NCBI GenBank assembly: GCA_021234155.1 | Contig: JAJEKV010000082.1 | Coordinates: 1,917,377-1,981,376 of the forward strand | DNA: 64,000 nt | From: Isoetes taiwanensis | Taxonomy: Eukaryota; Streptophyta; Lycopodiopsida; Isoetales; Isoetaceae | Reading direction: 5' to 3' | Part shown: in pieces, positions 1 to 64,000 of the stretch | Position numbering within the stretch: position 1 is the stretch's first letter | Layout of the letters: the number at the start of each line of letters is the position of its first letter | Notes under the pieces: generated by a model | The model's database searches: none | What the model was told of the DNA's origin: nothing | What the model saw: only the letters and a program-made list of their open reading frames with translations | Made by a program: the position numbers and the translations under genes

Positions 1-622
1 TCCAAAATGAACACAGAGGATGCCATAGCCTTCCAGTGCCGCCATAGCCGCATACAACAGAAGAAAAAAATCAAATGTATGGAAAAGATCTTGCAAAGTA
101 TTGGAATTGCAATTTTTTGAACGGTAATTATTATGCAGAATCTAACCCGTTCTACAGATTGTGGGCTAAGGCTGTTTTGGATCCAGCAAAGCCAAGGTTG
201 CAGTTAAATCCACTTCTTAGGAAGCCTCTGTTTACCTAAATTTAGTTGCAATCCAGATTTGAGGATGGAGCTCTGAAGCCCTGCGATTTTGCATTGTTGA
301 CTCGTGGTATTTTGGATGGTTTTCTTTGCGGATGGGCGGATTATGCGGACTACAACAACTTCCTTGAGGATCCTGCGGTCTGTCTGATTATACTATGGCA
401 GTACGACGGTTTGATGAAGCTATGGTTCCTTGAAGCTATGACATGTCATAACTTTTTTTTGCTGCGGTTTGATGGAGGGTCGACCTGTGTGAAGCTGGGT
501 GTGGCAAATTCAAGAGCACCATTGGTTTGCTTCTTTTTTATTTGTTTTGCCTCAATCATGGGTTCGTTCTACACCATTGACATTCCTATGCATTTTTTCT
601 TTCAAAATTCTAATGGCCATTA
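1..622 (+). repeat. Dispersed repeat, end 1 (unclassified)
   Basis: The last 62 bases (560-621) closely match 35299-35360, including the shared words TTCGTTCTACACCATTGACA and CAAAATTCTAATGGCCATT. The matching block ends at the same base in both places, so it looks like the end of one dispersed repeat family. Upstream similarity is weaker. No coding domain is recognised, and the longest open frame here has no resemblance to a known protein. It could be a non-autonomous retroelement end; the class is unknown. Confidence 0.5.
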
Positions 623-780
623 GCCAAAGAGTTTGGTTGTCCATTTTTTATGAGTCCATTGGGTGGTTTATACAATTAAAATGAATCAAGGATATATATA
701 ACAAGCCTATAAAATGAGCCAAGAGTTTAGTTGTCCATTTTTTTATGAGTCCATTGGGTGGTTTTATACAATTCTGCTTA
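622..780 (+). repeat. Tandem duplication of about 98 bp
   Basis: The words GAGTTTGGTTGTCCATTTTT and ATGAGTCCATTGGGTGGTTT at 629-670 recur, slightly altered, at 725-768. The unit is about 98 bp and is present nearly twice. It directly follows the end of the dispersed repeat. Confidence 0.6.
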
Positions 781-2350
781 TGATAAATTAGCCCAGCAAG
801 CAATGCATGGTATCTTATTGAAACTGTTCGATATGCAAGTCGATGGTTTAGAATATCTAGTCAAAACCCGACTAGCACAACCAGTTGTATTCATCAATAC
901 CTTCACCGTATTATCAACTCATCATAGACCAAGCTCACATAAGATGGTACATCAACTCCTTGCACAGCCTTATCCCAAACTCTTTTGACATGCCAATCCA
1001 AAACCATTGTTGAAATTCACGTGTCTAGAGTTAACGACATGGATTGGGTCAGGTATTACTTATACAACCACTCAATTATATTTTACTTTATTGCCTTTGA
1101 CTTTTAGCAAAGTATTTACGTATAAAGTCGTCATTTTGAGGATCCACAAAAATCGTCTTAGGCGTGAGGAATAATTGTTTTAATATCATCCCAGTCTATC
1201 ATGTTTAAAGACCAATTATAGGCTAGTTTAAAATCATTTGAGTCCTTGGTATAATTTTTTAACTATGAAGAGCACTCTATTATGCTCAAAGAACTCAGAC
1301 CTAACTTGTCAAAGTGTTGTTTATCATTTACTAATTACATGCTAATATGACTCAAAATTTGACACATCCCTGCATTTGCTATATAAGAGTTCTAGGCATT
1401 AGTCATTTCAATAAGAAATGGATCTAAATAGAATCAGGGAAAGCTTTAAACAAATGCTTATATACCTCAATATATAAGGCCATCCAATAAGACTCAAACT
1501 TTTTATACTTATAATGTTAAGCACTATTTAATTAAAGTGGGTCTCATTCCATTCCCATTTTTTTTCGGAACCCTGTTATTTTATACAAAAAGGAGAGCTC
1601 CGACTCGAAAACTGTCCAATATTCGAATATTTGTCTCTTAGTGTGGGTTCGAGCTTTCTCCCAGTTTTCTCGGATAGCGAGTCGAGAACAAGAACAATAC
1701 AACTCAAACAAAGGAAATTCATTAAAGATTGAAACCAAAGTTCTAGTTGAAAAAGAATTTTTATTAATAAATTGAATAGGTACAATGTATTTTACATCGG
1801 ACGCAGAGACCATGGCGGTCTTGCTGTCACTACAGTTACATCATCATGGTAGACCTTAGGGGATTAACTTGCGGGGCTTCTTCATGCCGTCTGTAAGCCT
1901 TGGGGGCAACCTGAAGAGTGTGGAATGCCTCACGAGGAGGTGCCTCGGGAGCCACCTACCGACTGGCCCACCGGCTTCTCCACTCTCCTCCATGACTTTT
2001 CATCGAATATGCTCCTTCCCCAACCTCCGTGGATGTTATGCAATGCTTGCAATTCTGGACTGTCTCAAATTTCTTCCCCTCTTCTTTATCCCGAGCGTGT
2101 GCATGGCATCTGCATTCACGAGCAACCTTATCCCAAAGGTCGGGTAAGAGTGTAGCGTGGCCCGGGATCGCGCTTTAACGATATCTCGCGCCTTGAGTGG
2201 GATGCGTGTGCGCCCTCTGGTCTCTCGTGATGCCCGAAGCGGGATCTCGTTTGGTGCGCGGGATCTGTGCCTGAACCACCTGGAGCAAGGAGAGTATGAT
2301 TAACAATTACGGTATCATTAGTCAAAACCAAGAAAAGAATGGTGAATTCA
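781..2350. other. No gene recognised; distal flank of element copy 1
   Basis: No convincing coding region on either strand. A degraded copy of the CTCGACTCGCGAGTCGAG-type palindrome lies near 1664-1689 (TCTCGGATAGCGAGTCGAGA), so copy 1 of the palindrome-bearing element may reach at least this far. The stretch 2157-2275 is locally GC-rich with several short inverted words (for example GATATCTCGCG) but no clear unit. Confidence 0.4.
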
Positions 2351-2351
2351 A

Positions 2352-2665
2352 AATACAATGGAGAACATTCATTCTATATAACTGCATCCAATCACGTGGC
2401 AAGTAGTGCCTTTCTCCCGGAAAAGTCAAAGTACAACCATTCTCATTAGAATATGGTTGCATCCAATCACACACTGAAGCATACAAATGGTTTCGTCAAC
2501 GAGACAAGCAAGTCGAGAAAGGCCCAGGAAACCCAATGTACAACCATTATCATTATAGAATATGGCTGCATCCAGTCACACAAACAAACATACAAATGGT
2601 TTCATCAATAGGACAAAGCATGCCTTTCGACTCAGCGAGTCGAGAAAGTCAAAAAACTCAATGTA
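2352..2665 (+). repeat. Imperfect tandem array (about 3 units) with palindromes, 3' flank of element copy 1
   Basis: Words such as GTACAACCATT, AGAATATGG.TGCATCCA, TCACACA and ACAAATGGTTTC recur at about 2352-2430, 2431-2537 and 2538-2665, giving about three units of 80-130 bp. Two units end in a decayed palindrome: AAGCAAGTCGAGAAA near 2507-2521 and TTTCGACTCAGCGAGTCGAG near 2625-2645. The array lies just downstream of the stop of the minus-strand HAD-domain reading frame, so it is probably 3' flank of that element copy. Confidence 0.6.
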
Positions 2666-2732
2666 CAAGTATATTCATTACAAAATATAGTACATTTCTT
2701 CACGTTTTCTTTACAAGATTCACACAATTCGA

Positions 2733-4815
2733 CTATCCAAAGTAGAGGTCGCTCTTTTTATCACCAAAATATTTGTCGTCCATAGCTTTCATGATGGGCC
2801 GCTCTGGATCGACCTCCTTGAGGTTCTGGATAGTTCATAATCACATCGACCACAAGTATGGCAAACGGGGATTCCGCCAAGACAGAACGAGATTGAAAGA
2901 CAACCACCTATCCGTTTCATACTCTTACGGTCGATAACTCTTGGCAATGATTGTATTGTGCGAAGTTATGATAGCACTTGTAGGCGAGTCGTCTATGATC
3001 GAGTGTTGTGTTTGTTAAAGTCTGGTATGCTTCATAAACCCCGGCCCGGCCTTTTCACCATAATAGGCTTCCCCTTTGTGATGGCTGGATCGAGGTCTGA
3101 CACATGCTCGACCCTTTCATTTCCTCAAACAAACTTGAACATCAAAACTGGAAGGCTGAGAACACCAAGGACATTGATAATATTTTTCTTTGCCATACAA
3201 GACCATATGGCCACTTGGAATCCCCGTTCCACGCACCACTCAATAATCTCCTTTGCTTTAGGTCGAGGATACACGATTTTAGACCCCGTTTTTGTCGGGA
3301 TTTATGAAGTGTTAAGCTCAGGGACGTCTTTATCGTGGTATACTGCAGCTAATACTCCATTGAGGTCAAATATTATAAGCTCGGTGGGCCCCCTGGATCC
3401 CAGTTAGAGTTTGACTCTGACCAGATTTCTGATTGATCGGAATCCATATGCAGGATCATTATTTTTTCAGGTCCTTTGTTGCTGCCCGCACTGTCTTGCT
3501 CTTGACTGCCTTTCTTGGATCCAGTATCCTCCACGTGATGTGAACTGCCAGCAGATTCGTGTGATATTATCAATGATCCCGATTCCTTGCGGTCGATGTC
3601 CCTGGAATGATGAAAGACGTCAGATAGGAAACATTTTCTCGACTCACGAGTCGAGAAAAGAAAAAACTAAAGACTCGGAGGGTTTCTCGACTCGCGAGTC
3701 AAGAAACACTCCGAGAGCAAAGTGAACTCACCTCAATCTCAGACTCTCCAGAATTAGTTCGGCAGCGTTGTCATCTAAACCTTGGACATTGTCGTCTCCG
3801 TCACCTTTCTCTCCCTGGCTGTCAGGTTTGTCTTCGTCATCATCGTCCTTACTGCTTCCATTTGTCTTCCTCCCTTTGAAATGCTCATGAAGCAGGTCCA
3901 GGTAGGTTTCAACCATGTCCTTATTTCCAACCACGGATATAGGTTTCATTCCATACAGCATAGCCCCCTGAGAGAACAGGCCATTCATCTACCACTCGCA
4001 TACAATATGATCTTCCTCGACCAAGCTGGTTATGAAGTACTTGATAACTCTTGGCCAGATAGGAATTCTATGTATTGGACCTGTCGCACCATCAGTGCGA
4101 CTTTGTCTATCAATGGCACATCCTCCATAAATCTGCCGCCCTTCCAGGGTTCCATCTGCTCTTGAGAAATCATGAACTTGTCGAGATAGCAGTGTTCGCT
4201 AGACCACCACTTGTCCAGGTCTGCAGCCGATCTTGAAACCAAAACCAAAACTACATTGGCAAAACTTGGTGCCTTCGGCAGGCCAAGTCTACACTCATGT
4301 TCCAGTTCGTATATGGAATACAAGATCTTGTTGGTGAAGTTAATATCAGCTGCCCATTGTGACATAACAGTTGTCTGATTGCCCGGCATGCAAAAGATAA
4401 GGAAACTGAAAGTATCCAGCTCGGTCATGTCCAGATACGTCTTGTACCACTGCTCAATGTCAGGTTTTTCATAAAATAGAGTGGGGTCTTCAATCATATT
4501 CATGGCAAATAGTGCCACGGGCCCAGGTGCCAGTTCTAGATCACCAAACCCCTTGTGTCCCAAGGTTACCAGGAATGGAGGGGAGCTATCATCCGTCTTA
4601 AATGGGACCACCCCGAATCCAAGCTTCCTCTTCAGAATTGCCATAACACGTTCAGGGAAGGGGAGGGTTTTGACGTTACGCTTTCGCTTGGTGTTGATGT
4701 AGGGTTCACATAGACGGTTCAACTCCTTCATGTCTTCCTCATCAAGCGCAGCCTTCTCCTTATAATAATCAAATTCATGGCATGCATTGGAGGCAACATT
4801 GCAAAAAACCATCAT
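2733..4815 (-). pseudogene. Element copy 1: possible methyltransferase-like region plus HAD/FCP1-like domain, decayed
   Basis: Read on the minus strand. An open region from 4815 to about 4030 (261 codons) encodes a protein segment I do not recognise with certainty. After one stop it continues (about 3988-3733) as MNGLFSQGAMLYGMKPISVV and an acidic linker. The order of a hydrophobic strand followed by a Gly-rich turn could suit a Rossmann-type methyltransferase, but no catalytic motif is certain. A 130-bp intron (3602-3731, GT..AG) joins LESLRLR to DIDRKESGS in frame. After a one-base shift the frame reads ELIIFDLNGVLAAV (about 3394-3350), then YPRPKAKEIIEWCVERGF and VAIWSCMAKKN. This is the plant FCP1/NLI-interacting HAD phosphatase pattern, with DLNG in place of DxDG. 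A later IDDS-like remnant and the stop at 2733 complete it. Stops and frameshifts make it a relic. The ParB-like N-terminus seen in copy 2 is not found upstream, so copy 1 is 5'-truncated. Confidence 0.7.
3602..3731 (-). repeat. Intron of element copy 1 carrying two palindromes (word A)
   Basis: The minus-strand donor reads TTGAG|GTGAGT and the acceptor reads CATTCCAG|GGAC, and the flanking reading frame is preserved. The 130-bp intron contains two copies of the palindrome with core CTCGACTCGCGAGTCGAG: 3634-3658 (central base changed) and 3683-3706 (one arm mismatch). The same word fills the flanks of element copy 3 at 17.9-22.2 kb. Confidence 0.7.
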
Positions 4816-4819
4816 TCAT

Positions 4820-6035
4820 TTAAATTAGATTTATGTCAGGATTTTGGACCATTTTGGCACTGCAACTTTTTCCCGGGTTAGTAAATTTGCATCGAGAATG
4901 TGACTTTTTTTTTTATAACAGCACAACATGATTGCATTAAAAATTAAAAATATTTCACATATGCATGTTGAGTTACATATTGCCAATTACTTCTCAGAAG
5001 TGACCCCTAGAGATATCATAGCTTTCTTTTTTTTTCTTTTTTTTTTTGAAGAGACGGCAGTTTTTGTATTCATATGATATAACTTTACAGCACAAAAAAA
5101 ACCCTGAAGATTCAGGGAAAAAGATAAGAAACTGTTCTCAGAATATACAGTAAATGAAAAAAGTAGAGTACTCATCATGGAGTTGTTCAACATCTTCTTT
5201 GGGTCAACTTACTATAGGGAACAACCTTCTTCTGCTGAACCAAATACTATAGGACCTTCTCTATAAATTTCCACCACTAATCCACTTACTGGCTCAACTG
5301 CAACAGCTTCTGTTACCCTTATTGGCCAGATTTGGATTAAGCACAAGTAATAATTCCCAGTATCCTTTGAAGATTAGTAGGATAAATTGGACCAAAACCT
5401 GAATAGAAAAGAAGGACATATAGCCAAGTAATTGCCCAAACCTTATGCCTGAAGAGAACGCATTCCCATTGTAGAGGTAGCAGAGCTCCTAGCTCCCCAT
5501 GCTTCTGAATCCATTAAAATCCAACTAGACCACCAGCCCAACCCTAGAAGATGATCCAAAAGATGGTGCATTGTTGGCGAAACCTCTAGGTCATCATGCT
5601 TCCATACGGGCAAAGATTCAAGAACTAGCAGTCTACATAACCCTTCATCAGAAAGTGAAATCCAAGGTCTCCCGAAACTTGAATTTCAAGGTTTTTAATA
5701 CAATTTACCTGACCACATCTGCAAAGACACATGGAAATTCCCATATATACATAGAACATTTAAAGGGAAAGCAGTAATAAATGGAATAGGCTGCCACACT
5801 ATTCCTGAAGCTGCCACCTTCTTTTATGGATATGATTCTCTGCCTCCAAGCAGCCTAACCAATCAACAATCTAAATAATAGCAGAAGGTTACTCAGGCTC
5901 AAACAGTTATCTTGAAGCTAGTTAGGCTTAGAACAAGCCCAACCCACCAGACTACTCTCAGGGCCCAGTCTTAAATTATCAACTGTAATAAGGCACCAAA
6001 ACATTCTGCCATAATTTTCAAAAACTGACTAATCA
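4820..6035. other. No gene recognised
   Basis: AT-rich sequence with poly-T runs near 4908 and 5028-5047. No coding region, RNA gene or clear repeat unit could be supported. Confidence 0.5.
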
Positions 6036-6039
6036 TACT

Positions 6040-8850
6040 GCCATGGCTACAGAATCCTCACTTCCACAGGTATTGTAACCCTAGCAGTCTTGCCTGGGAT
6101 GACCTTTGGGGTCCATGAAAACAAAATAGTATCTAACTCAACCCAATCATCCCCTTCAATAGGGTTTCTCTTCCATCTCTTTGTCCAACAGTCTCTATAC
6201 ATTTCTTCCTCTGCCACTGCATTTAACTGATGCACTGGACACCACCACTCCACACGAACTTTGTTCACGTTGCGGTCACCTACTTCTTTGCAAACCTCTG
6301 AGATGGTGTAACCCATCCACACAGGGTATATCTCTTTGCGCTCTGGTACTATAAGTGCAAATTGATGGCAAAGCAAGTCATCTTTGGGATCATAATCCTC
6401 CAGCCCGAGATATTTAGGCCTTCCTTTCCTAGGACCAACATAGTGTTTTTCAGAATTTGGAGGAGCCATCGACTTCTTGAATACTACTAACCACATCATC
6501 AACTTCCTCGGGTGTTATCAAGTCTCTCCACCTAGTCTTAGGTAGCCATCCATCTTTCGGTTCATCGAGGAGGATGTGTCTACTTGTCCCAATAATCCAT
6601 GTACCGTGTCCAATAATCTATCAATGCAAGGTTGGTATCATTGGGGTTATTTTTCCAATACTTGACGATTTAAATGCCGGCCCAATGTGCTTTGCAATGA
6701 ATCCACCTCTGCAAAAGGCTTAAGAGCTTTTTGGTTGACCCCTTGGAATCTTAGGGTTTACCATTTTCATCTTCGTGCCATATAGGTACTCATTCATCGG
6801 CCTCTATTTATCATCCGAAGGTCTCATCTTCCATTGCATTATTGGCTTATTTCCCATGATCCGGAAAGTGTAATCAAGAGGTCTAGATTGACCTTCCATA
6901 TCAAGAGCATAACCTTCGATAAAAATTCTTCCAATCGGGCACCTCTTGTATGATCAACCCTATAGGAGAAGGTGAAATGCATTCACTAAGAACTTCTATT
7001 AGTCTAGGAAGATTGGTCACAGCTTTTGAGATTTCAAGCCAAGACTATACTTCCCAAACAATGCATCCACATCCTCATGAGTATGTCCGGGCATTAAGAA
7101 CCCTAAATTCACTCTTTCAAAGACACCCAAAGCTGTTAAATAAGATTGGAATGAGAACATATACTGTTTTTATTCTCGGCCCAAAGACAATTGTCAAGTT
7201 GGAGGAGGAACCTTGGTGGTAGATCTCGAGGTTGGGAACGTGAACTTGAGGCTCCAACATGTTCGTAAGCACCCGACTTCCTAAACCTTGCCTTAGTAAA
7301 CTTTTCTAAATTATTAGGCTTTCTATCCAACAATGCATCAAGAGTGGTTGGCTACCACCTCCGTGGTTGTGGAGGTCACCGTAATAACCACTCTCATAGT
7401 TCCTCAAGCACCTCATCACACTTCCAATATGAAAATCGGGACCATCACTCTACAATTGCAAACTAAAATGGCCATAATAAATTGGCACCGAGCCATGCAC
7501 TATTGCACTGTCGGAGAGACTTGCAAAGGATAAGCTCTATTGATTTGCTTGGGTATGTAACTATCTTTGTGGCAAACAAGTCTTCGATTGATCCATCTTG
7601 TCATGTATAATACAAACATAGTTATTGGGTTCCAAACACGATAATGTTCTCCACATCCAATAAATGGATCTGCATGATAGTTGGTCTGTCATGTGATCTT
7701 TCATTTGCTCTCTTATCTTAGCCCTTTGGCTTGGTTGCTTGGTCTTATCCAGAATCTCTTTCAACTTAGCACACAAGTTGCACTTTGCAAAGTTGTTCGA
7801 AGTGTGCTTGCTCCATAGTTCACCAAGCCGGGTTGAGATATTGCGGTGTAATGTAGTTCTCGAAGCAAAGCATTCACTTCCTCCAATATGCTCTTCTGGG
7901 TACAATGGGATGGCAATCTCTTCTCGACAACTATTTTTCCCTGTTGATCTTTCCTACTTTTATGTGGCATATTCTCAACATTGAATTCAACATATTTTTC
8001 AAAAACCTCCCTAGCAGTCAGGATCCTAGAAGTTGGCCTCAACATGCCATTATTTCCATGTAATGCAATTTTACTCCCCTTTGCATGACTTGCTTGCCAA
8101 TTTTGCCAAGATGAAATTGGAATGCCATGAATATATATCCATGCAACTTTACATATCCATGTCCCTAGCAGTGGGTATTTTTTTTTCTTTGGAAATTTTT
8201 CATCTTGAAGTGCAAGCTCATGAATGGAGTACATGTAAGTCCTCCCTCTCATCACAAGTATACTCTTGGAAGGTGGCTCTTGCTTCCACCAATTCATCAA
8301 TTTCAAACTTCCGAACACAATTAGCCCAACAACATTCCATTCCCTTACCTTAGTCGAGCTTCACGTGAACAATCACTACTTGACTTGGACCTCTTGCTAG
8401 GATAATGTTTCACCACCGAGTGTGCCCTCTTCTCAAAAATGTGGTCCCGGCAGCTATTGGAGGTGCATTAAAAAATCGGTGTCATCCATAACCTCCGGCT
8501 CGTAAAAGGAATTCTTCTATAAACTCAATGCGGGCTATAGGCCATGGCATGATGCATGGAACCTCCAATTGTTTAATACAAGCGATTGCAATCCTCGGGT
8601 GATTTGACCTTTTTCCTTCCATTTTTCTTCTAAACTTGTTATGGCCACACCCACTTTATCCTCTCCTAACCTTTCATCATTGACAGCTTGGATAGGATCA
8701 GCTAGTATGATAGTTCCTTCACCTACTAGCTCCTTATTGCATTGGTGCTTCACTTTCACCTTCTTATTCTTCCAATCCAACCCATCAGAGGATAATTTGC
8801 TTAGTAGACTCAGCCTCAACACCCTTTGGGTGGTCCACACCATTCACCTA
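6040..8850 (-). pseudogene. DUF7869-type transposase-like gene, copy B (relic)
   Basis: Minus-strand reading frames match the plus-strand relic at 23.5-26.3 kb in the same order. The N-terminal part at 8843-8535 contains VNDERLGEDKVGVA, against VNDERLGDDHLGVG in the other copy. The middle at 8318-7561 contains FAKCNLCAKLKEILDKT, DQLSCRSIYWMWRTL and CIIHDKMDQSKTCLPQR. The C-terminal part at 6502-6047 contains CHQFALIVPERKEIYPVWMG. The CxxC pair and the IIHDKMDQ strand (a candidate first catalytic Asp of an RNase H-like fold) are typical of the plant DUF7869 family, which I take to be transposon-derived. Multiple stops and frameshifts break the gene, and the HTH(D/E)DID segment seen in the other copy is not recoverable here. 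It is probably not expressed. Confidence 0.65.
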
Positions 8851-9099
8851 CAAGAACAATGTTTACAATGGGGTAACAATGTGATAAGAACATGTTGTAA
8901 CAATGTTGAAACATGTTGGGGGGGATAGGTATTACATTTTTACCCTTTTTAGGATCCACACGCTTCACCTATATAAAGTTAAATGTCTTAATATTAGTTC
9001 GAAAAAAGGACAAATTAAATTTGAGAATAGATTAAAGGGAACTTTAAAAAATACCAAAAAAACCATTAAATGGACAAATATATGTTGTAAGTGCAGCCA

Positions 9100-9335
9100 A
9101 AAATAGGTTGTAAGTATAGCTTAGGTGCAGGTAATTATGCAAAATTAATGATAACATAGGGTGTATGTTAGTAGTACTAATGAGGTAAGTATTGGTCGTA
9201 ATTCTAGATAGGCCAAAGTAGGTTGTAAGTATAGATGAGGTCTAGGTAATTATACAAAATTAATGACAACATAGGTTTTAAGTATAGCTCACATGTGGGT
9301 AATGCTATAGAGAATTAATGATAACCTAGGGCGTA
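9100..9335 (+). repeat. Imperfect tandem repeat, about 3 units
   Basis: The words TAGGTTGTAAGTATAG, AGGTAATTAT.CAAAATTAATGA and AACATAGG recur at about 9110, 9220 and 9270, giving three diverged units of 60-115 bp. There is no coding potential. Confidence 0.5.
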
Positions 9336-9530
9336 ATTAATTCAATAGATATGATTAGTATATGATGTGATGGATATAATTCGTATATGATGTGATGGAA
9401 TCATAATTACAACCGCACCTATACGAAACCTTGCATGTAACTACTATATCTTGCATGAAACCCTCCATTCCTTCAACCGCCCATCCTTTATTTCTTCTAG
9501 CGCCATTCTATCGCATTTTCTTCCTTACCA

Positions 9531-9982
9531 TGGTGAGCCATCTTTGCCCGCATCCCGCCCATCTCGGATGGACTCGCCTCCGAGAGGCGAAGAGGGAGAT
9601 CAGAAAACTGATCAAGAAATTCATTCCTCCATTCCGCAGATGCCGTTGTGGCTACCTTCCGCACCAAAGTCCGGATAATTGCGAGGAGTTGTTTCTTCAG
9701 GGTAAGCTTCGCCCTGGGAAGGAGTATCTCAGCACAAGCACTAGCAGCCCTGAGTCCCCCCATACACCAGCAGATTCTGATGAAGAGATGGAGAAGGAGG
9801 TTGAAAAAGAAGAAGAAATGGAGGAAGCAGATGAGGAGTGGCGAGAAGAGTTGGACGAAGAGAAGAAGCACATTTTAATGGACGCCCTCTCCTCCTCGGA
9901 TGATGAATTTACTGCAGAAGCCATTCTTGAAGAGATGGCAGATGAAAACTCAGAGGAAGAAGAGGAGGAGGTAGAGGGCTGA
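9531..9982 (+). CDS. Acidic hypothetical protein, possible first exon of an element-associated gene
   Basis: I do not recognise this protein. Starting at the ATG at 9531 (MVSHLCPHPAHLGW), it has a basic N-terminus (KREIRKLIKKFIPPFRRCRC) with a few cysteines. A short Ser/Pro/Thr linker (STSTSSPESPHTPADS) follows, then a strongly Glu-rich tail of about 70 residues ending EEEEEEVEG. A basic head with an acidic tail is compatible with a nuclear or DNA-associated protein, but composition alone cannot show this. A hairpin region carrying palindrome word B follows, then a coiled-coil-like exon at 10826-11044, so these may be parts of one gene belonging to element copy 2. An upstream in-frame ATG at 9431 would add about 33 residues. 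Confidence 0.4.
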
Positions 9983-10278
9983 TTTTCTTTGTTTGTTTTT
10001 GTTATTTAGTTTTTTGTTAAGAAAAGAGAGCTGGGCATCTCCAAAAAAGGCCTCAAATGATGATTATGAATGGAGCTAGGCATCTCCTTAAACTGCCTAG
10101 AACTTTTGTAATTTTGTAACACAGAGCTGGGCAACTCTAATAAAAGGCCTTATGTAAAAATTTTCAATGGCAATACAAGGATTTAATGACTGCAATATGT
10201 TTCTTTAGTGTCAACTCTAACTTAAAAGCATAACTGTAATTTCTTCGTAAGTTTGTTTTGAATTCGCTCTTTCATTCT

Positions 10279-10500
10279 TAATTTTTGAGAGAGCTGAAGT
10301 GAGATCACAAAGCGAGAAATATGTTTGTGTGCAAAATGTTTAAATTGTCAAGGTCAATACACTGGCATGAATTGCACTGAATTAGCTTTATGCAGTTCAC
10401 GCCAGGCGTGTATTGGACCTGTACAATGTAAACATTTTGCACACAAACATATTTCGCGCCTGGCGTGATTTCACTTCAGCTCTCTCATATTTAAAAATTA
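10279..10500. repeat. Long inverted repeat (about 70-bp arms) with palindrome word B
   Basis: The left arm (10279-10348) and right arm (10424-10500) are imperfect reverse complements, sharing GAGAGAGCTGAAGTGA and AAATATGTTTGTGTGCAAAA. The right arm holds an intact word-B core (CGCGCCTGGCGTG, 10451-10470), while the matching place in the left arm is eroded. The loop contains another copy (TTCACGCCAGGCGTGTATT, about 10395-10413). A further copy lies at 10521-10540. The region sits between two possible exons and may be intronic. Confidence 0.75.
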
Positions 10501-10672
10501 CAGTACAGCTTCTGAAGAAATTACACGCATGGCGTGAATTGCATACAGTAACTAGCTGTCGTATCTTAATATTTCCTAACAAAGACCTGCTAATTTTTTT
10601 AATGCATTAAATGAGTTTACAATTCATAAGACTTCTGCTAATGCCAGTACTGCATTTAAATTACAAATGAAT

Positions 10673-10787
10673 GGTATTCGCTCATGGCGCGAAATCACTA
10701 ATTTGTTTTTTCTCTCTAACTTACAGATTTATGAATTCGCGCCTGGCGCGTATTCAACTGAACATACGCCTGGCGCGTATTCAACTG
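10673..10787. repeat. Three further palindrome word-B copies
   Basis: Copies at 10675-10695 (TTCGCTCATGGCGCGAAAT), 10733-10754 (AATTCGCGCCTGGCGCGTAT) and 10763-10783 (ATACGCCTGGCGCGTATTC). The last two lie in near-tandem, each followed by CAACTGAA. Confidence 0.8.
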
Positions 10788-10825
10788 AAGTTCCTCCTGT
10801 GCCAGCATAGGCTACAAGCATAGGC

Positions 10826-11044
10826 TTATTCAATGAGTTGTGTCGTGCTCTGGAGGGGCTTGAAATTTAGAATGCTCAGCTGAGAATGAGAGTTGCAGAC
10901 CTCGAAGCCATTTTGGGTAATATCCCAATAGCTGCACCATCTTATTTGCCAGATTCTTGTGTGCTAGCTTATCTTGTTACAACAGCATTTGAGACTATTG
11001 TGCCAGCATTTGAGACTACTGAGGAACAACACACAGATGAATAA
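10826..11044 (+). pseudogene. Short coiled-coil-like exon fragment
   Basis: The plus-strand frame reads LFNELCRALEGLEI, one TAG, then NAQLRMRVADLEAILG and a short tail ending EEQHTDE before a stop. The heptad-like Leu/Ile/Val spacing suggests a coiled coil. The stop may be a CAG-to-TAG change. It lies 3' of the palindrome cluster, so it may be the last exon of the gene beginning at 9531. No family is recognised. Confidence 0.3.
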
Positions 11045-11214
11045 CACATAGACGTAATTAAAACAATGTAAATAGTGTCTAGTGTTTGTTAAATTCCTGA
11101 ATGGTCTGGTCTGCAGGCCTTATAGTTTTGAAATTTTGAATGAATGGTCTGGTATGCAAGCGTTTTAATTTCATACATATGACAGAATCAGCTTGTGTAT
11201 CTTAGTATAAGCAC

Positions 11215-11675
11215 TCAATCTACTTTTTTTGATGTATCTTCCTCTATGTCTTCCAAGAAAATGAAACTCACCTTCTTTAAGCGAATTACTGGCCATGCAA
11301 CAAAGGTTCCGATGCTTTCACCCACTGTGTCTCCATCAGGATGCCTTCTGGGTAATGCTTCGTCGTTGAAATGGCAACTGGTTACTAGAATCTTCACATG
11401 ATCATTTCCAAGAGGAACTCCATGGCAGATTGCTTCCGGATCGACTGATTCTATCTTGCAATTTCCCACCCTCCTCTTCAAATTCGTCGTCAGCATGTAA
11501 CATTCTTCTCCAACGCTGTCCAATGTCGCAAGATCATGGGATTAATTTGGAGCTTGGGATCTGGAAGAGTAGATGAATTTACATGAAGGCGCTCGACATC
11601 GCTTAGGCGCCGGCTTCTTCCCAGTTCTTCCGAGTTCTTCCTGTTCTTCCAAGTTCTTTCGAGTTCGAATGACAA
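11215..11675 (-). pseudogene. DUF8039-like fragment of a plant transposon-associated protein
   Basis: The minus strand encodes HGVPLGNDHVKILVTSCHFN and then GDTVGESIGTFVAWPVIRLK. This pattern (a Pro-Leu-Gly strand, a short linker, then D-x-V/L-G-x-x-I/V-G-[ST]-F-[IV]-x-WP) matches a small domain often found in plant transposon-encoded proteins and annotated DUF8039. Only about 100 residues are recovered, without a transposase catalytic core. It runs opposite to the surrounding element copy 2, so it may be a separate insertion or an unrelated gene fragment. The 5' portion (to about 11675) overlaps a simple AGTTCTTCC-type repeat and is probably not coding. Confidence 0.45.
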
Positions 11676-11847
11676 GAAAGGCTGGCGGCAAGATTAGGTG
11701 GTGGTTTCAAATTATCCGTTAATTGTACTGCTTTTTTAGCCGCTGAGTGAAATCTAATTGTGAGATTTCACAATACGGCGGTCGTAGAGCCATTTACTGC
11801 TCGTACGATCGCGTCCCGTCCATTAGGCCCAATCGTAAGATTGCTGA

Positions 11848-11990
11848 CCGTCGATTAAAAGTCGATCCGTGAAATTTAAATAACCGCTCGCTTCTATCGG
11901 ACCGTCGATTAAAAATCGATCCGCGAAATTTAAATAACCGCTCGCTTCTATCGGACCGTCGATCAAAAGTCGATCCGAATGAAACCCGTC
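11848..11990 (+). repeat. 54-bp tandem repeat, about 2.6 units
   Basis: The unit begins GACCGTCGATTAAAAGTCGA and ends ACCGCTCGCTTCTATCG, repeated at about 11848, 11901 and 11955 (last unit partial). Each unit contains a small inverted repeat, TCGATTAAAAGTCGA. It lies just upstream of the likely start of the element copy 2 gene. Confidence 0.75.
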
Positions 11991-13249
11991 GATCGAAAGC
12001 CGACCTACTCGGCTTATGGAAATCTATATAAGTTTTTGAATGTCATTTCTTGCTTTTTGATTGCCGACTTGCTCCGAGATGCTCAAGAACTCCGAGGCGC
12101 TCAAGAACTCAAGAACTCCGAGGCGCTCATCGCGAAGATGCCGCCCAAAGGTCGTGCTGCTCCAAACTCAGGCCGGGCCACGAGAGAAGATGCTCAAGGT
12201 CAGTATTGTCATCATTTTGTGTGTCATTCATTCATTGTTCATTGCTCTGATTAGTGTGCAGTGTTTGCTCTGTATTTACTGTCAATAAATCTTCTGCCTA
12301 TACTCCTGTCTATTATTTCTGTAGCAGTGACTTAAATTTCTATAGCTGCTCACACTCCTATCTATCATTTCTTTAGCTGCTCATTTCTACAGTGACTTGA
12401 ATTTGCATCTGCATAATTAATGTCCTTCCTGTGTTAAATTGTCCTGCTCGTGATTAACTATTCTGTCTATAATTTGTCCACCTGTGTGTAAAGTAGTATG
12501 ACCGTGTTTAGTTGGCCTGCCTTCGAGTGTCTGTTTGGCCTGCTGTAATTGGCACGCCTTATGAGTGCATGTCTGTAATTGGCGATTGTATGCCATTCTG
12601 TATTTTAGCCTGGCCGGAATGGATGGCCACTCGAAATCGCGCTAAGCGTGTATTGCACCCTCGTTTGCAGGGAAGAAGAGACAAAACCGATTGGTAGTTC
12701 ACCTCCTCCTAAGAAAGCAAGAGGCTCGGAAGATACTCCAGCGAGCTCCAGCTTACAGAAGAAGGGAAAGCCTAATGAGGATGCAGTATCCTATGCATTG
12801 TCGATGGATGATAGCGGATCCATTATCAGAGCAGACACAGATCCTCCATGCCCTGAGGAGAAGATGGATGACGGAGTGGTATGTTGATGTAGGCAAAACA
12901 AATGGTAAGGTGGATCTTGTGTTACACTCCAGGAAGAAAGAGACCGATCTTATGAAGAAACAAGGTATTCTTATCACTTGTGAGGAGCAGGATGACATAT
13001 GTTGTCAACTCCTAGTGGAGATTGTGAAGAACCACAAGAAAGATCTCGTCAGATTTACACATGCCAGGGCAACTGCTTTCAAAGATGGTCTGATGAAGAA
13101 GGACGTGAGTGCTGAGTCATGTTTCAAGTATGGATGGCCTCAAAATACTGTCCTCACTCCAGTTTCTATTAGTGAAGGGGTGTCTGCAGTGAGGAGAGCT
13201 TTGCGAGGACCTTCTCCAAGTTACTACCTGGAAGAGTTGAAGCATTAAA

Positions 13250-13815
13250 ATGATATCAGGAAGATTGCTGGACTTAGGAAAGGACATCCCAGCTGCAACA
13301 GTTGATGGCATTTTGGCAGAAAATGACTCCGAAAAGAAATCGCAGCTGGAGGCAATGAGTAGGCTAGTCAAGTATGCAGACAACTACCCACTTGGTCAAT
13401 CTTTTACACATCCCATCCATGTTGACCGTCTGGTGAGATCACATAAGTCAAGTCTTGTAGCAGGAGGTATGACCCTGAGCATGCTAGAGAAATCTTGAGG
13501 GCGATGGTGAGGAATCCAGGCCAAGTTCCTATGCCAGCAGACGTGCTTCCTTGGGATAAGAAAAAGGATGCTCCACTCCAGTGGACAACACTAGAGGAGC
13601 TTACAGTGGAGAACCCTAATGTATGCTTCCTTATTATTGACGGACAACATTCTATTGAGGCACAACGATCCCTATCCAACTAGGCTAAGCAAACAGGACA
13701 AACAATGTATCTGCTACATTAACCACAGGAGGTGTCGGTTTCTAAGCCCCCATACCCCTGCAGAGGAGCTGGCAGAGATTAGTGCAACATTGAACGAAAT
13801 GGGCGAAGTCTTATA
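13250..13815 (+). other. ParB/DGQHR-like domain of element copy 2
   Basis: The two hallmark blocks are FTHPIHVDRLVRSHKSSLVA (the INPxHVxR-like recognition block of ParB-type N-terminal domains) and, after a one-base frameshift at about 13467, FLIIDGQHSIEAQR (the DGQHRIxA block). A third stretch near 13735 reads RRCRFLSPHTPAEELAEISA in another frame, as expected of the segment after the DGQH block. ParB-type domains bind or hydrolyse nucleotide and act on DNA in bacteria. In eukaryotic transposon-like contexts their role is unclear. Confidence 0.55.
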
Positions 13816-13930
13816 AAAGGTTAGTATATTAGGTGGAATAGAGTCAGATATATCAAGTAGGAATAACAGTAGTAGACTAGGTCCAGCGTGTGTCAAGGCA
13901 TGCCAATTCGCGTCAAGTAACTTTCCATGC

Positions 13931-13971
13931 TGCCAATTCGCGCCTGGCGTCACGCCAGGCGCGAATTGGCA
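13931..13971. repeat. Perfect 41-bp palindrome (word B pair)
   Basis: Two 20-base arms (13931-13950 and 13952-13971) are exact reverse complements around a single base. Each arm contains AATTCGCGCCTGGCGT. This is the longest perfect palindrome I see in the window. Confidence 0.95.
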
Positions 13972-13985
13972 ATGTACTGCAGGCA

Positions 13986-14213
13986 CGAATTGGCTGCATG
14001 AATACGTGCCTGAAGCATTTTGATCAGACAGTACATTGCCAATTCGCGCCTGGCGCGTATTCATGCTGACAATTCGCGGACAAATACACGCCAGGCGCGA
14101 CGAATTGGCAATGTACTGCCTGATCAAAACGCTGCATTGCCAATTCGCGCCTGGCGTGTATTCGTCCGCGAATTGTCAGCATGAATACATGCCACGCGCG
14201 AATTGGCATGCCT
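13986..14213. repeat. Nested long hairpins built from palindrome word B
   Basis: Two overlapping inverted repeats exist. In one, 14012-14063 pairs with 14083-14133, sharing TTTTGATCAG.CAGTACATTG. In the other, 14036-14105 pairs with 14141-14211, sharing TGCTGACAATTCGCGGAC. They cannot both form at once. Every arm contains one or two AATTCGCGCCTGGCGCG-like words. The block interrupts the coding segments between the ParB-like and central regions, so it is probably intronic. Confidence 0.85.
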
Positions 14214-14289
14214 GGCTTTGACATTTCCTGATTATCCTATTTGCTTGATCTAAAAAGCGGTTAATTTTTATATGCCCTGCTCATATTGG

Positions 14290-14862
14290 CTGACATGCTT
14301 TCCTTACACGTGCAGCCCTTACGTGGAAGAACTCCGTCATGCCCACCAGCAATGGATAGAATATGGAAGACCCCTGCAAACAAAACAGGGAGGAACGAAG
14401 TCTGAGGAGTTTAAGGCATTGGAAAAGACCTTGGCTCAGACTATCATCCAAGATAAGAAACCAAGGGCAAAAAAGACAGAAAAAAAAACTGGGGAGGAAG
14501 CGGTGAGGCGCCCCAGGCGGCTTCCGGAGGTCCTACAGATGCCTACAAGATCGTCTTCGCTAAGGACTAAGTCCGGGCGAAGTGGAACGAAGTTACAGGA
14601 TGCTTATGCTCGTAAAACGACTACCGGACCCAATGGGAAGAGTGCCTCCTCAAGATACTTCAATATTTGATCTCAAGACTACCGAGATGAGGAAAGTACA
14701 GGGCCTTCAAGATGATGAAATCATTTGGTTGTTAAATCAATGCATAAACAAAGAAGTTCTGTACAAGAAGGCTTCTTCAGTTAAGGACAAAATGTCCTTC
14801 ATTGATTGTTGCACTCATATAAATAACATCACGCGAAGTTATGAAGGTAGCGATTGGTGAAG
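14290..14862 (+). other. Conserved central region of element copy 2 (also in copy 3)
   Basis: Segments (spread over frames by a shift and a stop) read VEELRHAHQQWIEYGRP, then DAYKIVFAKD/VRAKWNEVTG, then DLKTTEMRKVQGLQDDEIIW and INKEVLYKKASSVKDKMSF. The minus-strand copy 3 has DQYDLILSTEAVWEKWTEI, FDKQFMKRIQGLTDKETLDL and LDGTILLRKSRSSKLQDAK at the same relative places. Conservation at protein level despite DNA divergence indicates a once-functional domain. I do not recognise its family. Confidence 0.55.
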
Positions 14863-16284
14863 AACTTCGGGAAGCTATCCGGTGATGTAACATTATCTGA
14901 AGTCGGCCTGCTAGACAAGTATGGCGTGTCTGGCGATGACATCAAGAAATACGTCTTTTGGTCGAAGGAATTTTCGCAAAACAGAAATCAAAGAACCAAT
15001 GTAAAGACACCGCAAAGCTATCGATAAGGTGATGGTGAGCTAAGAAGAAAGGTTGCCGCCCTAAAAGATGTTGGTGGTGACTTACCCGCACTCCAATACC
15101 CGGTCTCTACCGGCTATAAAGGTCTCCTACCCGATACAACAATAGGCCCTCATAATATTTCTCTGTTTGTATTGGATAGCGGGGACTAAAAAGGAGAGAA
15201 GGGGATGACTCAACAGGGAGTACATCGGTTTTTTAGTAGCCGCATAGGCTTAACAACTTCGAAGCTCTTTCTTGTTGTCATCATATGCCCCCTGGGGAGA
15301 GCCTCATATGCATGCTTTGGTGGCTTCATACGACTTGGAATGCCTAAAGGTCGTTAGGGAAGGTTCTCTTCTCTTTGAGACAAAGGATCTTGATTTGAGG
15401 ATGCGGTTTAAAAGCGCTTTGTATAATCTTCATAATGATATCCTTGTGCGGATGATGGCACTATGAGGTAGCTAAGAGCAAAGGGGCATCGGATAAAGGT
15501 GCATGGCAGTGTTTTCTTTTGGATGAACCCAACTTGAAAAATGTCTTCTACAAAGCGGATGATGAGGATGAAGCAAATGGCGAGGAATTTGATGTTCCTA
15601 ACCCTCACCGGAAAGACATCACTCTGGAATTGCCGACAAAAGAAAAAGGGGCCCTTGAATAAACATGGGTTTGCAATCAATCGGCTATCTTCTTGAGGCA
15701 TTTGCACCACTTGATACCACACTGCCGTGGAATTGCATGTTGGAGGGTATATTGGTAGAGAGGCCCGAAGACATCAAGAAGATATTTAAGTTTAAATCAA
15801 CGATGACCAGTCCAGGATTTCCTTGAAGTGTTTTTGAAAAAGGTACTAGCCTTTGTTGATTGGGGTCCCATCAAAGATAAAACCCGTTGGCTTTGGTACC
15901 TTACAAAGGGCGTAAGGCACTACTAGTTCACAAAAGCCTCCAAGTGCAACTCCGGAATGTTCAAAAAGCAATGCAACCCCGAGGAGAAGGCGAAATGCTA
16001 GCGGGAACGTGAGACCTTGGAGAAAAATATGAAGTCCATGCTTGATAACATTGCAACCGGTAATGTCCAAATTTTGGGGTACGATCTATGGTAGTTCCTG
16101 ATACCAGCCAGGATGATCATGCAAGCTCAGATGCAACTATTGAGGTTATGAATCAAACCCCTGTGGTAGCTTTCATAGAAGAGAACGTGTCCGAACTAAA
16201 CCGTGGAGTTCATGCTTCTGACAGTAAGCATCCGGGGAGTGAAGTAGACGCTACGACTGCTGGGGATGACGGCGACGATGAAAG

Positions 16285-16393
16285 GTAATTCACGCCAGGC
16301 GCGATATGTAGCTTATTTATGAAGGATAAAACGCGCTTGGCGTGTATTGCAGACCACTTTTGCATGGCTAACTCTTTGTTTTCCATGGTTCAG
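16285..16393 (+). repeat. Intron of element copy 2 carrying two palindromes (word B)
   Basis: The exon boundary reads GATGAAAG|GTAATT and the acceptor reads GGTTCAG|GGCTCC. Splicing restores a frame reading DDER-APPACDKIIVFDLNG. The 109-bp intron holds two word-B palindromes: 16290-16312 (TTCACGCCAGGCGCGATAT) and about 16330-16350 (ACGCGCTTGGCGTGTATT). Element copy 1 has a comparable intron at the comparable place, but filled with word A. Confidence 0.8.
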
Positions 16394-17283
16394 GGCTCCA
16401 CCGGCTTGTGACAAAATCATTGTCTTCGATCTGAATGGTGTCCTTGTGTAAAACATTTCCTAAGAAGCTTATTAACAGGGATGACTTCGAGCAAGTCCCT
16501 CTAGAATCGAATACTAAGTGGATCTATCGTCGTCCACACTTAGAAGATATGATGAATGAGGCATTCAGATTGTTTCGAGTTGCCATCTGGTCCTCAATGG
16601 AACGCAGAAATGTTGATGAAGTACTTAGGGTGTTACCAGGCATGAATCGAGACTTTGTGACAATTTGGGACCAAAGTAAGTGTATAAAGTTTCCACATCC
16701 AAGAGATCCGGATGCAAACCGGTCTTCGTCAAACATCTTAGTACTATGATGGATCAGTTTGGCATTCAAAAGAAAGAAGACATCATAATAGTAGATGATG
16801 ATACTCTTAAGTGCTTTTATAATCAAAGTCAGGCTCTAAATCCACCAACTTATACTCCACAAGATTACTCAACAGATGAGTTTCTAGTACTATTCATGTC
16901 CATCATGAGTGGCTTGGCTGCTGGTAAAACAGTATCAGATGTTGTCAAAACGCATCCAGAACTAGATCGGACTAAGGAGATGGATCCCTATCTTGAGAGT
17001 TATTTGACAAAGAAAGGACTAGTCCCTCCATGATGTAATCTTCATATCAAGTGAATACAATGTAAAAAGTGTTCTGTGTATATTGATGTATTGTTATCTA
17101 CAAATGCTAATCAAACACCACATTCTTCTCCTAAAACAAGAAAATGTTAAACTACCCACTACTACAATGCAAAAATTTGCAGCAATGCAAAACAACATGT
17201 TACACAACACTATATTGAGAAAAGGGTATGCAAAGGTGGCGTGCTTTTGGAACAGACATAAATCCAATTTAAATGAATGATGG

Positions 17284-17845
17284 TTAAAACTCTGTGTTGC
17301 CTTCTTCCAATGCACGCCGTCTCTTTAGGATTGTGGCGTAATCCTTTGCATCCTGCAATTTTGAACTTCTGCTTTTCCTTAGCAGGATTGTTCCATCCAG
17401 GATTCTGCCCTGTAGATCAAGCGTTTCCTTGTCTGTCAGGCCCTGTATCCTTTTCATGAATTGCTTGTCGAACAACTTTGGGTCCGGCCTGGCTGGCAAT
17501 TCTCCATTGCTGTCCTTCAGCTTGCATCTTGTCCATTGATCCCATATCTCAGTCCATTTCTCCCAGACCGCCTCAGTGCTAAGAATGAGGTCATATTGGT
17601 CTGATAGAGATTCCCTGCCCTTTCTTGGTGTTCTCTTCTTCTTCTCGTCTTCATCCTCTCCCTTATCATCTTCCTGGCCTTCCAGAAGAACATATCTACA
17701 GAGTTTCTCGAAGGTCTTCCACTTATCGGAGGGGGCCCTGTTTCCTTTAGGACGCTGAGGACAACCCAATGCTTTTCACTGTTGCCGAGCGTGTATGATC
17801 TAGTCAGGATACGGGATGCATTCAGTAAATGTCACAATGTCAGAG
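17284..17845 (-). pseudogene. Element copy 3: central region fragment
   Basis: The minus-strand frame from 17769 to 17284 (161 codons) contains SDKWKTFEKLCRYVLLEGQE, an acidic/basic linker (DDKGEDEDEKKKRTPRKGR), DQYDLILSTEAVWEKWTEI and MKRIQGLTDKETLDLQGRIL. It is homologous to the central region of copy 2 at 14.5-14.8 kb. Just upstream another frame reads RSYTLGNSEKHWVVLSVLKE, so a frameshift lies near 17760. Its 3' end lies only 250 bp from the 3' end of copy 2, tail to tail. Neither the ParB-like nor the HAD part is found for this copy. Confidence 0.6.
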
Positions 17846-17894
17846 CATGAAAGTATCTCCTAACACCCGAAGGAAAAAATAAATAGAAGAATGC

Positions 17895-18700
17895 AGGGGG
17901 TTTCTCGACTCGCGAGTCGAGAATAACCACAGGAGAGGAGAAAACATAGGAGAGTCGAGGCGAGGCGAAAGCATCAGCGCATTCCCAAATCTTTGCTTTC
18001 CGCCTCTTGAGCGATGCAACTTAGGATATAAACTAAGCGACATTGCCGAAGAGGCGGGGAAAGAAAGATTGGGAAGGCTTCGATGCTTTCACTCTTCAAC
18101 CATTAATCTCTAATGTTTCTCTCTATTTATTTGGACTTTTCGACTTCCTTGAGTCGGGGAAAGTCGAGGAGTTACTGAGGAGAGGAGAAGATCGAAGGGA
18201 CTTTCTTGATTTCATGAAGTCGAGAATACCCACAGGAGAGGAGAGAACATAGGAGAATGAAGGCCAGAGTGAAAGCACCGCTCATTCCCAAATCCTTGCT
18301 TGCCCCGCCTCTTCGAACGATGCAACTTAGGATATAAACTAAGCGACATTGCCCGAAGAGGCGAGGGAAGAAAGGATGGGAAAACTCGATGTTTTCACTT
18401 TCGTCAGCCAATAATCTCTAATATTCTCTCTATTGCCCTGGGGTATCTCGATTTGAAAGTCGAAAAGAAGAAGCGGGGAAAGTCGAAGTATGAAGGGACT
18501 TTCTCGACCCGCGAGTCGAGAGTCGAAAGCCCCCTTCATCTTGTTTCTTCCGTTTATTCTCGGCTTTCGGCTTCATGAATCGAAGAAAGTCCCTTCAATC
18601 TTTATTTTTCTTTACTTCTCAGGGTTTCGACTCGAGTCGAGAAAGCCCCCATCTTCGATTTCTGTGTTCCTCGGCTTTCTCGACTTCGAGGAGAAACCCC
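17895..18700. repeat. Copy 3 flank: about 303-bp tandem duplication with word-A palindromes
   Basis: Two diverged units (about 17920-18222 and 18223-18470) share ACCCACAGGAGAGGAGA, CATTCCCAAATC.TTGCTT and GCAACTTAGGATATAAACTA. Within each unit, GCCTCTT and AAGAGGCG flank that last block and form a stem. Word-A palindromes are at 17901-17922 (perfect core), 18137-18169 and 18201-18227 (eroded), 18500-18521, 18625-18644 (shortened) and 18675-18697. No coding sequence is supported. Confidence 0.75.
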
Positions 18701-18719
18701 GAATCGAGCGATTAATTTA

Positions 18720-19253
18720 CCTTATGTAGGCGGCACTAACGCTATTGTTCGACGATGGCTAATCTTTGGCGAGCTCCGTTGGTGGCGTGTCGTGAAAGAA
18801 CTCTGCACTCTCGTTTGGAATATCTGTCCTTGATCGCTGCGGCACTTCCTTTTACATGCGCAATACTTGCGCTGCCCTCACTGAATGCTGGCCGTCCACA
18901 ACCCAAAAACGACATCTTTTCCCTTCAGGTCTTCCTCGGACTTCCGGTGAACAACTCGCGATTCGATCTGGCTGAATGGTATGACATCCGGAGCATTGGA
19001 TCTGCAGCGGGATGCCGCACCATCAAGTTCGAAAGAATCTCCGGCATGTCTTGCCGGATTAAATTCCCTTTGGTTGAACAAGGCGGCATCTCACAGTGCA
19101 AACCCGCGTCGATGTCGGCCGGCGGCTTGTGTGATATCCCCAATGGATATCTTGAGCTAGCCGCTCCATCTTCTGGGCCCCTCTCTGTGATTTCCTAATC
19201 TACTCATCTGGATCCAAGAATTGGGAGTCGACCATATCTTCCTCATCTTGACA
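18720..19253. other. No gene recognised between copy 3 blocks
   Basis: There is an open plus-strand frame (18755-19198, 147 codons) and overlapping antisense frames of similar length, but none shows a known domain or homology to the other element copies. I treat it as non-coding or decayed. Confidence 0.35.
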
Positions 19254-20187
19254 TCACGAATCCTCCAGGTGTACTCTCATCCGCTTCATCTGCGGTCTGT
19301 TGGAGTTTTTACTCTCATCTGCTTCATCTGCAGTCCTGTTCGGAGTTTTTTCTTTCTGAACTACAACATCCTGGGTAACTGCCGAGTGCTTTAGAGTCTT
19401 TAGCACGCTGGAGGTAAAGCTCCCGGTGTTGAAAAGCTTCTCCCTCACCCTGGAAATCTCCATTCCAAGCTCCCTGGATGTTAGGGTTCCGGCCTCCTTC
19501 ATCCCTTCGCATCCTTCCACCCAAGGTTACGACAATTTAAAGGCGCCCGGCCTTTTAGCCGGTCCCCGCCGACTTGCTCATTGAAGAGTGAGAGTAATTA
19601 GATACTGATAACTTCTTCGTGTGGTAGAACTTACCCTTCAGGCAGTCTTCCACATATAATGTAAGATGCTTCGAATCTGGCGCAGAGACGGAGAGCACAA
19701 TACCGACCTTCTTGTACTTGTCGCCGGAGCTCTTCTTATCCCTTTGCCACAGGAACATATCTTTCTCCTTCCCACTTGTTGACACTTCGACATACCACCA
19801 AGAATCTGCTGGTGTATCAAGCAGCTCTATCTCCAATCCCTCGATAACGAAGAAGCGGAGTTCGACCCGGTGATCACTAAGCGTCTCCATGATCCAATGC
19901 CGCAAGGCGAAGGATGGATCGATAAAGGTATCCTGGCCGAACACAAAGCGAGGAAACTCCGCGTGGAGAGTCGCGTCTTTCTTTTCTTGGTGCCGCTTGA
20001 ACCCGGCTTTCGCTCGGCGCCTCGCTTCTTCGATGGAGTCGCCATATCGTATGCCCCCGCATCTTCTTGCTTTCGAATTCCCTTGTAAATTGAGCCTCTT
20101 CAGCGCCTTGGAGGTTTTAGGACTGCGACGCGTAAAAGCGGTCGGGCGTGTTCTTAAATTTGAAATTAAGGACACACAATCATTCAA
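19254..20187 (-). pseudogene. Hypothetical protein(s) associated with element copy 3
   Basis: The minus-strand frame 20187-19555 (210 codons) includes a basic head (RRSPKTSKALKRLNL) and then a globular-looking part: FPRFVFGQDTFIDPSFALRH, ELRFFVIEGLEIELLDTPAD, SWWYVEVSTSGKEKDMFLW, HLTLYVEDCLKGKFYHTKK. A second frame (19520-19254) reads MKEAGTLTSRELGMEISRVR and ends in a charged tail. I recognise no family. The position upstream of the copy 3 central region, on the same strand and inside the same palindrome-rich block, suggests it belongs to the element. No equivalent was seen in copies 1 or 2. Confidence 0.35.
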
Positions 20188-20189
20188 GG

Positions 20190-21115
20190 AAAAAGCGGGC
20201 GGGGTAAAAAGATGCGGCCGCGGTCAACTTTAGCCCGCCCAAACACCAATTCCAAATTCATTCATTTCCAGGGGACTTTAGTGAGCGATTGGAGATTTCC
20301 GGCAGTTTAGTTTGGCAACAGGCGCTTTTAGTTAGGGTGCTTAGAGCGAACCGAGGAGATCGATTGCTTTCGAAGTTGAGTTCACGGATGCCACGACGTT
20401 GTAAGCTCCTAACAGCGCCTTACTCTCTGTCTATTTCTAACTGCGTGTCTTTTTGCAAATAGTTGATTTGATCGATGAGCACGGGGCTAAGGTAGCAAGC
20501 GGAGAGGAGCTGCAGCACACGGGAACTCTTCACTGCCGTGTCATGGAAGAGGGATACACGAGAATCGCTTTGATACAAGTATTTGATGCGGATGCATTGT
20601 TGATGAGGCCAACAAAAAAGCTTTAAGACTTCGGTGAGGCGCGGGATCGTGATACAATGGCCCAAAGGAATTCTGCGTGAAGAGGTGAGTTTCAGAGATG
20701 CCTGTTTCATTGTGTGTGTAGAACATGCCAAATGTGTTTAGAACATGGAACTGCTCGAAAGCTCGACGGATTTATTGTTTCCTTGTCCAGCATATTTCAG
20801 CGTCCAGAGATGAAATATAGTCTCTGGGTTGAGATATGCTCGACACGGAAACAATGGATCGGAGTAACACTCGAACAACTCCCTGTTTTGATCATGGAAC
20901 TGTTCGGCCACTTCGCCGATTTATGGTTTCCTTGTTGAGCATATTTCAGCGTCGAAATACTCTCTAGGTTGAGAGATGCTCGGCACAAGGGAACTATAAA
21001 TCGAGCAACTTCGCAAAACGATTTCAAGTGTATGCAGTATTTTTGCTTGGAATGCTAGGTCTAGGGCCTTAGAGATGCGGTTCAAATGCATCCCCCCTGT
21101 GATTAGTCGCAGAGG
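20190..21115. other. No gene recognised
   Basis: A few short open frames overlap on both strands without recognisable domains. A locally repeated theme (about 20770-21000, with GAGATATGCTCGACAC and GAGAGATGCTCGGCAC words) suggests a diverged duplication of about 130 bp. Confidence 0.3.
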
Positions 21116-21119
21116 CCTC

Positions 21120-21960
21120 CACCCAGTCCGGGCCACTCCCCTTCGCAATATTCGAGGAAGATGGTTCGAAGGAGTGGCTGGAACGCATGTGCCAGAGCCA
21201 CCTAGGACTAAAAACAGGAGAATGCACTCAACCTTGGGCTGTTTGTGAGACTAGCGGGTCTTCACCCCACGAAGTCGAGAAAACTTGGCGAGCACCTTGA
21301 GAATCTTGGCCTTAAGGGTTACATTTCTCGTGCTTAAGGCATTCGACTTCGCGAAGTCGAGAATGCAACAAAGTGCCTCGCGGGTTTCCCTTTGTAGGTT
21401 GTTGTAGAGGCCTCCACTAGTTCAGCCCTCCCTTCGCAATATTCGAAGATTGATCGGCGAGAGTGGCTCGGATCGGGTCGAGGTACCCTCGCCGCACTGC
21501 ATAATGTGGAGAATGGGCTGGCTAAGGGATTGACCGGGCGAAGTCGAGAATGCAGTTGTTGCTTCGTCAAGATTTCGACTCGCAAGTCGAGAAATGCCTT
21601 AGCCAGGAAAACTCCGTAGTACTCCGAGTGCTGGTCGGTTAAGGCACTCTCATCGAAGTCAAGAATGCAGCAGATAAAAGCCATTTCAGAGGTTTCAGAC
21701 AGCCGTGGGCCACTTTCCTTCACAATATTCGAGCAAGATAGTTCGAGGAGAGTGGTTCAGACTGTGGGCAGTGGGCCGTCGTGAGAATGCACTGAGCCGC
21801 AAACCGTGTGAGACTAGTAAAGTTTTTCGACTCACGAAAGTCGAGAAAAGCCAAAGACGCTGCGGGTTATCGTGAGGCCTCCACCCGGTCCGAGCCAGTC
21901 CTCTTCGCAATATTCGATGAAGATGGTCCGAAGTAGAGTGGCTCGGACTGGGTGGAGGCA
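21120..21960. repeat. Tandem array of hairpin plus word-A palindrome units
   Basis: A hairpin centred on CGCAATATTCGA and flanked by inverted CCACTCC/GGAGTGG arms occurs at about 21133-21177, 21425-21468, 21709-21758 and 21891-21948. Spacings are about 290, 285 and 180 bp. Between hairpins lie word-A palindromes: half site 21270-21284, then 21341-21364, 21572-21594 and 21823-21849. Text such as GAGAATGCA and GTGAGACTAG also recurs. Confidence 0.8.
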
Positions 21961-21989
21961 CCTGCGACCGGACACAGGGGCATTGGCTG

Positions 21990-22165
21990 TGTGCATTCTC
22001 GACTCGCGATTCGAGAATTCCTCAACCAGCCAACAATCCAGAGTGTACAATCCCTCTCGCCTCGCGAATCGAGAAATTCTCGACTCGCGAGTCGAGAAGA
22101 AGGCCTGTACTTCCTGGATTGTTGGCAAGCTGAGGCATTCTCGACTCGTGAGTCGAGAAAGCCGG
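21990..22165. repeat. Nested hairpin with four word-A palindromes
   Basis: Outer arms 22013-22049 and 22107-22140 are reverse complements, sharing CCAACAATCCAG on the left and CTGGATTGTTGG on the right. Inside are two adjacent palindromes (22053-22076 and 22075-22098, the second perfect). One palindrome flanks each side (21994-22020 and 22136-22161). The architecture resembles the nested word-B hairpins of copy 2. Confidence 0.85.
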
Positions 22166-22169
22166 GTTC

Positions 22170-23160
22170 CCTTCTGCACCTCTCCTGCAGAGGAGGATAT
22201 GCTGTGAGTTAGAATTGCAGATTCTGTAAAGCAATTCCTATTCTTAGTTGATAGTTAGAAACATTGATTCATAGTTATGTTCTGTTATGAAACATTTATA
22301 GATAGTTTAGCAATTTCTTTTGTGAATCATTCATAGTAATGTTCTGCTACTGCTCTGCAATATTTTTCTTCCTATCACCTGTCTCTGAGGATTCCTAATT
22401 CGGTTGCTTGCCACTACTCTTACCACTAGTCTCACTTATGCCTGTACAAGGTATTCAATTCAACAAAAACTAAGAAAAAGAAAACAAAAACAGAAAACAA
22501 AACAAAAGGAAAATAGAAAACAGAGACAACATGTGAAACAGAGTGAAACAGTGGAGACAAATGAGATATTAAAAAACAGTATGATATTAAAAAAATATAC
22601 CTGGAATATTTGTTGGATGAGGAGGAAGCTCCCGTGTTCGATTCCATGTGACTACAGGCGTTTGCAAAGCGAGAATAAGGACTGGAAATTGTATTAGGGG
22701 ATATTAAGAGCCTCTAATAAAAGAATATAAGTAAGAGTGTAGTAAAGGACTTACAGAAAACTAAAAAGAAGCAGTAAAAGAAGCTAAAAACTTACAGAGA
22801 AGAACCTCACTTTCTTCTTAGGCAGTAACGCCCGCTCGAACATTCGAACTGCGCGAAAACCTCGGCGCTGGAAGCTCACGATCCGTCGACCAGTCTGCTG
22901 CCATAAGAAGACGTCAGAATTGGTGGAATAGATCGATCGCCAAGGGGGAGCTCCGGAGATGGAATAGAAAAACAGAACAGAGAAAGAGGATGAATGGGTC
23001 GCGGGGGAAGAGGAAGAGGTTGCAGTTATTTCTGGCTGCACACTCGAACCTCGATAAAGTTGCCATTATGACACCCTGTCATGTGTGGGCCATGCCATCC
23101 GTGACCTGGGTGTCCGGAATGCTGACGTGGCCATGTCAGCGGTCGCTGACGAAGCGCCAC
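22170..23160. other. No gene recognised
   Basis: AT-rich in the first half, with an A-rich AAAACA stretch near 22460-22540. No coding exon or RNA gene could be supported. Confidence 0.4.
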
Positions 23161-23164
23161 GTGG

Positions 23165-23400
23165 ACGTTTAAATGTTTTAATGTTTTATAATGTTCCAAT
23201 GGTTATAATGTTTTATAATGTTCCAATGGTTATAATGTTTTATAATGTTCCAATGTTTTATAATGTTTTAATGTTTTTAATGGTTATATGGTTTTAATGT
23301 TTTTAATGGTTATATGGTTGTAATGGTTCTGTGTGGTTTAAATTGTTTTAGTGGTTTAAATGGATTTAATGGTTTTAATGGTTGTATATGGTTTTAATGT
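23165..23400 (+). repeat. AT-rich minisatellite
   Basis: Repeats built from GTTTTATAATGTTCCAATG and GGTTTTAATG-type words fill 23168-23400. The first four units are 26-30 bp long, then shorter and irregular. It precedes the DUF7869 relic. Confidence 0.8.
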
Positions 23401-23547
23401 GTGCTCTTTCATTCAGGGAGCATGTGAGATGAGCAAAATGGAGCCAAGGAAGCCCAGCACAGGACATTGCCCTAGGCTCCAATGGAGGAAGATGGCACGC
23501 TTATTGTTGCACCCTTGCAACGAGGCGGTATTTTGAGAGGGCATCAT

Positions 23548-26345
23548 AGCTAACCCAGTTGATCCTTTTGATAGTGTGAATGATGAAAGGCTGGGAGATG
23601 ATCATCTTGGAGTTGGCATTGTGAAGCTTCTTATCCAAGTTGATACAATCATGTCCCAGGGAAGCTCTAGTGATTGCATTGTGTGCTCTGGCTTGTTGGA
23701 GTCCCAAACACAGTTAAGATGGCCAATAAGATATATTACACATAAGAATGGTGAGAGTTTGGAAGTCCCTACTGAACTAGATACCCCAAGGCCCAGCCCA
23801 GGCCATGTGGAAGATTTGGTAGTGGATGAGCATCCTTTGATCACAAGGAAGAGGCGCTATGTTTTTCATAAAAGGCAGCCAAGGGTGTCCAAGAGGCCTA
23901 GAAGTGACAAATATTTAGAAAGGATAGAAAGTATGGCCCCAACCAAAGAAAACCTGGAGGCAATTAGGGGACAAGAGTGTTGCAACCTAGATTGCACAGT
24001 ATAGTACAGTGTGGATGACCTAGTGCAGATAAGGTCTCAATACATTGGACAGCTTCAGAAAGATAGGATTAATTTCATCTACTCCTTGTGTAGAAATTCT
24101 AGCTATGATGAAAACACAGGAAGGTTACTATATCAATTGAGGGGCCTGAAGGTATGTATGAGAGCATTGAGATGGATTCTTGGCGTGAGCAAGTCTTCAT
24201 TCTACAGATACTGGGAGCAGGTTAGAAAAGGGCACAGGTTGTTCCAACATGGCAATGCACTCACTTTGAAACCTAGAGCAAACACCCTCAAGGCCATTGC
24301 AGTCTTCGAGGCCATTGCAGTCTTCGAGCTTTGTGAGATATATGTCTCAATCTATGCCCCACAAGTCGAAGGTGAACGAGCATGGTGTGCAAGTGGTGCA
24401 AAGGGTGTTGCCACAACATTATATCCAAAAAGAGTGCCTTAAAGAGGTCAACTCCATCCTAGAAACTACTGGAGGTAGGCCTCTTTCTCAATCACATTTC
24501 AGCAAGTTATGGAGCACTCACTTCTCAGACGTGAGTGTCCTGCAACAAATGCCATTCTCAAAGTGCAACACTTGCATTCAACTCAAGGATACACTTGCAT
24601 CAACTGCAATAGAGAAAGAAAGAATGGCACTTAGGGAGCAATTTGCAGATCACCAAAGGGACCAAATATCATGTAGACAGTTGTATTGGCAGTGGAGAAC
24701 ATTTTCTCGGATGCGCACGGCATGATTTTTGTGTATAATTCATGATAAGATGGACCAACACAAGACTTTCTTGCCAAAGCGGATCCTTTACCCAAGCCGT
24801 TGTCAAAACGCTTTTCGGATGAAAGTAAGTCCGGGCGGGTGTCTTAACACATGGGCATGGAACCGGAACCTATGGTCATTTTGTGCTTGATCTATGGAGG
24901 GATGATCCAAACTTCCATGTGAGCTCTATTTTCAAGTGCTTGAGAACACTAGAGAAAGGATCGATAAAAGGGAGGAGGTATTCCCCATTAGCCCCCATTT
25001 TTGAGGCTTTGATGGATGATCAACCGCTTTGTTACCAAAGGCAGATAAAAAAGCTCACATTCAAGGTTAAGGGTGAATCAAGGAGGACTTGGGATGATTT
25101 CCCCTTACTTGAGAAACAACTGCCTGAGGAGCTATGTGTTCAATTGGACAACCTCTTTGGAAAGAAAACAAGAATAGATGGATGTTTGGGGCAATGTCAT
25201 ACTTGACGGTGGTGGGGAGTATTCAAAGTTGTAAAAGTGGGGTTCATGATGGTTGGCCATACCCATGATGATATAGATGCATTCTTCGGAAACTTCTCTA
25301 GCAAGCTCAGGAGAGAAAACGTGACTAGTCTCCCTGAACTAATGGATTTGTTTGAGAGCTGCATTGACCCCAACCCAATGGCTTTCTTGATGGATGAGGT
25401 TGCAGATTGGAAATCATTTGTCGAGGGATACTTGTTAGATGGTAAGGATGGGTTTGGCCCAGGACACACAAAGGCGCCCAGTTCAAGTTTTGGGTTAGGG
25501 ATGGAATACCAATCATGCAATATAAGTGGAGACCAGGTGACAGGTTGTGGATGCCTATACAAGGAATCGAGTTGTGGCAACGGGGTGCTAAAGGTGAAGT
25601 TCTTATTCCTAAAGGGCAGCCAAAACCACTACCTCCCTTCAAGACTGTTAAAGACTCTAGCCAGCTAGTGAAGGGCATCAAGGATTATATAACGCACTGG
25701 GATGATGTTCGAAATGAAAAGCACACCTCCACTCTTAAAAAAAATCACATGGACTCCCTAATCAATTACTGGGAGAAAGTTGCGACATGTTTAGAAATTG
25801 AACAACCATGTGGGAGGGAGCTGAGGGACGGGTTCTTACCTGAGTCCAGATGGCAGGGTTCCAAAGGAGCAAGCACGTCTAAGAATGTTCAATTGGGTCC
25901 TAACAAAGGTTCCAAGTGGTTTGTGGGAAGTAAGGCCTCAAAGCCGAAGTGGTTTGATCTTCCTGAGTGGGGTCCCTTTGAGGACATCAAGGAAGGATAC
26001 TTTTGTGTTGGTGAGGGCCCCGACGATGAGGATTGTCCAATATGGTTAGGGGTGGTAAGTGGCGATGTAACCATCACCATGGTGATGGAGAGGAGTTGGC
26101 CTCGATTCCAAGTTCAATATTGGGAGCCCATTGGAAAGACACAAGAAGGGCAACTTGAAGGAGCAATACAACCAATCGTTGGGAGAAGACGTGGAGGGTA
26201 AATCATGCTGATCCTCAAAGGAGGGAATTGGTGGAGTGTGTGGTATGGTCATATCCAACTTGTCAGATTTCAAAAGACAAGACACACAAGATCCCAAAAA
26301 GGGAGATGGACAAAGCCATGAGCAACCTCCATGCTATATCATTGT
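23548..26345 (+). pseudogene. DUF7869-type transposase-like gene, copy A (relic)
   Basis: Plus-strand frames in order give VNDERLGDDHLGVG (23570), an N-terminal segment with RKRRYVFHKRQPRVSKRPR (23850), and FSKCNTCIQLKDTL plus QISCRQLYWQWRTF (24550-24700). Then come FLCIIHDKMDQHKTFLPKRI (24728), LDLWRDDPNFHVSSIFKCLR (24885), VGFMMVGHTHDDIDAFFGNF (25230-25290), and a C-terminal part with KEGYFCVGEGPDDEDCPIWL (about 25990). The CxxC pair, the IIHDKMD strand and the VGHTHDDIDAFF block are hallmarks of DUF7869 proteins, which resemble RNase H-fold transposases. Stops (for example after MRTA and CHT) and shifts break it. The minus-strand relic at 6.0-8.9 kb is the same family. Confidence 0.75.
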
Positions 26346-26349
26346 ATGA

Positions 26350-27900
26350 GGGTAGATAATATTGAGAAGCTTTATGACTTTCCCAACTAGTGGTTTGTAA
26401 AGTTTATGAGGAAAACAAGTTACCCAGTTCTTTGTGCGTGATGTGTAATTCTATTCAAGCATTCAATTCAACATTTTTTTTTCTATAGCACAAGTCCCAT
26501 TTTCAGTCTGAGTCCCAAATTTCAAGATCTGACCCACTTTAATTAAATAATGCTTTGTTATAGAAGAAATAAAGATACGTATAGACTACCAACAGTATCA
26601 ACTACATATCATTATATATATATATAAAAAAAAAAAAGAGAAATAGACTAAGTAACTAATAGTACGACAGACTTGGGACAAAGGGTGGGTTGAATGGGAA
26701 GAAAGAACAGAGAACATATGAAGAAAAATAAGAAGATAAAATATAGACTGGAAAATAAGATGTCGTGAAAGGCATAATGGGAGAAGGAGCTCAGCATGTA
26801 TCTAATATGTGGATATTAGAATTGGTTTAGGCAACAAGGCCACTCAACATTTGAAATAAGATGTTAGACAGCGGCCCCTTAGTCATAAAGTATATAGAAC
26901 GTACATACAAAGTAGAAAATTCTATATTCTGACCATAGCATCATAATCTTTTATTTTTCTACATTTTGGTATTGTAGGTTTCCTCTTGTAAACATGTGTG
27001 AAGGTTGATGGCAATCAATGGGGAAGAAGTCAATGAGAGAGTGTGCATGTTTCCCTTCTCAGTCATCCCTCTTGTCTAGTTTAAGTATACATGATGGTAG
27101 AGGCACCATATGTCATGTCTTATGGGATATCGCCAATGGGATATGATGTAAGAATTGCTAGATATACGTCCATCTCTCATATCTCTCTAGGAATCCCACT
27201 CAAAGTATCTTAATGTAAAGTGAAGGAGTGTGCATTGGTCACTAGCATGAAGATTTGCCATATTACATGGTGAAACAAATGTATACACTTAAGAGAGGTT
27301 GGACGCAGGAGTCTAGCAGTACTAAAGTTAAATTCAATCATGTATGAGACAACAATCTAGTTTTTGTTTGCACGACAAGTGCACAATAGTTCCTATTTAT
27401 TTTTTTTCATTGGCAAATTAAGTGTTGGTAGATCACAAGTTGGTTCCATGTTATATAATCCAGGTTGTGTATGTAAGCATACACAAATGTTGAAGCTTAT
27501 GTTAAACTTTAGGGGATTATCAAAACATCGTGCATGGTGTAATTTGTTTTGGATTTTGTGATGGGCATGTTCTTGTAGTTTACATAGTGTTCATGATATT
27601 GTGTGGAATCATTAGTTATCTATTGAGCTTTAATTTTTTTACCTAGAATAGGTAGGCCCCTTGCGTGATTAACTGCACTATTGAGAATATGATGCCATTC
27701 TCATACAATCTAATTAAACAACGGCAATACTTTGGACTTTATCCCCTTCTACAACATCGTGCAACAATTTAAGTTTAAGTTTTTGGATGGTGGAATAGGC
27801 TCCACATGCATATTCCAGCAAACAATGCATCTTCGATTGCTCCAACAATGTAGATTCTTTGCATGGAAATTGATTTAAACAAAGCTTGCAAACTTAAACT
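26350..27900. other. No gene recognised
   Basis: AT-rich sequence. A short (TA)n run lies near 26615-26625 and poly-A near 26627. No open frame shows a domain. Confidence 0.5.
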
Positions 27901-28119
27901 GCAATCTTTGTTTCATTGACAACCGCCCATCATGTTATCTTGTGCTCATGCTTTATGTTCAGCCGTTTTCAACCAGTATCTACAACACATGATAATTTAC
28001 TAGGAATTAACCTTTATGACTCCTATGTCAAACTCTTACCTCTTTCAAAAGGAAAAAAAACTAGTTGTACAACAGTCTGCTTTAATGAAGAGACGTGGTC
28101 CATGTTTACTGTTGCAAGA

Positions 28120-28530
28120 CTTGGAATTAGTGTACATGTACCTTGCCCTTACGACCTCAAATAGTTACATGGGATAACTTCTAGCATATTTGGTCTCAAA
28201 ATTGCAATTAATATGGATGGAATGAGAACTGTGAAATAATGCCAATAGTTCCCCATTTGATGTTACTGATATAGATGTGAACCAACCATTATATATTGTA
28301 CATGTACTTGCCGTTATGGCTTCGGACGGTGACGTGGAACAACATATCTGGCATATCTAGTCTTAGAATTGCAACTAATATGGATGGAATCTGTTCTTCA
28401 CCTTTAACTCTGTTAGCAATAAGAACTGTAATATACGATGTGTTTTCGGACCTGTCATATTGTGTTTTATGCCAATAATTCCCCATTTGATGCCACTGCT
28501 ATAGATGCGAACCAACCATGACGACATTCA
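28120..28530 (+). repeat. Direct duplication, about 180-230 bp unit
   Basis: The words TGTACATGTAC.TTGCC, ATATGGATGGAAT, TTCCCCATTTGATG and GAACCAACCAT appear in the same order at about 28130-28295 and 28300-28525. No coding sense is evident. Confidence 0.65.
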
Positions 28531-29277
28531 TTATATCACATTTGTAAAGGGTACTTACCTTCACAGTGAGCTCTATCAATCACAAAACGTGTCATTATCT
28601 CTGCAAAACTATAAAATATCAAGATCACTGCATTTTTCAAGGTAAACATTCAAGTCCAAAGGACAAAGTTAGCAACCTTTTGTTGTGAATGTTGTAGGAG
28701 AACGATAAAGCCCCTGCATGCTTTCTAGTGTCACATACAAAAGCTTGCATGATGGCTCTGTTTTTCGTAGGAAATAAAATGTCAGACCATCTATAAATTC
28801 CATCACACTGCGCTTTGCAGGATGCCTCAGCAAAGTTTTTTCATAATCCCTGCGGATTGGTTTTATGTTGTTGGGAACTAAAAAATGATATCAATGAGTA
28901 TTTTAGATTGGGAAGGGCCTGCAATGCACAATAGTGAGGATGTAATTCTAAAATTGGAATAAAAGTATATAAGTTGCTTGCTAACATTGACTGTATGGTA
29001 CAAACTTGTAAAAGAGTCTTTGACGATGAACAATAAGTGTTAGAACAAGGTAGACAAAAACATACACTGGCAAGCAACTTTCTTAGGTTAAAACCAGCCT
29101 TTCCATGCCTCTAACTCTCAATCAAATATCTTTTTGCTTGTATTGTTTTACCAAATCTTTCATAATAAAGTTGTGAGAAGAAAACTATAGAAATTGATGC
29201 CTTTTTGTAGAAAACAACTCTGGGTCTAGCATTTCTAATGATCTTATTTTGATGTTGTCTTCTCCAGCTAGCTCCCA

Positions 29278-29460
29278 CTATGAACTATTTGAAGAAGATG
29301 GGCCAGAACTATCATCCTTCAATGATGTATGCAAGAACATGCGTTTGCTTCCATGCTTGCAATATCCATGAGCAAAGTATACACAAGGTTTCCACACCGG
29401 CGATGATCCTATCTCATAAATACGGTTGACAACAAGTTGACAAACCACTTCGTAAATAAC
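29278..29460 (-). pseudogene. CCCH zinc-finger exon fragment with a lost cysteine
   Basis: The minus strand encodes PVWKPCVYFAHGYCKHGSKR followed by MFLHT and a Ser-rich end at the stop at 29278. In plant CCCH proteins of this type the finger is C-x7-C-x5-C-x3-H. Here the third Cys position is Arg (KHGSKR), so the finger could not fold normally. Upstream text (IYEVVCQLVVNRIYEIG) resembles the helical part preceding the finger. It is probably a decayed exon of an RNA-binding CCCH-finger gene; no other exon was identified with confidence. Confidence 0.4.
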
Positions 29461-30106
29461 TTTCATAGTTGCACCTTGTTCAAAATGGAAGATGCAGAGA
29501 ATATGATTAAGCAATTTGCATATGCATTCAAAGCACAGGGAAAAGAAATTAGAATTGAAAACTTTACAATCTGGCAAGGATGAAATTCGTAATATCCACT
29601 TTTCTGTGTACATCCGTACTCTCAAACATCAGCCTCTGATATGCCTACTATAGTTTGATCTATAGCAAGAACAGGCAGTTTCTATCTATAGCTCCAATGA
29701 ATTTGTACCAGTACTATAGTTCCTCGATACTAAGATCTGATGATGGTCTTTCCTCCAGCTCTGCCTTATGATATCATGCAAAGTGTGGACGATGGATAAG
29801 AGCATAAATAAGGCATGTCAAAATATATACTTGGTTTTTTATTCAATAGATAGCACAATAGCGATCTTCACTTGCAAAATCCAAGGCAAGTGTTTGATCA
29901 AATTGGAAAGAAGGCAAGAAGAAAAGAGGCAAAAAAAAAACAATAAAATAAAAAAAAAAAGGGTCGAAACTGGGATAAGAAAGAAGAAAGATAATATTGG
30001 GGGAATTCCTAATTTTCCTAACCGCGGGATTGAAAAATAATGAATCTAAGGGACGAGTTTCACCCACATCAATTTTTGGATGAGGTGTCCTACACGTGGA
30101 TAGGCT

Positions 30107-30298
<192 letters not shown>

Positions 30299-30309
30299 AT
30301 TTTTTTTTT

Positions 30310-31140
30310 TTTGGGGGTGTGGGTGGGGAGGGGCAAGCCTGCTAAAAAGCTTAATATTCCAAAGATATATAATATGTTGCTATGCGATCATCTTAAGTAT
30401 AAAGATCTTTAGATGCTTGGACAAAAGTATGCTAGTGGGGTACAAAAAAGCGTGACCCCAGCACTTAGACCAGCACCCTACACCTACTATTCTATCATAG
30501 TATTCCACTTGTCATTCATTGGAGTTGTTACATGTTTCTATTGACTACCTATTTACCATGTGCTAGTACCAGTAACACCCTAAACAAGCTGCCACACGGG
30601 GTGCTATATGAGTGCTGTCAGCATGTGTTCGGACGCCTGCTTTTATACCCCACTAGCATACTTTTGCCCGCTTATCAAAAATGAGAAAGGGAACTTCAAA
30701 TATTAAAGGCATGGTATATATATAGATCGGGTCATATCTAGAGATAATCGTCCTGCTGCTTATCTAGATATTATACAAAAGTCCCACATTTAGATAGTAT
30801 ATAATAGATCCACATCCATGTATATTTATAAGACATAAACATATTTTTCTCGATGTTTCAACTAGAAAAACTGGGTATTTATTTTGTTCCAGGATACTTC
30901 CTGTTTGTTTATTTATCTCTTTTGTTGGATCATATTTCTTTTCCGAAGAAAATCTAACCAGCACTCCACGAACGACCTTCTAAATATCTTGAATCTAGAT
31001 TTATAGCCCTCGGAGACCAGATGGCCTATCGGACCCAAATAAAGAAACAAAGATGTCAGCCTACTACTATCCAAGATTAAAAAACTCCCATCCCGAAGAG
31101 TTTTCGATGGAAATATCTTAGCAATAATAGGCTTGCTATC
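30310..31140. other. No gene recognised
   Basis: Non-coding sequence. TATATA runs lie near 30715-30722. No domain or RNA gene is visible on either strand. Confidence 0.4.
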
Positions 31141-31149
31141 TCTGCCCTT

Positions 31150-31420
31150 TGGGACGTGGAAGATCTGAGACATCTAACCATGTATTTATCTGCCCCAAGC
31201 TTCGACCGTTTTGGGTTTGGATCAGAGCTTTCTTAGGTTTTACTTCCCAAAGAGAGGAGAATGTGCTTCCCTTTTTTAGATCCGGCCTCTCCCTTTCTTG
31301 GAAGTGTCACAATCCTATGTTGCTGGACAATTTAGAAGCACAAGAATGGTGTTGCTATCTCCAGCAACACTCCATCACTGCATGTTCTCAAAGCTTCTTT
31401 TCAAATTCATCTGCTTGATT
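31150..31420 (+). pseudogene. Possible LINE C-terminal zinc-finger (zf-RVT-like) fragment
   Basis: The plus-strand frame contains ETSNHVFICPKLRPFWVWIR, resembling the E-[ST]-x-x-H-[LV]-F-x-C-P motif near the C-terminus of plant LINE/non-LTR ORF2 proteins. The match is short and the frame soon ends, so it is at best a small relic. Confidence 0.35.
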
Positions 31421-32081
31421 CTCTTGTGGCCCGTAGACTGTTGAAAGGGAAAAAAAATATGACCACCTATAGGACCGAGTTGGATCTTTTACAGGTCATG
31501 CACATGAGGTTTCTATTTCTACTATAATGCTCATCAATCGAGTGTCTACATTGGGTTAAATCAGAAGTCATTGGGTGTGAAACTTTGGAGCAAATCTTGG
31601 AGGACAAGGATATCTGGGCCTTCAATCCAGAAATCAAGAAGTATTTTGAAGGGTGAAATCGACTCAGGATGATTAGATCCTTCACCTGCTTGACTCCACT
31701 ACCTAGAGCTCGAATGAGCTTGATCGGCTCATGTTTGAGCACATCAAGGAAGCTTTCTTCATTATCACTCTCGATGGTGCACTTGATTATTGATTTGGTC
31801 GGGCCGGAGGCTTGAAGCTCGGGTTGCAACAGTCTAGTCTTTTGTTTTTAATCGAACTTCTATGTTGCTATCTAAAGCTGAAACTTGATTGTTAATTGTG
31901 ATTTCTATGATCTTATTATCATTTTGTTTAGAACTTATCTATAGATACCCTCCTATGGAGGAGTTTGTGGTGGTCACTGACCATTACTTTTTTGGTCAGC
32001 GATCCCATCCCTGTCATTTTTGTATATTATATAATTCCTTATATGTAATATAATATATCTGCAATTTTTCAAAAATAATGA

Positions 32082-32086
32082 ATAAA

Positions 32087-32116
<30 letters not shown>
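32082..32116 (+). repeat. (AAAT)n/(AAT)n microsatellite
   Basis: AATAAATAAATAAATAAATA continues into AATAATAATAA. Simple repeat. Confidence 0.9.
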
Positions 32117-32118
<2 letters not shown>

Positions 32119-33089
32119 GACTTGCTAGTCAGGGTAATGATCAGGGGCATAATTGGGCTCGCATATCTAGTATCTCCTGAATGTAAGATATCAGATCTCC
32201 TACTAAAGACGTGTTCATCATCACATGTAGCGGTTGGTTAGGTGTAACCAATCCATTATAGCGTGCCTAGATAGTTGCATGTGTTGGGCAGTGCTGAAGA
32301 GTATGGATCCCATCTTTAGTAACTCCCAGCTGGTAGCATTCGCATACCTTATTTTCTCACTCTTTTTGGACCCATCTGCTTGTCTCAATCCTGAGGCGGT
32401 GTGCTCATGCGCAAATGGAGGCAATCGGTCTATGCTTTTTCATGGATAAAGGAGTTAACATGTACTGCTGTGGCTCATGGCAATGAGATTAATCTGGTTT
32501 TTTAGTGCGATGCCTTTACCAACTCCAAAGCACTGTTATCCCAAAGCTTACTTAAGAAATGTACGTCTAGATACTATTTCAGGCCATTGTGATCCTCATT
32601 GTTATATACTTGTATGCATCCATTTGAGCATTCCATCAGAAAAACTAGATGGCTCGTTTCTCCTTCCAATGGGCTATAAAGCATTGTGAATCCATGGCCA
32701 TTGTCTAGCTGAGGCTTGGAAGGCGAGAGTCTTCCATATTCACCATTTTCTGGCAGTCTATAGTGTGACGTTCCAGACAGCTCTTTCAAGAGGTAGAAAT
32801 CCAGTCTCTTGCGGAAGAATTTAATATGGGACTATGCACTTGACTCCAAGTGCTCGGATCAGATAGGCTTTTTGTACCCGTTCTAATATCCCAAATGGTA
32901 GTTGATATCACTAGCCCCGTATTTCAAATCCCTACAGAAGCACTGGCTCCACCCTGAACGAATGTGACTGATGTGACCATTCATAAAGCTCTACTTTGTC
33001 TCAACTGTTCTGCATTGCAAAAAAAGCCTTCTAGCTTGCCATTACACATTCGCTAGTACATGTATTCCAATACATGCTATTAATGAACT

Positions 33090-33620
33090 CCACTCTTAGG
33101 TGGGTCTTAGGTACTTGTATGTTTGCACTACTTCTACATCTTGACCTTGGTAAGTGAAGTAAGGCGGCCTCTATTGCCTCGAAGACGACAACAAGAGCAC
33201 CTTGGTTATGCCCAAACTAACTTGCATTCCAATGGTCTAGCATAAAGTATTCAATGCATCTAGATGCTTCGCTGGAATGTAGGCTAAAAGGTCCATGTCT
33301 TCCGCAAGTATCGGTTCTTAGATGATATGGTAGACAAGCCTGGCTCCTCCACCTCCATGATATTCAAGCCAATCATCAAGTTGATCAATGTACAATTCAA
33401 ACAGCATAGAAGCGAATGGACACCCTTGGATGACTCTAATATGACTATTGATAACTCTTCCTGAGGATGGCATTCGAGTTGAGCAGGTTTCATAGAGCAT
33501 GTAAACTGCATTTTTCAATTCCTATGGAACTGCCAATCTCATCAGTCCTTTCCACAGCTTCTCTCTAGGGACCATATCGAAAGCTTTGGCAAAGTCCACA
33601 AAGCTGAACCTGTACCTACA
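33090..33620 (-). pseudogene. LINE reverse-transcriptase relic
   Basis: Minus-strand frames include FSFVDFAKAFDMVPREKLW (about 33610-33550, the RT block FxDxxKAFDxVxR), SHIRVIQGCPFASMLFELYI (block with GxxQGCPxSxxLF) and DQLDDWLEYH. Stops and shifts separate the pieces, and no clear F/YADD active site is recovered in frame. It belongs to the non-LTR (LINE) class. Confidence 0.6.
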
Positions 33621-34099
33621 ATATACCAATATATAGTTAGCTGGATATAGTAGCAATGCATGGCCAAAAGGTACATTAAGTCCCCCGATAGGGTGAGGTG
33701 GATATCTTTTGTTGACGTGGCACTAAAGTCACTTAAAATACAAGAGGTCTTTTGCAGGAATGATTCCACAACTATGGAGTGGAATGCACAAAGATGTTGC
33801 CATGTGGTTCTCCTCCATGTGGTGACCTCTAGCAATTTTGTAATTATTTAAGCCCAAGAAATATCCTCGAACCTTTAAAATAGTTTTGGCAATGCCATAT
33901 TGAAAATATAAAAATATTTGCAAAATTTGAAAATATTTGTTTTGGTGTCTTATGGGAGATGTTGTTTTATTGTCGTGAAAAAAAAAAAAAATTCAAAAAA
34001 CATTGGCAAGTTCATGAATACCATTAATAATAGCAGAAATCCCATAACACACCAAAACAAATTTTTTCAAATTCTTTTTCCTCAATATAGTGTGCTAAT

Positions 34100-35362
34100 T
34101 TCATTTTGGGTTGGGGGAGGGTTTTCAGGCACTGGTTAGGACTATGATTTTCGTATAGTATTGTATAAAAAATGGTATAATTTGCCATGTGGGAGGAGCT
34201 TGAGTGTTTTTTGCTATTTTGGGCGATCTGCAACTCGCTTTTTTCATGGATGTTTTTGCATTTTTTGTAATGGTTGGAAGGAAAAGATTCTAAATTTTAG
34301 GGCCACGGATAAGTTTTCACGCTGGTTTCTTTTCTCGGCGAGGTGCCAGGCGATCCGAGCGAGGGATCCGGGGCTTCATCTCTGTATTATGTGGACGGAG
34401 TTTTGCAGGAGCGTGCCTGGGCCAGAGATGGCCGCTCTGATAGCAGCGCTGAAGGATTCCGGCTGGCTTGCTTGTGGGTTCAAATCCCATATTCGTTGTG
34501 TTTTCTATTTGCAGAGTAGGGGCGGTGGAGCGAGCAAGGACGGCTTCTGCTGTGTTTAGGTTTTGTGGTACCAGGGGACGATTGGCATGGATTCAAGAAG
34601 CTAGTTTAAGGCTTTGGAGCTACTGGTTCGGCGGAGGGTATGGCAGAGCTAACGGTTCGGCATCAAAAGAATGGCCAGGTCGGTGAAGGATTTTAGCTCC
34701 AGAATCCGTAGCCATAGCCGGTTAAATGTCAGAAATACTCCAGAGTGATACTCCAGCATCTTCATAAATTTTCTGAGACCTACTCTGCGGGTTGGAGCGA
34801 ACCCACTGTGCAAATACACAGATTTCAAACTGCAAGAACACCGCACTTCTTCCTTTGCATGACCTATTTCGCAAATCCCAACCTCCGCATCCACACCTCC
34901 ATCGCATTCTCAGCATTCTCAGAGGAGATGAGCTGCAAAAAGTATCTGCAAATCTAGTCCAGATTTTAGTCCAGTTGAAGGCGAAGGGTAGAGCCAACAG
35001 AAAGAGGCAGGGATTTGTGCAGCAGATGGTGAATCCGACCCGAGCTCCAAGCTATGTGAATACAAGATTGCACTCTTAATTTGAAGAAGGAGGGATCATA
35101 TCGAATTCTGCTGTCTTTCATTCCGCCTTGTAGTTTGTTATGTGACTAGTGTTCAAGCTATGGTGGCTTTTAATAGGGGCAGGCGCCATGGCAGAAGGCC
35201 CTGCCAGTTTATACTATGGCAGGACTCGGTACAGCAAATTTATTGGCACCATTGGGTTTTTTTTATGTTGCTCCTTTTTTTTTTCCGCTGCAACCATAGG
35301 TTCGTTCTACACCATTGACATTGGCATGCAATTTTTGTGTCAAAATTCTAATGGCCATTGAT
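34100..35362 (+). repeat. Dispersed repeat, second copy of the family ending at 621
   Basis: The terminal 62 bases (35299-35360) match 560-621, and a poly-T tract precedes both. The segment 34300-35080 has moderate GC content and several short open frames but no known domain. The left boundary is uncertain. Confidence 0.45.
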
Positions 35363-35364
35363 CT

Positions 35365-37140
35365 GGCACAATACCTAGAATATTCGCCAGATCAATGGTT
35401 TGCAATAAAACTTGAACCAAACGTCATAATACTTGGAAAAAACGAATAGCGTATTAAAAAGGATACTTCCGTCTACCTCCATATGCTTGCCTTATACATG
35501 TTTGCACATTCCTTGAATAATTTTGATAGCTTGGCCACTGTTGCCAGTATTGTGTTAATGGCCAGTTTGTAGAAATCACAAAGCTTCTTGTGTTTTGTAT
35601 CTGATGTGTTTTGCATCTGATGTTACATCTGATGGCATCTGCTCTCTGGCAAGGTTTTCTGGTTAAATTCTCCTTGCCCCCTACCTATCTTGGCTTATCT
35701 GTAAGCTAGCAGTGCACTCCAGCTAGTGCACTCCGGCTGCAAGGATCCCTAGCCTTATGTTAAAAGCAAATTACTTTGTTTAAGAAACATGGTGAGAATC
35801 ATATGGCACTAATTGCGCAACATGTATCCTATGCTAAAAAAAAGAGTACATTTCATTCTAAGAACCTTCTGCTAACTTGGATAGCAAATACCACAACCAC
35901 AACCAAATGACTTCTATTTGTAATGGCATGGGATTTGCACAGAATGACACCCTCATATTTCACTTGAAACCACTTCATGAATCCTCCTGAGTTACTCTGT
36001 GCAGAACCGTGCTGAATACCCATACATGGCTTACACCGTCTACCCACATGATGGCCAGGTCACTCTAAGACCACATAGAAATCCATACCATAGATCTTAG
36101 TAGAAGGAACTATGCAGCAGCTCATAATCCTTAACCTTCAAACCACTCTCTGAAATCTGCAAACGTCTAAAATCTGCATTGCTTTTTCAAAAGACAGAAC
36201 AATATACCGCACAGTATACCAAAAGGGTCTGATTCCAAAAGACCGCACAGTATACCGAGCTTTAAAAAAGATAGGAATTTCTCCACTTTTGCCAACATCT
36301 ATCCACTTTCACCACTTTCGCCAATAGATATGTTCAAACGATCTTCACTTTCGCCAACAGATATGTTCAAACCCAGCTTCTGTAATTACTTTAATCCCGC
36401 ATGCAGTCTGAGACTTCTTTTCGGATGCCATCGCTGAATCTCCTCCGGTACTTCAATCCAAGGTCTGCATCTGTAACTGACGGTTTGCATCTGTAACTGA
36501 CGGTTTGCATCTGTAACTCAGAGCTTGAGAACTTCATCGATTCAAACCATATGGGAGCTTCAGCAGCAGAGATTCAGAGCGAGGCATGTCATGTCTTGAG
36601 GTCCATATGAACACCAATATCTGTATTATGCAAATACAAGTCAATGTAGACCTAAGTGTAATTCTAAAAGAACCACTTCAAATGAATCAAAATAACTTCA
36701 AGCAAACACAATAACTTCTTGGTTCACTCAATGATGATTTCCAATTAAAAACACATGAATCTAACAATGTCTATACCTCTTCAAGGTCAAGTAGGAATCT
36801 TTGTAGGGTCTTTTTAACACTCTCTCTCACCGGAGACTCTCAGGAGATAGAAGTTGCAAGGTGCTTGGGAATTCTTACGCTCCCCAAGAATAAAATCTTG
36901 AACCGGTTGGTGTGGATGTAGCAGGTCCACAGCAGCATCCGCCCACCCCCTTGAATAGTAGGTACCTGATGCTCTTCAGGATACCAATGGAGATTGCCAT
37001 GATCAAACAACCCATTTGGAGGTGATTCGGGCTGTATTTCAGCCCTTAGCTGTAGAAAAATACTCAAAATATAAATGGGAATGCATGTCTCTTCATTGAA
37101 ATGACTTAGTAATCGATTACCTCTTCTCTCTTCTCCTCTA
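35365..37140. other. No gene recognised
   Basis: Non-coding on inspection. A local repeat GGTTTGCATCTGTAACTGAC occurs three times at about 36463-36520. The words GCACAGTATACC and CACTTTCGCCAA are also duplicated near 36208-36360. Confidence 0.5.
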
Positions 37141-37439
37141 GTTCGTCCATGCCTGCGGCATTCCGCTCCTCTACCAGGCTACTTCGACATGCGGAGGAGA
37201 GAAACCGAGGAGAAACAACGTACTCAGGAGTGATCCCGGAGGATGGTCTCAGAACCTACACGTGTCCTCATTCGAGTGGCCAGTCCGTGCATGGGCTGGC
37301 AAGTTCAAACCTGGACCGTTGGGTGGGTCTACGCTTCAATCTCCAACGTCCATACGCTTTCATATACCGGCCTCCGGAATCACAGGTGCAATCAACGTGC
37401 TGATCCTGGAGGTCGGAATCGCAACGGCTGATAACCGTC

Positions 37440-37840
37440 ATGGATGTGATCCCGGAGGAGGGGATCACCACGGCCGATATCGGGAGACGATATCGACGAG
37501 GGCCTCATGATCCCGGAGGAGGGGATCACCACGGCCGATATCGGGAGAGGATATCGACCAGTCCCTCGTGATCCCGGAGGAGGGATCACCGCGGCCGGAT
37601 ATCGGGAGAGGATATCGACCAGCCCCTCGTGATCCGGGGAGGAGGGGATCACCGGCGTGATCCCGGAGAGGGGATCACCCGCGGCCCGGCTCGGGAGAGG
37701 ATATCGACCAGCCCCTCGTGATCCGGAGGAGGGGATCACCACGCCGACTCGGGGAGAGGATATCGACCCGGTCCCTCGTGATCCCGGGAGGAGGGATCAA
37801 GTGGCGTGATCCGGAGGAGGGATCTCGCGGGACGGGCGGA
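37440..37840 (+). repeat. GC-rich minisatellite (about 61-bp unit, 5-6 copies) made of small hairpins
   Basis: Each unit contains GATCCCGGAGGAGGGGATC (a hairpin with GATCCC/GGGATC arms) and GATATCGGGAGAGGATATCG (GATATC/GATATC arms), then CGACCAG.CCCTCGT. Units start near 37447, 37510, 37570, 37630 and 37720, with a partial unit after 37780. The flanks (37790-37990) are GC-rich and contain degraded versions. Frames open across it are compositional artefacts. Confidence 0.9.
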
Positions 37841-38009
37841 GATTCGACGGGGTTTGGGGGCGGCCCGGACGACCGGCGGTGCACGCATGTGTCAAGCTGG
37901 GGAAAACGGGGTCCCCGAACGGATCCCGTCGAGAACGCCTGGGGATTCCGGAGGACGGGATCTCTAGCTCCGGGATCCCCGAATCCAGGGTAGAAGTATC
38001 TTGAGCCCA

Positions 38010-38225
38010 CTTATTGCACCTACTTTGATCACAACAAAGTACCCTGATGGTGCACTGGCTGTACCTAAATTGATCACAACAAAATGTGTAATGGCACCTA
38101 CCTTGCTTGTGCATGCGCTGCACCTGCAATTGTTCATATGTAGAACCCCAATGGTGATAGCTGCAACTGCAGTTGTGGGTTTCAAGAACCCCAATGGTGA
38201 TAGCTGCAACTGCAACTAGTGGTTT
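38010..38225 (+). repeat. Short tandem repeats with TTGATCACAACAAA and AACCCCAATGGTGATAGCTG
   Basis: TTGATCACAACAAA recurs at about 38025 and 38078 within a diverged unit of about 50 bp. AACCCCAATGGTGATAGCTG followed by CAACTGCA recurs at about 38146 and 38189. Confidence 0.7.
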
Positions 38226-38462
38226 GTTAGTACCCAAATTGTGTGATCCTTATTGCTCTATCCTTATTGCTCTATCGTTATTGCTTTTTTTCGATCATTG
38301 GATCGAAGCATTATTCCATGAATGTGCCAAATCAAGGGTTGTGGAATTTCCACATCAGACCCCCGTATACACCCGCGCACCCCATACGGCCTTTCTACGT
38401 ATATACATACACCTAATACTTCCATCCATACAAATAAATAGTGAAGGTCATAACATTGCATT

Positions 38463-38885
38463 TACAACAGATGCACAGTAAGATAACAGTGACCTAAAGT
38501 CAACAAGTGACATACATTACATTGCCAGATATACAGTTAACCAAAGTGGACAGCTCACAACAACAAGCTTTCACAAAGGGCGTCCCTGCCCAAGATGTCT
38601 CTACAGAAGCAGACTATAAGCAGAAGTCGAAAATAGCAACAGATGCACACTAAGATAAGAGTCAATTAAAGTCAACAGCTCAGATATATTACATTGGCAG
38701 ATATACAGTGAACCAAAGTAAAGAGCTCACACATAGTACATATTACATTGGCAGGTGTCCATATCTGAAAACAACACTCATCAAAAGAGCTTCAACAACA
38801 AGCCTCCACAAAGGACGTCTATGCCCAACACGCCTGTACATAACCAGAAGATGACAAAAAGTGCAAAACAGCACACAATATAAGG
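38463..38885 (+). repeat. Direct repeat pair downstream of the HUH/Rep gene
   Basis: The words CAACAGATGCACA.TAAGATAA, AAAGTCAACA, ATTACATTG.CAGATATACAG, AACCAAAGT and CTCACA occur in order at about 38465-38570 and 38637-38730, with a third partial copy to about 38770. A later pair (CAACAAGC.T..CACAAAGG.CGTC) lies at 38560-38590 and 38795-38822. Such subterminal repeats could mark the 3' part of a transposon carrying the HUH gene. Confidence 0.65.
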
Positions 38886-38943
38886 ATGCAAAACAACAGG
38901 GAAGATGACCGAAATCCTGACTGCAAAATCTACCACAGCCATG

Positions 38944-40855
38944 TCATGCCTGCATCGTGCAAAAATACATTCTTCCAAGGCGATCCAAAGTGTTATTGTG
39001 CTTTATCAGCAGGGCTCGCATTGAGTTCATGTACCCACGGAATACCCTGCGTTGTTTCAGAGACACTTTCAAGCCCTCCATGTCCAAACAGTGGAGAGCT
39101 TCCTGAAGCTTTTGAACCGTGTTGCACATGGCAGTCTTGCATTCCTTAATACTCATCATGGTTTCTTTGGACACAAGATCTATGTCTACGTGAACATGGA
39201 AACATTCAGACCTGTTATCAGCAGCAGCATGAACATACTTCTCAACTTCCTCATCTGAATCCGTGTCTATGTTCACTAGAGGGCTGAAGACAGCGTCCTT
39301 ATCGCCTTCGTTCATAGCATTACCTACATCTTTAACTTCGCCTACACCAAAAACTTCCCCTACAGCAAAACCAAAGAATTTGTACATGAGTAAAGGAAAC
39401 ACAAGTGCACTTACTGAGCAGAGAAGGAGCAATCTTCGAAGTTGAGGGGAATATAAGAGGGGCACCAGCAAGGGGTGTGTCCATGGGGCGCTCGGCTTCC
39501 TCTTCTGCACATTCTTCATCGCCAACATCCTCCTCAACGGCCCCAAGCACAGTTTGAGCATCCCAAAAACTTTTCCTTCGCCTCCCAACACGCTCCACTG
39601 GCACTGTCCCAGGAGGGAGCCCATATACCACGTTCCTCACATCAGCATGAGTAGCATGCTTAGGATTCACAGTCAAGCGCCACGCAGCCTCTACCCGCTG
39701 CTCTGAAATGAATGCCATGTTGGAAGGCAGAACCCAGGCACCACTCAACACGAACTTTTCAGTCCTAAGCATGGCACACACAGTCTGAATCAGAGATGCG
39801 GTCAACTGCCGCTTTCCATGGTATAATTGAAAATGCCTAGCTTTCTTGAAGAGGTTCCTATTGTCTAGGGTCACGCAATTTTTAATGTCACCAGCACCAT
39901 AAAGTGCGTATAAATCTTTACCACGTTCGATCTGATCAGCAGTTACGGACTTCATATGATGCCTATGGTGCATCTTCCCCATATCTTTGAGGCAATATCC
40001 CAACATGCCCTCATAACAATGCAACTGGGTATCCTTGAGAGCTTTACAAAGAATGACAGCACCGGCTGGCTTATGAGTATCCCACCCGAGATACTTCTTG
40101 AGACGTGCATTGACCGCCATAGGAGTTCTCAAACCAATCCGAAACACACACTGCACATGGAGGTGATCCAAGTCGGATCCTCTCTCCAAACTGACCATTC
40201 CACTAAGACACTCTGTGTCTAAGAACCTGCAGACATAATTGTACACACCATCCCATATGTCCACTCCACCTATACTAACAGTCACACTAACGTCCAAGGA
40301 AGATGGCTGATCTTTCTCTTCAGTGGATGCCTTTGCAGGCCTCGTGATAATTTTCTTCTTCAATGGCAACTTTTTGTTTCCACCAAATGCCTGCTTCCCA
40401 GGCCCCCTATCTTCGAAAACAGGAACCTTGCTAGTGAACTGGAACACAGCAGGCATCTCTCCCCTGTCTGGAACTCCATCTCCAGCTGCAACAACATGAG
40501 TCTCAGCCGAATTCACAACCTCAAAGTCATGTGCCTCCTCATCCCCATGAGGAGCAGCAGTCTGTGGAACCTCTTCAAAGCTGCTCCTGTGCATATTGGC
40601 ATCTTCACACAACTTGAAGCCCTCCCATAAACCACGGCATGCTGCAGCTGTGCTACTCTCAGGAGCCCTCCCCTCTGCATCGACATACCCCCTGGACACA
40701 CCCCTGGCTAGCTTACGAAGAAACATATCCAACACTAAGGAATACCTGTTGGAGAAGACGGACTTGCCATAGCTGCAAGAGCACTGTGCATGAAAGAATC
40801 CAGAGAGGCCAGCTTTATGAACAATCGCCCAAAATTCCAGGGCCTTTTTTGGCAT
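38944..40855 (-). CDS. HUH (Rep-like) endonuclease protein of a probable transposon
   Basis: The minus-strand frame from 40855 is open for about 480 codons. A predicted exon joins at 39415/39359 across a 55-bp GT..AG intron, and the frame then ends at 38944, giving about 620 residues. Residues 186-300 show the Rep layout: a short beta-strand (LDVSVTVS), then GMVSLERGSDLDHLHVQ with an HUH motif (His231, His233), and about 50 residues later GYCLKD (Tyr287, Lys290). Tyr287 is the candidate nicking tyrosine of a Y1 enzyme, like motif III (YxxK) of rolling-circle Rep proteins. No helicase is present. An acidic tail with an amphipathic helix ends the protein. The N-terminal 180 residues are low-complexity with a basic patch (KKLPLKKKIITRP). 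It could be a Replitron-like transposon protein or a captured Rep gene. The main exon has no stop, so activity was recent. Confidence 0.7.
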
Positions 40856-40859
40856 AGCA

Positions 40860-41640
40860 TATGCCAGGGAGCCTTCCGGCCAGCAGGAACAGCATCTGGC
40901 CGCCCGGCATGGCCTCCATCTCTACGCGCGCGCATCAGACGGCCGCCATGCTCGGACCATCCCTGCCACGAATCTCAAGCATCAAACCATTGCCCAGACC
41001 AAAAAAACAAACACGAAACCCTAACCCCGATTTCTCTCCCCACCATTGCCAAAACCTTACTAACCCAATCATTTGGGAACCTTATTGAATTGAACATGAA
41101 TTGAACATAAGTAAGGAAAGGTGTTGAACCTTTCAGCGCTTCCAGCCTTACTAAACCAGCCATATCTTTGATAAAATCATTCTTCATGATCAGACATGGC
41201 AGGTTTTTATGAAAGTTTGCAAATAAAATAAGGTTTAGATATATACTTACCTTATTTGTGAAATGAAGTAACAAGCTGTCCAAAGGAAGAATTGTGGACA
41301 CACAACTTTGCATCTAAAAAACATTTCAGATTTAATAAGAACATACTTTAGATGCTACATGGCAGGTTTAGGGAAAAGGTGAATTGAACAAGGAAACATA
41401 CCTTATCTGCACAACTCTAATCTGCACAACTCTGAATACCCTTGCCATTCATTTACAAAAGTGCATACAAGAAGCCCTACCATTGAACACGAAATAACAT
41501 AAGAAAGATGCTACATATGGTCCACAAGTTCAGCAAAAGTTATGGTGAATAAAATAGCTTCACAACTGATAAGTTACATAACATGTCAAGGCTTTCATCA
41601 TAATGACTAGACCTGCAGATAAACAAATATAGAATACTTC
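40860..41640. other. Intergenic region between the HUH gene and the pogo-like gene
   Basis: Presumably the 5' flank of the minus-strand HUH gene and the 3' flank of the minus-strand pogo-like gene. Words such as ACATGGCAGGTTT recur (about 41191 and 41359). No coding sequence is supported, and terminal inverted repeats were not identified by eye. Confidence 0.4.
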
Positions 41641-41649
41641 AGATTACAA

Positions 41650-43919
41650 TCACAGTCCAAGAGACTTTAAATGAAGATTAGCTTCCTTTCTGTATAGGTC
41701 ATCCAAAGCCATGGTTTTTCTGTTCACAGGAACATTAGACTCAGAATCAGGACCTGTAACATGTGCCCTTAATTTCTTCCGCCTCAAATGTTCATCATAG
41801 CTGCAGATATGTGTGTCTTCAAGTGAACAACCACAAATCTCATCACTGTCATCTAATTGACTGTCTTGGAAGAGGTCCCCTGCTACATGGACTTGAGAAC
41901 TTGGTTCTTCACAATCATTTTCACCACCAAGTTGAATCTCCAACTGTAATGGCCTAGATGAAAGTTGGTTGTCTGCCAACTCATGTTCTACATGTTCCAT
42001 TTGTTCTTGTTCTGCCTGTTCTGCCTCAAACCTTTCTATTATCTCAATATCCTCATCTGAATCATCAATTGTCTTCCTCTTCCTCTGCTTTTTCTTCCCC
42101 TTACTATTTTCTTTAGCCTTTCTTCTTTCCTCCCTTTCTTTCCTCATCTGTTCCTTCCTGACCCTCTCTTTCTCTTTGAAGACCTTCCTTTCCTCCATCA
42201 ATCTCCTTTTCTCTTCAGCCTTTTCTTTCCTTACCAGCCCGCCTCTTCCACCTGTTTCTTATGGTCTGCTCTAGCCTGCATCACATCATCAGCTGTGACC
42301 AAGAGTTTATGAGCAAAACTCTTGGGCACTCTACTTTTCCTTGACTTGGATTGAACTTGGACCTCTTCTACAGCATCCCGTCCACTTGCAACTACTGCTT
42401 CAGCAACCTCATTTGTTGCAGCCTGTACAAGAGCATCAAGACCATTGTTAGCAAGTTCTTCATCTCTTCCTCTTGCTGGAACATCCACAATCAATTCATT
42501 GTCACTGTCATCAGATTCTTCACTATCTGAAATATTGTCTGCAACATTTTGAACTTGAACACTTGATCTTTCTTGCTCCATGTTATCTGCTTGAGGATCA
42601 GGAAGGATAGCTTGTGAATTGAAAGGCCAAATTCCTATCTTCTGAAAGCCTGCGAAAATGTTTCTGGGGGTAAGTCCTTGTTCAATGGCTTTGCTGACCA
42701 TGGCAGCCATATCCTCTTTGGTTGGTTCCACATGATGTTTAGTATGCATCAACTCAGCCCTTAATCTCCTAAATGTTGTTTTAAAAGGAGAGAAACAAGC
42801 AACATCTAGGGGTTGGAGCTTATGGGAAGTATGAGGTGGAAGCAGCAGAATTTCCAAGCCCATTTGTTTAGCCTTAAGACAAGCTGAGAAATTGATATGG
42901 CTGCCATGGCCATCACATATCATCAAGTGTGGCCTTTCTGGACTAATCCCCCCAGGAACATTTTTGCGGAATAAATCCAACCATGCCTCAAATAATTCAT
43001 CTGTCATCCAAGCATTTTTCTGGAAAGCCACAGCTGCACCAGCTTCACATCTAGCCAAGAGGTCTAAGTCTCTCATTCTTTTCCCCTTGAACACATACAA
43101 ATTTGGAAGCCTATGCCCATTAGCATTCACACAATACATAATGGATACCTATTCCCTGCTGGTAGGCACAGTTTCAGTAACATTTCTAGCCCCTCTTCTG
43201 GCCACAACCCTTAACCCTATTCTATTACCAGCTTGGACACCAGTTTCATCACAGTTCCAAATCCTAGATGCATCTAAGGACATAACATTCAAGGTTCCCT
43301 CTAAAGTAGAATAAAAATTCTGCAAGTTTCTAGAGGTCATTGCACGAATTCTAATCAGTTCAACACATTGAGTGGACCTTAAAGTGATTTGTGGGTGCCT
43401 CTTCTTGAACCCTCTCCACCATTTCAAACCTGGCAGCCCATTAACAAAACAGGTAGATCTATGAATAGCCATTTCTTTAACTCTCTGCCTAAGCAAGTCC
43501 AATGTAACAGCTTTTCCCTCCTCAAATGCCTTAAGTGCCCATTCAGCAAGCTGTTCTTCTTCTTGCACTGTTAAAGCCCTAGGAATGGCACCAAACTTGT
43601 GCTGGCTAACACCATACAAGTGGTTTCTCAAGGTGGTTTGGGGGATACCAAATCTGGTAGCTGCTTTTCTAATGGAAAGAACTCCATCTTCAATTGCATC
43701 TATAGCTTCTTCCATTTGCTCCATAGACCAGACACCTCTACCAGCTGCCCTAACATGTTTATTGGTTAGGGAATTGGGATCTTTTTCAGCAAGGATAGGC
43801 CTATCAGTCCTTCTCTTCTTAGAAGGTATAGGAACATCTATGGGATTTGGAGGCATTTCTGAATTTAAGGGTGGAGCAACCACCCTATTCCTTCTAAGAA
43901 GCATAGCTAACAATAGCAC
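41650..43919 (-). pseudogene. Pogo-like (Tc1/mariner) transposase, broken by one stop and one frameshift
   Basis: The minus-strand frame begins at 43919. It carries an HTH_psq domain (about residues 62-105: MEEAIDAIEDGVLSIRKAAT, IPQTTLRNHLYG), a CENP-B-type HTH (about 118-185; GLKWWRGFKKRHPQI) and a DDE_1 catalytic core. The three acidic sites are WNCDETGVQ, MICDGHGSH and LQPLDVACF, giving the DDD pattern of pogo relatives. Two lesions break it. An in-frame TAG at 43149-43151 lies between PTSRE and VSIMYCVNANG, and a one-base shift near 42235 separates QVEEAG from LVRKEKAEEK. Beyond the shift, the basic/acidic C-terminal tail stays open to the stop at 41650. Length and domain order are otherwise those of a full transposase, so decay is recent. 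It would cut and paste DNA with TA target duplications. Confidence 0.85.
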
Positions 43920-43924
43920 AAGGA

Positions 43925-45340
43925 AGTGGCAGCCTAAAAGTGCAACACAAGAAGAAATGAATTATCAGTAAATGCATTGAAGGTGAACAACATATAACAT
44001 TACAAAAAGAATACTTATACATCTTGAGATGTATATAAACTCACCAGAAGTTAGCCTTAGGCTTCTGCTCTAAATTTGCAACATCAACAACAGCTCTAAA
44101 TCTGCAACATCAACAACAATAAGTTAATCTTGGGTAGAACTAATATAAATATAAATATAATAGAAAGATGCAACACTTACCTTGTTATAGAATGGAAGAG
44201 TTGTGATCAAGCTCTAGTTACTTGAATGGAAGAAGAGAGAAGGCAAGTAGACAAAGGGAATATAAGGATAGGAAGATGTGAAAGCAAAAGCAGAGAACAA
44301 TCTATGGCACTCAAAAGGTAGAAGCAAGTAAGACTGAGAGGGAAAAAAGCATCAGAGGTTCCATACAAGAGCTGCAAATTGGACGAATAGGAAGAACTGT
44401 GAAAGAACCCTAAACAGTGGTTCTATTTATATTCGGGCAGATTCATCCATGAGGTTATCAAAAATGAAAAATCTAGGGATTAGAAGCTGCCATGTCAGTG
44501 ATCCGAGCTCACAAATCCATCTTAGCCTTCAAACTAAATGCTTTGAACCATGAATTCAGAAGAAGAATAGATGCTTCATAAAAATCCATGGCCACAATGT
44601 TTCCATGTCAGAGATCCGTCAAATGAAGTGCTCTTAGCTGCCTAATCCCGCAACTGTGCTTAATACTATGAGAAATCATAGGTTAGGAGGGAAAACCATG
44701 CAGAAATGAAGGAGGGAAGAAGCTGTAACCGATTTTTGCCGCGTGCCATCAAGGACTGCATGAGCACCATTTGGGTGCCTCCACAAAAACGATTAGGGTT
44801 ATGTCATCACCTCCAAAGCCAAGAAACGCGCCATATGCTGTCCGTCTCCCGCTCCATCTGATGTCGAAAAAGTCTCCACGATGGCACAACAAATGTGCCA
44901 AGATGGCTCCTGGATGCTCACATGGAGTCCGCTTACGTGGAAAATAGGGCATAAACCTTCGCCGAACAAAAACTTTGGCGGACCCATTGGTGCCACCAAA
45001 TGGGTGCCCCCTAACCAATGACGGGCACCTCCCCTTACTATTACAGGAATCCTCGCTAGAAGCTTGAGATCTTGCAATACAGCTTCTATCATCTGTGTCA
45101 AGAACAGTTTGGTATGCATTTCTCTTGTTTTGGTTTGAGTCTTAGCTTTTGTGCGATTGGACTTGTTATGCCTGTGCATTTCGTTCTTAATGCATCCATT
45201 TCTCTTATAGTTAATTGTCTTCCACCAGAATACCAAAGCATATGTTCTTCAGATCCGCAAACAAGAATAGAACAGGGGATCTGTTCTTAAAACAGGCTAG
45301 AACAGGAGCAGAGAACAAGACCGGAATTTGCAGCAAACTA
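43925..45340. other. 5' flank of the pogo-like gene; no other gene recognised
   Basis: Contains a small duplication (GCTCTAAAT.TGCAACATCAAC at about 44068 and 44092). Open frames near 44750-45018 lack domains. No terminal inverted repeat was found by eye. Confidence 0.4.
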
Positions 45341-45344
45341 CGGC

Positions 45345-45490
45345 TTACGCTTGGTAGCCGGCCAGATTTCGGGGTTTCCGGGCGGTAAACCCGCGAGCGG
45401 CGTCGCCGCGTGCGGCTAACGTTGCTCACGGCAGCGTCGCCTGTCGGTTTACTGGCCGGAAACCCCTCAATCCGGCCGGTTACCTAGCAC
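45345..45490. repeat. GC-rich long hairpin (about 45-bp arms)
   Basis: The left arm (about 45350-45395: GGTAGCCGGCCAGATT, GGGGTTTCCGGGCGGTAAAC) pairs with the right arm (about 45440-45488: GTTTACTGGCCGGAAACCCC, AATCCGGCCGGTTACC). The loop is itself rich in GCGTCGCC. The block is far more GC-rich than its surroundings. Confidence 0.85.
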
Positions 45491-45899
45491 AAAACGGTTG
45501 AGAAAATCTTAAATAGGGCTTCTAAAGGCAGGCTCCTGAGACTGGCAAAAAAGAGTCTCCAAAACAAGAGATCTTTTGACAACAAGCTCTTGGGAGCTTC
45601 CAACCCAGATTCGTCCAATCCAGATTCATTTGTGGATTCGGAGATCTTTGATTTCCGACACCCATCAGCCCCAATCTCTCATCCCACCAAGAACAATCAA
45701 TCCTTTGCCTTCGGCTGCCAGGCCCTGCAAATAATACTAAAGAAAGAATCAAACAACTAAAAACCCGAAAAGACATGTTTGGATGCTTGGATGTCTTTTT
45801 GGGTTGCCCGTGGAGGGTGGAGTGACGTTTTGAAGGCCTCGATTTGTTTTCAGTATAATATGCCATAGAATATCCTGTATAAGCGGTTACGTTTGGTTG

Positions 45900-47043
45900 G
45901 GATTATTTAGGGTTTTTGTGACGCCCAGTGACACTTAGACAGCAACGATTTGTTTGGAATGTGTCTGATGGTATAGATTGTTTGGGCATAACGGATCACA
46001 AGATATGCATTCGAATGCCGCTTCAACAGTCACAGAATGATGCAGTTTACACTTGTCTCATAGATTTGCTCGGTGGCATACATTCTGATGTGCATGTTGC
46101 AAGAATACCCATAAAAAATAGATTGGTTGAGCAAGCTGCCAAAGCTTACCTCGCGCCTTTGCCTGCTAAGAAGGAAAATCGGAAGTTTTGCAGGCAGTTT
46201 TTACTCGATTCGGTTTGAAGGCCTGATCTTTGGACTACAGGATGTGAAAAATGGCCCGACACAGACCCTGTGTGCTTCAATTCCTGAGAGAAATAGGAGA
46301 AGAAAACATTAAATTCTCTTTGATAAGATCCAAGGTATGGAAGATACAGATATTGATTAATAGATAGCCAGTTTCTGTAAAGATAACAGAGCTATGGCTC
46401 ACTTCCTAGAAGATTTCATGTTATCCTCTTCAATGTCTTGCTCCCAAATATGATCAAACTTCTAAGATCTACATAAATTTTTATTGTGGAGTCATCTCAA
46501 TTATCATGAACATAGCATAAAATTTAATGTTACAATCAGGCAGTATATTAGGATATAATTAAGTTGAAATTCTAAAACAAATGCATCATGCTCGGATTTA
46601 ATCAGAAACGTATGATTAACTTCATCACGTTCTGGCCGCCGTGTTTTAGATATATTAGAGATGACGGCACAAAAGGCATATGTTTATCTTATAAATACCA
46701 TAAGGAGCTGCCAATAGCTTAGAAGCCCAGTTTTTGTGAGCAGAGCACAACTCCAACCACTTAGTAACAAACATATATTGATTTGCTAGATAGCATTATT
46801 TTTTTTTACATCAGAGTATCCATGAAGGACAGATTTGTTGAGCAAGCTGCCAAGGATTACCTCAGGCCTCTGTCTAATAAGCAACAGACTGATCTACATG
46901 CAAAGGTTTGGAATTCTAAGGCTTGGCTTTTACAAGCAGCCATATGTTGTTATGCAGGAGTAATTAGTTGTTTTCAGTTTGCCAAGTGCGTAATTGCGCA
47001 TGCATCAATGGCTCCTCTAAAGGGCAACCCATTGATGCATTAG
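45900..47043 (+). CDS. Two related exon-like segments of unknown function
   Basis: At 45928-46218 the plus frame reads ITDHKICIRMPLQQSQND and then IPIKNRLVEQAAKAYLAPLP. At 46805-47043 it reads RVSMKDRFVEQAAKDYLRPL. The shared core (K-[ND]-R-[LF]-VEQAAK-x-YL-x-PL) shows an exon-sized duplication about 700 bp apart. No known domain is recognised. They may be alternative or duplicated last exons of a small gene, or pieces of a repeat. No start codon or upstream exon could be assigned. Confidence 0.25.
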
Positions 47044-47184
47044 CATCTTGTTTATTTTCCTTTACATTCTTAATTAGATTCATATTGTACAAAAACCCCT
47101 TCTATAAATCCATTTTTGATTAAATCTTTTTTGCTTCCACCAAAATTTTATAAAAAACATTTCCTCATTTTGACTTCGGCTGTG

Positions 47185-47300
47185 AGTAGAACATACGACA
47201 ATTTATATTGGCAACATCCATGAGTGGATATCATGTGAATGCAATTTATATTGGCAACATCCATGAGTGGATATCATGTGAGTGGATATCATCGACAAAG
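47185..47300 (+). repeat. Tandem duplication of about 42 bp
   Basis: AATTTATATTGGCAACATCC followed by ATGAGTGGATATCATGTGA occurs twice at about 47200-47280. A third partial repeat (GTGGATATCAT) follows. Confidence 0.85.
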
Positions 47301-48434
47301 ACTAACACGTCAATTTTATATTGGAAACTATTAAGCTGGCATTATAGTGATGGTCAAGCTCCATAGTGATATCTCCTCCTCCTTTCTATTTCCTTTTGTA
47401 TTCATCTAGCATATTCTTGAACTAGCCTATTGGTAGCCATCAAAACTCTCAATCAATAACCATTGAGGAGAAAATATTAGAGCAAAGGCGCCAGTTTCTA
47501 TCATTATCAACAAGACAAAAGATTTTGCCTTTCCTTTCAGGAAGAGCGGAATGGATGTAGGATATTAGGGACATGCGCATACTTATGTTGTTCTTGCTGA
47601 GCATCATGCCAAATCTCATTGATTGGCCTTGAATGCATTTTTTTGCTATTTCCAAAAGAAAAAAATAAATAAATAAATAATAATGATGATGAGGAATTTG
47701 CAATATTCTACATGCTGTATGATCTGTGTATTTGTTTTGGCTTATGATGCTGTTTTCGATCAAAAAATTCCACCCATGCTTCCAAACAATCTCCCGAAAG
47801 AATGTCTTCCAACAGATAATAGAGAAAGACTCTGCATTATCAGGTCGTGTTTTCCCAAATCCAATAATTACACAAAGATTCATACTATGTATACACCAAA
47901 AAGATTACATACTATGTAAATTCTGCACTGTTACACAAAAAATATTAATCTCTTTTCTGCTTGAAAGGCAACATCAAAATAAAAAAAGAGGAACCTTACA
48001 CTAGTAAGACAGCGGTGAGCATATGAACAAAGATCGGCTACAAATGCTAAAATGAATACAAAAACCTTAAACAGGTGATTCGCTCTATCATCCTATATTA
48101 TCCTCAAAATTAAAGCAGATAGCCTAGACCAATATGGAATAACAAGAAGAATAGGATACATGTAAGGATACATATGATCTCCTAAACCGAAGCAACTTCA
48201 AAAGCCTGTGGCAGAGAAGACACCCCATGGAATCAGAGTTGATCCTGGACGAAAACATTTCGACAGCAAAATGTTTGGATACAAAAGTATTAAGCCACTG
48301 AACCGTTATCTTACCATTTCCTCATTCATGGAGAGAAACTGCTTACCATCGTACTTCCCATCCTCAATTTTAACACCTGATCTAAAGAAATACGCATGTG
48401 TTTTCCCTGTTCCCCTGCCCTCTCATAATGCTTT

Positions 48435-51127
48435 CTATCTACTATGATCATAATCTTCGTACTTCCTATGCTTACCATCTTCAGTTTTAACACCTGATCT
48501 ATCAGAAAAATCTCTATTAGCGTGTGCTTTTCTCTGCTCCCTTGTCTTCCCAGAATGCTTGTTTCTATGTTCATAATCATGCAAGGCTTGTTTATCATGG
48601 CCACTAGATTTGTAATGCATGTCATATCCTGTATTATACGCACCATCCTTGTCATCATACCAGTGCCCATATTTATCCTCCCTAGATGCCTTCCTGTCTT
48701 CCCTGTCTCCATGCCTTTTAGCCTCTCTAAAGGCTTTCCTATCTTCCTTATCTTCATATCTTGTGTTCCTTTCTCCGGCAATGGGTCTGGATTTCTCCCC
48801 CCCAGACACTTTTGAGTAACGGTCATGTTGTCTTTGAGGACTCCTAGTGACACTTTCACAATGGGACTTACCAGGTACATCCTCACTTGCAATAGACACT
48901 TCAGCCACACTCTCAATAGAGTTCTTTTGGTATCCAAAGCAGCCTATCCCACCGGCCGCAACAATCTTTCCCATATGACTATCAATAATATCATGAAGCA
49001 CCTATAAGACAGCATCCAAACTATTAGCTATCATTAGTGTAGTTGCTGAGCATAAACAAGGTAAAGTTAAATCTAGCATGCTAACTACACACTACAACTA
49101 ATGTTCCTGTACCTGAGTGGGTGTACGACGAATCTTTTTTCCTCGATATGACATGCGACGCCGCTTATAATCTCTCTCTTCTGCCAACAATTCTTCTTTT
49201 GTTTTATGTTTTTTAGAACCCTGGATAAATAGCAAGTGCATGCAATTAGAGACCATTAGGGATTCCTTAAACATGACTGCATCATTACTTTATTTAGAGC
49301 CGTTTACAAATAATACATCCCCTCAAGAACACCATTTCAAAACAATGCCACTTAAAACAAATTCGATAAGACTGATCATCGTTTTATTTAATGAAGATAG
49401 TCCATGAAGATACTAAACAAAAGATAACTGAAGCAAACCTCAGCTTTGTGCCCTAAGCTATAACATCTGACACTATTTCATTTTTAGCAACGATTCATCG
49501 AGCAACTATGGCTCACAAAGACATCTTTCAAACGAATAAAGACATTCCAAACCTCTTGTTGCTGTGAGTGCCAGATTAGACTATCATGCTCTAGAACGGC
49601 TCTATAGTTAGGCTGCAGATTACGCTGTATGGATGCTCTTTGAAGAAAGGCCTCATACTCAGATATCCTGCAATAATGTATAAGATGTATAAGCATATAT
49701 GGATGACGAGTTATTACAAGGAATATACAAAATAGATGCACTTACAGATTGGCTTTGGACATCCTATTCGTGTGTATGCACCCATTTACATAATCTTCTA
49801 GATATGCTCTTTCAAGCAAAGCAGCAATTGCTGCATCTACCTGACAAGATTTCAAGCGTTTTGTTCCCATAAATTCTATCTTACTTTCTGCACAAATGAT
49901 GTCATTGGTACGCTTCTCCAAATTTAAATCTTCTTGGTTGCTCCTGTGTATTTTGCCAGAAGTATAACAAAGGGCTTGCGCTGATAAAATAACACAAAAT
50001 TTTACTAACTCAAGCACCAGAGCTCTCGCTTGAGGAGGATGGTACAATATGCATAATATACACAGCAGCCAGCTTAAACATTCATGAAAGAAGATGTGGA
50101 TGCTTTCAGACTTTCTGGTAAGGTGGGCAGGAGACGTGCATTCCGTCACATGTTTTTGTAAATCAGACTTAATCGAATTCAGAGCTTCTTTACGGGCAAC
50201 ATGAAAAAGAAGCCTGAGAAGCACAAATACCTGTTGTGCTAAAGTCGAATCCAAAACTATTCCATAAGAAGGAGAGTTTATAAGAAGCCAATCCGTGACC
50301 TTATTTTTATCTATATTCTTCAAATTTAACACCGCTTTAACTAACGGGAATGATGAAGAAACCGTTGATAGATCTTTCCAAGCCAAAACTTCTTTCTCTA
50401 GCATCCACAATTCCGATGGAAGAAGACTTTTTTCTAACCACTCTGCCCTCCCGTTTACAGGATCTGGTTGGCCGTATCTTACCTCATCAAGAGCATGTTC
50501 AACACTTCCTGTATCACTTATCTCATCACTTATACACTTCGGCATCCTAAATGAATTGCATGGAGGCCTAATATTGTAAGAAGCTTCCTGGACAACCGCT
50601 GGGGCATCTTCATAAAAGAACCAACTGCCCAGATTGATCTGGTTAGGGTTATGAATTGGACCTGCAGTTTTAACTTCGTCCCCTCGATCTGGATAACCTG
50701 TTGCTGGATTATGAGTTTCTTGATCTGTTGAAGAATTCCCGTTGGAACATTTATCTTCTGCGCAGCTGTCTATAGTTTGAGAATAACGCAATGATTTAAT
50801 CAACACATCGGCTTCTGCGTCCAGCCTTGCGGGTGCCTGTGGGCACCTAAGCCAATGCCTAAACAAGGCGTTTCCTGGCATGACATGGTTTGAATCAAAA
50901 GGACACTTGGCCAAACAATGAACACCACTTGCAGTAAATTTTTTTCTGTCTAGATTAAACTTCTTCAAAGCTTTTCCGACAATCTTTTCGCTCTCTTCCG
51001 CAAATTCTGATAGCTTCAAAATTAGATCCTTCAACTCTACACTTGCCTCAACATTGCCTACCGATTCCGAAGAAAGATCTGACAATACGGAATGGCCAGC
51101 CGCCAGCTGAGGAGAAGCCCCTTGCAT
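48435..51127 (-). CDS. U11-48K: U11/U12 snRNP 48 kDa protein (U11-48K), CHHC zinc-finger protein of the minor spliceosome
   Basis: Four exons on the minus strand: 51127-49746, 49667-49553, 49220-49113 and 49001-48435. All junctions are GT..AG and all phases agree, giving 723 residues, close to the usual plant size. The CHHC zinc finger is CPFDSNHVMPG..RHWLRC (Cys75, His81, His91, Cys95), the domain known to bind the 5' splice site of U12-type introns. The middle is helical. Exon 3 encodes the conserved motif EELLAEERDYKRRRMSYRGK, and the last exon is a charged Arg/Glu/Asp/Lys-rich tail. The protein is a nuclear component of the U11/U12 di-snRNP needed for U12-type splicing. The frame has no lesion, so this is probably a functional single-copy gene. 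A diverged repeat of the tail (RSGVKIEDGK-like) lies just past the stop, to about 48330, so the exact C-terminus may vary. Confidence 0.92.
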
Positions 51128-51139
51128 TTCATAAGGACC

Positions 51140-51845
51140 ATTGGCGCTTGCGAACCCTAAAAAGCATATAATAGTTTTCTGTTTCCTGATTTTTCTAAAT
51201 ACTAGTTATGTATGGTGCCCCGCGTCGTGGTCTTTTTTGGCTCCCGAAATCGGGGTCTTGGTACCGAAAATCGCTTTTAACGCTTTGAAAAGGCCCCCGA
51301 AACCACAAGTCATATTTATGCTTGACAATGAATTATACGGTTATTCAGCATCAATTTAGGATCAAAGAGATAATCTGAAGGATAAAAAGCTTGGATTCAA
51401 AGTAGAAATGGGCGAAAACGGCTTTGGAAGGGTCGATTTTGAGGCGAAGTGCGGATTAAGAATGATTGATTGTTCCGTAGTGTGTCTTGGATTCTCTCGA
51501 AAAATGCAAAAACATGGGAAAACAGGGATGATGTGAGCAAAACTGGGACTCGGTATGCAAAGAAAGAGCCGATTTGTATTGCTAAAGGGCCGATTAAGGA
51601 CTGAGGAGGATCGATTTGCCTAGGAATCATAGAATTAGAGACTTTTACACCGATTTTGGAGCTATCAGACTGGGCTCGGATTCAAAGGAAAACAGGCCGA
51701 AATTGCTTAAGAAGAGCCGAAATTGGATTGGGCATGGTCGATTTGGCTTGGAAACGCTCCAATTTGGAAAATCGATGCTAGAAACATGCTGTGCCGTTGC
51801 TTTTCTAGAGCCACCCTTTCTGTGTCGTAGCCACTGGACAATAAA
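51140..51845. other. Upstream flank of U11-48K; no gene recognised
   Basis: Contains recurring GGTCGATTT/GCCGATT words (51430-51760) but no clear core promoter element or coding exon. The promoter of U11-48K must lie near 51130-51300, but no motif could be assigned. Confidence 0.35.
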
Positions 51846-52292
51846 TTGAAACAATGGGCAGAAACAGGGAACCTGAGGGCACAGGGGCAGGCAGGCTTCA
51901 GGCTAGAACACTCAACCACGGACAACCTAGTAACCCTTCGGATATTAATAGAGCAGAATAGAATTCAGGGGAAGAAAGTAATATGTTGCTTTGTGGACTT
52001 TACAAAGGCTTTTGACACAGTCCCGAGGGAGAAGCTCATACAGAAACTCATAGATATGCATGCACCAAGAGATATGGTGGGAGCAATTGCAAGATTGTAT
52101 CACAATGTATATGAAAAAATGGAAGAGGAGGGAAAGGCAATAAATTGCGATACGGGAGTAAAGCAGGAATGCCTGTTATCCCCAACCTTGTTCGGAATAT
52201 ATGTAGATGCATTACAGGACTTCATAGTAGAACAACAAGGGGACATGGACGCTCCTACACTAGGGGAAATCAAGGTACCCAAATGGCAGCTA
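51846..52292 (+). pseudogene. LINE reverse-transcriptase fragment
   Basis: The plus frame of 149 codons includes GFRLEHSTTDNLVTLRILIE (the QxGFRxxxST block), CCFVDFTKAFDTVPREKLI and GVKQECLLSPTLFGIYVDAL. These are RT blocks of a non-LTR retrotransposon. The usual QGC is QEC here. It ends before the active-site (F/Y)xDD block, where Copia-type sequence begins, so it is truncated. Confidence 0.8.
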
Positions 52293-52294
52293 TG

Positions 52295-53836
52295 AGAGAG
52301 GAAATGTCAGCATCTGAAAGAACACAAACTTATGATATTGTCAAGAAGCCCAAAGGCAAGAATGCTTGGAAGCAAATGGATATATAAAAAAAAATAGAGA
52401 TAAATGGAGAACAAAAATTCAACGCGAGATTAGTGGCTCAAGGGTTCACACAAAAGAGAGATATGGACGATGAGGAAACCTTCTCTCCAATAGTGAAACT
52501 AATACAAGCATCAGGATTTTGCTTGCATTTGCAAATGCACATAATCTGGAAATACACCACATGGATGTGAGTACAACATTCTTAAATGCAAAATTAAATG
52601 AGGATGGTTATATGAGGCAGGCACCAGCATTTGAAGTCAAAGGGGAAGGTTTGATCTGGAAGCTCAAGCGTACAGTATATAGTATATGGGCTCAAACAAT
52701 CTCCTAAGGCGTGGTACAATTGCATTGATGAATATCTGCAAAAAAAGGTTCACAAAGTTCCTAAATGATGGAAATATGTATATCCTTAAAAAGGGAATCA
52801 ATTTTGCATTCTTGCTTTATATGTTGATGATAACATCTTGGTGCCAAGTAATTCAAAAATTCTGAAATATTGTAAGAACATCCTAAAAAGCAAGTAAGAT
52901 GAATGACTTAGGAGAGCTCAAGAAGTTTCTAGGAATGGAGGTCAGCAGAGATAGGTCCAAAAATGTGTTACGGATTACTTAAGCAAATAACATTGAAGGT
53001 GTGTTGAAAAGATTTTATATGCAAAACACATGCAGGACGGTAATATATCCAGAAGCCCTAAAGTGCAAGGACTGAAATTATCAAGTGATATGAGTGCTAA
53101 AAACAAAACAAAAATGATGAGAATGACTGATGTCCCTTATAGGGAATTAATAGGATGCTTGTTGTTTGTATCAAACTATTCTAGGCCAGACATTGCATTC
53201 ACTGTCAGCCTGCTAAGTAGATTCTGTAACAATCCTGGATACCGACATTGGATCATAGCAAAAAGGGTGTTGAGATACTTGAAGTCTACAAAAGGGCATG
53301 GTCTTACTTTTATTAGTAAAGTTTAACACTGACTGGATATACTGATGCAGACTGGGGAGATGATGTGGACACAAGGAAATCCACCTCTGGATTTTGCTTA
53401 ATAATAGGAGGGGCTGCAATTGCATGGCAAAAGCAAGAAGCAATCGAGTGTGGCCATGTGTACTGCTGAGGCCGAGTACAACTCAACAATACTTGCAGCA
53501 CAAGAAATTGTCTGTGTAAGACGTTTGCTTGATGAGCTTAAAATTTTTCAAACTTCTCCTACTGTGTTGTTCTCCGACATCTTAAGTTGCATAGCCATTA
53601 GAAGGAACCTTGTGCTACATCAGAGGACTAAGCATATAGAATTGCATATACACTTCATAAGAGAAATGGTAACCAAAGGTGTTGTAACAGTGGAATACAT
53701 TCCCACACGTGATCAGGTTGCAAATGTGTTGACTAAAGGTCTACCTGAATGTAAGTTTCAGAAATTCAAACATATGTTGGGAATATCAGAAGCTGAGTGC
53801 ACAACAGAAATTAACACGAATTCATGCACTAAGTAA
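52295..53836 (+). pseudogene. Copia (Ty1) reverse transcriptase/RNase H fragment
   Basis: The plus-strand frames give FNARLVAQGFTQKRDMDDEE and FSPIVKL (52420-52505), then LEIHHMDVSTTFLNAKLNED (52550), LALYVDDNILVPS (YVDD at 52820-52831) and MNDLGELKKFLGMEVSRDRS. Then come YRELIGCLLFVSNYSRPDIA, YTDADWGDDVDTRKSTSGFC, AMCTAEAEYNSTILAAQEI and HIELHIHFIRE up to the stop at 53836. This is the classic Copia RT and RNase H order. Stops and shifts interrupt it. A purine-rich tract GAAAGGGGAA at about 54008-54017, followed by TG, may be the polypurine tract and 3' LTR start. The 5' LTR, gag, protease and integrase are missing. Confidence 0.85.
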
Positions 53837-54017
53837 GCAGGTTAAGTTTGCAAAAGAGCAAACAGTTAAAATGATGAAACAATTATATACACTTTCAGAT
53901 GAAAATGTGGCATTTACATAAAAGGGGAAGGAAGGAATTCGTCATAGTCATGAAAATCCACATTATGTTGACAGATCAGAGTTTAATGGTTCAAAAGATG
54001 TTAACATGAAAGGGGAA

Positions 54018-54985
54018 TGATGAAAATAATGTTAAATCTTCTGAGGCATTCATTTGCAACTGATATATTAAGATTCTTAAGGAATATGTCATGGTGCAAA
54101 TTATCATGGAGGTATATTAAGTATATGCCATGGTGAAAATTATCATGGATGTTCATGGTTGCACAATGGTTCAGATTGTGCAAAGGTAAAAGTTTATTTA
54201 TAGGATATTATGCTCGGTCGAATGTTTTTCGAGCCAACTACATTTGAATATTTGAGGCAAGTCTATGGAACAGTGTAGGTCTGATTCTCGCGATCTAAAG
54301 CGGTCGGATCCAAGCCTAAGCGGCCGTATCTGACCCTATAAGAATAACAAGTAGATAGGGTGATTCAAGGAAGCTGTGATTCAATTGCAGGCTCGAGCTC
54401 TCGAGGTTTTATTATGAAAGTAAAGGTGTATGAGTCAGTATCAATGAACAATGCTTTGTTCTAATGGTTTAAATGTATTTTCTTAAGTGTTCTCTAAATA
54501 CATTTCCGTAGATTTGATTAAACATATTGATAATCTAGAACTTAGATTATCTTATTGTTGTCTAGTTGAATAAAACATCTTTCAATTGCTTGCATGTAGA
54601 GTAGCAACAGACGAAGAGCAAAATCCGAAAAGGAGGATGCCCTACCGAATGGAAAACTGGTCAAGCAACTTCATATTCTGCCATGCAAGAACGACATTTA
54701 ATCATATTTTTGGAATTGAACATCAAGTGACTAATAGATAGATAGAGAGATAGTTGATTTAACATCAAGCCACTAGGCAGCATCCAACTGGACATGTGAT
54801 CACACACCACACTACATTGCTCGGTTGGGCCTTGCCCCTAACCACTTTACATTACATCTGTGCAACAGTTCAAAGTGCGATTCTGGACGGTCTCGAACTT
54901 AATAAACAGAAAAAGGAATAATGCCAAGAATTATATGCTTTTACCCATTGAAAACCAGATATTACGTTAAGCTTGAGTGTATACT
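54018..54985 (+). other. Possible Copia 3' LTR, then no gene recognised
   Basis: The LTR would begin TGATGAAAATAATG after the purine tract. Its end is not determinable without a second copy. The words CATGGTG.AAATTATCATGG repeat at about 54089-54150. The rest, to 54985, shows no coding sequence. Confidence 0.35.
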
Positions 54986-54989
54986 TTCA

Positions 54990-55923
54990 GTCTCATCCAC
55001 TTGTTGGTAGATAACTTTTGGCACGTCATTGTCGTGATCATCGCTATCGTTGTCCTCTTCCACTAGGGGTTGTTCAAGCTCATATTCAACATCTATATCC
55101 CTTGACTAAAGAAGCAAGTTATGTAGCAAGAAACATGTAAATATAAGCTTTGGTATAAACTCAATATCCATTGCCAAGGTAGAATGCAAGCACTTGAAGA
55201 CTCTCTTCAAGATGCCAAAAGCTTGCTCGATGAACAATCTTGTTTGTATGTGCTTTAAAATTATAGAAATTTTTAAGTGCACCAAGTTGAGACTCATCTC
55301 CTTGGTATGGTGTTATGAGCCATGAAATAAGACTGACCCTTTGTCACCAACAACGTATGGATGTAAACTATAGTTCCCATTGATCATTAAACATGGCTCG
55401 TACAAAATTTATTGGCATTATGCTTTGTGTGTAAACTCTAAATTTCTGAAAACACGGGCATCATGTACTGGTCCTGAGTAACCAATGCACACATCAAGAA
55501 ACTTCCTATTAGTACCACATACCGCTTGCAGAATAATTGAATGTCGTTTTCTGTCATAGTAATCTACACCTCCTATATCTGGCCGGTTAATTTCTATATA
55601 TGTATGCAATCAATTGCATCATTAGATTTTCGAAATGAATTCTCAATACTTTGGAGCTCGTCGCCAACAGGCCACTTGATCTTATGTCTAAAGCAACGAT
55701 TAAATGCACAACAAACTTCCTTCAAAACCATACATGATGTGCTTACTCCAATTCTAAACTTCTGAGATGTCTTATGGTGGTCAAGACCTTTGAAAATCTT
55801 GTACAATGCAGAACCAACACGAAATGCTACAGGAACTGCAAGTCTGTAATAAGTATCCAGCTTTTGAATGAAAGGAGCAAGTACTTTGCATATCCCAACA
55901 AATGACTTGCTAGTCATTCTCAT
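54990..55923 (-). pseudogene. PIF/Harbinger transposase (DDE_Tnp_4) relic
   Basis: Minus-strand frames in order give MTSKSFVGICKVLAPFIQKL and FRVGSALYKIFKGLDHHKT with SQKFRIGVSTSCMVLKEVCC (55923-55680). Then come DAIDCIHIYIEINRPDIGGV and DYYDRKRHSIILQAVC, YSGPVHDARVFRNLEF (55620-55425), and LFIEQAFGILKRVFKCLHS to FTCFLLHNLLL (55240-55106). The IDC.HI, GPVHDARVF and EQAFGILKRRF-type blocks are the D, D and E positions of Harbinger transposases. Two or three stops or shifts break it. The Myb-like partner ORF of such elements is not identified. Confidence 0.85.
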
Positions 55924-56445
55924 ATTCTCTCTCCATCAACTATCGTCGTACACTTCGAGCAAGAGCGATCAAACCAAACAAAACAAAGTTTAAATTAAAA
56001 TGCACCGATTTGCTCCAAATGCACTTTAAAAGGAATCTTTAAAAAATTCCCTAAAATCCCCCCAAAACCTCCCTTTTCTTAGTATATTTCTGACAAGTGT
56101 GACAATTTGAATATTTTAGGCACCACTTGGAGGGGGGAGGGGATTTGAGAAAAGTAATATAATTAAGGACTATACAAAATAGACATTGGAAAAAAAAATA
56201 GCAAGCGCACAAGAGTACCCAAAAACGTATTTTATTCAAAGTTTTTGAAATCATATAAAATTATGAACAAAATTATAAAAAATGCAACACATTTTGATAT
56301 TGCCTCACTGAAGCAACTATTTTCACATTAAAGTATGCCTCACATGCAAGTTGGAGTTGAAGATGCTCGCTCTTAGTTTTTCATCAGTGGACCAAAAATT
56401 ATGGTGGATGCCTCTCCCACCTTTTCCTTTAATTTGAGCACCCCA

Positions 56446-57078
56446 TTAGTTTCTTGTATTTGTACCATGTCTCTTGGATAATACTCTATTCCGTAATAAT
56501 ATTGATTCTGTATGCCAGGAACCGATTCTATCTTTTGTAGTGTAGGGTTGTTCCAATATCTGCATGAAACAATTGGGATAAAATCGAATAAATATTATGT
56601 ATACATCGTTAATAAATTGGGATGTCCCCTTTACTAACTTCTTGGCAAGAAATGTTATTGCCTCTAATGTCTTAGCTCGCGAGTTAAAGCCATAACTTGT
56701 CTCTAGCCCATATTCTCCATTCCGATGCTCTAGACTATCTTGAACGCTAATAATAATCTTGATGTTGTATCGTCTATAATACCAAGTCGCCAAGGCATAA
56801 AAAGAAAAGGAAAAAGCAAAAGAGAATGGCAAACTTAAATTGGAACATGAAGCATACCTTGCCCAATCAAAGGCATTTTCCAGATAATTTGATGCTCCTT
56901 CTACAAAAGGAGCTGGAGTATTTATTATCCACCATCCTACTAGAATTTTTACTACTCTTATTTGCCTTCGCGCAAGTTCATAAAAGTTATTTTCCGTGAC
57001 GAAGAACTTCCAATGTTTCTGGTTAATAAACGAATTAGTATTTACATAAAGCGAGTAGTCTCTTATTGATAGACACAT
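56446..57078 (-). CDS. Hypothetical protein, possibly two exons
   Basis: The open minus-strand frame of 210 codons contains HWKFFVTENNFYELARRQIR and VEGASNYLENAFDWAR. A possible donor follows (GCAAG|GTATGC), then an AT-rich stretch, and an acceptor (TATTATAG) lies before RYNIKIIISVQDSLEHRNGE. The block ISFLAKKLVK-like (ITFLAKKLVKGTSQFIND) follows. Pro-rich NTPAPFVEG and Trp pairs look like real protein sequence rather than random frame. I recognise no family. Its position 500 bp upstream of the Harbinger transposase on the same strand could make it part of that element, or a remnant of an interrupted host gene. Confidence 0.3.
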   Translation of the reverse strand: MCLSIRDYSLYVNTNSFINQKHWKFFVTENNFYELARRQIRVVKILVGWWIINTPAPFVEGASNYLENAFDWARYASCSNLSLPFSFAFSFSFYALATWYYRRYNIKIIISVQDSLEHRNGEYGLETSYGFNSRAKTLEAITFLAKKLVKGTSQFINDVYIIFIRFYPNCFMQILEQPYTTKDRIGSWHTESILLRNRVLSKRHGTNTRN

Positions 57079-57084
57079 GCAAGA

Positions 57085-59370
57085 ATATAGCTGGCTAGTT
57101 CATCAAACCATACCTTTATTACATATGGTCTAGAAGGTTTTGTGCATGTATTATATGATTTTAGGTATGTGTTTAGGGCAAAAAAAAATCTTTAGGGTTC
57201 CTGTATTTTCGAAACTCGTTTGTTGGGGTCGAGAATGCAGAGCGATGGTTCGATGCAGTTGCCGAATTTAGAAGGTAAAGCTTTCTACAATTTCTCTTTG
57301 TTTAGTTTTTCGTCTTAGGTTAGATTTAGTAGCTTAGGTTTAGCAAGAGCGGACGAAGCAGATGCAGATGCAGGTAGGCAGGCAGATGCGACAGCTGATT
57401 TGTAGGAAGGAGAAGCAGAAAGGCAAGCCGTTGCATCACCGTTTGCAGGTTAGCGGAGCTTATGGTGCTAGCCGATTACCAGATTCTGTTCAAGATAATT
57501 GAAAAACTCTGGTTATGTATTTGCTGACTTTCTATCTGCAGGTTTGTCCATTCGGAAGCTGTTATAATGTTGTATGCTCATATAAGTCCTGCTTAGTTGT
57601 ATTATCTCATAGTACATAGCCGATTCTGTAGATTGTAATAACTCTCTAGTAGAGGTGTGAGGCCAACGCAGAATGTTCTGAACTATTCTCTGATCTTCTA
57701 TTAAAAAAAAAACATGGAAACATTACTTGGCTCATCTTTCAATTTTATTACAAAAAGCCAGAATGTTTTTTGTATGTGAAGAAGCCTTTCAAGCTGAAAA
57801 AAAGAATGGGAAAGAGCCTGCATGGTTTGTTTGCATTAGCATTGTGCGCGTGTCTTTTGGAAGAGAAGATTGATGGCTGACTCTCATCAGTTCTTGTTAT
57901 TCATTGCTTGCATGAGGATTATAGACATGGAAAAACTTAAAAATGATGAGAAAATGCATTAGTGCTTGCTTGAGCATATGCATGGGATTAGCCCCTGCAG
58001 GTGCTTCCATGGCGGCCTGTAGGAGGATGGTGGCAGCAGCTCTCTTGAGGCAGCAACCCATGGAGGCAGAGGAGTGGCGACTGTGATTGAGGCAAGCCAT
58101 AAACTAGATGCTTGCAGGGTCTGAGTCTTCTGCTCCTTTTAGCCAAATTAGCATGTCCATATTCGGAGTGCACCTACAATAGTGGGCAGGAGGAGCCTTT
58201 TTAAATAAAAATCTATTTTGAAGTCAAGCAAATATTAGGGGCCCTGGCCAAAGGTTGTCAAATCCCTAAATTATAGAGCCACCTAAGCATTTGACCTCGT
58301 CAAACGATGAGGACTACGCTTCAGATGGCGCTAGAGGGAGTATTCCTCATAATATGCCCTCATCCGACGGTTGGCAAGTGGCTACAATCCTCAGCAGCGA
58401 TAAAGATGGTGGTCATATCCAGCAATGGGAAAGGAAGCGGGAATCTTGGTAGTTTTTTCTTATATAATTCCTATCTTAAATTTCTAGTATTAAGGCTGGA
58501 GAATGACAAATAAGTAGTAAAGATTTTTGAAATAATTTTTCCCTCACATAGTTTTCATGGTTTAGATTCAAGATTACCCATCTAGTGACAAGAATGTGGA
58601 GGTGTATCATCGATGGAATAGAAAAAAGAAAAAGATGGATCTGATCAGCATTGTTGAGATTATAGAGAACATAATTTTGCATGTCAATGTCCTTTGATGT
58701 AGCCAAGAAATTTACACCACCTCGATCAAAGGAGAGCGCTTTGAAACAAGGTCATGGTAGAAATGTTACATCCAAAATAGCATCTTTGGAGACATGATAA
58801 GAGTTAAAAATAGCATCTTTGGAGGTATGGGCGAGGACTGGATACTCAAGTGGTTGAGAATGAGTGGCAAGAGTTATTGACTTTAGTGTTTATCTATTAG
58901 GAATTGTTCTTACCCCTACTATTATTTAGAACATTTACGAACTCTTTACCATGTTTAAATATTTCTAGCTTATGGCACAATAGTCCGAAAGAAAACAACC
59001 TAGAAATGGCTTGAAGTTATGGTTGACCCACGTCGAGTAGAGATTGAGGTTAGAAAATCTAAGGCAATGGTTGAGGGATAAACAATGTAGAAAGTTGGAA
59101 AAGGGCAAATTGGTCAAAAGTGCAATTGGAAATGCAGTCTAGATTATAGGAATAATCTTGGCGCTTTTAGGGAAGTGAGGAGCTTCCTAGCTTTCTCACC
59201 TTTCCAAAAAAGACTTGGTGAAATTTGAAGACAATAAATGGGAAGAGGAATTGCTACAGTACAAGACATGTTTTGAGCTTTTCTAAAGGCTGAGAAGGGG
59301 TTAAACCCCCGTGAGAGCCCATTACAGCAAATAAATGTGCAAATAAATGTGCAAGTCCGAAGGGGCGACT
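57085..59370. other. No gene recognised
   Basis: One possible short 5' exon lies at 57237-57273 (MQSDGSMQLPNLE followed by GGTAAAG), but no continuation was found. A near-duplicate of AAAATAGCATCTTTGGAG occurs at about 58776 and 58806. The rest appears non-coding. Confidence 0.35.
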
Positions 59371-59374
59371 CCGG

Positions 59375-59406
59375 GCTCGCCCATTTATTTGTCATAATGG
59401 GCGAGC
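59375..59406. repeat. Perfect 11-bp-stem hairpin
   Basis: GCTCGCCCATT (59375-59385) pairs exactly with AATGGGCGAGC (59396-59406) around a 10-base loop. Short flanking words (GGGGTTAAACCCC/GGGGTTTGACCCC) lie on either side. Confidence 0.8.
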
Positions 59407-59721
59407 ACAGGGGTTTGACCCCTTTAACCGGGCAGGTCCGAGACTGTTTTTTGGGCAATGATCTTGCTGCTACACTCCCTTGCAAATATTTTGGCGAGAT
59501 TCGAAGGCACAACCTACACCTGGAAGAGATTTTCAAGCAGATTTATGTGCCAGGCAGCACAAATCCGGCAAGGAATATGTTCTTTAAAAGCAGATTTGGA
59601 TGAGGCATGCAAATCCGGCCAGGAAATAGAGTTTTCGGTGCAGATTCGTGATTTGTAGGCAACTCAAGTAGACAGTTGCATGGCTTCCATATCCAGCCAC
59701 CAAGAACAAGTAGAATGGAAA

Positions 59722-59842
59722 AAATATAGGGCAAGTTATCCCTCACGAATATAGGGCAAGTTATCCCTCACGACAGGCTGCTGCAGATAGTTTATCATGA
59801 TAACCAGGCTGCAGATGGTTTATCGTGATAACCAGGCCGAGG
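59722..59842 (+). repeat. Two short tandem duplications
   Basis: AATATAGGGCAAGTTATCCC TCACGA occurs twice at 59724-59774 (27-bp unit). GCTGCAGAT.GTTTATC.TGATAACCAG occurs twice at 59780-59838 (29-bp unit), with an internal inverted repeat GTTTATC/GATAAC. Confidence 0.85.
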
Positions 59843-59912
59843 ATCACCTGTTACGGCTAATCACCAATCTGGATCTAATGGCTAGGATCTAAAATAGGCG
59901 AGGACCTGCCGG

Positions 59913-62771
59913 TTAAGGTAGATTGAAAAAGAGAGAAGAATTGGAAACAAAACAAAAACAACTTAGTACCTTGAGAACTCTGGATGCTTTTGTTTTACCA
60001 TAGCCATTAACAAGCTGAAACTCCCCACCGAGTGGTGATTCGATGATGGTCATTTCGTAAAGGGCAGGGTCATTGTCGGACCATTCGTCTTTTGTGGACA
60101 GAGATTCTATAGCACAACCATCCATTGGTACCTGATGAGATACAGGTCCAAAATGAGGCCCAACCAAAATAACATGACGATGTTTGAAGTACCTGAAGAG
60201 GGCGACGATCATCCTGTGCTTTGAAATGTACTTGAAATGTGTCTGCATTAGGTTTGGCTTTTGGGCTTACAGTGATCTCCAGGGTCTCCTCTTTGGATAT
60301 GCAGCCGCGCTCAAATATTGGCCTGTCTGTTCCATTCGTCCTCAAGAACCTGAATCTCGGCCCTGGTCCTTGAATATGGAAAAAGCCTTTCTTCTCGTGT
60401 CGCCATAGCTAGGTATACCGAAACTTGAAACCTGAGATTAAAAAAGGTAACTTATAAACACTAAATCTTACTTACCTTGAATTCCTGCGCCTGCGATCTG
60501 AGATCCTTGTTTGCCCTCAACAAATCCCCATCAACTGACAGGTATTTTTGGAGCTTCACAGACTTCAATATAATAACAGTTCCATCCTGTGTTTGGATTC
60601 AAAGATTTTTCTGTTAAGTAATAGCACTTATAGTTATACGTTGGCATAAAGCATCATTTGCAAATTACCAGTAGTTGAGGATTTGATATTTTCTTGAATA
60701 ATTGCGGCGTTTTTAGCTTGTCCACAACAAGCCATTCTCTCAGCTCCTCTACTGTGTCTTGCGTTGTTGAATCGCTTGGATGTTCAAGCATTGCCAGTGC
60801 TGCAGATTTTATAATATCTGTTTCAATCCTACGCCAACGCCAAAATTTATCATCTATTACCATAGTTCCACCAGAATAATCACTGTAGGCTTCATCTACT
60901 TGAGGAGTGATAGCAAGTACATCTGCCTTCTTTAATAACTTTAGGACTCTGCAGATTTGTGCAAACGATGGCCGATTCTCAGCATTTTCGTCAGAGCATG
61001 TGTTAAGGTAGTGCCATAGAGAGCTAGGAATATTAGAAGGGCAAGCACTAGTTGTTGAGGGAGGTTCTCCTGTTAGAATATAGAAACAGGTTTTGGCATA
61101 ACTAAAGACATCAGCCTTTTTACTGTAACGTTCTTCTTTGAAAACCTCTGGTGCCATGTAAGGTAGGGTACCCAGGGTCGTTGTATTTTCTGTGTTGAAA
61201 TGGGACCTTGCATGTCCAAAACCCGCAACTTTGACATGCAAATTTTTGCATGTTGGATTGTCACAATTAATCAGCAAGTTGGCAGGTTTCAAATCACAGT
61301 GAATTGTATCGTTATCGTGTAAGTAACACATGGCGCGTGCAATTTGCAGCATGATATCTAGAGAAAGAGCATATGAGGGCTGGCATTTCTCAACAAAGTT
61401 TGTAAACGACTTTAGGCATTCCATGAACATCCGTCCATTCCCTGCTGGGGAGTAAACTACTGTTATTATATTAGGGTGCTTCAATTTTGCAAGTATGCCT
61501 ACCTCTTTACTTTTATGCTCGAACTTTTTCATGGCAAGGGTAACATGTTTCCACTTAATTTCAGAAACCTCACCATCTGCACCTGCTCCCTAGACACTTA
61601 CTGTCTCTATCTCTTCACTTCGCAAGAGTGAATGTTCATCTCCATATCTCTGATGATGTGAACCAATGAACTCCTTTGACAGAAGTTGAACCAACCCCGA
61701 TTCATGAGCCAGTGGCTGATACTCTGCTAGGTCATCTAAAAACTGTAGCTTATCCTTTCGAGCACAAAAACTAAGACTATTATTAACTGGCTCAAACGAT
61801 TCCCTGAATTTCTTGAGGTCCTCGTTGACATATATAGCAGATTCCGCTAATAATAGATCAATCATCAATAGACAATAGTCATCCAATTCAATAATGATCT
61901 CTTCAAACTCCTTCTCCGCTTCTGATTTAAATAGTCCTGTAAGGAGCCAGTAACGGCTTGTGCAATGTTGCAGTAAGACTTTTCCTCGTTCTAAGACTCC
62001 CATTATATGCCTACGGCATAGATAATGATTATTATACTGATTATCTGAAAAAAAGGCGTAGAAGGTCCTGTACAGAAAGCATCTTTTGAACTAAATGTAT
62101 GCACTGATAGTGGTGTATCTTAAAATGTTCACGGAATACATGTGAGCCTTCCTCAACAAGCATACGAGCTACTTCTTTTCGATTGCTGAACACTCTGAAG
62201 GCATATAAAAGGGTTATTAGAATGAAGCTTATCCTTAAAACATATATTCCATACTAAGAAGGACGTCCCTATTTGATACTAAGATAAACAGTGCAAAGCA
62301 TGAGATGCTATTAAAGATTTATGCTTACTGTTGCTCCAACCAGCGTGGCGGCCAAAATGGAGCAGAAACTCTCTTCCAATGGTCAATGATTTGCTGAGCT
62401 TGGGCATCCCCACCGCTTGCTGCCAGTTTAAACTGTTCAAGCCCCTTTTCATTGAAAATTGGAAGAAACATTTCCTTTTGTGTGCACATCACATCAGCAT
62501 ACACTTCCCTAAGAAGAGCAGGCTTGTACTCTGAGATAAATGCTATGTGCAAAAGAGCACCTTCCCTTGTTAATGGTGATGATTCATTTTTGTATTCTTT
62601 TAGTACAGCTGCAAAGGATTCAGTAAGGTACTTCCATTCGCCCATTTTCAAGATAGACATGGAGTCCTTTTCGATGCAGGAACAGAAGATGTCATATTTG
62701 CGGTGATTTATGAAGTCCACAACCTTGAGGAAGAGAAGAATCGTGAGTAACAACATCCTTATCCTTCCCAA
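59913..62771 (-). pseudogene. TKL-type protein kinase with fascin-like C-terminal domain, decayed or pseudokinase
   Basis: Read on the minus strand with GT..AG introns. The N-terminal helical part starts at VVDFINHRKYDIFCSCIE (about 62720), spans an exon ending WLEQ|Q and the exon VFSNRKEVARMLVEEG, and continues with SRYWLLTGLFKSEAEKEFEE. The kinase domain follows: Gly-loop GAGADGEV, Lys in TLAMKKF, GRMFMECLKSF hinge, IHCDLKPANLL catalytic loop, VAGFGHAR in place of DFG, and LPYMAPEVF. Downstream exons encode ILKSVKLQKYLSVDGDLLRA with NKDLRSQAQEF, a fascin/actin-crosslinking-like beta-trefoil repeat, and a last part with ESPLGGEFQLVNGYGKTKAS ending at GT near 59970. Lesions: an in-frame TAG at 61590-61592 directly before the Gly-loop, a likely one-base shift at an A7/T7 run near 62049, and Asp-to-Gly in DFG. 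Either a pseudogene or a catalytically dead relative. Confidence 0.7.
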
Positions 62772-62779
62772 AGCGCATC

Positions 62780-64000
62780 TTGAAGCAATAGGAAGGAATT
62801 CTCTAATCTATGGTTGTACACCTATATTACGTTCTACAATCTGGTATGGAGCATTACCTACATGGATGATGGCTGACGCGAACATTCCCGCCAACATGCA
62901 AACACGACGAGGTAACCGTCACTTAGACCTAGCCACTTTCATTAATACATAATAAAATATAGACTATGCACACAACGTGCCCACTCTGCACACCATATGC
63001 CATGCGCAAAAGCCGCGCAGGCTGCATTCAGCCGTATGAGCCAATCCATGTTTGACACGTGACGAAGATTCATTTTGTGGATGTCGCCTGCCGTTTCTTG
63101 GTCTACATTCTGAAATGTTAGTCTGCATTCTGAAATCTTGTTCTGATGCTACTCTGTATTCTGCAAGAAATTAATCCTAGACGTCCACCTAGCACAGATC
63201 CACGGCTGAATACAGTCTGCCCGGCTTCCACGTCCACGTTGAGTGAATGGCCCGCTGGGCGGCATTCCAGCATAGTCAAACAGGCCTCCGCCTCCGACTG
63301 TGCTGGAATGTCGCCCACCGAGTCATTCCCTTATACTTAAAGCTACTAAGTCCAACGGCTAAAGCTTTTCTAGTCATAACGAGTTGTCTATTAGAAATTT
63401 AATTTAATTATTTTCGATGCCAACTAGATTCAACACATTACTAGCGAGGCAATACATAGTCTTCTAGCATTACTAGTAATGGTGCCCAGCGTTGCAGGGC
63501 ATAATTTGGGAACCTGTAAATATTGGAAAATTATACATTTGCATAGAGAAACTTCCGGGCCATTGGATCATCTTGGGAACATGTAGAATGCACGTGGCCA
63601 TGTCTAATAATTGTTGAGGTTGTTTCCATATTTGAATTTATGTTGTTCATATCTATAAAAGTAGACATTACAGAGTTAAGGCATAGTACAATATAAGAGC
63701 TCGTGCTATGAATGATATGTTTGCTAATTAAAAGTGAAGAAAGCCTAGACATTTCTGGATGATGATAATGTTAAAATTGCAGAGAATGTTGCTAACAATA
63801 ATGGTGCAAATCTCAAGTACATGGGATAGGCTGCAATACAATAAGTTGGTTATTTGTTAACTTCTACAATATTCAAAAGTTGCCATATACAATGATCTTG
63901 TAACACCATCCCATGTGGCAGATCTATAATAGAATCCCAACACAATGAAAACATAAAGTGCAAAACCTTTCAAATGCCATTAGAGCATTTTTTAAAACCA
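62780..64000. other. No gene recognised; possible 5' flank of the kinase gene
   Basis: A plus-strand frame at 62710-62952 has no domain. The stretch 63000-63320 is moderately GC-rich with the repeated word GTCTGCATTCTGAAAT.TT (63108 and 63121). The rest is AT-rich. No RNA gene was seen. Confidence 0.35.

What the first reader, a model, noticed from the sequence alone, without database searches (positions are those of the whole stretch)
2733..17845. A repeated element encoding ParB/DGQHR-like, unknown central and HAD/FCP1-like domains
Three loci share coding homology at protein level: 12139-17033 (+), 2733-4815 (-) and 17284-17845 (-). Copies 1 and 2 share the HAD/FCP1 domain (IIFDLNGVL, VAIWS). 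Copies 2 and 3 share the central region. Copy 2 also has HPIHVDR and IDGQHSIEA blocks typical of ParB-type domains. I know of no described plant transposon class with this domain set.
Basis: partly seen in the sequence, partly recalled or inferred. Interest (0 to 1): 0.88.

Follow-up and report, generated by a model that had tools for sequence, protein, structure and literature searches.

The report
Jumping genes carrying ParB and methyltransferase
A lycophyte genome holds many large jumping genes that carry, next to their presumed transposase, a second gene built from a ParB-like domain and a bacterial-type DNA methyltransferase, with private palindromic DNA sites; the window holds two worn-down relatives, one nested inside the other.

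Summary
The repeated element is real, but it is not three copies. The window holds two nested DNA transposons: an outer one (1519-26555, 4-bp TSD TGTT) interrupted by an inner one (4807-17285, 31-bp TIR, TSD AAAA). Both elements carry a DUF7869 gene (presumed transposase) and, divergently, a long accessory gene: N-terminal domain, ParB-like DGQHS block, central domain, NIF/FCP1-type HAD. The central domain is probably a worn-down DNA methyltransferase. Related DUF7869 elements of this genome (by size, Isoetes taiwanensis) encode ParB-like plus an intact-looking CcrM-like N6_N4_Mtase (E 5e-15). Top DUF7869 and methyltransferase hits form 24 pairs within 20 kb (0.5 expected), 22 divergent. Five families each carry their own palindrome or inverted-repeat array at corresponding places of the accessory gene, absent from the others; two 22-bp palindromes occur 4212 and 7435 times, reversed controls 0. 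Proposed function (inferred): the accessory protein binds, and in intact families methylates, these parS-like sites to control its transposon. No such system turned up in the papers searched.

The parts
1519..26555 (.). Outer DNA transposon (interrupted by the inner element 4807-17285; 12,554 bp without it and one AAAA)
   Evidence: TIR AAGCA(C/T)TATTTAATTAAAGTGGGTC at both ends, flanks TGTT/TGTT; 39 further loci of its gene among 40 scored
1515..1518 (.). Outer target-site duplication TGTT, left (right copy 26556-26559)
   Evidence: flanks printed
1519..1543 (+). Outer terminal inverted repeat, left
   Evidence: 25 bp, 1 mismatch to the right end
26531..26555 (-). Outer terminal inverted repeat, right
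4807..17285. Inner DNA transposon (12,479 bp; two other copies 11.2 kb)
   Evidence: 31-bp TIRs at both ends; right end at the same base in 12 of 16 copies compared, left end in 2 of 3 copies followed upstream
4803..4806 (.). Inner target-site duplication AAAA, left (right copy 17286-17289)
   Evidence: uninterrupted outer copies L030 and L031 have one AAAA at this point
4807..4837 (+). Inner TIR left, AACCATCATTCATTTAAATTAGATTTATGTC
   Evidence: 1075 genome matches at up to 2 mismatches, reversed control 0
17255..17285 (-). Inner TIR right
5029..6054 (.). About 1 kb in the window copy that is absent from the two copies read there (secondary insertion)
   Evidence: L025 and L026 run from 5028 straight to 6055
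6125..8708 (-). Inner DUF7869 gene, presumed transposase (broken in the window copy; 589-aa open frame in copy C1031)
   Evidence: PF25273 DUF7869 E 5.2e-32 on the C1031 copy; mapping
11846..11977 (.). 54-bp direct tandem repeats between the two divergent genes of the inner element
   Evidence: seen in copies compared
12138..12197 (+). Inner accessory gene, exon 1 (MPPKGRAAPNSGRATREDAQ)
   Evidence: exon limits read from frames only
12646..13813 (+). Inner accessory gene: N-terminal domain and ParB-like domain (HPIHVDR, IDGQHSIEA)
   Evidence: 403-aa open frame in copy C1018; best NCBIfam hits DGQHR E 0.12 and 0.16, below cut-off; codon-position-3 ratio 2.27 over 16 copies
13896..14213 (.). 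Inner inverted-repeat array (TGCCAATTCGCGCC...GGCGCGAATTGGCA) between the ParB and central frames
   Evidence: 8 sites in the window copy, 3 and 6 in two others, none in the other families examined
14314..16108 (+). Inner accessory gene: central domain, probably methyltransferase-derived, without DPPY motif
   Evidence: alignment with outer and L034; profile match to the intact MTase at motif I, hhalign E 0.0097, probability 4.2%
16398..17030 (+). Inner accessory gene: NIF/FCP1-type HAD domain (FDLNGVL, VAIWS, VDDD)
   Evidence: PF03031 E 3.2e-15 on the C1031 copy, map
2763..3382 (-). Outer accessory gene: HAD domain (IIFDLNGVL)
3731..4806 (-). Outer accessory gene: second part of the central domain (frame break near 4096)
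   Evidence: corresponding frame open in copy L030
17290..17775 (-). Outer accessory gene: first part of the central domain, cut off by the inner insertion
   Evidence: 420-aa frame runs across the rejoined site
18830..19090 (-). Outer accessory gene: ParB-like block, approximate limits (VVDGQHSVRAA at 18896)
   Evidence: another copy aligned
19558..20223 (-). Outer accessory gene: frame with the N-terminal domain (WYVEVSTSGKEKD)
   Evidence: resemblance to the inner WYVDV block seen by eye
23537..26201 (+). Outer DUF7869 gene, presumed transposase (broken in the window)
   Evidence: 26-43% identical to the inner one by stretches, best E 7e-60; GHTHDDIDAFF at 25255
17902..22159 (.). 7 of the 10 copies of the outer 22-bp palindrome TTCTCGACTCGCGAGTCGAGAA: 17902, 18501, 21572, 21996, 22054, 22077, 22138
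   Evidence: up to 3 mismatches; 0 in 100 shuffles
1667..3705 (.). 3 further copies of the outer palindrome: 1667, 3636, 3684

Best explanation
Shown: two DNA transposons of one kind, nested. Each has terminal inverted repeats beginning AA(C/G), a 4-bp target-site duplication, a DUF7869 gene on one side and, divergently, a long accessory gene. The accessory protein has an N-terminal domain, a ParB-like block, a central domain and a C-terminal NIF/FCP1-type HAD. In related elements of the same genome the corresponding gene encodes ParB-like plus an intact-looking class-beta amino-methyltransferase. Each of five families carries its own palindrome or inverted-repeat array, before the methyltransferase/central frame and in some families also upstream. 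Inferred: the DUF7869 protein is the transposase that cuts and pastes the element. The accessory protein recognises its family's palindromes through the ParB-like part, as ParB recognises parS, and in intact families methylates adenine in or near them. This marks the element's own DNA and controls its genes and transposition, comparable in role to TnpA of Spm, VANC of VANDAL or Dam control of IS10 (recalled parallels). In the two window families the methyltransferase has lost its catalytic motif and a HAD domain has been added. There the protein would act as a DNA-bound regulator, and since the HAD has DxN instead of DxD it may be a weak or dead phosphatase used for protein contact.
For: Ends and TSDs: (six element copies read at both ends; five give an exact 4-bp duplication, one gives 5 bp). 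Same architecture in inner and outer. DUF7869 5.2e-32. N6_N4_Mtase 5.4e-15; PDB best CcrM 1.9e-10, then MboIIA, RsrI, DpnA. ParB-like 4.5e-6. Divergent linkage: 24 pairs within 20 kb against 0.54 expected, 22 divergent, 17 of them 4.9-6.2 kb apart. Palindromes. Coding constraint on the ParB exon.
Against: No binding, methylation or transposition has been measured. The ParB assignment of window-type copies is sub-threshold. No Pfam model matches the outer central exon or the motif-I part at E 10, nor the inner central exon at E 1. The link of the central domain to the methyltransferase rests on a short motif-I match (hhalign probability 4.2%, E 0.0097) plus L034 (PF01555 E 0.18). By pairwise tblastn the window-type proteins barely find the other families: best are DUF7869 in L034 (3e-6), then E 0.03-0.1. 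So the shared origin of the accessory genes rests on layout, motifs and that profile match. The fold attempt failed (pLDDT 36.8). Codon-position bias is weak in the central exon (1.35) and not significant in the motif-I part, the HAD and the two-copy DUF7869 comparison; one spacer control shows 1.30; most indels in the copies break the frame (ParB exon 51 of 54). L037 showed no recurring palindrome. Palindromes could be hairpins without a protein partner. That DUF7869 is a DDE transposase has no PDB support.
Confidence: 0.6

Rival explanations
1. The accessory gene is passenger cargo: a captured bacterial ParB-methyltransferase gene that DUF7869 transposons carry along, with no part in transposition, decaying in the inner and outer families.
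For: Methyltransferase core degenerate in the two window families; weak codon-position signal in the central and HAD exons and mostly frame-breaking indels; many copies broken.
Against: Gene kept with the same order and orientation in inner and outer families that are 25-43% identical and, by layout and motifs, in further families; ParB exon shows strong codon-position-3 excess; family-specific palindromes at corresponding places.
Confidence: 0.2
2. The palindromic arrays are unrelated to the protein: hairpin-prone repeats or small foldback elements that accumulate in introns of these transposons.
For: Inner arrays are long imperfect inverted repeats that vary in number between copies; two of the palindromes occur thousands of times in the genome; L037 shows no recurring palindrome.
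Against: Five families have five unrelated sequences at corresponding places; regular 42-bp or 27-bp spacing in two families; clusters also upstream of the gene in some.
Confidence: 0.25
3. Ordinary host gene family (FCP1-like phosphatases) that happens to be repeated.
For: HAD domain matches PF03031, and plants have host genes of this family (recalled).
Against: TIRs, TSDs, an empty site and a linked DUF7869 gene; copies scattered on many contigs.
Confidence: 0.02
4. A virus-derived or Polinton-like element, not a cut-and-paste transposon.
For: Size 11-12.5 kb, several genes, a prokaryote-like methyltransferase and ParB; sub-threshold hits of accessory pieces to a phage connector (PF05352 E 0.011; PDB 7pv2 E 0.034) and to TLP-20 (E 0.089), which I read as chance.
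Against: No relative of the L032 methyltransferase exon or of the inner DUF7869 segment in viral contigs; no virus-type family over its cut-off among the frames tested; 4-bp TSD with short TIRs.
Confidence: 0.03

Closest known systems
Eukaryotic DNA transposons with 4-bp TSD, in particular the Sola superfamily (Repbase; Bao et al. 2009 recalled, paper not held)
   Same: Short TIRs, 4-bp TSD; Sola is, from memory, said to occur in plants and to give 4-bp duplications
   Different: Whether DUF7869 is the Sola transposase could not be tested, as no reference sequence was held; no accessory ParB-methyltransferase-HAD gene is known to me for Sola
DIRS retrotransposons with Dam-like adenine methyltransferases; DNMT-bearing retrotransposons of Symbiodinium and Klebsormidium (PMC5890265, abstract and passages)
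   Same: A mobile element of a eukaryote encodes its own DNA methyltransferase; the same paper mentions DNA transposons with a DNMT in marine viruses
   Different: Retrotransposons, or viral DNA transposons; enzymes Dam-like or C5-cytosine; the word ParB does not occur in that text
Bdelloid N4CMT (PMC8885841, abstract and passages)
   Same: Bacterial-type amino-methyltransferase active in a eukaryotic nucleus
   Different: Host gene with chromodomain that acts on transposons; here the enzyme is encoded by transposons and follows a ParB-like domain
CcrM / MboIIA / RsrI / DpnA N6-adenine methyltransferases (PDB hits)
   Same: PF01555 core, motif I (D-A-F-S-G-S-G-T-T), motif IV-like DLPY/DIPY in L040/L032
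   Different: Downstream of a ParB-like domain, split into frames read as exons, transposon-borne; degenerate in the window families
ParB/DGQHR superfamily (phrog_1033 ParB-like, TIGR03187)
   Same: GG(T/N)HS-K-AR or DGQHS block, followed by LTDEEAK--A--HN in L032/L035; neighbouring palindromic site arrays as in parABS
   Different: Very divergent; no ParA partner noticed; DNA binding and CTP use not tested
NIF/FCP1 phosphatases (PF03031; UBLCP1 3shq best PDB hit, E 0.059)
   Same: HAD motifs, WS and DD blocks
   Different: DxN in place of DxD at the first motif; part of a transposon gene

Membership tests
DNA (class II) transposon with TIR and TSD | Terminal inverted repeats and a fixed-length target-site duplication | tested here: met
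   Three families; TSDs AAAA, ATTC, TGTT, CTAC, AGTT (4 bp) and AAATT (5 bp) in six copies
DNA (class II) transposon with TIR and TSD | Empty site without the element in a paralogous copy | tested here: met
   L030 and L031 cross the insertion point of the inner element; not tested for the outer or third family
DNA (class II) transposon with TIR and TSD | Encodes a DDE/D transposase | tested here: inconclusive
   DUF7869 5.2e-32 and conserved acidic motifs seen by eye; no PDB support, no fold made
Sola superfamily | Sola transposase and its terminal signature | not testable with these tools
   No Sola reference sequence or model was at hand; the defining paper is not held
N6_N4 DNA methyltransferase (PF01555), related elements | Match over the curated cut-off | tested here: met
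   L032 exon 5.4e-15, 56.4 bits against 26.7; of 1443 genome candidates 150 were scored, all 150 over cut-off; L035 piece no match
N6_N4 DNA methyltransferase (PF01555), window copies | Match over the curated cut-off and a DPPY-type motif | tested here: not met
   no DPPY in the alignment; motif-I resemblance only. So: probably derived from, not a working member
ParB-like (ParB/Srx/DGQHR) | Profile match | tested here: inconclusive
   L032 phrog_1033 4.5e-6; L035 phrog_723 0.4; window-type copy TIGR03187 0.12, below cut-off; Pfam best for L032 DUF6551 0.0091, below cut-off; no PDB ParB match
ParB-like (ParB/Srx/DGQHR) | Binds palindromic parS-type sites near its gene | not tested
   Family-specific palindromes are present; binding needs an experiment
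NIF/FCP1 HAD phosphatase (PF03031) | Match over the curated cut-off | tested here: met
   3.2e-15, 56.6 bits against cut-off 21.8, on the C1031 copy of the inner element
NIF/FCP1 HAD phosphatase (PF03031) | Catalytic DxDxT/V motif | tested here: not met
   DLNGVL in the window inner and outer genes, DVNGVL in L031: second Asp is Asn

The most novel reading that the evidence does not exclude
A large group of plant DNA transposons carries a self-contained recognition system: a ParB-like protein joined to a bacterial-type adenine methyltransferase, paired with a private parS-like palindromic array that differs from family to family. With it each family marks and controls only its own copies, a transposon-borne counterpart of plasmid partition and Dam-type methylation control inside a eukaryotic nucleus. 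The window families show a later stage in which methylation was lost and a HAD domain gained.
Probability: 0.4. Interest if true: 0.92.

Novelty: new variant of a known kind. Interest (0 to 1): 0.8.

Why it matters
Eukaryotic mobile elements that carry DNA methyltransferases are few, and those met in the papers seen here are retrotransposons, apart from a mention of DNA transposons in marine viruses. A cut-and-paste type with a ParB-like domain, a methyltransferase and matching palindromic arrays would be a new regulatory strategy. It would give a testable source for adenine (or N4-cytosine) methylation in an early-diverging land plant, and it makes cognate protein-site pairs predictable from sequence. 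It also gives PF25273, a 'domain of unknown function', a place as the likely transposase of a very abundant element type.

Tried and rejected
Three independent copies: rejected, since the outer gene is split by the inner element. Host gene family: rejected (TIR, TSD, empty site). Viral origin: no relatives of the L032 methyltransferase exon or the inner DUF7869 segment in IMG/VR. Phage relatives: the L032 ParB block gave only 2 records at E 2; the methyltransferase exon gave 1439 records, best E 9e-6, so the enzyme is bacterial-type but no particular donor is indicated. Pfam, PHROG and PDB searches of the window-type ParB block found nothing usable. The fold of the outer central exon had pLDDT 36.8 and was not used. 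HAD link tested by co-location: of 150 listed PF03031 matches 1 lies within 20 kb of one of 20 inner places (of the 42 rows) and 0 near the 40 outer places. The list is dominated by other, better-scoring NIF genes, so this does not support the link; the HAD link rests on the inner and outer genes themselves. Sola membership could not be tested. Rows left out: L034 and L037 are not in the methyltransferase alignment A1 (L034 is in A2; no methyltransferase was seen in L037), and L033 is not in A1 or A3. The outer HAD was not scanned against Pfam.

Full report
WHAT IS IN THE WINDOW. The window lies in a genome of 1,658,258,908 bases in 1110 contigs. The published Isoetes taiwanensis assembly has 1658.30 Mb in 204 scaffolds plus 909 contigs (PMC8566536, abstract and passages), so I take it to be this lycophyte (inference). 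A DNA search with 12139-13500 scored 40 of 451 candidates and gave 42 matching rows, 29 of them covering the whole query, 84-96% identical apart from the window itself. Of 16 copies compared with the window, 12 end at the same base, 17285. Of three copies fetched further upstream, two show the left end at 4807 and one breaks off at 7909. Both ends carry the same 31-bp inverted repeat. The TIR pattern with up to 2 mismatches occurs 519 times forward and 556 reverse, the reversed control 0 times. Flanks read at both ends: AAAA/AAAA (window), ATTC/ATTC (C1031), AAATT/AAATT (C1018).

NESTING. 'Copies 2 and 3' of the finding end exactly at the two ends of this element. In two other genomic copies (L030, L031) the sequence runs directly from window position 17286 to 4806 with a single AAAA. 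So the inner element jumped into one gene of an older element. That outer element has its own 25-bp inverted repeats at 1519 and 26555 and the duplication TGTT/TGTT. With the two flanks joined in a script, a 420-aa frame runs across the junction. Of 1351 candidates for the outer gene 40 were scored: the window's own and 39 others, 87-95% identical.

GENES. Inner and outer elements have the same layout: a DUF7869 gene reading towards one end and a long accessory gene reading towards the other. DUF7869 (PF25273) matches the C1031 copy with E 5.2e-32, and the outer counterpart is 26-43% identical to the inner by stretches, best E 7e-60. The genome has 9902 first-look candidates for DUF7869, of which 150 were scored and all 150 exceed the cut-off; 0 of 14 control genomes ring (the controls named are bacteria and archaea, so they say nothing about plants). 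I call it the presumed transposase because no other candidate gene was seen in the elements; this is inference. The accessory gene has exon 1 (MPPKGR...), an N-terminal domain, the DGQHS block, a central domain and the HAD; exon limits are read from frames only. Inner against outer: central 24.5% identity, E 6.6e-18; HAD 32.7%, E 2.6e-12. The HAD of the C1031 copy matches PF03031 (E 3.2e-15) but the motif is DLNGVL, so the second catalytic Asp is Asn.

WHAT THE CENTRAL DOMAIN IS. The window-type copies gave no family match. I therefore chose six of the 150 listed DUF7869 loci and fetched 8 kb on the divergent side. All 6 hold at least part of an accessory gene: ParB-like and methyltransferase pieces in L032, L033, L035 and L036; a degenerate methyltransferase in L034 (next to a second DUF7869 fragment inside that stretch; its ParB block was not identified); only the N-terminal domain in L037. 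L032 and L033 are one family, L035, L036 and L040 another. The L032 3' exon matches PF01555 N6_N4_Mtase with E 5.4e-15 and phrog_67 with 5.8e-15; its ParB-like block matches phrog_1033 with 4.5e-6. The methyltransferase of L040 has ADLPYG and VLDAFSGSGTT, and its best PDB matches are N6-adenine enzymes: CcrM (1.9e-10), MboIIA, RsrI, DpnA; named N4-cytosine enzymes follow at 0.014. L034 has IVLDFFSGGAFSRASLHVGR at the matching place. The inner (HIGGYIGREALKTSRR) and outer (WYMNGLFSQGAMLYGM) proteins align there, and profile comparison of intact and degenerate groups finds this stretch as its only match (E 0.0097, probability 4.2%). Pairwise tblastn of the window-type proteins against the six loci found little: DUF7869 in L034 (3e-6) and otherwise E 0.03-0.1. 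So the central domain of the window families is probably a methyltransferase that lost its catalytic motif; this step is likely, not proven.

LINKAGE IN THE WHOLE GENOME. PF01555 has 1443 first-look candidates, 150 scored and 150 over cut-off. Among the top 150 DUF7869 and top 150 methyltransferase places, 24 pairs lie within 20 kb (0.54 expected for even scatter), 22 of them divergent, 17 of these 4.9-6.2 kb apart. A third family (L032/L033) is bounded by its own imperfect inverted repeats with duplications CTAC (C1034) and AGTT (C919); the DUF7869 place lies between the ends in both copies, with about 3 kb in the middle not fetched. Over six copies of three families, five duplications are exactly 4 bp and one is 5 bp.

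PALINDROMES. The outer element has a perfect 22-bp palindrome TTCTCGACTCGCGAGTCGAGAA, 10 copies in the window (at most 3 mismatches), all inside the outer element, 0 in 100 shuffles; 6 and 13 copies (at most 4 mismatches) in L030 and L031; 7435 sites in the genome at up to 1 mismatch, reversed control 0. L032 and L033 have AGTATGAATTCATACT three times each, L034 a different palindrome 22 times in clusters, L036, L040 and L035 (CAA)AGTGTATTCCGGAATACACT(TTG) 5, 7 and 1 times, and the inner element long inverted repeats. In the 14 sequences examined no family's motif occurs in another family. L037 showed no recurring palindrome. In the families where the ParB block was found, sites lie between it and the methyltransferase or central frame, in stretches I read as introns; in L034 five sites lie just before the central frame. 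L034, the outer element and contigs C23, C50 and C97 also have sites further upstream. AAGTGTATTCCGGAATACACTT occurs 4212 times at up to 1 mismatch, control 0. The listing shows the first 50 exact sites, on contigs C1 to C97. Of the 7 top-150 methyltransferase hits on those contigs, 6 have such a site 1.1-1.7 kb away and 1 (C29) has none within 6 kb; of 2 DUF7869 hits there, 1 has a site at 2.1 kb. Of 17 spacings under 300 bp, 12 are 41-42 or 83-85 bp, about four or eight helical turns. In L040 seven sites sit 42-43 bp apart.

SELECTION. Over 16 inner copies against copy C1031, changes by codon position in the N-terminal plus ParB exon are 125, 120, 278 (ratio 2.27). Central exon 1.35, motif-I part 1.21, HAD 1.23, DUF7869 1.47 (2 copies only); three spacer controls gave 1.30, 0.70, 1.50. 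So only the ParB exon stands clearly above the controls. Most indels break the frame, 51 of 54 in the ParB exon, so most copies are decaying. Divergence is 0.029-0.045 in exons and 0.034-0.078 in spacers.

HOW IT PROBABLY WORKS. Best model: DUF7869 moves the element. The accessory protein docks on its family's palindromes in its own gene and upstream of it and, where intact, methylates them, acting as a self-recognising regulator. The HAD of the window families would be a later addition. The binding, methylation and regulation steps are inferred. Rivals: passenger gene; hairpins without partner.

KNOWN OR NEW. DIRS elements with Dam-like enzymes, DNMT-bearing retrotransposons, and a mention of DNA transposons with a DNMT in marine viruses are known (PMC5890265, abstract and passages), as is a bacterial-type methyltransferase in rotifers (PMC8885841, abstract and passages). 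N4-methylcytosine in Marchantia sperm was seen only as a title in a reference list. Searches for DUF7869, ParB/DGQHR with transposon, ParB with adenine methyltransferase, and transposon-borne adenine methyltransferases found no description of this element (listings). The library holds only open-licence papers, so this is not proof. DUF7869 elements may already be filed in Repbase, possibly as Sola (recalled), so I rate this a new variant of a known kind.

Noticed in passing
window 39332-40921 (-): 529-aa open frame with a Replitron HUH endonuclease domain (PF21859, E 7.7e-19), a transposon type described only in recent years (recalled)
   Followed up: no
window 42231-43961 (-): DDE_1 transposase (4.7e-24) with Psq and Tc5 DNA-binding domains in two adjacent frames: a pogo/Tc1-type element next to the Replitron gene
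   Followed up: no
window 9530-9982 (+): Third open frame of the inner element: basic N-terminus, very acidic C-terminus (MVSHLCPHP...), also present in copies C1031 and C1018; function unknown
   Followed up: no
window 11846-11977: 54-bp tandem repeats (GACCGTCGATTAAAAGTCGATCCG...) between the two divergent inner genes, also seen in copies compared
   Followed up: partly
G000, many contigs: PF03031 NIF phosphatase domain has 3261 first-look candidates in this genome (150 scored, all listed rows over cut-off), more than the few dozen I would expect of a plant from memory; some may belong to other transposon families
   Followed up: partly
window 37446-37824: GC-rich tandem array of about 60-bp units (GTGATCCCGGAGGAGGGGATCACC...), palindromic in part by eye
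   Followed up: no
L034:2177-7800: 22 copies (up to 4 mismatches) of a palindrome near AAATGGCGCAGCTGCGCCATTT, often 27 bp apart within clusters
   Followed up: partly
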